Positions 1 to 41,893 of a DNA stretch of 41,893 nucleotides are shown here, piece after piece. The notes below the pieces were generated by a model. That model did no database searches. It saw only the letters and a program-made list of their open reading frames with translations, and was not told the origin of the DNA. How positions within the stretch are numbered: the first letter of the stretch is position 1; every line of letters starts with the position of its first letter. The DNA comes from Rhodospirillales bacterium (lineage in GTDB: Bacteria; Pseudomonadota; Alphaproteobacteria; Acetobacterales; Acetobacteraceae). The translations under genes and the position numbers were made by a program. Location: contig JANXVC010000532.1 of assembly GCA_025351925.1 (NCBI GenBank), positions 1-41,893 on the forward strand. The letters are read 5' to 3'.

Positions 1-53
1 CCTTCTCCTCGTGCGTCAGACAGCTGAGATCAGGAAGCTCGGTCATCCCCGCT

Positions 54-2129
54 TTGAATCCCAAGCATCAGGGTCACGTCAAGCCGCCTCACGCGCAGCG
101 CCAGACATTCCAGATCAACGGGGGAGATGAGCAGACACCGACATTCCGGCTCACGGCCACGCTGCCCGAGGGGCTGAGCCGTGGGCTGGACCTATCCGTG
201 GTGCTGCCTCCTTGGCTGACGGCGGTGTCGGCGCGGGTCGTGGCGGTCGGGACCGACATTGCCCCGCAGACCCAAATTGCCGACGGCCATGGCGGCATCA
301 TTTTCGGCGACACGCTGAATACGCCGGATGGCCAGATCCCAAACGCCCCGAACACGGCGGCCGATCAGGTGCAGATTGACGTCGTCGTCCGACCCACCCG
401 CGTCCCGGATGGTCCCGTCCCGCACTCAATACCCATCCAGGCCGCGGTCAGCATCGGGGCGCCGGGCCAGGCGAGCACGGCGGTGGCCAGCGTCGTCGTG
501 GGCGTCGCCGACCCGGTATCGCCGCTGATTGCGTTGACCCTCATCGGCGCCGGCCCGGGCATGGTTTGGAATGGGCAGGTCGCGACCTTTCGCCTCGCCG
601 CAACGCTGCCGCCCGGTTTCAGCACAGCGTTCCGCATCGCCGACAGCCTGCCGGCCGGGTTCGCTTACGTGTCAGGGTCGGCGCGCGTCGTGCAGGCCGG
701 CGGGGTCGTGTCGTCCGGCACAGCCACGCTGGCTACACCGGCCGTGCGCGTGACGGGTCCCTTGCTGACCCTTGATTTCGGTGCGGTCGATGTGTTGGCC
801 TTTCTAGGCCGGCAGGTCATCGTCGAGCTGCAGGCGCAGATCGCCGCCCCGGTCGGCACGACGCTGGTCAGTTCGGCGACCGTGGAGACCGGATATACTC
901 CTGCCGTCGCTGCATCCTTGGTGGCGCTGGTGGGGAACACGCCGCCCAACGTGACGGGGCTGCCGTCCACCGACGCCGCCCGGGACGACACGGCGCTGAC
1001 GCCTTTTGCGGGCATCGTGGTGACCGATCCCGACACCGGACAGCAGCAGACCTTGCAGATCACGCTCAGCAGCCCGGCCAATGGCATTCTCAGCAACCTG
1101 GGTGCTGGACGCTATAATGCCGCCGCCGGCGTTTACACCGTGGCGGGAACAGCTGGCGCCGTCATGGCCGCCGCCGCCGCGCTCCGCTTCACGCCTACCC
1201 GCCACCAGGCCAGCCTGGGTCAGCAGGTGCAGACCGATCTGAGCGTCCAGATTCGCGACAGTGCAGGCGCCGCCGGGCTGGCTGTAGTGACCCGTTTGAC
1301 AATCACGACGGCGAATACCGCTCCGGTGGTCCACAACGCGGCGCCAGGCCAGACGGTGACCCCTGGCGTGCCGGTCCGCCTGTTCACCGGCCTGTCGCTA
1401 TTGGATGCCGACATCGGCCAAATTGAGACGCTGACCATCCAGTTTGCCGACCCCGCATTAGGCGCGCTGCGCGGCGTGGGTCTAGGCCGTTATGACCCGG
1501 CGTCCGGCCTATTTACCTCGACGGGCACGCTTACAGCGCTTATGGCTGAGGCCGCGGGGCTGGTGTTCACCGCAGCAAGCCGAGCCATTACAACTGAGGC
1601 CCTCGTGACCGTCACGATCGACGACGGCGCGGGAGGCGTCGCTAGGGACACCAGTTCGATGACGGTTCTGACCGGCGCGCTGCCGACGCCGATAGCCGTG
1701 GACCTGGCGCCAGCGCGGCCGTTTGCGCCCACGGTCCCAGCGGCGCAGCTTTTTATCGGGCCGGCACCGGCCAATTTGGTCGTCGTGCCTGCCGGCTTCA
1801 GCCTACTTGAAGGCACCAAAGGACGCGACGCCTACTTCGTGGAAGGCTACGCGGCCACGCCGCAATGGGACACGTTGACTAGTTTTGGCGCGGGCGATGC
1901 GGTTGTCCTCTGGGGCTTCCGGGCGGGCATCTCGGCATTCACCTGGTCGGACAATGACGGCCCGAGCGGCCATGCCGGCCGCACCCTGCGGGCTGATATC
2001 TCCGGCGCCGGCACCGCGACCACCAGCGTGACCTTTGCCGGCCGGGTCGCCAGCGATACCGACCGCTTCGCCATCAGCACGGGACGCTTCAACGGGCTGG
2101 AGTTTCTTTCAGTCCTGTCGCCGTCGTGA
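54..2129 (+). CDS. Large secreted/adhesin-like repeat protein, possibly 5'-partial
   Basis: Unnamed 691-residue protein rich in Ala, Thr, Val and Gly. Residues about 10-300 look like two DUF11-type beta-sandwich repeats (the phrases FRLTATLPEG and FRLAATLPPG mark their starts). Residues about 300-425 and 425-545 are two cadherin-like repeats (NTPPNV and NTAPVV starts, each followed by a DPDTGQ or DADIGQ loop). Residues 590-691 form a terminal module (WDTLTSFGAGDAVVLWGF) that is clearly related to the C-terminus of the RTX protein at 38392-39042. No signal peptide is visible, which fits a type I secretion substrate with a C-terminal signal (inference). The start is uncertain: the only nearby start codon is a TTG without a good ribosome binding site, and the frame stays open to base 3, so the gene may begin outside the window. 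Confidence 0.75.
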   Translation: MNPKHQGHVKPPHAQRQTFQINGGDEQTPTFRLTATLPEGLSRGLDLSVVLPPWLTAVSARVVAVGTDIAPQTQIADGHGGIIFGDTLNTPDGQIPNAPNTAADQVQIDVVVRPTRVPDGPVPHSIPIQAAVSIGAPGQASTAVASVVVGVADPVSPLIALTLIGAGPGMVWNGQVATFRLAATLPPGFSTAFRIADSLPAGFAYVSGSARVVQAGGVVSSGTATLATPAVRVTGPLLTLDFGAVDVLAFLGRQVIVELQAQIAAPVGTTLVSSATVETGYTPAVAASLVALVGNTPPNVTGLPSTDAARDDTALTPFAGIVVTDPDTGQQQTLQITLSSPANGILSNLGAGRYNAAAGVYTVAGTAGAVMAAAAALRFTPTRHQASLGQQVQTDLSVQIRDSAGAAGLAVVTRLTITTANTAPVVHNAAPGQTVTPGVPVRLFTGLSLLDADIGQIETLTIQFADPALGALRGVGLGRYDPASGLFTSTGTLTALMAEAAGLVFTAASRAITTEALVTVTIDDGAGGVARDTSSMTVLTGALPTPIAVDLAPARPFAPTVPAAQLFIGPAPANLVVVPAGFSLLEGTKGRDAYFVEGYAATPQWDTLTSFGAGDAVVLWGFRAGISAFTWSDNDGPSGHAGRTLRADISGAGTATTSVTFAGRVASDTDRFAISTGRFNGLEFLSVLSPS

Positions 2130-2199
2130 CGAGGTGAGCCTCTTCCGTTCCTGGCCGCCACATAAGTTTCAGCCGGCCCCGTAATGCAGTTGCGCTGAT

Positions 2200-2252
2200 G
2201 GCATCCTGCCTTTCGCAATGGTATAATCCTGATGACGAAAGGGAAGGATGCC
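2200..2252. repeat. Near-perfect inverted repeat with TATAAT in the loop
   Basis: Arms GGCATCCTGCCTTTCG (2200-2215) and CGAAAGGGAAGGATGCC (2236-2252) are complementary except for one mismatch and one extra base, around a 20-base loop. The loop contains a perfect TATAAT (2222-2227). A 27-codon open frame starts inside the right arm (ATG at 2232) and its TGA at 2313-2315 overlaps the ATG of the phospholipase gene. It could be a promoter/operator, a leader-peptide arrangement, or the remains of a small mobile element. The structure is certain, the role is not. Confidence 0.6.
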
Positions 2253-2311
2253 GTCATGCATAGCGCTCGTCATCGACTGTACTGCATTGGCCCACTTTGG
2301 ATGCTGTATTC

Positions 2312-3454
2312 ATGACCGGTCTGCGCCTGCCGCGGCGGCCGGCGAGCTATACCAAACAGGTGGCGCTGGTGCTGCAGGGCGGCGGCGCACTCGGCAGCTA
2401 CCAGGGCGGGGTGTACGAGGCACTGGCCGGGTCGGAGTACCTGCCGGACTGGGTCGCCGGCATCTCGATCGGCGCGATCAACGCTGCGCTGATTGCCGGC
2501 AATGCGCCCGAGCGCCGGGTGGAGCGGCTGCGCCAATTCTGGGAGGAGATCACCCCGCCATTCTGGCCCGGCGTGCCGTCGATCGACCTGGGCGACGCCG
2601 GGCGGCAGGCCGGGGCACTACGGGCGCTGCTGTTCGGCACGCCGGGGTTCTTCCGCCCGCAAGACCCCGCCGCGTGGTTCCGCATTCCGCCGCCCACAAG
2701 CTTCTATGACACAAGCGCGCTCAAGTTGACGCTGGAACGGCTGGTCGATTTCGACCGCATCAACGCGCGCGCCATCCGGTTCAGCGTCGGCGCGGTGAAC
2801 GTCCGCACCGGCAACTTCGCCTATTTCGACAATGCAAAGATCGCCATCCGCGCCGAGCACGTCATGGCGAGCGGTGCGCTGCCCACCGGCTTCCCAGCCA
2901 TCGAGATCGACGGCGAGTCCTATTGGGACGGCGGTCTGGTGTCCAACACGCCGCTGCAATACGTGCTGGACACCACGCCCCGCCAGAGCCGGCTCAGCTT
3001 CCAGGTGGACCTGTTCCCGGCGGCCGGCGCGGTGCCGGCCACGATCCAGGAGGCGCAGGAGCGGGAAAAAGACATCCGCTTCTCCAGCCGCACCCGCGCC
3101 GCCACTGATAGTTTCACGGTCCGGCACGATATGTGCCGCCTGATCGACCTGCTCTGGGCCAAGCTGCCGCCTGAACTGCGCGCCACCAATGAGGCCGAGA
3201 CGCTGCACGGCTTTGGTTGTAGTACGAGCATGGACATCGTCGAGCTGATCTACCGGACCGACGTCGCGCAGGGCCAGTCGAAGGACTACGAGTTCAGCCG
3301 GCCGACCATGGAGGCTCGCTGGGCGCAGGGCCGGGCGGACGCGCTCACCACGCTGCGCGCCGCCCCCTGGCTGGCGCCGATGCCGCTGGAGCTGGGCGTA
3401 CGCACCTTCGATGTGCTGCAGCCGAGCCATTTGCCGCTCACCGTCAATGCATAG
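2312..3454 (+). CDS. Patatin-like phospholipase
   Basis: Predicted serine lipid acyl hydrolase of the patatin family (380 residues). The oxyanion-hole loop GGGALGSYQGG is at residues 23-33, the nucleophile elbow GISIG at 50-54 (Ser52), and the second dyad residue is Asp206 in WDGGLVSNTPL. The long C-terminal extension after residue 230 matches the arrangement of bacterial patatins carrying a DUF3734-like tail (recalled, not searched). No signal peptide, so probably cytoplasmic or membrane-associated. I chose the ATG at 2312; an in-frame TTG at 2297 would add five residues. Neither has a clear ribosome binding site, and the ATG overlaps the stop of a short upstream frame, which hints at translational coupling. 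Substrate unknown. Confidence 0.9.
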   Translation: MTGLRLPRRPASYTKQVALVLQGGGALGSYQGGVYEALAGSEYLPDWVAGISIGAINAALIAGNAPERRVERLRQFWEEITPPFWPGVPSIDLGDAGRQAGALRALLFGTPGFFRPQDPAAWFRIPPPTSFYDTSALKLTLERLVDFDRINARAIRFSVGAVNVRTGNFAYFDNAKIAIRAEHVMASGALPTGFPAIEIDGESYWDGGLVSNTPLQYVLDTTPRQSRLSFQVDLFPAAGAVPATIQEAQEREKDIRFSSRTRAATDSFTVRHDMCRLIDLLWAKLPPELRATNEAETLHGFGCSTSMDIVELIYRTDVAQGQSKDYEFSRPTMEARWAQGRADALTTLRAAPWLAPMPLELGVRTFDVLQPSHLPLTVNA

Positions 3455-3483
3455 GATCGCACGACGTGCCTAATTCCCTGAGA

Positions 3484-3568
3484 TGGTGCGGGCGGTCGGA
3501 ATCGAACCGACACTCCTTGCGGAACCGGATTTTGAGTCCGGCGCGTCTACCAGTTCCACCACGCCCGC
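3484..3568 (-). tRNA. tRNA-Leu (anticodon CAA)
   Basis: On the minus strand a complete class II tRNA reads from GCGGGCG to CGCCCGC plus discriminator A and an encoded CCA. The anticodon stem-loop CCGGA-CTCAAAA-TCCGG gives anticodon CAA (leucine, UUG codons). A long variable arm (TTCCGCAAGGAG region) and the T-loop GGTTCGATTCC are present. It lies just downstream of the phospholipase gene, on the opposite strand. Confidence 0.97.
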
Positions 3569-3681
3569 AACGCGCTATCCATGCCAGAGCCGGGCGCGCG
3601 CGACAAGCCAGACGTGACGACGAACCGCGAAAAGCTGTTTGCATCGCGGCGGTGGCGGCGTTATAGGGGCGTCCCACCTGA

Positions 3682-3757
3682 TCCCGGATAGCTCAGCTGG
3701 TAGAGCAAGCGACTGTTAATCGCTCGGTCGTTGGTTCGAGTCCAACTCCGGGAGCCA
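3682..3757 (+). tRNA. tRNA-Asn (anticodon GTT)
   Basis: A 76-base tRNA with acceptor arms TCCCGGA and TCCGGGA, discriminator G and encoded CCA. The anticodon stem-loop AGCGA-CTGTTAA-TCGCT gives anticodon GTT (asparagine). The D-arm AGCTCAGCTGGTAGAGC and T-loop GGTTCGAGTCC are canonical. It is divergent from the tRNA-Leu gene 113 bases upstream; the gap probably carries promoters for both. Confidence 0.97.
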
Positions 3758-3832
3758 GGTCAGGGTCCGACCGCCACCAAACACTTCGTAGAACTACGTA
3801 GCGGCGGTGGACCGCGGCAGTCTGCACCAGCA

Positions 3833-4216
3833 TCATCCGATGCGCTGCCAAATGAGTTCAAGGCCCGAACTGCGGTCCAGCACGCGCGAGAGCGGCACCA
3901 CTATGATGTGGTCTGGACCCTGAAAGGTGATTCGGCGCACTTGGTCGGCAAATCCATCTAGGCTGGATGCGCCATCCACGCGGGTTATGAGTGTCTCTCC
4001 GTCAAACTGGTAAGCTCCAGTATAGGAAAAGAAAGCGCGTTGCGGGGTATCGGGCGGCATAGCCGGGCGACCGTCGGCAACCGTGCCAATCATCCGCTCG
4101 GCTTCAAACAGAACAAGTCCCATCGGTGTCGGTCCGAGCGGCGACGGCGCTTCGTTGCCTATTTCGTCAAAGGCGCGCGCTTCGATCAGTTTCCACGTGC
4201 CAACTAGCGTTTGCAT
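3833..4216 (-). CDS. Lipocalin-like domain protein
   Basis: A 127-residue protein opening with MQTLVGTWKLIEARA, the start typical of the small bacterial lipocalin-like family, followed by alternating beta-strand segments (GLVLFEAERMIGTV, FFSYTGAYQFDGETLITRVDG, RRITFQGPDHIIVVP). Members of this family are cytoplasmic calycin-fold proteins of unknown ligand. The ATG at 4216 is preferred over an in-frame GTG at 4222 because a GGAAGGGG ribosome binding site sits at the right distance from the ATG. It starts 16 bases after the acetyltransferase stop, so the two are probably co-transcribed. Confidence 0.82.
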   Translation of the reverse strand: MQTLVGTWKLIEARAFDEIGNEAPSPLGPTPMGLVLFEAERMIGTVADGRPAMPPDTPQRAFFSYTGAYQFDGETLITRVDGASSLDGFADQVRRITFQGPDHIIVVPLSRVLDRSSGLELIWQRIG

Positions 4217-4232
4217 GGACACCCCTTCCCCC

Positions 4233-4697
4233 CTACTCGTCAGCCAAAGAGCGCTTCATCAGCACGACTTCGGACCCTCGGTTCTGCTCTAAACCTACCC
4301 TATGCCACCCAAGGCGTGCGTATAGCGGTTCAGCCGTCCAGGTGTAGAGCCACAAGGCGGGCAGAGACGCGGCCATCGCAAATTCTTCCGCCCGCCGCAC
4401 CAGCGCAGTCGCATATCCACGCCTGCGGAACGCTGGGTGTACGAAGACCCCGGCGAGCCAGGGCGTGAGGTCAGGACGGCTGGCCAGGTCCTGGGCTGCC
4501 AAGCTGGCAGTGCCAACCGGCCGGTTCTGCTCGAACAGCACGAACGTCTCCTCGGGACCGACCGGCGGCGTCAGGATCAGCGCCGTCATGTCCGCAACAC
4601 TCCGGCTGCCAGGGTAGGCGAAGGCCTCCACCAGCCACTCCGCGACGAGGGGCGCCAATCCGGGCTGGTCGGAGACAGCAGCGATGCTGGTGCGCAT
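4233..4697 (-). CDS. GNAT-family N-acetyltransferase
   Basis: A 154-residue single-domain GNAT enzyme. Motif A is visible as AGVFVHPAFRRRGYATALVRRAEEFA-like sequence (beta4, then the RRRGYA acetyl-CoA loop, then helix 3), followed by the C-terminal LYTWTAEPLYARLGW segment that is characteristic of the fold. It would transfer an acetyl group from acetyl-CoA to an amine; the acceptor cannot be inferred. The ATG at 4697 is preferred because upstream codons to 4916 overlap the neighbouring methyltransferase and do not resemble the family. Likely operon with the lipocalin-like gene. Confidence 0.88.
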   Translation of the reverse strand: MRTSIAAVSDQPGLAPLVAEWLVEAFAYPGSRSVADMTALILTPPVGPEETFVLFEQNRPVGTASLAAQDLASRPDLTPWLAGVFVHPAFRRRGYATALVRRAEEFAMAASLPALWLYTWTAEPLYARLGWHRVGLEQNRGSEVVLMKRSLADE

Positions 4698-4759
4698 CCG
4701 TGAGACCTCATGTGATAAAAAAAATTGGCATGCGGGTCGAATGTTGGTTCCGCAACAAA

Positions 4760-5602
4760 TTATGGCCGGCCCGTGGTTGATGGGTCCAACCGCACAGCGC
4801 GCAAGCTGAAAGACAGCGGCAACCACGGCCGGTCCGGCCAAGCCCAACACCCGTCGCCGTCGTGGACCAGGCAGCGGAACATCCGCCAGGTCACGCGCGG
4901 GTGCTCGTGCAGCCACTCCAGCCGCAGCCCGGCGTCGTGCAGCGCGCCCAGAATGTCGCCCAGCGAGTGCAGCCAGTTCACCTGGCGCTGGTTGGCGAGC
5001 CGTGCGTTCGGGTCGGCGTAGTCGCTCGGATCGTCAATCACGAGCGGATCGCGTCCGAAATAGGGGGCGAACCACCCGGGCCTGCCGCTCGCGTCCACCC
5101 CGGCCATGTCGTCGAACACCAGCGCCGCCGGGTGCGCGTCGGCGAAGTAGAGCGCGCCGCCCGGCCGCAGGAAGTGCGCGACGACGCGCGCCCACCGCGC
5201 CACGTCGGGCAGCCACGTGATCGTGCCCCAGGTGGTGAAAACAAGGTCAAACGACGCGGGCTCCGGGATCGCCGCCGGCGCGTCGTAGAGGTCGGCCTGC
5301 ACGAAGCGCGCGGCCAGGCCCAACTCGGCCGCAAGCGAGCGTGCCGCCTCGACCGCGGGGCCGGAGAAATCGAGGCCGGTGACCTCGGCGCCGCGCTGGA
5401 CCAGGATCAGGCTATCCTTGCCGAAGTGGCATTGCAGATGCAGCACGCGCAGCCCGGCGACGGAGCCCAACTCCGCCTCCTCGATCGCGTTCAGACGGCC
5501 CTGGCCCGCCCGCAACGGGGCGAGGTCGTATCCGGGTCCGCCGAGGTGCACTGCCACCCGCTCGTCCCAGTTGGCCCGGTTCAGCTCGCGCCAGTCACTC
5601 AT
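4760..5602 (-). CDS. Class I SAM-dependent methyltransferase
   Basis: A 280-residue Rossmann-fold methyltransferase. SAM-binding motif I is VLHLQCHFGKDSL near residue 55, followed by the acidic end of beta2 (EVTGLDFSGPAV), motif II ARFVQADLYDAP and motif III LVFTTWGTITWLPD. The C-terminal part is Trp-rich (WLHEHPRVTWRMF). The variant HFGKDSL in motif I is typical of a widespread family of uncharacterised bacterial methyltransferases, so the substrate is unknown. Start at ATG 5602 (a GTG one codon earlier is possible). It reads toward the acetyltransferase gene with a 62-base gap. Confidence 0.88.
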   Translation of the reverse strand: MSDWRELNRANWDERVAVHLGGPGYDLAPLRAGQGRLNAIEEAELGSVAGLRVLHLQCHFGKDSLILVQRGAEVTGLDFSGPAVEAARSLAAELGLAARFVQADLYDAPAAIPEPASFDLVFTTWGTITWLPDVARWARVVAHFLRPGGALYFADAHPAALVFDDMAGVDASGRPGWFAPYFGRDPLVIDDPSDYADPNARLANQRQVNWLHSLGDILGALHDAGLRLEWLHEHPRVTWRMFRCLVHDGDGCWAWPDRPWLPLSFSLRAVRLDPSTTGRP

Positions 5603-5638
5603 CACCTATGCCTCGTATTGCTTGATCGCAGGCCATCA

Positions 5639-6329
5639 TTACCCTGCCGCCCAGGACAGCACCGCCCACCAGCCCGGTAGCGTAACGAACGACAGCAGGA
5701 TGCCTAGGCCTACCATGGCCGTAATCACCCGGGCATCAAGCCCGTGCTGCAGCGCGACAATCGAGGCTCCAACCTGCAGCCCCACGCACAGCAGGCACAA
5801 TTCGGCAATCAGCGCGATGAACGGCGGAAACGTCATCAACAGCCGCAGGGTACGGCCAACGACCCGGCGGGGGGTGGCGTCCCTGTCCGGCCCGGGCATG
5901 TGCAGCGACGCCACTGCGAGACCCAGGGTGTTCAGCACCAAATAGGTGCCGAGCGGATCCATGAGCAATCCGACCTGCAGCTGGTCAGGAGCATAGAAAG
6001 CCAGGATCATGGGCAAGCCGACGAACGAAGTGTTGGCCAGCCCGCCGCACAGCATGAGGGCGCCCGAGGTGGCCGGCGGCAGCTTCAGTCCGCGCCCCAC
6101 CACGTAGAAGAACGCCCCCCATCACGAACATGAGCCACGGCAGCGCCACCGGGAGCAGCAGCGTGATGTCGGGCCCATGCGCATGCAGCTGGGTCAGCGT
6201 GAGCGCGGGCAGGGCGATGTTGATGATGACGGCGTTGAGCGCCGCGACGCCGCCGTCTTGGAGCCGGCCGGTGCCGCGCAGCACGACGCCACTGGCGAGG
6301 CACACGGCGAGAAGCAAGATGTTGCTCAT
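5639..6329 (-). pseudogene. AEC-family transporter remnant: frameshift plus internal deletion
   Basis: The N-terminal frame (MSNILLLAVCLASG, from 6329) and C-terminal frame (ending TLPGWWAVLSWAAG at 5639) are two parts of one auxin-efflux-carrier-type membrane protein. They are out of register by one base at a run of six C on the plus strand (6115-6120). Removing one base joins LPWLMFVMG directly to AFFYVVGRGLKLPP. A second lesion is inferred: the healed product is only about 229 residues against 300-320 for the family, and CVGLQVG runs almost straight into SIVALQHGLDARVITAM, skipping what should be two membrane segments. Two lesions and decayed neighbours argue for a pseudogene rather than a sequencing error. 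Confidence 0.8.
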
Positions 6330-6564
6330 GAATGCGCTGAACCAACTCTGCGCCCTCGGCCGCGAGCTGCACCTGATTGCGTGCGGTGGCGATTACGCCG
6401 GGTGCCAGGTTGTTCACCGTGACGCCGCGGCTGCCGAGCTGGCGGGCGCGGTTGAGCACCCAGTTCTGCTGAGCGGCCTTGGTCGCGCCATAGATCAGCT
6501 TGGCGGGACTGGGCCGCAGCTGCTGGGTGTTGCCGATTGCGAGCACCCGACCCCCAGCCGCGCT
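6330..6564 (-). pseudogene. C-terminal fragment of a short-chain dehydrogenase (SDR)
   Basis: A minus-strand open frame encodes GGRVLAIGNTQ (strand beta5), the catalytic YxxxK as IYGATKAAQ, and the loop VTVNNLAPGVIATARNQ that follows beta6. These are the second half of an SDR oxidoreductase. The NAD-binding N-terminal half (TGxxxGxG) is absent: an in-frame stop lies just upstream at 6568-6570, where homology switches to an unrelated TPR gene. The 3' end also loses family resemblance where the transporter remnant begins. A broken gene, not functional. Confidence 0.75.
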
Positions 6565-7312
6565 GGGCTACCTACGGTCCCTGACACCGTTCTTCACCAT
6601 GACGGAGCGGGGCTGCGCGGAGGCGCTTGCGTTGCTTCGCCAGGCCGCCGTCCGAGATCCCGGTCTCCTACCGGCCCGGGCGCATATCCTGGCCTGTCTG
6701 ACGCGGCGCGTCGCCCAGGGATGGGGCATGTCGGGCGATCGCGAGGAGGGTATCCGGCTGATTAAGGACATCCATGCCATCGACAGTGCGGCTATTGCCA
6801 ATCGATGGGCCGTCGCACACGCCGGCATTTCTCGCAAAGCCTGCTCAGCAAGCGACAGTGCCTCCTTTGACCGGCCAGCCATCAGGTGGGCGCGGGCCAA
6901 GCCGGCCAAGGAGAATGCCGGGTCAACGCTGCGTGGATCCAGGTCGATTGCGCGCGTGAAGTAGGCGGTCGAAGCCGCTGGATCACAAGCCCAGGCATAG
7001 GCCCAACCCGCGGCACTCTGCACCCATACCGAGTTCGGGTTGAGCGCGAGAGCGCGCCGGGCGACGTCGAGCGCTCTGGTCGCGTCCCTGGCCAGTAAGC
7101 CAAACGCGTGCACGACGCAAACCAGTGTGAGCGGGTCGGTGCTGTCCTCCCTTGGGCGACCCAGCGATGCAATGGCTGCCGCGGAGTTGTTCCGGGTGAT
7201 GCTGCCAGGCGCTGCCTGCGTTTCTGCCAATGCATTCCGCTGCTTGTATCGTGATCAGGATTTCGTCGAAATGCCTGTCCTGGCTTGGCGCGCATCCGGA
7301 CTTCCAGAATAG
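6565..7312 (+). pseudogene. TPR-protein C-terminal remnant with an inverted middle segment
   Basis: Three pieces of one tetratricopeptide protein, of the type that follows adenylate-cyclase or winged-helix domains, lie here in mixed orientation. Piece 1 (plus, 6565 to about 6785) encodes AEALALLRQAAVRDPG and EEGIRLIKDIHAID. Piece 2 (minus, about 7146 down to 6782) encodes STDPLTL, RALALNPNSVW and AHLMAGRSKEALSLAEQAL. Piece 3 (plus, about 7142-7312) encodes SSLGRPSDAMAAAELFRV and ends YRDQDF...RASGLPE-stop, the usual terminus of this family. Re-inverting piece 2 gives one uninterrupted frame of about 248 codons. The N-terminal effector domain is missing, so the gene was also cut at about 6565. 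Confidence 0.8.
6782..7146. other. Inverted segment bounded by GACAG / CTGTC
   Basis: The left breakpoint is at GACAG (6782-6786) and the right at CTGTC (7142-7146), a 5-bp inverted repeat. Across both junctions the codon phase is preserved when the segment is flipped: GAC then AGC-ACC-GAC gives IDSTDPLTL, and GCA-CTG then TCC-TCC-CTT gives IAALSSLGR. This precise double restoration makes a simple inversion far more likely than two independent gene fragments. Confidence 0.82.
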
Positions 7313-7336
7313 ATAATGCTGCAAGACTCCGGCGTA

Positions 7337-7963
7337 TTAGCTCGGCCGCCGTATCTCCAGTTGCGTCGCATTGACGAAGCCGCGCTGGTCCTTGCCCACG
7401 CGGTGGAACATCTGCCGGTCCAGGACGTAACGCCGGGTGGGCGTTGCCTTTTCACAGTGTTCTCTAACAAATATGCCGCCGACCGGCTCCTCGCCCGTCC
7501 CTGGCCGCGCCTCGCTGCAGGTCCAATCAGCCTCCCCATAGCGAGCCTTCGCCAGTTCGCCCAGCAGATAGGCCTTCTTGCGCCGGTTGAGCCGTGCGGC
7601 TGGGTCAGTCTCGATGCGCAGGCCCTCGACGACGCCGGCGTCCGAGATCAGCAAGGTGAGCAGCACGGGATGGCCCCCCACTTTGGTTCCCTCAAAGGTG
7701 TCATTCAGGAACGCCAGCTCGTTCGACCCCTCTTGGTAGCTGAACCGCAGCGCGTGCAGCCCGGCGGCGTCGGCCGGGCACTGGCCATAGTCCTGCCAGC
7801 TCTGGACGCCAACCGGCGCACTGACGCAGGCAAAATCCGTGTAGCCCTCGGCCGGCAACTCGCTCGCCGACATGCCGACGCGGAGGTCGCGCAGGTCAGC
7901 CTCCTCCGCCCGGGCTGGCATCGCAATGAACAGGCCAAGCAGGACCGCGGCTGCGATGCGCAT
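7337..7963 (-). CDS. Exported protein of unknown function, end of the PQQ/Mo gene block
   Basis: A 208-residue protein I do not recognise. Residues 1-19 are a clear Sec signal peptide (MRIAAAVLLGLFIAMPARA, cleavage after ARA). The mature part begins with DLRDLRVGMSASELP, a VGM-S opening seen in several small periplasmic or lipoprotein families, and carries four cysteines (in FACVSAP, YGQCPAD, DWTCSEA and REHCEKA) that could form two disulfides. It starts two bases after the cytochrome c stop, so it is translated from the same message and is probably a periplasmic partner of the dehydrogenase/cytochrome pair. Confidence 0.85.
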   Translation of the reverse strand: MRIAAAVLLGLFIAMPARAEEADLRDLRVGMSASELPAEGYTDFACVSAPVGVQSWQDYGQCPADAAGLHALRFSYQEGSNELAFLNDTFEGTKVGGHPVLLTLLISDAGVVEGLRIETDPAARLNRRKKAYLLGELAKARYGEADWTCSEARPGTGEEPVGGIFVREHCEKATPTRRYVLDRQMFHRVGKDQRGFVNATQLEIRRPS

Positions 7964-7965
7964 GG

Positions 7966-8484
7966 CTACTCCGTCCCGCCTGCAGGAGCAGCCGCCGCAG
8001 ACTTGTAGGTGTTGCAGGTCCGCGCACCGGTGCCGAAGAACGCTTCGCAGTCGGAGTAGCTCGGCTCGCCACGATGCTGGACGTTGGCAATAACATAGTC
8101 GGTCACCGCCTCAATCTCGCTCGGCCTCAAGTAGGCCAAAGGCTCGATCGGAATGTCCTTGCCTAGTTCCTGGCGTGTGATTCCATAGCACCCATCGCCG
8201 TCATAGGCGCCGCGCAGGTGATAAGGCATTCCGGTGCCGGGCCGGCCGCAGCTCAGGACCTCAATAATCTGCTCGCGCGTCAGTGCCGATTTGCGCAGCG
8301 ACAGGGCATCGCCGCCATAGCCGCCGCCGCCGTCACCGTGCCATTTATGGCAGCCAACGCAATTCGCGCGCTGGTAAATCTGCTTGCCCTGGCCAGCCGG
8401 GCGATGCTCGCCCGGGTCCTGGGCCAACGCCGAGGCGCCAGCCAGCGTAACCAGCATCCCGGCCGCAATCAAAGCAAGTCGCAT
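7966..8484 (-). CDS. Periplasmic c-type cytochrome
   Basis: A 172-residue monoheme cytochrome c. A signal peptide (residues 1-21, ending ASALA) precedes the heme-attachment motif CVGCH at residues 42-46; Met86 in GTGMPYH is the likely distal ligand. The C-terminal Cys pair (SDCEAFF, RTCNTYK) is an addition to the basic fold. Its position directly downstream of a PQQ alcohol dehydrogenase matches the xoxF-xoxG type arrangement, so it probably takes electrons from that enzyme (inference from context). A very stable hairpin separates the two genes and may set their relative expression. Confidence 0.9.
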   Translation of the reverse strand: MRLALIAAGMLVTLAGASALAQDPGEHRPAGQGKQIYQRANCVGCHKWHGDGGGGYGGDALSLRKSALTREQIIEVLSCGRPGTGMPYHLRGAYDGDGCYGITRQELGKDIPIEPLAYLRPSEIEAVTDYVIANVQHRGEPSYSDCEAFFGTGARTCNTYKSAAAAPAGGTE

Positions 8485-8508
8485 ATTCGTCTCTCAAACT
8501 AAGGAGAT

Positions 8509-8544
8509 GACCATACCGGCGGGCACGCGCCCGCCGGTATGGTC
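8509..8544 (-). promoter_or_regulatory. Perfect 16-bp hairpin between dehydrogenase and cytochrome genes
   Basis: Arms GACCATACCGGCGGGC (8509-8524) and GCCCGCCGGTATGGTC (8529-8544) match perfectly around the loop ACGC. It begins six bases after the PQQ dehydrogenase stop and ends 24 bases before the cytochrome ATG. On the transcribed strand it is followed by ATCTCCTTAG, not a run of T, so it resembles an mRNA-stabilising or partial-attenuation element more than a simple intrinsic terminator. Confidence 0.85.
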
Positions 8545-8549
8545 CAATA

Positions 8550-10310
8550 TCAGAGCGCGAAGACGTAGAGCATCGAGCCGTTCTGCATCTTCTTCAGCTC
8601 GGGCGTCGATTCGATGAACCATTTGTCCCAAGCGCCACCGACCCCGACCAGAATGGCGACATACTGCTTGCCATCGACCGAGAAGGTCATCGGCGGCGCG
8701 TTCACCCCGCCGCCTGTGTTGAACTCCCACAGCTTCTCCAGCGACTTCGCGTCATACGCCATCACCTGGCCGGAGGGCTGGCTGGCGAACACCAAATCGG
8801 GCGTCGCGAGCAAGCCGCCGAGCTGTGGATAGTACGTGTCCACCTTGCCAGTCACCTTACCGGTGGTGACGTCGATCGCGGTGATGCTGCCGGTGATGCG
8901 CTCGTGCTCGCTTGGGCCGCCGCCCGTGTAAAACTCGCGCGCCTTCCACCCTCCCGTCTTCGTCTCCTCAACCGTGATGCGGTTGCAGCTCTCGATCACC
9001 GGGATGTACCAGCGCTGCAAAGTCGGATTGTATGCGGTCGGCGGCCAGTTCTTGCCGCCCATGTTGCCGGGGCAGATGTCCGCAACCTTGTTGGTGCGGG
9101 ACGGCGTCGCGGCGACGTTGTATTTCTGCACCGGCAACGCCGCGTCATACTCCGCCGGCTTGCCAGTCTCCGGATTCAGCCCCGCCGTCCAGGTTACCCG
9201 CTTGACGAACGGCGTACCCCAAACGAACTCGCCGCTGGCGCGGTCCACGGCGTAGCCGAAGCCGTTGCGGTTGGCGTGCAAGGCGAGACGCGAGGGACGC
9301 CCGTTGACCTGCGTATCGACCAGCACGTTTTCAGACGTGCTATCGTAGTCATAGGGGTCATTCGGCGTGTGTTGGAAGTGCCACTTCACCTTGCCGGTGT
9401 CGAGGTCGATGCCGAGCGACGAGTCGGTATAGAGGTTATCGCCGGGCCGGTGCGCGCTGTCCCAGTCCGGACCCGGGTTGCCGGTGCCCCAGACCAGCAT
9501 GTTGGTTGCGGGATCGTAGCTTCCGGTCACCCAGGTGGGACCGCCGCCATTGGCCGCAGCGCCGGTGCTGCCGCCCCAGCTCTCGCTGCCGGCCTCGCCC
9601 TTGGCCGGGATGGTGTAGGTCCGCCAGACCTCCTTCTGTGTCGTAAGGTCCGTCGCCGCCAGCCAACCGCGGATGCCATACTCGCCGCCGCCGACGCCGG
9701 TGATCGCCAGGTTCTTCACCACGAGCGGTGCGCCGGTCACGGTCTCGCCCTTGTCGGGATCGGCCACCTGGCGCTGCCAGGCGATCTCGCCGGTCTCACG
9801 GTTGGTCGCGATCAGCCGTCCGTCGAGCGTGTGCGACACCACCATGTCGCCCGAAAGCGCAATCCCGCGATTGTTGACGCCGCAGCACGCCACGGCGCCG
9901 GCCCAGTCGTGGTCGGTCTTCGGGTCCATCTTCCACGCCAGCGCGCCCTTGGCGACGTCGATTTTATAGACCGAACCCCAGCCGTCGGTGACATATAGGA
10001 AGCCGTCCATGGCAAGCGGCGTGCCCTCGAGCCCACCATGCGACCAGATGCCGCCCGGCTCGATGCCGCCCAGCGCCATGGTGAAGGCGACCTTGAGACC
10101 CTTTACGGTGTCCTTGTTGATCTGCGACAGCGTGGAGAAACGCTGCGCCGAGTAGGAACCATGGTGAGTCAGCCAGTTGGCCGGTTCCTGGGTCGCATTC
10201 AGCAACCGGTCGGGCGTCACATCAGCGGCCAGCGCCGGCGACACTGACAATCCGGCCAGCACGGTGCAGTTAAGGGCAATCTTACGCAAAGACGGCTTCA
10301 ATACAAACAC
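8550..10310 (-). CDS. PQQ-dependent alcohol dehydrogenase, lanthanide type (XoxF/ExaF-like)
   Basis: A 586-residue type I quinoprotein that oxidises primary alcohols in the periplasm using PQQ. A signal peptide ends at about residue 29 (SPALAA). The vicinal disulfide that stacks on PQQ is Cys142-Cys143 (AVACCGVNNRG). Metal and cofactor residues by family alignment: Glu210 (GGGEYG), Asn278 (WGTGN), catalytic Asp321 and, two residues on, Asp323 (PYDYD). The second Asp is the marker of lanthanide-binding enzymes such as XoxF, ExaF and PedH; calcium enzymes have a small residue there. Arg348 (HANRNG) is the expected PQQ contact. There is no fused cytochrome domain. Start is GTG at 10310 with GGAGA five bases upstream. 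Substrate range is not deducible. Confidence 0.93.
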   Translation of the reverse strand: MFVLKPSLRKIALNCTVLAGLSVSPALAADVTPDRLLNATQEPANWLTHHGSYSAQRFSTLSQINKDTVKGLKVAFTMALGGIEPGGIWSHGGLEGTPLAMDGFLYVTDGWGSVYKIDVAKGALAWKMDPKTDHDWAGAVACCGVNNRGIALSGDMVVSHTLDGRLIATNRETGEIAWQRQVADPDKGETVTGAPLVVKNLAITGVGGGEYGIRGWLAATDLTTQKEVWRTYTIPAKGEAGSESWGGSTGAAANGGGPTWVTGSYDPATNMLVWGTGNPGPDWDSAHRPGDNLYTDSSLGIDLDTGKVKWHFQHTPNDPYDYDSTSENVLVDTQVNGRPSRLALHANRNGFGYAVDRASGEFVWGTPFVKRVTWTAGLNPETGKPAEYDAALPVQKYNVAATPSRTNKVADICPGNMGGKNWPPTAYNPTLQRWYIPVIESCNRITVEETKTGGWKAREFYTGGGPSEHERITGSITAIDVTTGKVTGKVDTYYPQLGGLLATPDLVFASQPSGQVMAYDAKSLEKLWEFNTGGGVNAPPMTFSVDGKQYVAILVGVGGAWDKWFIESTPELKKMQNGSMLYVFAL

Positions 10311-10392
10311 GCTATTCTCCCAATTTTAATTTTCTATCAATCTTATCACTTGTACTAGATCGATATTTTTACTAGATAAACATTTTACTTTT
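10311..10392 (-). promoter_or_regulatory. AT-rich leader with direct repeats upstream of the first PQQ dehydrogenase
   Basis: This 82-base gap is strikingly AT-rich against the GC-rich surroundings. It contains two direct copies of TACTAGAT (10353-10360 and 10370-10377), 17 bases apart, and poly-A/T tracts. It ends in the ribosome binding site of the dehydrogenase. Such a region is a good candidate for a dedicated promoter or operator of the dehydrogenase gene; no precise -35/-10 pair is claimed. Confidence 0.5.
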
Positions 10393-10647
10393 TTACTTAC
10401 CGAACTTCTCAATCTTGCTCTTTTCCGTCTCATTCATCTGTTTGACGGTCGAGTCCTGGTTCTGCGCCCCGGTCGTCTGACTGGTCGTCGCGGCAGGCGC
10501 CGTGCTGGGCACCGAGGTCTGCTCCGGGCCCCGGGCAGGCCGGGCCTGCGACGCGGCGCCGGGCCCCGTTGGTGTCGTCGTCTGCGCCACAACCGGAAGC
10601 GACCCAGCAGCAACGACAGCGAGAAACGCAAGCATTGGCTTCAACAT
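10393..10647 (-). CDS. Small exported low-complexity protein upstream of the PQQ dehydrogenase
   Basis: An 84-residue protein I do not recognise. Residues 1-21 are a signal peptide (MLKPMLAFLAVVAAGSLPVVA). The mature part is rich in Thr, Pro, Ala, Gln and Gly, with no cysteine, and ends in a charged helix-like stretch (NETEKSKIEKFGK). Start is ATG 10647 with GGGAG eight bases upstream; longer starts would run back across the hairpin into the molybdenum-subunit gene. It lies between the molybdenum subunit and the dehydrogenase on the same strand. The 92-residue gene at 14224 is a protein of similar style beside the second dehydrogenase. Confidence 0.75.
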   Translation of the reverse strand: MLKPMLAFLAVVAAGSLPVVAQTTTPTGPGAASQARPARGPEQTSVPSTAPAATTSQTTGAQNQDSTVKQMNETEKSKIEKFGK

Positions 10648-10669
10648 GATGGAACTCCCGATGCGAACA

Positions 10670-10692
10670 GGGGGCCGCAGAGTGCGACCCCC
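10670..10692 (-). promoter_or_regulatory. Intercistronic hairpin after the molybdenum-subunit gene
   Basis: GGGGGCCGCA (10670-10679) pairs with TGCGACCCCC (10683-10692) around a GAG loop with a single mismatch. It lies eight bases after the stop of the large oxidoreductase subunit and 22 bases before the next start codon. There is no U-tract, so transcript stabilisation or processing is more likely than full termination. Confidence 0.65.
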
Positions 10693-10700
10693 TACTCTCA

Positions 10701-13040
10701 TTAGACCGCGAGCTGGTCGCGGATCGGCAGGTTGCGGATGCGCTTGCCGGTTGCCGCAAAGATCGCGTTGCACAACGCGGGCGCGAAGGGCGGCAGCCCC
10801 GGCTCCCCCGCACCGCTCGGCGGCGTGCCGGCGGCGGCCGGCACGATGTAGGTGTTAGTCACCCGCGGCGCCTCGTCGATCCGCACAACGGGGTAGTCGT
10901 CGTAGTTGCTTTGCTGCACCCGACCGTTCTTGAAGGAGATCTCCCCCATCTTGGCCACGCTCAGCCCCATGACCGCCGCACCTTCCATCTGCGATTGGAT
11001 GCGCTCGGGGTTGACGAACTGGCCGCAGTCGATCGCGGTATCGACCCTAGGCACCGTCAGCACGCCCTTCTTATCAATCGCCACCTCGACCACCGTCGCG
11101 ATGTAGCTGACGAAGCTGCGGTGCACCGCGATGCCCATGCCGTGCCCGTCCGGCAGCTTCCGGCCCCATCCCGCCTTCTCCGCCACCAATTCCACGACGT
11201 GACGGAGGCGGCCGGTGTCGATCGGGTAGCTCTCGACCGGCTCGCCGTAGTTCCACGGCTTATCAACGGACGCGCTAAATGGCACGATGCGGGCCGGCCC
11301 GATCAGCTCCAGCAGCACGTCCTTTGGATCCCGCCCGGTGGCGTGCGCGATTTCCGCCACCATGGACTGCACTGCGAACGCGCGCGGGATGTTGGACACC
11401 GAGCGCAACCAGCCGATGCGGGTGTGCGCCGCCGCCTCCGGGTTCTCGCAACGCACGTTGGCGATGTCGAACGGCATGTCGATCAGCCCCATGCCCAGTT
11501 CGATCGGGATTTGGTGCTTGGCGTCGGCCACGAACGTCGAGCCGATCGTCGGCGCGGCGCTTCGGTGACGCCAAGCTACCACCTTGCCGGACTTGTCCAG
11601 CCCCGCCTCGATCCGCTCGGCCGAGACCGTGTGCAGGTAGTCGTGGTGGACGTCATCCTCGCGCGTCCACTGCACCCGCACCGGCGCATTCAGCTCGCGC
11701 GCCAGCAGCGCCGCCTCCAGCACGTAGTCGCACTTGGACTTCCGGCCGAAGCCGCCGCCGAGCAGGGTCGTGTTGACCGTTACGTCGTCGGCCGAGATCT
11801 CCAGCGTCTTCGCCAGGTCTTCCCGCGTGCCGCCAGGGCTTTGGACCGGGGCCCAAACCTCCATCTTGCCGTTGGTCCATTTGGCGGTCGCCACCGGCGG
11901 TTCCATGCTGACGTGGGCGAGATGCGGCAGGTAGTATTCGCCCACGATGACCTTGTCGGCGGTCTTGAGCGCACCCTCGGCGTCGCCGTCGTTACGTACG
12001 ACGAGTCCCGGCGCGCGTACGGCGGTTTCCAGTTCCGCGCGGTAGGCGACGCTGTCGTACTTGGCGTTGGCGCCGTCATCCCAAACAATCTTCAGCGCGT
12101 TGCGGCCCTTGATCGCGGAACCGGTGTTGCTCGCGATCACCGCGACGCCGCCGAGCGGCTGGAACTTGGACGGCCAGGGCCAGCCCCGGACCTCCATGAC
12201 GCGCTCGACGCCCGGCACCTTCATCGCCTCCGCCGGGTCGAACGACACCATCTTGCCGCCGGTGACCGGAGGACGGGCGATGACCACATACTTCATGCCC
12301 GGCAGCCGCACGTCGGCGCCGTAGCCGGCCTTGCCCGTCGTGATGTCGCGCAGGTCGGTGATGCTGACGGCGCCCTTGCCGATCAGGCGGAACTCCTTGG
12401 GGTCTTTGAGCCGCAAGGTCTCCGCCGCTGGGACCGTCAGCTTCGAAGCATCCGCGGCGAGCTCGCCAAAGCCCAGGCGGCGGCCGGAGCCGTCATGCAC
12501 GACCTCATGCACGCCGGTCTTGACCTCCGACACCGGAACCTTCCAGCGCTGCGCCGCCGCTGTCTCCAGCATCGTACGGGCGGAGGCGCCGATCTCACGC
12601 ATCGGCAGCAAGTAGTGCCGGGTGCTGCGCGAGCCGTCGGTGTCCTGGTTGCCATACTTCGCCTCGTCGCCCGGCGCTTGCACGATGCGCACGCGCGCCC
12701 AGTCGGCGCCCATCTCATCCGCCACGATCATCGGCAGGCTGGTGCGCACGCCGGTGCCCATCTCGGACCGATGCGCGACGATGGTGACGATGCCGTCCGG
12801 CGCGATGGAGACGAAGACGCGCGGGTCGGTCACCACGCCATGCGGCATGGCCCCAGCGCCCGTGGCGTAGGCCGCCATGGCGCTGCGCGGCAGCATCGAC
12901 GCCGCCAGCACGAGGCCGCCCAGCGCGGTCGCGCCCTTGAACAGCCCGCGGCGGCTGACGTTCTCCACCCGACCGAGTGTCGGGCTGCTGGATGTCTGGC
13001 CGCTGGAGGCTTGCTCACCCAAATTCTGAAAATAGGTCAT
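10701..13040 (-). CDS. Molybdopterin-binding large subunit, aldehyde oxidase / isoquinoline 1-oxidoreductase type
   Basis: A 779-residue xanthine-oxidase-family molybdenum subunit of the IorB/AldH group. A twin-arginine signal ([14 protein letters not shown], about residues 29-56) shows export as a folded holoenzyme. Family landmarks include the molybdopterin loop [12 protein letters not shown], the [13 protein letters not shown] segment, [10 protein letters not shown], and the C-terminal catalytic glutamate Glu746 in GAGEPGLPP. The enzyme would hydroxylate an aldehyde or N-heterocycle with water as oxygen source. It starts four bases after the Fe-S subunit stop. Next to PQQ alcohol dehydrogenases, aldehyde oxidation is the more likely role, as in the AldFGH enzyme of acetic acid bacteria (inference). 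No cytochrome subunit is fused. Confidence 0.92.
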
Positions 13041-13043
13041 GGC

Positions 13044-13496
13044 CTAGGTCCCCGTAGCGGCGACGCGGACCGCCGCCTCGATGCGCTGGTAGCAGCCGCA
13101 ACGGCAAATGTTGCCCGACATGCCGCTGCGGATTTCCTCGTCCGACGGGTTCTTCGTCTCCACTAGCAACGACGCCGCCTGCATGATCTGCCCCGCCTGG
13201 CAGAATCCGCATTGCGGCACATTCAGCTCACGCCAGGCCCGCTGCACCGGATGGTCGCCTTGTGGGTGCAGACCCTCGATGGTGACGACCTCCTGCCCGG
13301 CCACATCGGAGATCGCGGTGATGCATGAGCGTGCCGCGCCGCCAGCGACGTGTACGGTGCAGGCGCCGCACAGTGCCTGGCCGCAGCCGAACTTGGTGCC
13401 GGTCAGGCCCAGCTCGTCGCGCAGGAACCACAACAGCGGTAAGGACGGATCGCCGTCCCAGCTCCGCTCCTGACCGTTCACTTTTACTTTAATCAT
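13044..13496 (-). CDS. [2Fe-2S] small subunit, aldehyde oxidase / isoquinoline 1-oxidoreductase type
   Basis: A 150-residue IorA-like subunit carrying two [2Fe-2S] clusters: the plant-ferredoxin type at Cys38, 43, 46 and 58 ([17 protein letters not shown]) and the helical type at Cys96, 99, 131 and 133 ([13 protein letters not shown]). It passes electrons from the molybdenum site to an external acceptor. It has no signal peptide and must be exported with the Tat-bearing large subunit (known for the family). ATG 13496 is preferred because GGAGG lies upstream and MIKVKVNGQ is the usual family N-terminus; extensions to 13550 overlap an upstream hairpin. Confidence 0.94.
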
Positions 13497-13684
13497 ATCT
13501 GGAAATCCTCCGATTGGCCCGTCTGCGGGCAGCGCGGTTGCCCGCCCCAAATGCTCGTCACCGGAAAGCCGGCGTGGGGACCGAAATAGTGGTCTCCCCG
13601 ATCAACTCCGGTCAACTCCAAAGCGTAGCGGCAGGCTCGGCTGAATGCCAACCGGAATCCGTACCGTCGTGTGGTGGCCGCAGG
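13497..13684 (-). promoter_or_regulatory. Leader region of the Fe-S/Mo subunit genes, with hairpins and a direct repeat
   Basis: This 188-base gap precedes the Fe-S subunit gene. It holds a perfect 7-bp hairpin (GCGGGCA 13525-13531 with TGCCCGC 13539-13545), a second one with a 2-base offset in one arm (GGGGACC 13576-13582 with GGTCTCCCC 13591-13599), and a direct repeat TCAACTCC at 13603 and 13613 (10-base period). It is the longest gap within the minus-strand block apart from its upstream edge, so an internal promoter here is plausible but unproven. Confidence 0.4.
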
Positions 13685-14227
13685 CTATGGCGGCGCTGGC
13701 TCATGGATCTCTGGCGCCTTAACGCCCTCGTACTCCAGGGTGATCACCACCCGCATCGTGCCCTCCTGACTCTCGAACCGCCGCGGCCGCCCATCCTGTG
13801 TGCCGACCCAAAGCCGGCTGCTGGCGCTATCCGGTGCCGACACGTCTTGCCGATACGTAAATATCCGCATGGGCGTCTCCTCCCCCGCACCATCAACGGC
13901 TTCGCAGTGGTGCGGCGGATAGCGGACCAGTCCAGTTGCCAATGCCTCGCGGTCAGACGCCGTCATCGGCAGCTTCATCCAGCGTCCGGCCCCCAGCGAC
14001 GTCGCGTAGATCACGTCGTCCACGACGATCTGCTCGCGCTCCATGGGCCGTCGTCGGGTCGGTGAGGTCGCGACCAGGACCGAGCGGTACTGCGGCGCGG
14101 TGCCGATCGAACGCGCCGCGGCCATGACGCCAGCGCAAGCGCCATCGTCCGCCCATGCCGGCATCGCGACGACGCAAAGCGTCGCAGCGGCGACAAACAG
14201 GCGCAGAGCCAAAGCGGCTTGCCTCAC
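13685..14227 (-). CDS. Exported protein of unknown function beside the second PQQ dehydrogenase
   Basis: A 180-residue protein I do not recognise. A signal peptide covers about residues 1-26 (LFVAAATLCVVAMPAWA). The mature part has two cysteines (GACAGVM and HHCEAVD), the segment REQIVVDDVIYATSLGAGRWMKLPM and a beta-rich C-terminus (GTMRVVITLEYEG), suggesting a small periplasmic beta domain. It starts at GTG 14227, overlapping the stop of the preceding gene by four bases (GTGA), so the two are translationally coupled. Position suggests a role with the PQQ dehydrogenase or molybdenum enzyme; no function is claimed. Confidence 0.83.
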   Translation of the reverse strand: MRQAALALRLFVAAATLCVVAMPAWADDGACAGVMAAARSIGTAPQYRSVLVATSPTRRRPMEREQIVVDDVIYATSLGAGRWMKLPMTASDREALATGLVRYPPHHCEAVDGAGEETPMRIFTYRQDVSAPDSASSRLWVGTQDGRPRRFESQEGTMRVVITLEYEGVKAPEIHEPAPP

Positions 14228-14502
14228 GGCCGTGTCGTTGCGGGAGGCGACGGCGTAGCATTCGGGGCTGCCAGGCGTGACGGAGCCAGCGGCGTGCCGG
14301 CCGGGGCTATCTGTCCGGTGGCGTCGGTCGGGGGGCGCTTGCCGCCGTCCGTCGTGCCCCGCGGCGGCGCTACGGCCATGTCAGGCGGCGCGACCTGACC
14401 AGTCGCATCTTTGGGCGCGGCGTTTTGCGCCATGAGGGGGAACGGCGACGTCACGGCGGCCAGCAAACCGCATGCGGCAAAGAGGCGAATCGGACGGGTC
14501 AT
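14224..14502 (-). CDS. Small exported Pro-rich protein with an internal repeat
   Basis: A 92-residue protein with a signal peptide (MTRPIRLFAACGLLAAVTS, cleavage near LMAQ). The mature part is Pro/Ala/Thr-rich and contains two copies of a unit that begins DATGQ followed by Val or Ile, then AP (KDATGQVAPPDMAVAPP and TDATGQIAPAGTPLAP). No cysteine and no recognisable domain. Start is ATG 14502. It is coupled to the next gene by a 4-base overlap. It may be a structural or tethering peptide in the periplasm, but this is a guess. Confidence 0.7.
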   Translation of the reverse strand: MTRPIRLFAACGLLAAVTSPFPLMAQNAAPKDATGQVAPPDMAVAPPRGTTDGGKRPPTDATGQIAPAGTPLAPSRLAAPNATPSPPATTRP

Positions 14503-14535
14503 CGGCACTCTCCTGCTTTTACGCTCAGAATTGGC

Positions 14536-14563
14536 CCCGCCCGCTGCCACCGCCGCGGGCGGG
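14536..14563 (-). promoter_or_regulatory. GC-rich hairpin after the second PQQ dehydrogenase
   Basis: Arms CCCGCCCGC (14536-14544) and GCGGGCGGG (14555-14563) pair perfectly around a 10-base loop, starting eight bases after the dehydrogenase stop. No T-tract follows on the transcribed strand. It resembles the hairpin after the other dehydrogenase gene in position and may likewise protect or attenuate the message. Confidence 0.65.
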
Positions 14564-14571
14564 AAGGCACG

Positions 14572-16305
14572 TCAGCGCTTGCGAACCGCAAACACCCAGA
14601 CGACGCCGCCCTGCGGCACCTCGTTGCGGTAGTCCACGCTCACCTTCGCCAGGCTGTCCTGCATGCGCTGGGCATCGACACCCCAGCCGCTCTGCACCGC
14701 GATGTACTGCACCCCATCCACTTCGTAAGACACGGGCACGCCGGTCACGCCGCTGTTGGTCTTCTGCTTCCACAGCACTTTGCCAGACTTTGCGTCGAAG
14801 GCACGGAAGTCGCGATCGTTGGTGCCGCCCATGAACACCAGGTCGCCACCCGTTGCGAGCACCGGGCCCCAAAGCTGGCTCTTGGCGAAGGGGTGGCTCC
14901 ACATCTTCTTGTTCGTGGACAAGTCCCAAGCCTGCAGCTCGCCTACATGGTCTGCGTTGGGGAATAGCGTCAGGCCGATATCCTCGAGCCCGGCGCCCAA
15001 ATAGAGCTGACCCGGCACGTAGTCCATCATCTTGCCCGACAGCGAGCCGCACAGGTTCTCGTTCGCCGGAATGTAGATCATCTTCGTGCGCGGCGAGTAT
15101 GCCGCTGGCGGCCAGTCCTTGCCGCCCCACAGCGACGGACAGAAATCGACCAGCTTATTCAGGCCGGGCTTACGTGCCTCATCATAGGTCGGGCGCCCGG
15201 TCTTCTTGTCGATCGAGGTGAACACGTTCTGCCGCACGAACGGCACGCCCGAGACGAAGCTGATGCCCTCCTCGCCGCGCTCCAGCGTCCACAGATATCC
15301 ATTGCGGCCGGGATGCACCATGCCCTTGATGGTCCGCCCGTCCTTCTGGATATCGACCAGCATCGGCGGATCCACCTCGTCCCAGTCCCAGGAGTCGTTG
15401 TGGTGATACTGATGCGCAGCCTTGATCGCCCCAGTGTCCACATCGAGCGCCAGGACGGACGTCGTGTGCAGGTTGTCGCCGGGCCGCGCGTTGCCCATCC
15501 AAGGCGCTGCGTTGCCGGTGCCCCAATACGCCGTGCCCTGCTCCGGGTCGTAGGTGCCGGTGATCCAAATGGAACCGCCGCCGGTCTTCCAGGTGTCGCC
15601 GGTCCAGGTGTCGCTGCCGGGTTCGCCGGGCTTCGGGATGGTGTATGTGCGCCACGCCTGCTCGCCCGTATTCGCATCGTAAGCTGCAACGAAGCCGCGT
15701 ATGCCGTATTCGCCGCCGGATCCGCCGACCATGATCTTGCCATGCGCAACCAGCGGCGCCAGCGTCATGTAGTGGCCCTTGCGGTAGTCCTCGACCTCCT
15801 TGGCCCAGATCTCCTTGCCGGTCTTGGCGTCCAGCGCCACTAGGAAGTCATCGACGGTCGCGACATACACCCTGTCCCCGAGCAGCGCGACGCCGCGGTT
15901 GGTCGGGTGCAACTGCGTCAGGTCTTCCGGAAGCTGGCGCTTGTAGCGCCAAAGCTGCTCGCCGGTCTTGGCGTCCACCGCGATCACCTGGGCCTGCGGC
16001 GTGGTCACGAACATCACGCCGTCATTGACGATCGGCGGCGACTGGTGCCCCTCCATCACCCCGGTCGAGAGTGTCCAGACCGGTACCAGGTCGGCTACGT
16101 TGGAGGTATTGATCTTGTCCAGCGGGCTATAGCCCTGACCGTCATAGGTGCCGCGATACATCAGCCAGTTGCGCGGCTCCGGGTTTTGCAGCCGCTGCTC
16201 AGTGACGGGGCTATAGGTCTTCACCTCCGCCTGGACCGGCCCGGGCGCGCCCGCCAGCCCCGCAAACGCCACGCCAGCCATAAGCATTCGTTTGAAATTC
16301 CGCAT
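14572..16305 (-). CDS. Second PQQ-dependent dehydrogenase, Asp-x-Asp type, no vicinal disulfide
   Basis: A 577-residue quinoprotein of the methanol/ethanol dehydrogenase family, exported by a signal peptide (residues 1-26, PGPVQA). Family alignment gives Glu199 (SGGEYG), Asn265 (WGTGN), catalytic Asp307 and the lanthanide-marker Asp309 (SWDWDEV). The beta-propeller repeats (AWDLSTNKKMW, AFDAKSGKVLW) are intact. Unlike the first dehydrogenase it has no adjacent cysteine pair: the corresponding stretch reads TQLHPTNRGVALLG. The ring that stacks on PQQ must therefore differ. The two dehydrogenases are clearly divergent, not a recent duplication, so they probably have different substrates. It lies 64 bases after the Rieske gene. 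Confidence 0.92.
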   Translation of the reverse strand: MRNFKRMLMAGVAFAGLAGAPGPVQAEVKTYSPVTEQRLQNPEPRNWLMYRGTYDGQGYSPLDKINTSNVADLVPVWTLSTGVMEGHQSPPIVNDGVMFVTTPQAQVIAVDAKTGEQLWRYKRQLPEDLTQLHPTNRGVALLGDRVYVATVDDFLVALDAKTGKEIWAKEVEDYRKGHYMTLAPLVAHGKIMVGGSGGEYGIRGFVAAYDANTGEQAWRTYTIPKPGEPGSDTWTGDTWKTGGGSIWITGTYDPEQGTAYWGTGNAAPWMGNARPGDNLHTTSVLALDVDTGAIKAAHQYHHNDSWDWDEVDPPMLVDIQKDGRTIKGMVHPGRNGYLWTLERGEEGISFVSGVPFVRQNVFTSIDKKTGRPTYDEARKPGLNKLVDFCPSLWGGKDWPPAAYSPRTKMIYIPANENLCGSLSGKMMDYVPGQLYLGAGLEDIGLTLFPNADHVGELQAWDLSTNKKMWSHPFAKSQLWGPVLATGGDLVFMGGTNDRDFRAFDAKSGKVLWKQKTNSGVTGVPVSYEVDGVQYIAVQSGWGVDAQRMQDSLAKVSVDYRNEVPQGGVVWVFAVRKR

Positions 16306-16369
16306 CGCTTGCCTCCGTTTTGGAATGATCCGCGTCTGTCCGGGCTTTCGTCACGGTGTCTCGCGCGGC

Positions 16370-16960
16370 CTAGGCCACCTGCCCTCCGACCTTGCCCAGA
16401 AAGGGCTGGGCAACCTCTAGGCTGCCCTCCGCCGATAGCCCCAGCGGCAACGGCGGCAGTCGCCGCAGCGCCGGGCCGCCGACCACCCGCCCCCCGCCGC
16501 GCGGGTCGAACTCCGAGCCGTGGCACGGGCAGTGCAGGATGCCCGCCTCCTGGCGCCACTCGGTCACCGGGCATTGTGCGTGGGTGCAGGTGGCGGAGTA
16601 GGCCAGGACGCCGTTCGCCGCGCGGGCGAGCGTCTCGGCATCCAAGGTCTCGGGGTCGAGGCGCAGCAACAGGATTTGGTTCAGCCGGGAGCCGTCGCGC
16701 ACGACACCGCTCGCCGGTTCTTTCGCCCATGCCAGGAGCTGCGGACCCGCCGATACGACGTCGTCGGGACGAAGCGCCTCCGCGCTTTCCGACACACCCA
16801 CGGCACGCACAAGACAATCGCCCGCAGTCGGACGGAGATTGCGCGCCGGCGGCGAAGTCTGCGCCTGCGCCCCACTGCCGCAGCAGCCAAGCGCCAAGCC
16901 TAATGCGAGTGCGTCACGTCGGGTATGGACATCCTGCAGTTGCATGACGGATTCCGCCAT
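16370..16960 (-). CDS. Exported Rieske [2Fe-2S] protein
   Basis: A 196-residue protein with a C-terminal Rieske domain. Cluster ligands are Cys125 and His127 (CTHAQC) and Cys144 and His147 (CPCHGS); Cys130 and Cys146 supply the stabilising disulfide of high-potential Rieske proteins. An N-terminal TRRDALALGLALG stretch looks like a Tat signal, as expected for an exported Fe-S protein. There is no membrane anchor beyond the signal. As first gene of the block it may carry electrons from the dehydrogenases or the molybdenum enzyme; a Rieske partner is known for arsenite oxidase-type enzymes but would be unusual here. GGAG lies nine bases before the next ATG. Confidence 0.9.
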   Translation of the reverse strand: MAESVMQLQDVHTRRDALALGLALGCCGSGAQAQTSPPARNLRPTAGDCLVRAVGVSESAEALRPDDVVSAGPQLLAWAKEPASGVVRDGSRLNQILLLRLDPETLDAETLARAANGVLAYSATCTHAQCPVTEWRQEAGILHCPCHGSEFDPRGGGRVVGGPALRRLPPLPLGLSAEGSLEVAQPFLGKVGGQVA

Positions 16961-17243
16961 CCATCGTTCTCCCTAGGAAAGCTACTCTATCGGCGGCTGT
17001 TTAGAGGCAGACTGCACGGGTTGCAAGATCGATGGAATTGAAAATCGGCAACATTGTGGTCGATGCCAGACTTGTGACCGCCGGGCAATAATTGAATGTC
17101 CCGAAAGGCTTGCAAGCAAAAGTTGTAGTGTTTCGGTCGGAAACGCTGAAACATGGTTGAGGCCGGCCTGTGCAAAGCTCCAGAACTTGACTCCGGCCGG
17201 AGGCCGAACCCCCGCATCGCCCGCAACAGAAGGATCGCAAGCT
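16961..17243. promoter_or_regulatory. Divergent intergenic region between the Rieske and GH39 genes
   Basis: This 283-base gap separates two divergently read genes and should carry both promoters. It has a perfect 10-bp palindrome GCTTGCAAGC (17108-17117) and an inverted repeat GTTTC-GGTCG-GAAAC (17130-17144), together a candidate operator cluster. Short open frames in the gap do not resemble known proteins. Confidence 0.4.
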
Positions 17244-19061
17244 ATGCACCGCCGCACCTTGCTGCGCACGGCCCTAGCTGGCGCCCTCGCCACGCCCGGC
17301 TGCGCCGTCGTGACACCGGGCGCCACGCTCGTCCACACAGCACAGCCTGGCACGCCGTTCCAGGCTGATGCGTTCAACATGGCCGGCGTGTTCGATGCGG
17401 ACTGGCTGCTCGACGCGCGCTACACCCGGTTGCTCGACACCATGGCCGCCTCTCCCGGCGCGTTCGGCACCGTGCGCTTCTTCGGCACGCTCAATGCCGG
17501 CGAGCGGGAGGCCGTCGCCCCCACCAGCAGCGGCCGGGTCTGGCCGAGCCTCGACGCGCCGATGGATTTTTCCATACCCATCGCAGCGTTGGACGCCCTG
17601 GTGTCGCGCGGGATGATCCCGTTCGTCGGCCTCACCTTCTTTCCCGGTGCGGTCTCCAGCGGGCCGATCACACCGCCAAATGACTACGCGGCGTGGCAGC
17701 GCCTGGTGCGGGGCTTCCTTGACGCGGTCGTGACCCGCTTCGGTGCGGCGGCGGCGCATTGGTGGTTCGAGGGCTGGAACGAGCCGAACATGCCGCCATT
17801 CTGGGCCGGCAGCTTCGACCAATACCTCGACCTGTATCGCGCCACCTCCGAGGCCGTGGTCGCCTCGGGCCACAAGGTTCGCCTTGGCGGCCCGGCGCTC
17901 GCCTATCTGCCGGGCGAGGGCCGGCCGCTGATGGAGCGCTTCCTGGCCTTCCTGCACCGCGAACCCTGGGTGAAGTGCGACTTCGTCTCCCTGCACCGCA
18001 AGGGCATTTGGGGGCCCAGCGAGGCCGAACCCCGCCTCGACCGCCTGGAAGCCGCCGCGCGCGAGACAGCGGACGCTCTGCTGCGCCTGGCGCCGGAACG
18101 GGCGCGCGGCATGGTGGTCGTGAACAACGAGGCCGACATGAAGGTGGGCTTCAATACGCCCTACGAGCCGCGCATGACCGAGCAGTTCCCCGCCTGGCTT
18201 GCCGCGTCGGCCATCCTGCACGACCGGCTGAGCACCGAGTACGCTGTATCCGGCATCCGCTTCATGGCCGCGGCGGACCACGCCAACCAGCATCTCGTCC
18301 AGGCGCCGTTCGACGGGCGCCGCTCCGTCATGACCCGGCTCTCCGCCGATGCCGCAGACCTGGTGAAGCTGCCGGTGTTCCACTTCCACGAGATGCTGCG
18401 CCTGCTGGGCGGCCGGCACGGTACCACAGCGGCGGCACGGCTGCCCGCTGGCCTGTTCGACGTGGTGACGGTCGGCAAGAACAGCGTTGCCGTCCTGCTG
18501 ACCTACTATCCCGATGGGCCGGCCGGTCCGGTTGACTTGGACTACACGCTGCAGGACCTGCCCTGGCACCAGGTCAACCTCGTCCGCTTCGGCATCAACT
18601 CAGCCCTGTCCAACAGCTACACCGCCGCCGGCCGCAACCTCCTGCCGAGGGTAGCCGACGCCGCGCGCATCCGCGTCGCCGCGGAGCTGGGCGTGGCCGA
18701 GCCAATCCGCTCCGGCATCACGCCCGAGGAGGGCGGCGCGGTGCGTCTGCACGTACGGCTCGCCCCATTTGAGACGGCGCTGATCTGGGTGACGCCGACC
18801 CGCCCGGAACCGCCTGCCGCGCCGACCTGGCTTCAGGCGACCTCCGAGAACGGCAACGCCGTGCTTCGCTGGACGTCGGGCCGCGAACCGGATCTGTATT
18901 CATATGAGGTGCGCCGCGACGGCCAGCTGATCTCGCCCGTGCCGTTGCGGGCGGCGATGTGGGTCGATGCGGCACGACCGCCGGGCCGTCATACCTACGG
19001 CGTGCGCGGCGTCTCGGCCTCGGGCGTGGCAGGTGCTGCGGTGTTGAATGTCTTGGGATAG
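17244..19061 (+). CDS. GH39-like glycoside hydrolase with C-terminal FN3-like domain
   Basis: A 605-residue exported retaining glycosidase resembling family GH39 (beta-xylosidase / alpha-L-iduronidase type). The N-terminus has a twin-arginine-like signal (MHRRTLLRTALAGALA). The TIM-barrel acid/base glutamate is Glu180 in EGWNEPN, and the likely nucleophile is Glu296 in VVNNEADMKVGF (less certain, because the family normally reads TEW). After the barrel, residues about 440-520 look like the usual GH39 beta-sandwich, and the last 85 residues (PAAPTWLQATSENGNAVLRW onward) resemble a fibronectin type III domain. ATG 17244 is chosen because AAGGA precedes it and the signal peptide begins there. 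It would act on a sugar polymer or glycoside outside the cytoplasm. Confidence 0.85.
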   Translation: MHRRTLLRTALAGALATPGCAVVTPGATLVHTAQPGTPFQADAFNMAGVFDADWLLDARYTRLLDTMAASPGAFGTVRFFGTLNAGEREAVAPTSSGRVWPSLDAPMDFSIPIAALDALVSRGMIPFVGLTFFPGAVSSGPITPPNDYAAWQRLVRGFLDAVVTRFGAAAAHWWFEGWNEPNMPPFWAGSFDQYLDLYRATSEAVVASGHKVRLGGPALAYLPGEGRPLMERFLAFLHREPWVKCDFVSLHRKGIWGPSEAEPRLDRLEAAARETADALLRLAPERARGMVVVNNEADMKVGFNTPYEPRMTEQFPAWLAASAILHDRLSTEYAVSGIRFMAAADHANQHLVQAPFDGRRSVMTRLSADAADLVKLPVFHFHEMLRLLGGRHGTTAAARLPAGLFDVVTVGKNSVAVLLTYYPDGPAGPVDLDYTLQDLPWHQVNLVRFGINSALSNSYTAAGRNLLPRVADAARIRVAAELGVAEPIRSGITPEEGGAVRLHVRLAPFETALIWVTPTRPEPPAAPTWLQATSENGNAVLRWTSGREPDLYSYEVRRDGQLISPVPLRAAMWVDAARPPGRHTYGVRGVSASGVAGAAVLNVLG

Positions 19062-19100
19062 GCGGCCAGTTTAGCGCCGGCGAACGCAAAGGATACGCGC

Positions 19101-20057
19101 ATGGGTAAGGCTGCATTGCACCCGGATGCCACAGGTTTGCTGGAAATGGTCAAGGTGGCCGGGCGTCCGCCGTTCGAGAAGCTATCGCCGACCGAGGCGC
19201 GCCAGGCCTATTCCATGATGCGCGCGGTGCTCCAACCGCCGCCGGACGACGTCGCCGAGGTGCGCGACCTGTCGATACCTGGCCCGGGCGGTCCGCTGGC
19301 GCTGCGGCTATACCGCGGGGCCGGCACCTCGGAAGCGGATACGCTGCCCGCCTTGCTGTTTTTGCACGGCGGCGGCTGGGTGCTCGGTGACCTCGACGGC
19401 CATGACGGCATCTGCCGCCGGCTGGCAAACCTTGCCGCCTGCCGGGTGGTCGCCGTGGACTACCGGCTGGCGCCCGAGCACCGCTTTCCCGCAGCGATCG
19501 ACGACGCGGCGGCTGCCCTTGCCTGGATGGCCGCAAACGCGGCGGCACTGGGCATCGATCCCACCCGGCTGGCGGTGGGTGGCGACAGCGCGGGGGGCAA
19601 CCTCGCCGCGGTGCTCGCCATCATGGGGCGCGACGGGACGGCACCGGGATCGGTGTGCCAGTTGCTGCTCTACCCGGTGGTGGACCTCGCCATGGACTCC
19701 GGCTCCTATGCGCGGATCACCGAGGGCGTGCCGCTCACCGCCGCGACGATGCAGTATTTTGCGGACCACTATGCGCCCGATACGGCACAGCGGATAGATT
19801 GGCGCGCCTCGCCGTTGCGGGCGGAGCGGCTGGCCGGCACTCCGCCGGCGTTCGTGCTGACGGTCGGGCACGACCCGCTGGCCGACGAGGGCCGCGCCTA
19901 CGCCGAACGGCTGGAGGCTGAGGGCGTACGCGTCACTGCGCTGCACCTCACCGACCAGATTCACGGCATCTTGACCATGGGCCGGGTGATCGCCGCCGCC
20001 GACCCAGTGCTGCACTACGCGGCGGCAACGCTGCGCGACGCCTGGCGGCTTGCGTGA
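19101..20057 (+). CDS. Alpha/beta hydrolase, hormone-sensitive lipase family (family IV esterase)
   Basis: A 318-residue carboxylesterase. The HGGGW oxyanion motif is at residues 89-93, the nucleophile elbow GDSAGG at 161-166 (Ser163), and the triad is completed by Asp258 (GHDPLADEG) and His288 (QIHGIL). The conserved VVAVDYRLAPEHRFPAA segment is diagnostic of the family. No signal peptide: cytoplasmic hydrolysis of short acyl esters. It starts 39 bases after the glycosidase stop on the same strand, so a combined deacylation/glycoside breakdown role is possible. Confidence 0.93.
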   Translation: MGKAALHPDATGLLEMVKVAGRPPFEKLSPTEARQAYSMMRAVLQPPPDDVAEVRDLSIPGPGGPLALRLYRGAGTSEADTLPALLFLHGGGWVLGDLDGHDGICRRLANLAACRVVAVDYRLAPEHRFPAAIDDAAAALAWMAANAAALGIDPTRLAVGGDSAGGNLAAVLAIMGRDGTAPGSVCQLLLYPVVDLAMDSGSYARITEGVPLTAATMQYFADHYAPDTAQRIDWRASPLRAERLAGTPPAFVLTVGHDPLADEGRAYAERLEAEGVRVTALHLTDQIHGILTMGRVIAAADPVLHYAAATLRDAWRLA

Positions 20058-20138
20058 GACTGAGGCGACTCGCGTCGCATAATTAAGAACTCACCTTGAA
20101 CCACGTGCCCGGCGGCGATAGCATCCCTACAATGCATA

Positions 20139-20166
20139 GTGCGCAAGCAGACATGGGTTTGCGCAC
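20139..20166 (+). promoter_or_regulatory. 8-bp inverted repeat, candidate operator of the Liv-type operon
   Basis: GTGCGCAA (20139-20146) and TTGCGCAC (20159-20166) form a perfect inverted repeat with a 12-base spacer, one site per two helical turns. A TACAAT hexamer lies just upstream (20128-20133). It precedes the first transporter gene, where a dimeric regulator could bind. Which regulator is unknown. Confidence 0.5.
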
Positions 20167-20210
20167 ATAAGGCAAAAGGGGAGTGGACCGACCTGACCGA
20201 TAGCAGCCGG

Positions 20211-21050
20211 ATGCTGTCCAGTGCCACCTGCCCAGACCCGGCGCCCGGCTTGGCCGAGCCTCTGTTGCAGGTAGCGGGCGTCGTCGTGCGGTTTGGCGGC
20301 ATCGTGGCGCTGGGCGGCGTCTCGTTCGATGTCGGCGCCGGGCAAATCTGCGGGCTGATCGGACCGAACGGCTCGGGCAAGACCACTCTGTTCAACTGCA
20401 TCAGCGGCATCTACCGGCCCGGCAGGGGCGAGGTTCGCCTGGAAGGCCGGTCGCTGCAGGCGGTCAGCCGGCACCGCATCGTCGATCTCGGCATCGGCCG
20501 CACTTTTCAAAATGTCGCGCTGTTCCGCAGCATGAGCGTGCGGGAAAATATGCTCGCAGGGGCGCATCACCTCGGGCACACCGGCTTCGTCGCCAACGCG
20601 CTGCGGCTGCCGGCGGTGCGGCGGGAGGCAAGGTCGGCGCAGGGCCGGCTGGACCAACTGCTCGACCTGCTCCGCCTGCGCGAGGTCGCCGACACGCCGG
20701 TCGGCAGCCTGCCGTTCGGCACGCAGAAACGTGTGGAGATGGCCCGCGCGCTGATCGGCCAGCCGAAGCTGCTGCTGCTCGACGAGCCAGCCGGCGGCCT
20801 GAACCACTCGGAGGTGGACGAGCTCGAAGGACTGATGCGCCGCATCCGCGCCGAGTTCGACCTCAGCATCCTTTTGGTCGAGCACCACATGAACCTGGTG
20901 ATGCGCGTCTCCGACAAGGTGGTGGCGCTGGAGCTCGGCATGAAGATCGCCGATGGCACGCCCGACCAGGTGCAGAACGACCCGCAGGTCATCCGCGCCT
21001 ATCTCGGCGAGCCCGTCGCTGCGCAGCCGGCCCAGGCTGCGCATGTTTAA
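20211..21050 (+). CDS. livG: Branched-chain-amino-acid-type ABC transporter, ATPase subunit LivG
   Basis: A 279-residue ABC ATPase of the LivG group. Walker A is GPNGSGKTT, the signature is the LivG-type variant LPFGTQKRVEMARAL, Walker B is LLLLDEPAGG, and the H-loop follows in LLVEHHMNLVM. The C-terminal VIRAYLGE is typical of LivG. It energises import together with LivF, LivH, LivM and the binding protein. The start is uncertain: ATG 20211 is chosen, because the GTG at 20139 lies inside the inverted repeat. Substrates of this importer class range from amino acids to urea and aromatic or hydrophobic acids. Confidence 0.9.
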   Translation: MLSSATCPDPAPGLAEPLLQVAGVVVRFGGIVALGGVSFDVGAGQICGLIGPNGSGKTTLFNCISGIYRPGRGEVRLEGRSLQAVSRHRIVDLGIGRTFQNVALFRSMSVRENMLAGAHHLGHTGFVANALRLPAVRREARSAQGRLDQLLDLLRLREVADTPVGSLPFGTQKRVEMARALIGQPKLLLLDEPAGGLNHSEVDELEGLMRRIRAEFDLSILLVEHHMNLVMRVSDKVVALELGMKIADGTPDQVQNDPQVIRAYLGEPVAAQPAQAAHV

Positions 21051-21092
21051 GGCTGGGCATGTTTGAGACTGGGTATGTTTAAGGCTGGCCAT
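21045..21092 (+). repeat. Three 16-bp tandem repeats at the livG/livF junction
   Basis: Three consecutive units GTTTAAGGCTGGGCAT, GTTTGAGACTGGGTAT and GTTTAAGGCTGGCCAT occupy 21045-21092, with a degenerate fourth start (GCTTGAG). The livG stop codon is in the first unit, and the livF ATG spans the end of the third. Each unit junction makes an ATG, and because 16 is not a multiple of three, these ATGs fall in different frames. Copy-number change would alter livG-livF spacing. Confidence 0.85.
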
Positions 21093-21822
21093 GCTTGAGA
21101 TGCTGCTGAACCCGGCGCCCATCCTGGACGTCGCCGGGCTGCACGCCGGCTACGGCGAGGTGCAGGTGCTGCACGGCATCGACTTCACCGTCGGCCTGGC
21201 CGGCATCACGGCGCTGCTGGGCGCCAACGGCGCGGGCAAGACGACCACGCTGCGCGCGCTGAGCGGCATGGTCCGCACGTCGGGCAGCATCACTCTCGAC
21301 GGCGAACGGATCGACGGCCTCGCCACCGAGGACATCGCCCGGCGCGGCGTCGCCCACGTGCCCGACGGCCGCGGCACGCTCATGGAGCTGACGGTCGAGG
21401 AGAACCTGCGGCTTGGCGCCTACACCAGAAGCCGCAGCGAGCTGGCCCCCGACATGGCGCGGGTGTTCGGCCACTTCCCGCGTTTGAAACAGCGGCTGCG
21501 ACAGCAGGCTGGCACACTGTCGGGCGGCGAACAGCAGATGCTGGCGATCGGCCGCGCCTTGCTGCTGCGTCCGAAGCTGCTGCTGCTGGACGAGCCGTCA
21601 TTCGGCTTGGCGCCGCTGATCGTGCGGGAGATCTTCGAAATCATGCGCCGGGTGAACGAGGACGACCGGGTCAGCATCCTGCTCGTGGAGCAGAACGCCA
21701 GCCTGGCGCTGGATGTCGCGGACCGGGCCTTCCTGTTGGAAACCGGGCGCATCGTCACGGCAGGCCCAGCGGCCGAGCTGCGTCAGGACGAGTCAATTCG
21801 CCGCTCGTATCTGGGGTATTAG
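21091..21822 (+). CDS. livF: Branched-chain-amino-acid-type ABC transporter, ATPase subunit LivF
   Basis: A 243-residue ABC ATPase of the LivF group. Walker A is GANGAGKTT, the signature TLSGGEQQMLAIGRAL, Walker B LLLLDEPSFGLAP, and the H-loop is replaced in the usual LivF way (LLVEQNASLAL). It ends RRSYLGY. It pairs with LivG to form the ATPase heterodimer. The start lies inside a tandem repeat, 41 bases after livG, and there is no strong ribosome binding site, so expression may depend on coupling. Confidence 0.93.
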   Translation: MLEMLLNPAPILDVAGLHAGYGEVQVLHGIDFTVGLAGITALLGANGAGKTTTLRALSGMVRTSGSITLDGERIDGLATEDIARRGVAHVPDGRGTLMELTVEENLRLGAYTRSRSELAPDMARVFGHFPRLKQRLRQQAGTLSGGEQQMLAIGRALLLRPKLLLLDEPSFGLAPLIVREIFEIMRRVNEDDRVSILLVEQNASLALDVADRAFLLETGRIVTAGPAAELRQDESIRRSYLGY

Positions 21823-21826
21823 GCCG

Positions 21827-22696
21827 ATGGACGAATTCTTGCACCAGGTCCTATCCGGCATCGCCTCGGGCGGCATCTATGCCAGCGTCGCTTTGGCGCT
21901 GGTGATGATTTTTCAGGCCACGCACCACGTGAACTTCGCCCAGGGCGAGATGGCGATGTTCTCCACCTACATCGCGCTCGCGCTGATCCAGGCCGGCGTT
22001 CCCTATTGGGGCGCCTTCGCCATCACGGTCACGGCCTCCATGGTCATCGGCGCCGTCATCCAGCGCGTGCTGCTGACGCCCATGGCCGGGTCGCCGGTGC
22101 TGGCGAGCGTCGGCGTGTTCATCGGGCTGCTGCTGATCTTCAACAGCGTGGCGGGATGGCTGTTCGGCTACACGCTGAAGCAGTTCCCCAGCCCGTTCGA
22201 GGGGCCGCCGGTGCTCGGCGGCTTCGTCACCCGGCACGACCTCGGCTCGACCGCCGTGACCCTGGTCGTGCTGGCCGGCGTCTATGTGTTCTTCCGCTTC
22301 ACCAACCTCGGCCTGGCGATGCGCGCCGCCGCCTACAACCCGGTGTCCAGCCGGCTGATGGGCATCCGGGTCGGCTTCATGCTTTCGCTCGGCTGGGGCC
22401 TTGCCGCCGGGATCGGCGCGGTGGCTGGGATGATGATCGCGCCGGTGGTGTTCCTCGACCCCAACATGATGTCGGGCGTGCTGCTGTATGCATTCGCCGG
22501 AGCGTTGCTGGGTGGGATCGCCAACCCGCTCGGCGCGGTGTTCGGCGGCTTCGCCATCGGCATCATCGAGAACCTCGCCGGCGCCTACATCGTCGGCTCC
22601 GAGCTGAAGCTGACCCTGGCGCTGGTGATCATCGTCGTGGTGCTGACGGTCCGGCCGGCGGGGCTGTTCGGCCGCGTCGTGGTCAGCAGGGTTTAG
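21827..22696 (+). CDS. livH: Branched-chain-amino-acid-type ABC transporter, permease LivH
   Basis: A 289-residue inner-membrane permease with about eight hydrophobic segments. It begins MDEFLHQVLSGIASGGIYASVALALV and contains the LivH hallmarks NFAQGEMAMFS and LAMRAAAYNPVSSRLMGI, the cytoplasmic loop that contacts the ATPases. The family motif GGIANPLGAVFGGFAIGIIENLA is near the C-terminus. It starts four bases after the livF stop. Confidence 0.93.
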   Translation: MDEFLHQVLSGIASGGIYASVALALVMIFQATHHVNFAQGEMAMFSTYIALALIQAGVPYWGAFAITVTASMVIGAVIQRVLLTPMAGSPVLASVGVFIGLLLIFNSVAGWLFGYTLKQFPSPFEGPPVLGGFVTRHDLGSTAVTLVVLAGVYVFFRFTNLGLAMRAAAYNPVSSRLMGIRVGFMLSLGWGLAAGIGAVAGMMIAPVVFLDPNMMSGVLLYAFAGALLGGIANPLGAVFGGFAIGIIENLAGAYIVGSELKLTLALVIIVVVLTVRPAGLFGRVVVSRV

Positions 22697-22700
22697 GCGG

Positions 22701-23642
22701 ATGCGCATCTTGCTGCCCTTGGCTAGCGTCCTGCTCGTTATTGCCGCGGCGGCGCTGGCGTTCGTCGCGAGCGACTATCGGCTGTTCCAATTGACCATGG
22801 TCGTCGTCTATGCGGTGGCGATCCTTGGGCTCGCCTTGGTGACGGGGTTCAATGGGCAGATCTCGCTGGGCCACGGCGCGTTCTATGCCGTCGGCGCCTA
22901 CGTCACGGCCATTCTCATGTCGCTGTACGACGTGCCGTATTGGGCGACCTTGCCGGTTTCCGCGGTGGTCTGTGCGGTGATCGGCTTCCTGATTGGGCTG
23001 CCGGCGTTGCGGCTTGGCGGGTTGTACTTGGCGCTTACGACCTTTGCATTGGCGGTCGCCACGCCGCAGCTGCTGAAATACAAGCTGTTCGAGGGCTGGA
23101 CCGGCGGCGTGCAGGGCCTCACCCTCGACAAGCCCGACCCGCCCTTCGGCCTGCAGATCAACGCCGACCAATGGCTATATCTGTTCACCCTCGGCGTCGG
23201 CGTCGTCCTGTTCATCCTCGCGGGCAACCTGGTGCGCGGCCGCATCGGACTCGCGATGCGCGCAATCCGCGACCACCCGCTCGCTGCCGAGGCGACGGGC
23301 ATCGACGTCGCGCTGTTCAAGACCCGCACTTTCGCGGTGAGCGCGATGTTCACTGGAATTGCCGGCTCGCTCGGCGCCATTGCAGTCGGGTTCGTGGCGC
23401 CGGACAGCTTCACCGTGCTGCTGTCGATCACGCTGTTCGTTGGGCTGGTGGTGGGCGGGGTCGCCTCGATCGCCGGGCCGGTGTTTGGCGGCGTGTTCAT
23501 CGCATTCCTGCCCAACGTCGCCGAGGAGATCTCGAAGGCAGCGCCCGGCGCGGTGTACGGCGTCGTGCTGATCGCCTTTATGTATCTGCTGCCGTCAGGC
23601 GTCGCCGGCGGTCTGGGCCGCCTGCTGCGGCGGGCGGCGTAA
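22701..23642 (+). CDS. livM: Branched-chain-amino-acid-type ABC transporter, permease LivM
   Basis: A 313-residue permease, partner of LivH. It shows the LivM pattern VTGFNGQISLGHGAFYAVGAY, then LAMRAIRDHPLAAEATGID (ATPase-contact loop) and GGVASIAGPVFGGVFIAFLP. It starts four bases after livH and is followed after 26 bases by the binding protein with a strong ribosome binding site (AGGGAGG). Confidence 0.93.
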   Translation: MRILLPLASVLLVIAAAALAFVASDYRLFQLTMVVVYAVAILGLALVTGFNGQISLGHGAFYAVGAYVTAILMSLYDVPYWATLPVSAVVCAVIGFLIGLPALRLGGLYLALTTFALAVATPQLLKYKLFEGWTGGVQGLTLDKPDPPFGLQINADQWLYLFTLGVGVVLFILAGNLVRGRIGLAMRAIRDHPLAAEATGIDVALFKTRTFAVSAMFTGIAGSLGAIAVGFVAPDSFTVLLSITLFVGLVVGGVASIAGPVFGGVFIAFLPNVAEEISKAAPGAVYGVVLIAFMYLLPSGVAGGLGRLLRRAA

Positions 23643-23668
23643 CACAAACCGTAAAAAGGGAGGTTTTC

Positions 23669-24889
23669 ATGTACCGTCGCACCCTGCTCGCAGCCGCGGG
23701 CCCGTTCGCTGCCACGCTCGGCATCATGGGCCGCATCGGGCCAGCGAGCGCCCAGGCGCCAGGCGTCACCTCCACCGAGATCAAGATCGGCCAGACCCAG
23801 GCCTATAGCGGCCCGGCTTCGGCCTATGGCGCGATTGGGCGCGGGCTGGTCGCCTATTTCAAGCGGGTCAACGACCAGGGCGGCATCGCCGGGCGTAAAA
23901 TCAACTTCATCTCGGTCGATGACGGCTACCTGCCGCCCAAGACGGTCGAGCAGACCCGGCGCCTGGTGGAGCAGGAGGGCGTGTCGTTCATGCTTAACGG
24001 GCTGGGTACGCCGCCGAACAGCGCGGTGCAGCGCTATTTGAACCAGAAGAAGGTGCCGCAGCTTTTTGTCTCCAGCGGCGCGGAGAAATGGGCGAACCCG
24101 AAGGAGTTCCCATGGACGATCGGCTTCCAGCCCAGCTATCGGACGGAGGCGCAGATCTATGCCAAGTATATTTTGCAGAACAAGCCCGACGGCAAGCTGG
24201 CGGTGCTGTATCAAAACGACGATTTCGGCAAGGACTACGTCGCCGGGCTGCGCGACGTGCTCGGCGACAAGTATGAGCGCATGGCGGTCAAGGTCATCAG
24301 CTACGAGGTGACGGACCCAACGATCGACAGTCAGGCCGTGACCATGCAGGGATCAGGCGCCGACATCCTGGTGACGGCGGCGACGCCGAAATTCGCGGCG
24401 CAGGTCATACGCAAGATCTACGACCTCAACTGGAAGCCATTGCATTTCGTGACCAACGTGTCGGCTTCGGTCGGCGCGGTGATCACCCCGGCTGGTCCAG
24501 AGCGCGCCGTCGGCCTCATCACCGCCGCCTACGTCAAGGAGGTGAGCGACCCGGACTGGAAGAACGACCCGGGCATGAACGAGTGGCGGGCGTTCATGCA
24601 GGAGTATATGCCCGACTCCGACGTCACCGATGTCAACTACCCCTTCAGCTACGCGATCGGCGGCACCGCGATGCAGATGCTGAAACAGTGCGACGGTGAT
24701 TTCTCCCGCGAGAACATTCTCAAACAGGCGACCAACCTGCACGACCTGCAGCTTCCCACCCTGCTGCCCGGCATCATCGTGAACACCAGCCCGACCAACT
24801 ACCACCCGATCCGGCAACTGCAGCTGTCGCGGTGGAGCGGGACCCGCTGGGAGCGGTTCGGCAGCGTGATCGAGGGCGCCGGTGCCTGA
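23669..24889 (+). CDS. Liv-type ABC transporter solute-binding protein
   Basis: A 406-residue periplasmic binding protein with a signal peptide (residues 1-30, ending ASAQA) and the type I periplasmic binding fold of LivK-like proteins (EIKIGQTQAYSGPASAYG, DDGYLPPKTVEQTRRLVEQE, NDDFGKDYVAGL). The binding site cannot be assigned to leucine/isoleucine: the C-terminal lobe resembles family members found with aromatic or hydrophobic catabolism genes. It is the last gene of the five-gene importer and converges with the monooxygenase gene ten bases downstream. Confidence 0.92.
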   Translation: MYRRTLLAAAGPFAATLGIMGRIGPASAQAPGVTSTEIKIGQTQAYSGPASAYGAIGRGLVAYFKRVNDQGGIAGRKINFISVDDGYLPPKTVEQTRRLVEQEGVSFMLNGLGTPPNSAVQRYLNQKKVPQLFVSSGAEKWANPKEFPWTIGFQPSYRTEAQIYAKYILQNKPDGKLAVLYQNDDFGKDYVAGLRDVLGDKYERMAVKVISYEVTDPTIDSQAVTMQGSGADILVTAATPKFAAQVIRKIYDLNWKPLHFVTNVSASVGAVITPAGPERAVGLITAAYVKEVSDPDWKNDPGMNEWRAFMQEYMPDSDVTDVNYPFSYAIGGTAMQMLKQCDGDFSRENILKQATNLHDLQLPTLLPGIIVNTSPTNYHPIRQLQLSRWSGTRWERFGSVIEGAGA

Positions 24890-24899
24890 GACCGGCGGG

Positions 24900-26546
24900 T
24901 TACTCAGCCGCGGCAGATGCCACCGGCGGGTACCCTTTCTCTAAACTCAAGGTCAGGCTAAAGCCTTCATAGCCGTTGGCTGCAACGGTGTCGCAGGTCT
25001 GCCGGTAAACCCCGACCCCGCCGATATAGGGCATGAACACCCGTGGCTTGCCCTCGATATTGGCGCCCATGTACCAGGAGTTCGCCTGAGGATATAGCGT
25101 CTGGTGGGCCACCTCGTTGACGTGCGCCACCCAGGCCTGCTCAGCCGCGGCGGTCGCCTCCATGCAGGCGATCCCTTGCGACCGGAGGTAGGCGAGGCAA
25201 TTGGCGATCCACTCCACGTGCTGCTCGATCGAGACGATCATGTTGCTGAGCACCGAGGGGCTGCCGGGTCCGGTGATGGTGAACAGATTGGGGAACCCGG
25301 CCGTCATCAGGCCGAGGTAGGTGCGCGGCCCCTCCGCCCATTTCTGCGCGAGCGGTAGTCCGTCCCGGCCACGGATATCGACCTTGAGCAGCGAGCCCGT
25401 CATGGCGTCGAAGCCGGTGGCATAGACGATGCTGTCCACCGCGTATTCCGCGTCCTGCGTGCGGATGCCGCCTTGTGTCACGGCCTCGATTGGTGAGGCG
25501 CGCAGGTTCACCAGCGTCACGTTGCTGCGGTTGAACGTCTCATAATAGCCGGTATCGACGCAGATGCGCTTGGTGCCAATGGGGTGGTTGGTTGGCAGCA
25601 GCAGCTCGGCGACCGTCGGGTCATGCACGATCGAGCGGATGCGGTCGCGGACGAACTCGGCGGCGGTGTCGTTCGACGCCTTGTTCACCGCGAGATCGTT
25701 GTAGGCGCTGAGCAGGCTGATGCCGCCGGTCTGCCAGCGTGCCTCGTACTCGCGCTGCCGCTCCTCTGCGCTGACCGCCATGGCGGAGGTCTCGCCGAAA
25801 TTGTAGATGATGCCGGATTTCAGCGTGCGCGCCCGTTCCCGGCGTTCGGGGTAGCTCGACTTCCACTCGTGCTCGTACTCCGGCCGCAGCGGCCCGTTGC
25901 GCGCCGGCACGCTGAAGTTCGGCGTGCGCTGGAAGACGAAGACGTGCGCCGCCTGCTCGGCAATGACCGGGATCGACTGGATCGCCGAGGATCCAGTGCC
26001 GATGACCGCGACCCGCTGTCCCGTGAAGTCCACGCCCTCATGCGGCCACTGCCCGGTGTGGTACGACTTGCCGCCAAAGCCGTCGATCCCTGTGATGTCC
26101 GGCACCCGCCCTGCCGACAGGCAGCCGGTCGCCATGATGCAGAACGCCGCTGAGACATGGTTTCCACGGTCAGTCTTGATCGACCAGCGGCCGGCGGCCT
26201 CGTCGAACACTGCGCTGGTAACCCGGGTGCCGAACTGGATGTCGCGCCGCAGGTCAAAGCGGTCCGCGACGTGGCTGGCGTAGCGCAGGATCTCCGGCTG
26301 GCCGGCGAACCGCTCGGTCCAGCGCCATTCTTGCTGCAGCTCGTCGGAGAATGAGAACGAGTACTGCATGCTCTCGACATCGCAGCGCGCGCCGGGGTAG
26401 CGGTTCCAGTACCAGGTGCCGCCAACGTCCGCGCCGGCCTCGAACACCTGGGCCGACAGGCCGAGGCCGCGCAGCCGATGCAGCATATACAGACCAGCGA
26501 ACCCAGCCCCGACAATCACAGCATCAACAATCCTCGTCTCGGACAT
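24900..26546 (-). CDS. Baeyer-Villiger-type flavin monooxygenase
   Basis: A 548-residue FAD/NADPH monooxygenase. The FAD Rossmann motif GAGFAG is at residues 13-18, the Baeyer-Villiger fingerprint FGGKSYHTGQWP at 157-168, and the NADPH Rossmann motif GTGSSA at 183-188, followed by VFQRTPNFSVPARN. The ATG-rich loop VGGTWYWNRYPGARCD is typical of cyclohexanone-monooxygenase relatives. It would insert oxygen next to a ketone to give an ester or lactone. It is convergent with the ABC importer and divergent from the NRAMP gene. With an esterase and acyl-CoA dehydrogenases nearby it suggests cyclic ketone catabolism (inference). Confidence 0.93.
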   Translation of the reverse strand: MSETRIVDAVIVGAGFAGLYMLHRLRGLGLSAQVFEAGADVGGTWYWNRYPGARCDVESMQYSFSFSDELQQEWRWTERFAGQPEILRYASHVADRFDLRRDIQFGTRVTSAVFDEAAGRWSIKTDRGNHVSAAFCIMATGCLSAGRVPDITGIDGFGGKSYHTGQWPHEGVDFTGQRVAVIGTGSSAIQSIPVIAEQAAHVFVFQRTPNFSVPARNGPLRPEYEHEWKSSYPERRERARTLKSGIIYNFGETSAMAVSAEERQREYEARWQTGGISLLSAYNDLAVNKASNDTAAEFVRDRIRSIVHDPTVAELLLPTNHPIGTKRICVDTGYYETFNRSNVTLVNLRASPIEAVTQGGIRTQDAEYAVDSIVYATGFDAMTGSLLKVDIRGRDGLPLAQKWAEGPRTYLGLMTAGFPNLFTITGPGSPSVLSNMIVSIEQHVEWIANCLAYLRSQGIACMEATAAAEQAWVAHVNEVAHQTLYPQANSWYMGANIEGKPRVFMPYIGGVGVYRQTCDTVAANGYEGFSLTLSLEKGYPPVASAAAE

Positions 26547-26708
26547 GCCAGCTCCCTAAAGTTTATGACGCCCTGCAACCCGGAGTAGCACCGGAACAGC
26601 GATGCAGAATTGGGGAGCGCCTTGCATTCCTGTCAAGCGTGCCCCGACGATGGCCGCTCTTGCCCGCCATGGCGGTTGTTGATAATCACTCGCAACACAC
26701 AGCCTTTG

Positions 26709-27959
26709 GTGAAGTCCTTGTCCACCCGCGTCCTCGCCACGCCGCTCCGTCGCCGCCTGCTTGCCACCCTGGGTCCGGGGCTGCTGGTCATGCTCGCCGA
26801 CACGGACGCCGGCAGCATCATCACCGCCGCCCAAAGCGGCGCGCAGTGGGGCTACAAGCTGCTGGCCCTGCAGATTCTGCTGATCCCCGTCCTGTTCATC
26901 GTGCAGGAGCTCACCCTGCGCCTCGGCTTGGTGACCGGGCGCGGGCATGGCGAGCTGATACGCGACACCTTCGGGCGCGGCTGGGCCTGGCTGTCGGTCG
27001 GCACCCTCATGCTGGCCTGCATCGGCGCGATCGTCACCCAGCTTTCTGGTTTAGCCGGCATCGCGTCGCTGTTCGGCCTGCCGGTCCCGCTGATGATGGC
27101 GGCCGTCGTGACCCTGCTGCTGGTGATGATCGGGCTCGGCAGCTACCACATGGTCGAGCGGGTCGCGATCGCCCTGGGCCTGTTCGAGCTGGCCTTCGTC
27201 GCCGTCGCCTGGCGGGCGCATCCGAGCCTGCCGGAGATCGCGGCGCAGCTCAGCCAGGCGCCGCTGACCGACCCAAAATACCTCTATCTCGTGGCCGCCA
27301 ACCTCGGCGCGGTGATCATGCCGTGGATGATCTTCTACCAGCAATCCGCCGTGCTGGACAAAGGCCTCGGCCCAGCCGACCTCAAGGTCGCCCGCTGGGA
27401 CACCGCGGTCGGCGCCGTTATCACCCAGGTCATCATGGCCTCGGTGCTGATCGCCGTCGCCGCGACCGTTGGGCGGACCAGCCCCAACACCCCGCTCAAT
27501 GACGTGCCGCAGATCGCCCACGCGCTGATCTCGTTCCTGGGCGACGACGTCGGCCGCGTGGTGTTCGCCGCCGGCATGGCGGGCGCGTCCCTGGTCGCCA
27601 CCATCGTCGTGTGCCTGACCGCCGCATGGGGCGTGGGCGAGGTCGCCGGCTATAAGCGCTCGCTCGAGCACCATCCGCTGGAGGCGCCCTGGTTCTACGG
27701 CATCTTCGCGGTGTGCCTGATCGCCGGCGGCGTCCTGGTCGCCTCGGGCGTCAACCTGGTCGAGCTCTCCGTCGCGGTCGAGGTGATGAACGCGCTGCTG
27801 CTGCCGCTCGTGCTGGGCTTTCTCTATCTTTTGGCGGTGAAGACCCTGCCGCATCCGTATCGTCTGCAGGGCGCCTACAAATGGGTCGTTGGGGCCGTCG
27901 TGGGAGTCACCGCGTGCTTTGGCTTCTACGCCGGCATCACTGGAGCGTTCGGCGGTTGA
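26709..27959 (+). CDS. Divergent NRAMP-family metal transporter
   Basis: A 416-residue membrane protein with about eleven hydrophobic segments and the NRAMP fold order. The first helix carries LADTDAGSIITAAQSG where manganese/iron NRAMPs have DPGN, and the sixth helix carries IMPWMIFYQQ (Met204-Pro-Trp206) where they have MPH. This pair of substitutions is typical of NRAMP-related proteins outside the classical Mn/Fe group, some of which carry magnesium, so the substrate is uncertain. The start is GTG 26709; no good ribosome binding site is visible. The upstream gap has TGTTG-11-CAACA (26677-26697), a weak operator-like repeat. Confidence 0.85.
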   Translation: MKSLSTRVLATPLRRRLLATLGPGLLVMLADTDAGSIITAAQSGAQWGYKLLALQILLIPVLFIVQELTLRLGLVTGRGHGELIRDTFGRGWAWLSVGTLMLACIGAIVTQLSGLAGIASLFGLPVPLMMAAVVTLLLVMIGLGSYHMVERVAIALGLFELAFVAVAWRAHPSLPEIAAQLSQAPLTDPKYLYLVAANLGAVIMPWMIFYQQSAVLDKGLGPADLKVARWDTAVGAVITQVIMASVLIAVAATVGRTSPNTPLNDVPQIAHALISFLGDDVGRVVFAAGMAGASLVATIVVCLTAAWGVGEVAGYKRSLEHHPLEAPWFYGIFAVCLIAGGVLVASGVNLVELSVAVEVMNALLLPLVLGFLYLLAVKTLPHPYRLQGAYKWVVGAVVGVTACFGFYAGITGAFGG

Positions 27960-27993
27960 CTGCGTTGAACGCGAAGGCCGTAACCGGAGGGGA

Positions 27994-28983
27994 ATGACAA
28001 CAATGAAGGCGTGGCTCGTAGAGGAAATCACCGAGGCCGGCGCCATGCGCCTGGTGGAGCGTCCGGCGCCGGAGCCGGGGCCGCAGGACTACCTGGTGCA
28101 AATGGAGGCGGCGGGGGTGAATTTCCTCGATACCCTCATGCTGCGCGGCCGCTACCAGCGCAAGCCGGCCCTGCCCTTCGTGCCCGGCGTGGAGGTCGTT
28201 GGAACCATCGTCGCGGCCGGCGCCGACGCACCGCTCGCGGCCGGCACCCGGATTTGCGCCAGCATCGAAACCGGCGCCTTTGCCGAGCAGGCGCTGGTGC
28301 CGGCCAGCGCGGCGCACCCAGTGCCCGATGACGTCCCGGGCGAGGCGGCGCTGGTGCTGCTCGGCGTCAATTATCCAACCGGCTACTATGCGCTGCACAA
28401 CCGCGCGGGCATGCAGGCCGGCGAGACGGTGCTGGTGCACGCGGCGGCCGGCGGCGTCGGCAGTGCCGCTGTGCAGCTCGCCAAGGCCGCCGGCTGCCGG
28501 GTGATCGCGACGGCGGGCACGGCGGAGAAGCGCGAGATTTGCCGCGGGCTCGGCGCTGACGAGGTAATCGACTACACGTCGCCGGACTGGGTGGACCGGT
28601 TGCGTGCGGCGACGGGCGGGGCCGGGGCGGATGTCATCTATGATCCCGTAGGCGGCGAGACCGGCGTGCAGAGCATGCGCTGCCTGGCCTGGCGCGGACG
28701 CTATCTGGTGATCGGCTTTGCCGCTGGCGCCATCCCGGAGCTGCCGGCCAACCGGCTGCTGCTCAAGGACGCCTCGGCGATGGGCGTGTTCTGGGGCGAG
28801 GTCACCAAGCGCGACCCTATCGCGGCACAACAGGTGACTGACGCCGTATTGGAATTGTATCGCGCCAACCTCCTGTCGCCGCTGATTGGCGGGCGCTTCC
28901 CACTACAGGACACGCGCGAGGCGCTGGACCGGCTCGGGCGTCGCGAGACCGTCGGCAAGATCCTGATCTGTCCGGCCACTTGA
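27994..28983 (+). CDS. Zinc-free alcohol dehydrogenase / NADPH:quinone oxidoreductase-like protein
   Basis: A 329-residue medium-chain dehydrogenase/reductase of the quinone oxidoreductase subgroup. The N-terminal GroES-like domain (PFVPGVEVVGTIVAAG) lacks the zinc-binding cysteines, and the cofactor domain has the NADPH motif AAAGGVGSAAVQLAKAAG, followed by DVIYDPVGG. It reduces quinones or activated double bonds. ATG 27994 follows a GGAGG ribosome binding site. Its stop overlaps the TTG start of the next gene (TTGA), so the pair is co-translated. Confidence 0.92.
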   Translation: MTTMKAWLVEEITEAGAMRLVERPAPEPGPQDYLVQMEAAGVNFLDTLMLRGRYQRKPALPFVPGVEVVGTIVAAGADAPLAAGTRICASIETGAFAEQALVPASAAHPVPDDVPGEAALVLLGVNYPTGYYALHNRAGMQAGETVLVHAAAGGVGSAAVQLAKAAGCRVIATAGTAEKREICRGLGADEVIDYTSPDWVDRLRAATGGAGADVIYDPVGGETGVQSMRCLAWRGRYLVIGFAAGAIPELPANRLLLKDASAMGVFWGEVTKRDPIAAQQVTDAVLELYRANLLSPLIGGRFPLQDTREALDRLGRRETVGKILICPAT

Positions 28984-29873
28984 GCAAAGCGGCGATCTCG
29001 ACCCGGCGCATCGAGGCAAACGGGCAGGTTTTTACGGTCGATGAGGCCGGCGAGGGCGACGCGGTCGCGCTCTGCCTGCACGGCTTTCCCGAAAGCCGGT
29101 TCTCCTGGCGGTTCCAGCTTCCGATGCTGGCCGCGGCTGGATGGCGGGCAGTCGCCCCGGACCTGCGCGGCTACGGCGACAGCAGCCGGCCGACGGAGCG
29201 TGAGGCCTATCGCCTGGAGCACTTGGTGGCAGATGCGGCCGCACTGTTCGATGCCTGCGGCGCACGCCGGCGTTTGCTCGTGGCGCACGATTGGGGCGCT
29301 TTGATCGCCTGGACCTTCGCCATGCAGCGGACCCGGCGGCTCGACGGCTTGGTCATCATGAACGTGCCGCACCCGGCGGTGTTCCGCCGTGTCCTGCGCC
29401 ACTCATGGGCGCAGCGCCGGCGGTCGTGGTACGTGGCGTTCTTCCAGCTTCCCCGGCTCCCCGAGGCATTGCTCACAGCCGGGCACGCCCGCGCCGTTGC
29501 CCAGGCGTTCAGCGGCATGGCCGTCAACAAATCAGCGTTCCCGCCCGAGGTGCTGGAGCACTACCGGCGGAATGCGTTGGTGCCCGGCGCCATGACTGCG
29601 ATGCTCAACTATTACCGGGCCAATTTCGCCGTGCTCTCCGATGACCGGGCGCCTACGCCGCTGATCGACACTTCGACGCTGATGATCTGGGGCGAGGAGG
29701 ACACGGCGCTCGGGCTGGAGCTGACCGAGGGCTACGCGCCGTATGTGGCGGATTTCACCCTGGAACGCCTGCCCGGCGTCTCGCATTGGGTGCAGCAGGA
29801 GGCGCCTGCGGCCGTGAACGAACGCCTGCTTGCATGGCTGAATCGGAAAGGCCTCTTTGACGCGGGCCAGTAG
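28980..29873 (+). CDS. Alpha/beta hydrolase, epoxide-hydrolase-like
   Basis: A 297-residue hydrolase with HGFPES (residues 34-39, oxyanion region) and an aspartate nucleophile, Asp104 in VAHDWGALIAW, as in soluble epoxide hydrolases and haloalkane dehalogenases rather than esterases. The catalytic His is in GVSHWVQQE near residue 267. The cap contains the two-tyrosine style segment ALLNYYRANF. The start is TTG 28980, overlapping the upstream stop. It would hydrolyse an epoxide to a diol; the dehalogenase alternative is less likely because the HGFPES motif is of the hydrolase type. Confidence 0.88.
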   Translation: MSKAAISTRRIEANGQVFTVDEAGEGDAVALCLHGFPESRFSWRFQLPMLAAAGWRAVAPDLRGYGDSSRPTEREAYRLEHLVADAAALFDACGARRRLLVAHDWGALIAWTFAMQRTRRLDGLVIMNVPHPAVFRRVLRHSWAQRRRSWYVAFFQLPRLPEALLTAGHARAVAQAFSGMAVNKSAFPPEVLEHYRRNALVPGAMTAMLNYYRANFAVLSDDRAPTPLIDTSTLMIWGEEDTALGLELTEGYAPYVADFTLERLPGVSHWVQQEAPAAVNERLLAWLNRKGLFDAGQ

Positions 29874-29886
29874 CTGACGCTGTAGG

Positions 29887-30156
29887 TTACCCGAAGAGTC
29901 GTTGCTTCGAAGGAAGGCGGGTCGCAACCAGCCGTTCCTCCACCCGCTTGATCGCCTCCACTACCGTTTTCCCAGTCTTCGCCACGTTGGGATCGGAGTG
30001 CGCGAGCAGCCGGTCCACAACGAGGAGCGCCGGTGCGAGCATCCCACGCAGATCGTGGCGCAACGCCGACATCGTCGCCTCAAGTTCCACCAGCCGAGCA
30101 AGCTTCGCGTCCACGTCCTGATCCGGCGGTCCCGGCGCTCTTCGAACGGCCGTCAT
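29887..30156 (-). CDS. DHp-only protein (histidine-kinase-like phosphoacceptor helix pair)
   Basis: An 89-residue helical protein. Residues 16-80 form two predicted helices, and the sequence ALRHDLRGMLAP (His34) matches the H-box of histidine kinase dimerisation domains. No ATP-binding domain follows. It could be a phosphotransfer or decoy dimerisation module for another kinase, such as the hybrid kinase at the right end, but no partner is adjacent. It converges with the hydrolase gene with a 13-base gap. The start codon ATG 30156 has only a weak ribosome binding site. Assignment rests on the H-box-like motif and helical pattern. Confidence 0.65.
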   Translation of the reverse strand: MTAVRRAPGPPDQDVDAKLARLVELEATMSALRHDLRGMLAPALLVVDRLLAHSDPNVAKTGKTVVEAIKRVEERLVATRLPSKQRLFG

Positions 30157-30310
30157 GTCAGGATCGCTTCACGGGTTGCTCGAAGTCGCATGTCGAGTTG
30201 GATGTGCAACAAATTCGGTGTCGTTCGCAAGTGGATATATTTGGAAAGCTTGAAGCCCACGCGCGGACTCGGGAGTCCCCCTGTCGCAGTGTCCGGAACG
30301 CTAACAAGGT

Positions 30311-31039
30311 TTACACTGGCAAAGTAGCCGGATCGGTGCCGCTCATGCCTGTGGCGGATTGGAGCAACCCCTGTCCGGTCGGGCATAGATCCAGCAGCGG
30401 GCAGCGGACGCAGGCCGGCTTGCGGTAGAAGCAGCAGCGCTGGCCGTGCAGCATCAGCACCTCGTGGTTGTCATAGATGTGCTGGGCGTCCCAATCGGGC
30501 GGCAGCTGCGCCGCCAGCACGCGGTGCGACGGGCCGACGGCCAGCCCCGACGGGATTAGCCCGGTGCGTGCGGCAACCCGGTGGTGGTGGCTGTCCACCG
30601 GCAGCGCCGGGCGGCGCAGCGTGCTGAAGCTGAGCACGGCGGCGCTGGTTTTCGGGCCGACGCCGGGCAGGCGCTCGAGCCAGGCGCGCGCGTCCTCGAC
30701 CGACAGTTCCGTCAGAAAGTCGAGCGACAGAACGCCACGCTCGGCCTCAATCGCGCGCAGGATCGCTTGGATGCGCGGCGCCTTCTGCTCCGGCCAGGTG
30801 ACGCGGGAGATCGTCGCCTGAATGTCCGTTGTGGGAGCCGCGGCGACGCCGGCCCAATCGGGGAAGCGCTCCCGCAGCGTCTTGAAGGCTGCCCCGCTAT
30901 CGGCATTTCGGGTGCGGTGGGACAGCAGCGAGCTGACGAGCTCGCTTAGCGGATCAAGCGAGTGGAAGTAGGCGATGGGACATCCGTAGGCGCGGCAGAG
31001 CCTATGGTGAATCTCCAGCGCTTTCTCATGCAAATCCAT
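30311..31039 (-). CDS. Endonuclease III-like DNA glycosylase/AP lyase
   Basis: A 242-residue HhH-GPD base-excision enzyme. The helix-hairpin-helix LERLPGVGPKTSAAVL supplies the catalytic lysine (Lys130), Asp149 in PVDSHHHRV is the conserved acid, and the [4Fe-4S] cluster is C-x6-C-x2-C-x5-C (Cys203, 210, 213, 219). The usual LLSAQTTD of Nth is LLSHRTRN, so it is probably a paralogous group rather than the housekeeping nth. Cytoplasmic. Transcribed divergently from the acyl-CoA dehydrogenase operon across a 132-base gap. Confidence 0.9.
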   Translation of the reverse strand: MDLHEKALEIHHRLCRAYGCPIAYFHSLDPLSELVSSLLSHRTRNADSGAAFKTLRERFPDWAGVAAAPTTDIQATISRVTWPEQKAPRIQAILRAIEAERGVLSLDFLTELSVEDARAWLERLPGVGPKTSAAVLSFSTLRRPALPVDSHHHRVAARTGLIPSGLAVGPSHRVLAAQLPPDWDAQHIYDNHEVLMLHGQRCCFYRKPACVRCPLLDLCPTGQGLLQSATGMSGTDPATLPV

Positions 31040-31118
31040 CTCGCGGCAACGCCTGGCAAAACGGCCGGTTTCTCCTTGCAGCCCCGGCGGCTGTGTTGTC
31101 GATTGGGGTTAGCGGATG

Positions 31119-31147
31119 TGGCCAAAATGCACGTAATATGGCCAAAA
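31119..31147 (+). promoter_or_regulatory. Direct repeat TGGCCAAAA, candidate operator
   Basis: Two exact copies of TGGCCAAAA (31119-31127, 31139-31147) lie 20 bases apart, about two helical turns, upstream of the acyl-CoA dehydrogenase genes and 25 bases before the first start codon. The inter-repeat contains CGTAATAT, which could be part of a promoter. Repeats on one face of the helix suggest a regulator binding as an oligomer. Confidence 0.45.
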
Positions 31148-31171
31148 GTCTCTGACCGGAGGAGCCTTCCC

Positions 31172-32218
31172 ATGAGCGACCAGCTTGCCGACAGCGCGGA
31201 GCGCCTGTTCGCCGCCAACACCGGCAAAGCGGTCATCCGCGCTGCCGAGGACGGCACGTTTCCGCAGGCCCTATGGGACGCCGTTACCGAGGCCGGGTTC
31301 ACCGCCGCACTGTTGCCAGAGCACACCGGCGGCTACGGCACTACGGTCATGGAGGCGATGGCGCTGCTGCAGATCGCCGCTGCCCACGCCGCGCCGATTC
31401 CGCTTGCCGAGACCATGCTCGCCGGTTGGCTGCTCGCCCAGGCCGGACTGTCGGTCCCGGAGGGGGTGCTGACCCTGGCGCCGGTGCGCGTTCGCGACGT
31501 GCTGACCTTGCGACGGAGTGGTGATGTCTGGCATCTGACGGGGACAGCGTCCCGGATCCCCTGGGCGCGGGACGCAGCGGCAATCGTCGTGCTGGCGGAG
31601 GGGCCGAACGGCCCGGCGGTCGCGCTGCTGTGCCCTGACGGCTTTACTCTGAGCCATGACCGCAACCTGGCCGGTGAGCCTCGAGACACCATCACGATTG
31701 ATGCCATGCTGGCCGCAGATGCGGTCGCGCCGTCGCCTCTCGCCCCCGCGCAGCTGCGTGCAGCGGGCGCCGCGGTACGCACGGTGCAGATCGCCGGCGC
31801 GCTGTCCCGCGCTTTGTCTCTCAGCGTGCAGTATGCACAGACCCGGGTGCAGTTCGGCCGGCCGATCGGCAAGTTCCAGGCGATCCAGCAGAACCTGGCG
31901 ATCCTGGCCGGGCACGCTGCCGCCGCGGTCGCCGCCGCCGACATGGCAGCCGACGCGCTGGCGAACGGCCTCGATCCGTTGCTGGTCGGCGCCGCCAAGG
32001 CACGCGCCGGCGAGGCCGCAAGCGTCGCTGCCGGGCTCGCGCACCAGTCGCATGGGGCGATCGGCTTTACCCAGGAATACGAGCTGCACTTCGCCACGCG
32101 CCGCCTATGGTCCTGGCGCGACGAGTTCGGCAATGAGGCGGAGTGGAACGGCGTGGTCGGACGCGCCGTGCTGGCCGCCGGGCCGGACGGGCTGTGGCCC
32201 GCGCTGACCGCCGCCTGA
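31172..32218 (+). CDS. Acyl-CoA dehydrogenase subunit, short type
   Basis: A 348-residue acyl-CoA dehydrogenase-fold protein, shorter than the usual 380-400. It has the FAD-binding segment TRVQFGRPIGKFQAIQQNLA and the HQSHGAIGFTQEYELHFATRRLW motif of the C-terminal helical domain. ATG 31172 follows GGAGGAG at a good distance. With the next gene it forms a tandem pair, as in the heterotetrameric FadE pairs known from steroid side-chain degradation, where the two active-site halves are split between subunits. The substrate is probably a bulky or cyclic acyl-CoA (inference). Confidence 0.9.
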   Translation: MSDQLADSAERLFAANTGKAVIRAAEDGTFPQALWDAVTEAGFTAALLPEHTGGYGTTVMEAMALLQIAAAHAAPIPLAETMLAGWLLAQAGLSVPEGVLTLAPVRVRDVLTLRRSGDVWHLTGTASRIPWARDAAAIVVLAEGPNGPAVALLCPDGFTLSHDRNLAGEPRDTITIDAMLAADAVAPSPLAPAQLRAAGAAVRTVQIAGALSRALSLSVQYAQTRVQFGRPIGKFQAIQQNLAILAGHAAAAVAAADMAADALANGLDPLLVGAAKARAGEAASVAAGLAHQSHGAIGFTQEYELHFATRRLWSWRDEFGNEAEWNGVVGRAVLAAGPDGLWPALTAA

Positions 32219-32234
32219 TTCGAAAAGCAGGAGC

Positions 32235-33410
32235 ATGGCCGCGATGCAGGCACTCAATTTCACGACGCCGCCGCCCTTTGACCCCGTCGCGGAGGCGCTG
32301 CGCCATGACGTGCGGCAGTTCCTCGCCGTCGAGATGCACGACCGCACGCCGCATCAGCGCGCCGAGTCCTGGAGCGGCAACGACCCGGCGTTCAGCCGCA
32401 AGATGGGTGAGCGCGGCTGGATCGGCATGGCCTGGCCGAAGCGCTATGGCGGGCATGAGCGCACCGCCCTCGAACGCTACGTGGTGTTGGAAGAAATGCT
32501 CGCCGCTGGGGCGCCGGTGGGCCACCACTGGGTCGCCGACCGGCAGAGCGGCCCCAACATCCTGCGCAACGGCACCGAGGCGCAGCGCGAGCAGATCCTG
32601 CCGCGGATCGCCGCCGGCGAGTGCTCGTTCTGCATCGGTATGAGTGAGCCGGACAGCGGCTCGGACCTTGCCGCTGCGCGGACCCGGGCACAGCGGGTGC
32701 AGGGCGGCTGGCTGGTGAACGGCACCAAGGTGTGGACATCGGGCGCGCACCGGGCCGACTACATGATCCTGTTCTGTCGCACCGGCGCCAAATCGGAAGG
32801 CGACCGGCACGCCGGGGCGAGCCAGTTCCTGGTCGATATGAATCAGGCGCGGGGCGGCGGCATGACGGTGCGGCCGATCATCGACATGCGCGGCGCGCAC
32901 CACTTCAACGAGGTCGCGATCGGGGACCTGCTGCTGCCGGACGACGCTTTGCTGGGCCAGGAAGGCGACGGCTGGAACCAGGTGACGGCTGAGCTGGCTT
33001 TCGAGCGCAGCGGCCCCGACCGCTTCCTGTCCGCCTTCACTTTGCTGGTGGAGGCCGTGCGCGCCCTTGGCCCCACGGCGCCAGAGCGGGCGGCGGTGGC
33101 GATCGGGCGGCTCACCTCGCACATCCTGGCGCTCCGCCGGCTGTCGCGCTCGGTCGCCGGCATGCTGCAGGCCGGCGAGGACCCGGCGCTGCAAGCGGCA
33201 CTCGTCAAGGATCTCGGCAACGTGCTGGAGCAGGAGACCGTGAAGGTCGTGCGCCTGCTGGTCGATGTCGAGCCGTCGGAAGAGGACGGCAGCCCGCCGC
33301 TGATTGCGGTGCTGGCCCACTTGGTGATGACGGCGCCGTCGTTTTCGCTGCGCGGCGGCACGCGTGAGATCATGCGCGGCATCATTGCCCGGGGGCTTGG
33401 ACTGCGATGA
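32235..33410 (+). CDS. Acyl-CoA dehydrogenase, partner subunit
   Basis: A 391-residue acyl-CoA dehydrogenase. It shows GMSEPDSGSDLAAARTRA (flavin/substrate loop), VNGTKVWTSGAHRADYMILF and the C-terminal SLRGGTREIMRGIIARGLGL. The usual catalytic Glu position of medium-chain enzymes (YEGT) reads RGGT, consistent with a heteromeric type whose base sits elsewhere. It starts 16 bases after its partner and overlaps the next gene by four bases, so the three genes form a tight operon. Confidence 0.92.
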   Translation: MAAMQALNFTTPPPFDPVAEALRHDVRQFLAVEMHDRTPHQRAESWSGNDPAFSRKMGERGWIGMAWPKRYGGHERTALERYVVLEEMLAAGAPVGHHWVADRQSGPNILRNGTEAQREQILPRIAAGECSFCIGMSEPDSGSDLAAARTRAQRVQGGWLVNGTKVWTSGAHRADYMILFCRTGAKSEGDRHAGASQFLVDMNQARGGGMTVRPIIDMRGAHHFNEVAIGDLLLPDDALLGQEGDGWNQVTAELAFERSGPDRFLSAFTLLVEAVRALGPTAPERAAVAIGRLTSHILALRRLSRSVAGMLQAGEDPALQAALVKDLGNVLEQETVKVVRLLVDVEPSEEDGSPPLIAVLAHLVMTAPSFSLRGGTREIMRGIIARGLGLR

Positions 33411-34171
33411 GCGACGTTCGGATCACACGGGATGGGCATGTCGGGATCGCGGAGATCTGCCGCGCGCCGAACAACTACTTCGACAAGCCGCTGATCGCTG
33501 AGCTGGCGGCGGCGTTCGAGGGCTTCGACGCGGACCCGGACTGCCGCAGCATCCTGCTGGCGGCGGAGGGCCGCAATTTCTGCGCCGGGGCAGATTTCAG
33601 CTCGCCCGCGCGCGACACGGTCGGCGACCGGGACGGCGGACATCTGTATCAGCAGGCGGTACGGCTGTTCCGGACGGCCAAACCCATCGTGGCAGCGGTG
33701 CAGGGTGCGGCAGTGGGCGGTGGGCTGGGGCTGGCGATGGTGGCGGACTTCCGGGTGGCCTCGGCTGATTCGCGGTTCACCGCCAACTTCAACCGTCTCG
33801 GCTTTCATCCCGGCTTCGGCCTGAGCATCACGCTGCCGCGCGCGGTCGGCGAGCAGAAGGCGGCGCTGCTGTTCTACACGGGGTGGCGGATCGGCGGCGA
33901 GGAAGCGCACGCGATCGGGCTGGTGGACGTGCTGGCGCCCGCGGCGGAACTGCGGCAGGCGGCACTTGCCCTGGCGACCGAGATCGCCCAATCCGCCCCG
34001 CTCGCCGTCGCCTCCACGCGCCGCACCCTGCGCCGCGGCCTGGCCGAGGCGGTCGAGGCCATTACCGACCATGAGCTCACCGAACAGCAGCAGCATTTCG
34101 AGACGGCCGACTTTGCCGAAGGGGTAAAAGCGATGTCGGAACGGCGGTTGCCGAAGTTCTCGGGGCGGTGA
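33407..34171 (+). CDS. Crotonase-fold protein without the hydratase glutamates
   Basis: A 254-residue enoyl-CoA hydratase/isomerase family protein. The oxyanion-hole segments GRNFCAGADF and VQGAAVGGGLGLAM are conserved. At the positions of the two catalytic glutamates of classic enoyl-CoA hydratases it has Gly (GGGLGLAM in place of GGGCELAM) and Phe (RFTANF in place of FGQPE). It is therefore unlikely to be a simple hydratase and may be an isomerase, hydrolase or other crotonase enzyme. Its start overlaps the dehydrogenase stop (ATGA), so it acts in the same pathway. Confidence 0.88.
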   Translation: MSDVRITRDGHVGIAEICRAPNNYFDKPLIAELAAAFEGFDADPDCRSILLAAEGRNFCAGADFSSPARDTVGDRDGGHLYQQAVRLFRTAKPIVAAVQGAAVGGGLGLAMVADFRVASADSRFTANFNRLGFHPGFGLSITLPRAVGEQKAALLFYTGWRIGGEEAHAIGLVDVLAPAAELRQAALALATEIAQSAPLAVASTRRTLRRGLAEAVEAITDHELTEQQQHFETADFAEGVKAMSERRLPKFSGR

Positions 34172-34399
34172 GCGTGCTTGATCTCAGCGGCATCTCCGTG
34201 GCCGCTAGTCGTAGACGTCTGCGGCCGCCACAATCTGCCGGCAAATGGCGCTCGATCTCCATAGCGTCATGCAGGACACGGCCAACACGGATTTTCAAAC
34301 CTTCTGCCGGTCGGCGCGTACCCATACTGCCAAGCCAGCTTCTGCTTGCATTCCTAAAGCTAAGGCTCTATCTTACCGTTGTCTTACACAGGAATTGAC

Positions 34400-34681
34400 G
34401 TGGCTGCGACCGGCCTCACGACCACGATATCGACAAAGGGACAGGTAATCCTGCCCAAGGCGATCCGCGACCAAATGCAGTGGAATACTGGGACCCGGCT
34501 CATCGTGGAGCGCACGGCTGACGGCGTGCTCTTGAAGCCGCTGACGACCGCTTTTGCGCAAACCCGGCCAGAGGACGTTTTCGGTAGCCTCTCCTACGAG
34601 GGCAAGCCGAAGTCGGTTGAAGACATGGCGGCGGGGATCGCGATGGAGGCCAAGCGTCGGTATGCACGGGGTCGATACTAA
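34400..34681 (+). CDS. AbrB/MazE-type antitoxin
   Basis: A 93-residue DNA-binding antitoxin. The swapped-hairpin SpoVT-AbrB motif is TTTISTKGQVILPKAIRDQM, followed by GTRLIVERTADGVLLKP. The C-terminal helix (about residues 50-93) would bind the toxin. GTG 34400 is chosen because AGGA lies seven bases upstream; a TTG at 34379 is the longer alternative. It overlaps the toxin gene by 20 bases. By family, the complex represses its own promoter, which should lie in the 228-base gap upstream. Confidence 0.88.
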   Translation: MAATGLTTTISTKGQVILPKAIRDQMQWNTGTRLIVERTADGVLLKPLTTAFAQTRPEDVFGSLSYEGKPKSVEDMAAGIAMEAKRRYARGRY

Positions 34682-35051
34682 TATCATCGTCCGCTATCTC
34701 ACCGGCGACGACCCGGCCCAGGCAGCCGGGGCCCGCAGCGTGATCGGCCAGAAGCCAGTCTTTGTGCCAAGGACCGTCATACTGGAGGCGGAATGGGTGC
34801 TGCGCGGCGTCTATGAGTTTCCGTCAGAGAAGATCATCCCAGCGCTCCGTGCCCTGGCTGGTCTCCCCGGCGTGTTGGTTGAGGATGCTGTGCTGGTCGT
34901 CAAGGCAATGGACTGGGCCGAGGCAGGCATGGACTTTGCCGATGCCATGCATCTGGCGGCTTCGACCGAGTGCGAAGGCTTCCTGACTTTCGATAAGCGG
35001 TTCGCGCGTTCCGGAACGCGCCTAAGCGGCACGCCGATCACAGCACCATGA
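34662..35051 (+). CDS. vapC: PIN-domain (VapC-like) toxin ribonuclease
   Basis: A 129-residue PIN-domain protein. The acidic metal-binding residues are Asp5 (VDTNIIVRY), Glu42 (ILEAEWVL), Asp91 or Asp94 (MDFADAMHL) and Asp111 (LTFDKRFA). Such toxins cleave RNA (often tRNA or rRNA) when the antitoxin is lost. It overlaps the antitoxin, the arrangement typical of chromosomal toxin-antitoxin modules. The AbrB antitoxin rather than a RHH VapB is a common pairing for PIN toxins. Confidence 0.9.
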   Translation: MHGVDTNIIVRYLTGDDPAQAAGARSVIGQKPVFVPRTVILEAEWVLRGVYEFPSEKIIPALRALAGLPGVLVEDAVLVVKAMDWAEAGMDFADAMHLAASTECEGFLTFDKRFARSGTRLSGTPITAP

Positions 35052-35171
35052 CGAGTGCAAATCTCAGATCTGCGCCGCCCTTTGTCGTCTGATGGTCGAG
35101 ACCAGACCTGAATTAGTGGACTGCGAAGGCCGGACATGGGCTGACAGCATCAATTGAGCACGGCCACTCGT

Positions 35172-36368
35172 TTAAGTGCAGGCTGGGCTGATCGCCAGGA
35201 ACGCCTCCCTCGCGGCGACGCTGCCGACTGGGGCCAGGTAGTCCCAGGCAGCCCGACTCTCGCCAGGTGCCTTCACGCGATAGAGCGTCAGGTCGTGCAG
35301 CACCCGGCCATCCGCCCGCATGGTCGTGTCCGCACCGAAATAGCTTACCGGCATGGCCCGCATCGCCTGGCCGATCGCCAGCGCATCCCGCGTCCCGGCC
35401 TGCGCCATCCCGCGCAGGAAATGCGTCGCCGCGGCATAGACGTTGGCCTGGTTCTGCGTCGGCATCGCCTTGCGCTCCGCCCTGAAGCGCTGGCCGAAGG
35501 CGCGCGCGGCCGGGCTCTGGTCCCAATAGAAACTGGTCGGGAACCGCAGGCCCTGCGCCACCTCCAGCCCCAGCGCGTGGATATCGGTCAGATAGACCAG
35601 AAATCCCGCCAGCGTCTGTGGGCCGCCCGTCTGCATGCCGAACTCGGCTGCCTGCTTCAGCAGGTTGACCTGGTCGCCGCCCACGCTGGCCAATCCGATC
35701 ACCTGGGTGCCGGACGTCTTGGCCTGAATGAGCTGTGACGAGAAGTCGGTGTTGCCGATCGGGAACCGGGTGCCGCCCAGCACCTTGCCGCCGGCTGCCT
35801 CAATGACCTTGGCGGCCTCGTTCTGCAGCGCCTCGCCGAAGCTGAAGTTGACCGTGATGAAAAACCAGGTCTTGCCGCCGCCCTCGGTCAGCACCTTCGC
35901 GGTACCGGCGGCCATCGCATGCGTGTCGTCCGCCCAATGGCTGCTGACCGCGGCGCAGGTCTTCGAGGTGAACTCGGTGACCGCGGCGGCGGTGATCAGC
36001 ACCGTACGCGACTTCTCCCGCGCCACCTGCTGCACCGCGGCGGCGACCGGGGTGACGGGCAGGTCGGTGATGGCGTCCACGCCGCTGTCGTACCACTCGC
36101 GGGCGATGCTGCCGGCCACGTCCGGCTTGTTCTGGGTGTCGGCGCGAATGACCTCAACCGGGCGGCCCAACACAGTGCCGCCAAAATCCTGCACAGCCAT
36201 GCGCGCCGCCGCCACTGACCCGGCGCCGCCGCTACTGGCGTATGGACCGCTCTCGTCAGTCAACACGCCGATGCGGACCCGGGCATCCTGCGCGCGGGCT
36301 CGAAAGCTTCCCGTCAGCGCCGAGGCGCCGACCAGGACGGCCCGTCGTCCAAACCCCGTTGCACTCAT
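35172..36368 (-). CDS. Orphan ABC transporter solute-binding protein (LivK-like)
   Basis: A 398-residue exported binding protein of the type I periplasmic fold, with a signal peptide containing RRAVLVGASALTGSFRARAQ (Tat-like twin Arg). It has the LivK pattern RIGVLTDESGPYASSGG, FSFGEALQNEAAKVIEAAGG and QLIQAKTSGTQVIGLAS. No permease or ATPase genes are next to it, so it probably serves a transporter encoded elsewhere, perhaps the Liv-type importer at 20-25 kb. It is clearly different from that importer's own binding protein. The 120-base gap between its stop and the toxin gene shows nothing recognisable. Confidence 0.9.
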   Translation of the reverse strand: MSATGFGRRAVLVGASALTGSFRARAQDARVRIGVLTDESGPYASSGGAGSVAAARMAVQDFGGTVLGRPVEVIRADTQNKPDVAGSIAREWYDSGVDAITDLPVTPVAAAVQQVAREKSRTVLITAAAVTEFTSKTCAAVSSHWADDTHAMAAGTAKVLTEGGGKTWFFITVNFSFGEALQNEAAKVIEAAGGKVLGGTRFPIGNTDFSSQLIQAKTSGTQVIGLASVGGDQVNLLKQAAEFGMQTGGPQTLAGFLVYLTDIHALGLEVAQGLRFPTSFYWDQSPAARAFGQRFRAERKAMPTQNQANVYAAATHFLRGMAQAGTRDALAIGQAMRAMPVSYFGADTTMRADGRVLHDLTLYRVKAPGESRAAWDYLAPVGSVAAREAFLAISPACT

Positions 36369-36495
36369 CGAAGCTTCCCCGGTTTTGCCGGTATCCTAAC
36401 CGGTCAGCGACGCGGAAACAGAGATAAACTCACGGGCACGGCGACGCGGCCCAGGCAGCGAGCGCCTGCCGACCGGATCGCCGCCGCCATGTAAC

Positions 36496-36816
36496 CTACT
36501 CCGCCTTGCGGTGTCCCCGGCCGTGCTGCTCCTGCGTCAACTCGGCCTTGCGGTGCGCCGCCTCCTTTTCCGCTTTGCCCGCCGTCGCCGAGCTGGTGCC
36601 CTCCTCTGTCGTACCGTCGGCAGCCGCGCGCGAGCTGGCGGGCATGGGCTCGCCCTTGGCCTGCTTCGGAGCGGGCGCCTTGCCGCCCTCGTTCACCGTG
36701 GCATGACCGGCGCCGGCCTTCGCGCTGCCGGCCTGCTGGACCTCCTCCGCTTTCTGCGCCTTGGCGGAACGCGCGGTGCTGGTGTCGTTGTCGGATTTGG
36801 TTTTCTCGTGCGGCAT
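36496..36816 (-). CDS. Small hydrophilic Ala/Lys/Glu-rich protein
   Basis: A 106-residue protein with no hydrophobic segment, very rich in Ala, Lys, Glu, Gly, Ser and Thr, and without Cys, Trp, Tyr, Phe, Leu (apart from one) or Ile. It is probably intrinsically disordered, similar in style to small stress-induced hydrophilins (resemblance only). ATG 36816 follows GGAGAGG at a proper distance, which supports real translation. It lies downstream of the sigma/anti-sigma pair on the same strand with a 127-base gap. Confidence 0.7.
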   Translation of the reverse strand: MPHEKTKSDNDTSTARSAKAQKAEEVQQAGSAKAGAGHATVNEGGKAPAPKQAKGEPMPASSRAAADGTTEEGTSSATAGKAEKEAAHRKAELTQEQHGRGHRKAE

Positions 36817-36943
36817 GACGCCTCTCCGTTTTGGGGTGGGCGGTTAACACCTGTGCGGCGTCCGGGTTGCGCCCAGGCGGCAGTTGGCGCTCAAACGCAG
36901 CTTGGCTGCGCGAGGGCTGGCTGAGCGTCCCCCGCGTCGCAGG

Positions 36944-37690
36944 TCAGATTCGAAGTTGCCGGGATGCCTGCTCGGCGATGGCGCGTAGCTGGTCGTCGCC
37001 CGCCTCGCCGACGACGACGTAGGCATAGGCGCCGTCCAGCCATAGGGCCGTCCCCTGCGCGCCGTGCCGCTCCAGCTGCATCGGAGCCGCGGCTGCGGCA
37101 AGCTTCGCGATGCACAACGCCAGCGGCAAGCCTTGGGCGCGGGTATAGATCAGCTGCGCCACTGGGTGACCGTTCACCACGAGCATACGCGCGCCCGCGA
37201 AATGCAGACCCACGGCGACGAGGTCTGGCACCTCAAGGCGCCGGTCGAGCCGTTTGCCGAGCCAGCCCGTGATGTCGTCCATCCGGTCCGCAGGCACCTC
37301 GACCAGATGCCGCTCCTCCCGGGCATAGACGGCGTGGTACTCCGCCACCTCGTCGGCCAGCGTCGCCTGCGGCGGCACCGGCCTGCCTGCCCAGCCTGCA
37401 CCGCCGACAAACCCGGCCACGCAGGCCGCCAATGCCGCCCCCATCGCCCAGCCATAGCGCCGCGGCGCCCGGCGCAGCACGCATGGCGGCGCCGGCAGCA
37501 GCCGTTCGGCATCGGCCGCGTAGGCATGCTCGCCGCAGGCGGCACGCAGCAGGCCCGCAGTCTCCCTGTACAGCTCGACGGCCCGCTGCGCCCGCGGGTC
37601 GGTCGCGATCAGTTTCTCGACTTCACGGCTCGCCTCGGCGTCGAGCTCCCCGTCCACATAGGCGACCAGCAGGGCGTCGGTATCGCTCAT
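36944..37690 (-). CDS. Anti-sigma factor, transmembrane
   Basis: A 248-residue protein with an N-terminal anti-sigma domain (DALLVAYVDGELDAEASREVEKLIATDPRA), one membrane helix at about residues 80-100 (WAMGAALAACVAGFVGGAGW) and a C-terminal periplasmic sensor-like domain. The zinc-binding His-x3-Cys-x2-Cys of ZAS proteins is absent, so it is a non-zinc type. It overlaps the sigma factor by four bases (ATGA), which is the usual coupling of such pairs. It would hold the sigma factor inactive until a periplasmic or envelope signal arrives. Confidence 0.88.
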   Translation of the reverse strand: MSDTDALLVAYVDGELDAEASREVEKLIATDPRAQRAVELYRETAGLLRAACGEHAYAADAERLLPAPPCVLRRAPRRYGWAMGAALAACVAGFVGGAGWAGRPVPPQATLADEVAEYHAVYAREERHLVEVPADRMDDITGWLGKRLDRRLEVPDLVAVGLHFAGARMLVVNGHPVAQLIYTRAQGLPLALCIAKLAAAAAPMQLERHGAQGTALWLDGAYAYVVVGEAGDDQLRAIAEQASRQLRI

Positions 37691-38238
37691 CTCGCCCCTC
37701 CCATGGGGGAATGTGGCCGGGTGCGGGCCGGCAAGGAGAAGACGTTTGCAGCGTCTCCCGGGCTGCGTCCAGTCAGTGCTCCATGTAGTTCCTTCCGGCC
37801 GCGCGCCAGCCGGCTCATCACCGTGCCGATCGCGATGCCGAGCACGTCGGCCGCGTCCTTGTAGCTCAGGCCGTCCACGCAGACGAGCACGAGCACGGTG
37901 CGCTGCTCGGCCGGCAAGGTCGCCAGGGCGCGGCGCACCGCCTCCAGCGTCATGCGGGCCTCCGCCGCGCGCTCGCCGTCCTCGCCCATGGTGGCCTCCG
38001 CGGCCTCGATGCCGTCATGGCGCCGGATGCGCCGCCAGCGGATCTCGTCCGTCCAGCGGTTGCGCATGATTCCATACAGCCAGGCGTCGAGGCGCGAGCC
38101 GTCGCGTAGTTGATCGGCGCGGCGGATGGCGCGCTCGCAGGCGTCCTGGACCAGCTCATCGGCGTCGGTCGTCGATCCCGTCAGCGCGATGCCGAAACGC
38201 CGAAGTCGCGGCAGCAGCCCGATCAGGGCGGCGCGCAT
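37687..38238 (-). CDS. ECF-type RNA polymerase sigma factor
   Basis: A 183-residue sigma-70 family factor of the extracytoplasmic function class. Region 2 is DADELVQDACERAIRRADQLRDGSRLDAWLYGIMRNRWTDEIR-like sequence, and region 4 is LPAEQRTVLVLVCVDGLSYKDAADVLGIAIGTVMSRLARGR, with a helix-turn-helix. There is no region 1.1 or 3. ATG 38238 is preferred because GGGAGAGG sits just before it; ATG 38250 is possible (AGGA upstream). Its likely self-promoter is about 37 bases upstream of the first start codon. Confidence 0.9.
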   Translation of the reverse strand: MRAALIGLLPRLRRFGIALTGSTTDADELVQDACERAIRRADQLRDGSRLDAWLYGIMRNRWTDEIRWRRIRRHDGIEAAEATMGEDGERAAEARMTLEAVRRALATLPAEQRTVLVLVCVDGLSYKDAADVLGIAIGTVMSRLARGRKELHGALTGRSPGDAANVFSLPARTRPHSPMGGAR

Positions 38239-38284
38239 GTCCTCTCCCATATCAAGCTCGTCCTTTCGGCCCAGTCCTATGGAG

Positions 38285-38310
38285 GACGGATGAACTCATG
38301 GGATAGTCCC
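38285..38310 (-). promoter_or_regulatory. Candidate ECF-type promoter of the sigma gene
   Basis: On the minus strand GGGAC (38306-38310) and CGTC (38285-38288) are separated by 17 bases, the layout of ECF promoters (GGAAC then CGTC/CGTT). It lies 37-48 bases upstream of the possible sigma start codons, as expected for an autoregulated gene. Short motifs like this occur by chance, so it is a hypothesis. Confidence 0.4.
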
Positions 38311-38391
38311 GTCCAGCTCCGTAATATTTCATAGTGATCGAAGGCGCCTGCAGGGACAGCGCCGAACGCCGGTCGCTGTCCCTGGTCATAA

Positions 38392-39042
38392 TCAGCCGTT
38401 ATTATGCATATACAGATAGTTGTTGCCGCCAGCGTTGCCGGTGCTGACGCCAAACTTGGACTGCGCATCCGCTACCGACATGCCCGCAAAGGTGACCGAA
38501 GCGTTGACCCCGGTGCCGGCTCCCTTGATCTCGGCGTGCAGCGTGGCGCCCTTCGCGCCCTCGGCGCCTTCGTTCTCGCTCCAGCTCAACGTGCTGACGC
38601 CGGGCTGGTAGCCCCAGATCGTCACTGCGTCGCCGCGATGGAAGTTGACGACCGTGTCCCAGACCGTCTGGCCACCCCGGACGTCGGCAAAGAACGTGTC
38701 GGACCCGCCGTCGTCACCATGGCCGCCGGTCAGGAAGTTGGAACCGGCGCCGCCGTCCAGCACGTTGCTGCCGCTCATGGCCGAGATCGCGTCGTCGCCG
38801 TCGCCGCCGTGGATGAACACGTTCGCGGCGCCGGATGCCACGGACCGGCCGTCATGGCCGCTCCAGATATATTCGTGCTGGAGGTAACTCACCGGGCCGG
38901 CATAGGCCGTGCCGTCATCGGTGCCAGACCCGTGCGTGCCGCTGTCGGTCCAGGAAAAGTGACCGGATTGGTGCGCGGCGCCGCTCAGGTCATCCGCGGA
39001 TTTGGTCAGGCTGCCGGCATTGTTCGTTGTGCTGCTTGTCAT
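38392..39042 (-). CDS. Short RTX-type calcium-binding protein
   Basis: A 216-residue acidic, Gly/Ser/Asp-rich protein. Residues 79-112 are RTX-like nonapeptide repeats (GGDGDDAIS, GGAGSNFLTGG, GHGDDGG) which bind calcium in secreted proteins. Residues 114-213 (TVWDTVVNFHRGDAVTIWGY, then LSWSENEGAEG and ASVTFAGM) form the module shared with the protein at the left edge. No signal peptide, as expected for type I secretion. ATG 39042 is chosen because GGAG precedes it and upstream codons overlap the divergent promoter region. Function unknown: a secreted or cell-surface protein that may be exported by a transporter located elsewhere. Confidence 0.8.
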   Translation of the reverse strand: MTSSTTNNAGSLTKSADDLSGAAHQSGHFSWTDSGTHGSGTDDGTAYAGPVSYLQHEYIWSGHDGRSVASGAANVFIHGGDGDDAISAMSGSNVLDGGAGSNFLTGGHGDDGGSDTFFADVRGGQTVWDTVVNFHRGDAVTIWGYQPGVSTLSWSENEGAEGAKGATLHAEIKGAGTGVNASVTFAGMSVADAQSKFGVSTGNAGGNNYLYMHNNG

Positions 39043-39274
39043 CGTCTCGCTCCGTATCGTTGAGGTCGAAGTCCAGGCTCCCGCCCCGGCAGGCGTGCCG
39101 TGGTGGGCGTGGCTCAGGGGTCGCTGGTCCAGCTTGGCTAAAAAATACTCCAGCGCTCGTGAGGTGGCATAATTACGAGACGCGCCACGTATCGGTTTAT
39201 TCCAGACTAATTCGGAGCAGCGTCGGCAGGACGGTGCCGCAGCCAATGTGATATCGTCCGAAGCGAGTTTTGGA

Positions 39275-39856
39275 ATGGAGACGATCGTGCAGAGCTTGGG
39301 TATGACGGCGGGCGCAACGCCCGCCACACGGCGCCGCTTCGGCGGCACATGGCCGCAAAATCTCGCGGCGGTGGCCATCGGCAGCGCGCTGCTCGCCTTA
39401 TCCGCCCATGTGCAGGTGCCGTTCTGGCCGGTCCGGCTCTCGATGCAGAGTCTTATGGTGCTCGCCATCGGCGTCGCCTATGGCGGACGGCTCGGCACTG
39501 CGACGCTGCTCGCCTATTGCGCCGAGGGCGCGCTCGGCCTGCCAGTGTTTCAGGGCGGGGCGGGGCTCGCCTACATGGCGGGGCCGACCGGCGGCTACCT
39601 GCTCGGCTTCCTGCTCGCAGCCGCAGCCGTCGGCACGCTGGCGGACCGTGGCGCCATGCGGTCGCGGACGAGTATTGTCGCCGTGCTGCTGCTGGGCGAG
39701 GCGCTGATCTACCTGCCCGGCGTCGCCTGGCTGGCCGTGCTTTTCGGCCCCGCCAAGGCCGTGGCGTTCGGCCTCACGCCATTCCTGCCAGCCGAGGCGC
39801 TTAAGCTGGCGCTCACCGCCGCCGCAACGCCGTTCCTGCGCCGCCGGGCACACTGA
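39275..39856 (+). CDS. bioY: Biotin transporter substrate-binding membrane protein BioY
   Basis: A 193-residue membrane protein, five or six helices, of the S-component type that imports biotin. The family motifs are visible: VQVPFWPVRLSMQSLMVL (vitamin-contact helix), AEGALGLPVFQGGAGLAYM and GPTGGYLLGFLLA. No ECF ATPase or BioN/BioM genes are next to it, so it may work alone or with a shared energiser. ATG 39275 is chosen; an in-frame GTG at 39248 is possible. It is divergent from the RTX gene across a 232-base gap (39043-39274) in which I find no clear regulatory site. Confidence 0.93.
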   Translation: METIVQSLGMTAGATPATRRRFGGTWPQNLAAVAIGSALLALSAHVQVPFWPVRLSMQSLMVLAIGVAYGGRLGTATLLAYCAEGALGLPVFQGGAGLAYMAGPTGGYLLGFLLAAAAVGTLADRGAMRSRTSIVAVLLLGEALIYLPGVAWLAVLFGPAKAVAFGLTPFLPAEALKLALTAAATPFLRRRAH

Positions 39857-39903
39857 GCGCCGGACATCGGCACTGGCCAGCCGCGGCAGGGAGCAACCGA
39901 GCG

Positions 39904-40365
39904 GTGCCGATCCCAGCAAGCCATCCAGTGCCGGACATCGGACGGTTCCTGCTCGGCGCCTGGCAGCTGACACGGCTGGGATGGAACGGCGTTCCAGCGC
40001 GGACCATGCGGCTGCGCGGCACAGCACGTTTCTCCGCCTGCGCCGCGGGACTGCTGTTTGAGGAACGCGGCACGATGACGGTTGGCGCCTATGTGGGCGA
40101 GGCCGCGCGGCGCTACCGCTTTCACGTCGAGCGGCCCGGCACGGCGATCGTCTGCTTCGAGGGTGGCGAGCCTTTCCACCCGCTGAACCTCGAAACCGGC
40201 CTCGCGCATGTTCGGCACGACTGTCCGCCCGATCACTATGAAGGCCGCTACCGCGTGCTCACTCCGGCGTGCTGGCTGCTGAGCTGGCAGGTGACCGGCC
40301 CACGCAAGGACCACAGGATCACCAGCCGCTTCACCCGATCGGCCGACCCGCTGCTCAGTCGCTGA
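39904..40365 (+). CDS. DUF6314-family protein
   Basis: A 153-residue protein of the small beta-rich family recalled as DUF6314 (DIGRFLLGAWQLTR start, then GLLFEERGTM, RRYRFHVERPG and GRYRVLTPACWLLSWQVTGPRKDHRI). No enzymatic motif is obvious. It is 47 bases after bioY in the same direction, so it is probably expressed with it and may be linked to biotin use (context only). Start is GTG 39904. Its last 11 bases overlap the convergent kinase gene. Confidence 0.8.
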   Translation: MPIPASHPVPDIGRFLLGAWQLTRLGWNGVPARTMRLRGTARFSACAAGLLFEERGTMTVGAYVGEAARRYRFHVERPGTAIVCFEGGEPFHPLNLETGLAHVRHDCPPDHYEGRYRVLTPACWLLSWQVTGPRKDHRITSRFTRSADPLLSR

Positions 40366-41893
40366 TCATCGCCTGAATTTTGGTGGCCAGGACGTCCAGG
40401 GCGAACGGTTTGGTCATCACCTCCATGCCGGCCTCCATATGACCGTTGCCGACGGCGGCGCTTTCGGCAAACCCCGTGATGAACAGCACCTTCAGCCCGG
40501 AACGCCGCTCCCGCGCCGCGTCGGCGAGCTGGCGTCCGTTCATTCCGCCGGGCAGTCCGACATCGGTGATCAGCAGGTCGATGCGCCCGCCCGCCTCCAG
40601 GTGCCGCAATCCCGTGCGGGCGTCGGCGGCCTGCAAAGCGGCGTAGCCGAGATCCTGCAGCACCTCGACGACCAGCATGCGCACGACCTCCTCGTCGTCC
40701 ACGACCATCACCGTTTGACCCTGCAGCGCGCGGGGCACATCGTGGGCAGTCTCGGCCTGCAGCGCCGCCTCTGCCGTTTCCCGCAGGCGCGGCAGATAGA
40801 GGCATACCGTGGTCCCAAGGCCGGGCGTGCTGTGGATGTGCACCTGGCCGCCGGACTGCTTGGCAAAGCCGTAGATCATCGACAGCCCAAGCCCAGTGCC
40901 CATGCCGATCGGCTTCGTGGTGAAGAATGGGTCGAAGGCGCGGGCGATCACCTCGGGCTCCATCCCGGTTCCGGTGTCGCTGATCAGGAGCGAGACATAC
41001 TGGCCGGGCGCCAGGTCGCGCTCCCGTGCGGCCCGCTCACCGAGCAGGACATTGCCGGTTTCAACCCTCAGCCGCCCGCCCGTCGGCATGGCGTCGCGCG
41101 CGTTGATGCAGAGGTTCAGCAGCGCGTTATCCAGCTGGTTGGGGTCCACCAGCGTGACCCAGAGATCGTCGGCAAGAACCATCTCGAGCACGATGCCTGG
41201 CCCTATCGTCCGGCGGATCAGCTCATCCATTCCGGCAGCCAGTCGGTTGACGTCCGTCGGCTTCGGATCGAGCGTCTGCCGGCGCGAAAAGGCCAGCAAG
41301 CGGTGCGTCAGGGCCGCCGCCCGCCGCGCCGCGCCCTGCGCCGCCGAGATATAGCGGTCCAACTCATCGATCCGGCCCTGCGCGACGCGCATGCCCAGCA
41401 GCTCCAGGCTGCCGGTGATGCCCGTCAGCAGGTTGTTGAAGTCATGCGCCAGCCCGCCCGTGAGCTGCCCGACTGCCTCCATCTTCTGGCTCTGACGCAG
41501 CGCCTCCTCGGCGGCCATCAGTTCTCCCGTACGCACCTGTACCTGCGACTCGAGCGAAAGCGTCAGCGCCTGAAGATCGTGCTCGATCTGCCGGCGTCGG
41601 GAAATATCGGTGAACAGGATAGCGACCCGGCGCGCGGCCGGGTCGCCCACCCGGTAGGCGTGCACGTCATACCAACGGCCCAGCGCCTCGGCAGCGTCCT
41701 CGAAGCGCGTCGCCTCGCCCGTTAGGGCGACGCGGCCATAGGTGTCGAACCAGTACTGCTCATGCTCCGGCACAAGCTCACGCATCGAGCGGCCGGTCGC
41801 GCCGGTGAGACCGGTCTGGCGCTCGAACGCCGGGTTCACCTCGATGAATGTGTAGTCAACCGGATGGCCGGACCCATCAAACTGCATCTCGAT
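40355..41893 (-). CDS. Hybrid histidine kinase (PAS-HisKA-HATPase-receiver), 5'-partial
   Basis: At least 510 residues, running off the right edge: the frame stays open (Ile-Glu before the first ATG), so the N-terminus is missing. A PAS domain covers about residues 5-100 (FIEVNPAFERQTGL), then a coiled linker. The H-box is GGLAHDFNNLLTGITG (His148), the N-box LLNLCINARDAM, G boxes DTGTGM and GMGTGLGL, and the fused C-terminal receiver (about residues 390-508) has MVVDDEEVV, phosphoacceptor Asp in LLITDVGLPG and Lys in VMTKPF. It is a soluble sensor kinase with built-in receiver; the signal is unknown. No response regulator is adjacent. Confidence 0.93.
   Translation of the reverse strand: MEMQFDGSGHPVDYTFIEVNPAFERQTGLTGATGRSMRELVPEHEQYWFDTYGRVALTGEATRFEDAAEALGRWYDVHAYRVGDPAARRVAILFTDISRRRQIEHDLQALTLSLESQVQVRTGELMAAEEALRQSQKMEAVGQLTGGLAHDFNNLLTGITGSLELLGMRVAQGRIDELDRYISAAQGAARRAAALTHRLLAFSRRQTLDPKPTDVNRLAAGMDELIRRTIGPGIVLEMVLADDLWVTLVDPNQLDNALLNLCINARDAMPTGGRLRVETGNVLLGERAARERDLAPGQYVSLLISDTGTGMEPEVIARAFDPFFTTKPIGMGTGLGLSMIYGFAKQSGGQVHIHSTPGLGTTVCLYLPRLRETAEAALQAETAHDVPRALQGQTVMVVDDEEVVRMLVVEVLQDLGYAALQAADARTGLRHLEAGGRIDLLITDVGLPGGMNGRQLADAARERRSGLKVLFITGFAESAAVGNGHMEAGMEVMTKPFALDVLATKIQAMISD

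Follow-up and report, generated by a model that had tools for sequence, protein, structure and literature searches.

The ten genes at positions 7337–16960 of the window, i.e., of the whole analyzed stretch of 41,893 nucleotides, include a PQQ dehydrogenase (PQQ1) for which, according to the best reading of gene linkage and sequence, an exported Rieske protein would replace cytochrome c as the electron acceptor. Type I PQQ alcohol dehydrogenases are taught as cytochrome c-linked. As a whole, the genes probably encode a periplasmic system for the oxidation of alcohol via aldehyde to acid, organized in two modules, in which PQQ1 would deliver its electrons to the Rieske protein and a second dehydrogenase (PQQ2) would work with its own cytochrome c. 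In the proposed route, PQQ1 would oxidize an alcohol and pass the electrons singly to the dedicated, Tat-exported high-potential Rieske protein, while an IorAB-type molybdenum enzyme would convert the aldehyde to the acid, feeding the same or a neighboring carrier. Module B would contribute the second, conventional PQQ dehydrogenase together with its own cytochrome c, and the carriers would hand the electrons to the respiratory chain.

All ten open reading frames are present and co-directional on the minus strand, with intergenic gaps of -4 to 188 bases, which bears out the consecutive run described in an earlier note on this DNA. The enzyme types named there (two PQQ dehydrogenases, a molybdenum hydroxylase, a Rieske protein and a cytochrome c) were matched by family profiles (Pfam, NCBIfam), and the four proteins left unnamed (208, 180, 92 and 84 residues) are indeed without a Pfam or NCBIfam model above cut-off, the 92- and 84-residue proteins having been scanned as longer reading frames of 108 and 126 residues. 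Signal peptides were assigned by reading of the sequences. Module A consists of the exported Rieske [2Fe-2S] protein (16370–16960, 196 aa; PF00355, 4.5e-11) and PQQ1 (14572–16305, 577 aa), with the exported protein U180 and the molybdenum hydroxylase pair variably present. Module B comprises PQQ2 (8550–10310, 586 aa), a c-type cytochrome with one CXXCH motif (CytC, 7966–8484, 172 aa; PF13442, 3.7e-06) and the exported protein U208 (7337–7963). Between the PQQ2 and cytochrome genes lies a perfect 16-bp stem-loop on the minus strand (8509–8544); the stretch 8490–8552 reaches a folding energy of -39.2 kcal/mol (z -7.06). The hairpin after PQQ1 was not stronger than shuffled sequences (z -0.93), and a simple pattern search for sigma-54 promoters gave a sole match inside the U208 gene. 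In the same genome, another PQQ dehydrogenase has PqqB/C/E-like genes (by reading and Pfam) at a distance of no more than 8 kb.

The earlier note considered a Rieske protein unusual in this set, but it turned out to accompany PQQ1 constantly. Each of the 59 distinct members of the PQQ1 clade lies within 1.2 kb of a Rieske gene on the same strand, which is upstream of the PQQ gene in 54 cases and downstream in five; such a gene is found near none of 32 other PQQ dehydrogenases. Membership was defined by an identity of at least 46% to PQQ1 (the next enzymes being below 42%) and thus independently of the Rieske gene; the members form a single clade (SH-aLRT 99) with one label change on the tree. 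The linkage ranges over alpha-, beta- and gammaproteobacteria as well as Deinococcus and occurs in either gene order. These counts omit L112, which duplicates L171, and PQQ fragments shorter than 480 residues (L032, L043, L138, L151), and duplicate loci were counted once (L047–L051 and the short L152–L161 except L156). Outside the count of 59, a Rieske gene also adjoins the PQQ gene of Paracoccus yeei (L199). Near one non-clade enzyme (L120), at a distance of 791 bases, the opposite strand carries a Rieske gene that belongs to a neighboring clade member. The Rieske family was found without PQQ1 in five of 39 family places, with a sixth cut by the contig end, and in seven of 16 plasmid records, all from Thermaceae (two of them read).

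Both dehydrogenases exceed the TIGR03075 cut-off of 480.05 bits (PQQ1 with 601.3, PQQ2 with 527.2), and PQQ1 aligns with the quinoprotein ethanol dehydrogenase 6zcv at E 8.9e-112. In the alignment, the active-site residues Glu, Asn, Asp and Arg are kept in 42/42 rows of clade A and 15/15 rows of clade B. A vicinal Cys-Cys pair over PQQ is a usual, though not universal, trait of the family. PQQ2 is of this conventional type (ACCGVNNRG), whereas PQQ1 lacks the pair and features QLHPTNRG at the site while retaining E, N, D and R. The pair is absent in 58 of 59 members of the PQQ1 clade and present in 28 of 32 other enzymes, and the motif HxT[NS]RG occurs in 58/59 members as opposed to 0/32 others. 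If the Rieske reading holds, this replacement of the disulfide by the His motif in nearly all clade members would mean that the disulfide serves the cytochrome-linked route and not PQQ catalysis itself. The idea that Rieske linkage requires the pair to be lost was dropped, since the Deinococcus clade member is Rieske-linked and yet keeps its pair; four of the 32 non-clade enzymes have neither the pair nor a Rieske gene. A second Asp follows two residues past the catalytic Asp in NDSWDWD (PQQ1) and NDPYDYD (PQQ2), and PQQ1 is probably of the lanthanide type, as judged from these residues; seven members of its clade carry Ala at the lanthanide position.

Where PQQ1-clade enzymes have the Rieske gene, related enzymes mostly have one for a cytochrome. 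A c-type cytochrome match within 3 kb was obtained for two of 41 PQQ1-clade loci, both being module B's own, and for 22 of 24 other loci, a control figure raised by the fact that all 14 queries were drawn from loci of non-clade enzymes. This count was made by homology over the 41 clade loci with 3 kb flanks, because calling reading frames for CXXCH proteins, which placed one near 15 of 24 controls, had missed some. CXXCH matches in L119 and L121 correspond to the IorA gene. Enzymes of the PQQ1 clade are accordingly without a dedicated c-type cytochrome gene beside them, and PQQ2 has one: a homologue of the module B cytochrome is present in 14 of 15 clade-B loci, and this cytochrome belongs to PQQ2. 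As a general carrier for PQQ1 it was dismissed, 39 of the 41 wide clade loci having no cytochrome match. The two-step oxidation with shared carriers proposed in the earlier note is therefore retained in part. Two steps fit the enzyme types, and an alcohol to aldehyde to acid oxidation is plausible in its putative substrate class and order of steps. Since the Rieske gene is constant with PQQ1 and cytochrome c goes with PQQ2, one carrier per dehydrogenase is likelier than sharing.

Against the best reading, a cytochrome gene may lie at a more distant site in the genome. Bacteria of this kind commonly have cytochromes in the periplasm, and two loci set the Rieske-PQQ1 pair beside the module B cytochrome. 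These two points lend some weight to the view that the Rieske protein passes electrons on from PQQ1 to a general cytochrome c, or is a tightly bound subunit, without being the final acceptor, which is considered unlikely but worth keeping in mind. It departs from the best reading only downstream of the Rieske protein.

The molybdenum hydroxylase belongs to the xanthine oxidase family and is of the IorAB type, with a molybdenum subunit and a separate two-cluster 2Fe-2S subunit; no FAD protein is encoded among the ten genes. The IorA-like subunit features two [2Fe-2S] domains (PF01799, 1.8e-28 and PF00111, 1.3e-07, both scores from a 168-aa version of the reading frame) and most likely starts at 13496, giving 150 aa (13044–13496). 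The IorB-like subunit (10701–13040, 779 aa; MoCoBD_1 and MoCoBD_2) carries a twin-arginine motif, recognized by reading, and its closest solved relative is 8gy3_C, an aldehyde dehydrogenase large subunit (E 2.5e-79). In arsenite oxidase, a Rieske subunit serves the molybdenum protein. By analogy, the Rieske protein might be the carrier of the molybdenum enzyme here, with PQQ1 using an unlinked cytochrome c. In line with this, IorAB is frequently near the Rieske gene, the Rieske protein weakly matches the model for the small subunit of arsenite oxidase (42.9 bits against a cut-off of 95.65), and IorAB in module A has no neighboring gene for a heme subunit, a component of the aldehyde dehydrogenase to which the solved relative of IorB belongs. 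Nevertheless, the Rieske gene stays with PQQ1 in 59/59 cases, whereas no more than 22 of the 41 wide loci (3 kb flanks) have IorB within 10 kb. Rieske-PQQ pairs without IorAB were found in two Roseicella loci (L036, L038) and in Azoarcus, Methylobacterium, Paracoccus, Alteromonas and Deinococcus plasmid loci, which makes a molybdenum-dedicated Rieske protein quite improbable. As 19 of the 41 loci have no IorB within 10 kb and an aldA gene stands near PQQ1 instead in five plasmid loci, the two-step part of the system is variable; such aldA neighbors are weak leads to the substrate.

The Rieske protein of the window carries a twin-arginine motif and the ligand boxes CTHAQC and CPCHGSEF, and its closest solved relative is 1nyk (E 8.2e-29), which we take to be the Thermus Rieske protein. 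Its CxHxxC and CxCHxS boxes, disulfide cysteines and Ser point to a high-potential form. Both boxes, the disulfide cysteines and the Ser are found in all 66 Rieske relatives, window included, and RR occurs near the N-terminus in 64 of them. The gene does not adjoin a cytochrome b gene as expected for the Rieske subunit of a bc complex: none was detected in the ten genes by family search nor in neighboring ORFs by reading. Constant linkage alone would also suit a dedicated helper that loads or guards PQQ1 in maturation or sensing without carrying catalytic electrons. However, the full redox ligand set is kept in 66/66 relatives, down to the disulfide cysteines and the Ser typical of high-potential forms, and 39/41 wide loci have no linked gene in a search covering c-type cytochromes, so that such a role is very unlikely.

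The earlier note had treated the genes as one ten-gene island. Modules A and B are mostly apart in relatives and joined in a few: module B occurs in the same stretch as PQQ1 in only three of 32 family places (the window, L118 and L134), with G108 not judgeable for PQQ1 owing to a contig end. The conserved-neighborhood search suggested in that note nonetheless showed the gene families to cluster again in relatives, so that the neighborhood is not one conserved nowhere, even if the single island resolves into two modules. One genome (G382) has the order IorA-IorB-S84-PQQ2-CytC-U208-Rieske-PQQ1, another (G394) has both modules facing each other, and a third (G041) has Rieske-PQQ1-P92-U180-IorA-IorB-S84. 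That the ten genes are an accidental run of unrelated periplasmic oxidation genes, as the separation of the modules in most genomes read might suggest, is hardly credible, because another genus has these families clustered as well, though shuffled in order, and both modules adjoin in two genera with differing order and orientation.

The earlier note suggested that the four unnamed proteins may be dedicated partners. U208, present in 16 of 150 family genomes and unmatched in plasmids, accompanies PQQ2: it adjoins a PQQ2 relative in 12/12 loci and in five of six more (L148 being a contig end). Its model, built from two sequences, is poor (mean pLDDT 44). U180 (13685–14227) found no match when its profile was searched against PDB sequences. 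Its AlphaFold model (mean pLDDT 83.1) resembles LppX 2byo (Z 12.9, rmsd 3.9, 143 aligned), LprF (Z 12.1) and LprG (Z 11.8), and Foldseek returned LolA at E 9e-06, although with top-row TM-scores of only 0.3 to 0.5. Structure comparison thus places the predicted fold in the LolA/LppX superfamily, with a putative lipid or lipoprotein binding. The remaining two look low-complexity. P92 (14224–14502, 92 aa), a small Pro-rich exported protein with no family over cut-off, has a homologue in G041 and is matched in part in G017 and G108, at contig ends. S84 (10393–10647, 84 aa, start most likely at 10647), a small exported protein, lies downstream of IorB in loci where both matched.

Among known systems, the PedH/ExaF-type alcohol dehydrogenase 6zcv, which we assume to be PedH, shares with PQQ1 the family, the catalytic residues and the extra Asp. 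PedH/ExaF works with the cytochrome PedF, and PQQ1 differs in lacking the vicinal Cys pair and in being accompanied by a Rieske protein. In five control loci of the PedF type, cytochrome c550 is present and a Rieske gene is absent. The XoxFGJ methanol dehydrogenase likewise combines a PQQ dehydrogenase with a dedicated small carrier, and the XoxF-XoxG layout resembles that of PQQ2 and CytC. Still, it includes the solute-binding XoxJ, whereas no XoxJ-type family occurs among the ten genes and U208 matches no family. 8gy3, presumably the aldehyde dehydrogenase of acetic acid bacteria, provides the large subunit nearest to IorB in sequence but the island, unlike that enzyme, has no gene for a multi-heme cytochrome subunit next to IorAB. 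In arsenite oxidase AioAB, a Rieske protein weakly similar to that of the island also serves a periplasmic oxidase; its partner is a molybdenum enzyme, however, and the constant partner of the island Rieske protein is a quinoprotein. In Burkholderia multivorans (L190), a PQQ dehydrogenase likewise has a gene for an iron-sulfur carrier in its vicinity, but the carrier is a HiPIP and not a Rieske protein, and the enzyme lies outside the PQQ1 clade, keeps its Cys pair and, within 3 kb, is also accompanied by a cytochrome c match.

Literature searches, with most subscription journals outside their reach, yielded no publication that describes a Rieske protein paired with a PQQ dehydrogenase; passages of PMC11102522, PMC5023235, PMC10715153 and PMC4013037 mention Rieske proteins and PQQ dehydrogenases only separately. 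On balance, the evidence leans slightly towards a wider picture, in which a PQQ dehydrogenase clade of Proteobacteria and Deinococcota would use an exported Rieske protein in place of cytochrome c, the disulfide would be tied to the cytochrome route, and Acetobacteraceae would have built an alcohol-to-acid system with a molybdenum aldehyde dehydrogenase. PQQ alcohol dehydrogenases are key enzymes in the metabolism of methanol, ethanol and lanthanides. If true, the constant pairing with a Rieske protein across a widespread clade would represent a second electron-carrier solution, and the natural variants of the clade would allow testing of the role of the vicinal disulfide. As clade members are annotated in plasmid records plainly as 'PQQ-dependent dehydrogenase, methanol/ethanol family' or similar, pathway models may assume the wrong carrier for them.

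The ten genes of the island, read on the minus strand from 16960 to 7337, encode in this order an exported [2Fe-2S] protein (Rieske), the first PQQ dehydrogenase (PQQ1), the exported proteins P92 and U180, the molybdenum hydroxylase pair IorA and IorB, the exported S84, the second PQQ dehydrogenase (PQQ2), a single-CXXCH cytochrome c (CytC) and the exported U208, with intergenic gaps of 64, 69, -4, 188, 3, 53, 82, 65 and 2 bases. The family names under which an earlier note had recognized these genes as a periplasmic oxidation island agree with ORF and family searches, and its observation stands. The assembly (5.92 Mb, 547 contigs) contains 10 TIGR03075 matches, 4 of them over the cut-off. Elsewhere in the window, ABC transporter genes of the branched-chain amino acid type and a Baeyer-Villiger-type monooxygenase gene were noted at 20139-26546 by reading translations, and tRNA-Leu(caa) and tRNA-Asn(gtt) lie on opposite strands at 3484-3757.

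Relatives of PQQ1 occur at 32 places in 31 of 397 family genomes (E 1e-140) as well as in 11 of 385 class and 12 of 398 phylum genomes (E 1e-130), the latter two counts each including the window's own genome and both including G753. Among the best 30 of 316 plasmid records, nine stand apart at 46-74% identity, the rest reaching at most 42%, namely Roseomonas marmotae, Azoarcus sp. KH32C, Methylobacterium aquaticum, four Paracoccus, Alteromonas macleodii and Deinococcus aetherius. The resulting set of 59 distinct full-length sequences comprises 32 from the family (window included), 10 each from class and phylum and seven further plasmid records, the Roseomonas marmotae plasmid being already counted among the family places and a second P. 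yeei record lying outside the set. All 59 feature a same-strand Rieske gene within 1.2 kb, upstream in 54 and downstream in five, and none of the 32 PQQ dehydrogenases outside the set, drawn from these loci and eight control plasmid records, has one. In a midpoint-rooted tree made by a quick method, with some long branches flagged (Deinococcus included), the 59 form one clade (SH-aLRT 99) with one label change.

The Rieske-PQQ1 link is not fully reciprocal. Rieske relatives were found at 39 places in 36 of 397 family genomes; PQQ1 or its start adjoins in 33, one locus (L145) is cut by the contig end, and PQQ1 was not found beside the gene in five (L139-L143). Sixteen plasmid records contain Rieske, nine being the clade records and seven Thermaceae, and no PQQ gene was found beside it in the two Thermaceae records read. 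By reading, the PQQ1-less relatives of L141, L142 and L143 lie, near position 10000, directly 3' of apparent type II secretion genes.

Among solved proteins, Rieske is most closely related to 1nyk, a Rieske protein from Thermus (E 8.2e-29). The ligand boxes CxHxxC and CxCHxS are kept in 66/66 relatives, PQQ1-linked or not, and RR near the N-terminus in 64, the exceptions being one sequence unreadable there and one distant relative without PQQ1 link. From these motifs, the Tat route and a high potential are predicted.

In a homology search with 14 c-type cytochrome queries, all from non-clade enzyme loci, 22 of 24 PQQ dehydrogenases outside the clade have a CXXCH protein no more than 3 kb away, against 2 of the 41 clade members having 3 kb on both sides; at these two loci (L118 and L134) the cytochrome is the one belonging to the PQQ2 module. 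The annotations of the eight control records show PedF or another c-type cytochrome in 6, a high-potential iron-sulfur protein (HiPIP) in Burkholderia multivorans and no carrier in Paraburkholderia; homology yields a cytochrome match for the latter two as well. In L190 (8038-8355), a HiPIP gene is found close to a Burkholderia PQQ dehydrogenase and is another candidate iron-sulfur carrier for this enzyme family.

Within PQQ1, Glu, Asn, Asp, the extra lanthanide-type Asp and Arg are retained in 42/42 aligned clade members; Ala, as in calcium-type enzymes, occupies the extra-Asp position in 7 of the 59 (L174-L176, L178, L187-L189). The vicinal Cys pair, present in 28 of 32 others, is missing in 58 of 59 clade members and replaced there by xxHxT[NS]RG, which occurs in 0/32 others. 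In methanol dehydrogenase, this disulfide matters in electron transfer to cytochrome c. Since Deinococcus, which branches as sister in the tree, retains both cysteines, linkage to Rieske may predate the loss of the pair.

The island consists of two modules, A (Rieske, PQQ1 and variably U180 and IorAB) and B (PQQ2, CytC and U208). Among 150 family genomes searched, U180 matched in 6 and U208 in 16, and most of the neighbourhoods were read (G093 left out). The U180 search returned five named relatives, of which two are Roseicella, two are Acetobacteraceae assemblies and one bears the label Rhodospirillales. A PQQ2 relative adjoins U208 in 12/12 loci of a first set and 5/6 of a second; the remaining locus (L148) lies at a contig end. 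CytC is also present, except at a second copy on contig C223 of the window's own genome (L027, 9332-11905), where the cytochrome gene between PQQ2 and U208 is lost and the DNA match to genome G017 resumes past a net gap of ~420 bases; by reading, this copy adjoins genes for a RuBisCO-like protein and a four-carbon acid sugar kinase. Wherever the contig is long enough, U180 is near Rieske and PQQ1 (G041, G024, G112 and, after IorB, L112-L114); in G017 and G108, module A is truncated by a contig end short of PQQ1. An aldolase-like gene (named by reading) comes after the IorAB-S84 end in G017, whereas in G108 it comes after modules A and B lying side by side; not even all members of the genus therefore have the joined island. 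In another genus, G382 features the order IorA-IorB-S84-PQQ2-CytC-U208-Rieske-PQQ1, and G394 has these blocks convergent. Being joined in different orders argues for a function that the blocks would share.

The predicted U180 model (mean pLDDT 83.1, six sequences) resembles the LppX/LprF/LprG fold with Z 12.9 to 11.8 and rmsd 3.6-3.9, Foldseek TM-scores being low. Different small proteins occupy this place in some other clade loci; for four of them, no Pfam family matched. Judged by composition, P92 and S84 look disordered. A strong stem-loop lies 3' of the PQQ2 stop codon (8509-8544); the 90 bases after the stop reach z <= -2 in 10 of 15 module-B loci, with differing sequences, and likewise after clade PQQ1 genes (median z -2.72, 26/59 under -3, mononucleotide shuffles). 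The stem-loop may determine how much dehydrogenase is made relative to downstream products.

The closest PDB relative of IorB is 8gy3, the large subunit of an aldehyde dehydrogenase (E 2.5e-79). The distance from PQQ1 to IorB is at most 10 kb in 31 of the 59 members (several of which have short flanks) and in 22 of the 41 whose flanks reach 3 kb; in the Azoarcus, Paracoccus and Alteromonas records, a nearby aldA gene takes the place of IorB. This kinship, together with IorB or aldA near PQQ1, supports a putative order of alcohol, then aldehyde oxidation, the substrate not being fixed by these data. In L031 (10223-12711), the G017 IorB matches in two pieces with a gap between, which may reflect misassembly or a disrupted gene.

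Judged from gene linkage and sequence, the Rieske protein would rather probably receive the electrons of PQQ1 as part of a two-step oxidation system. The interest of the island is narrower than the earlier note had proposed, as it concerns one gene pair, yet also broader, this pair being kept across phyla.
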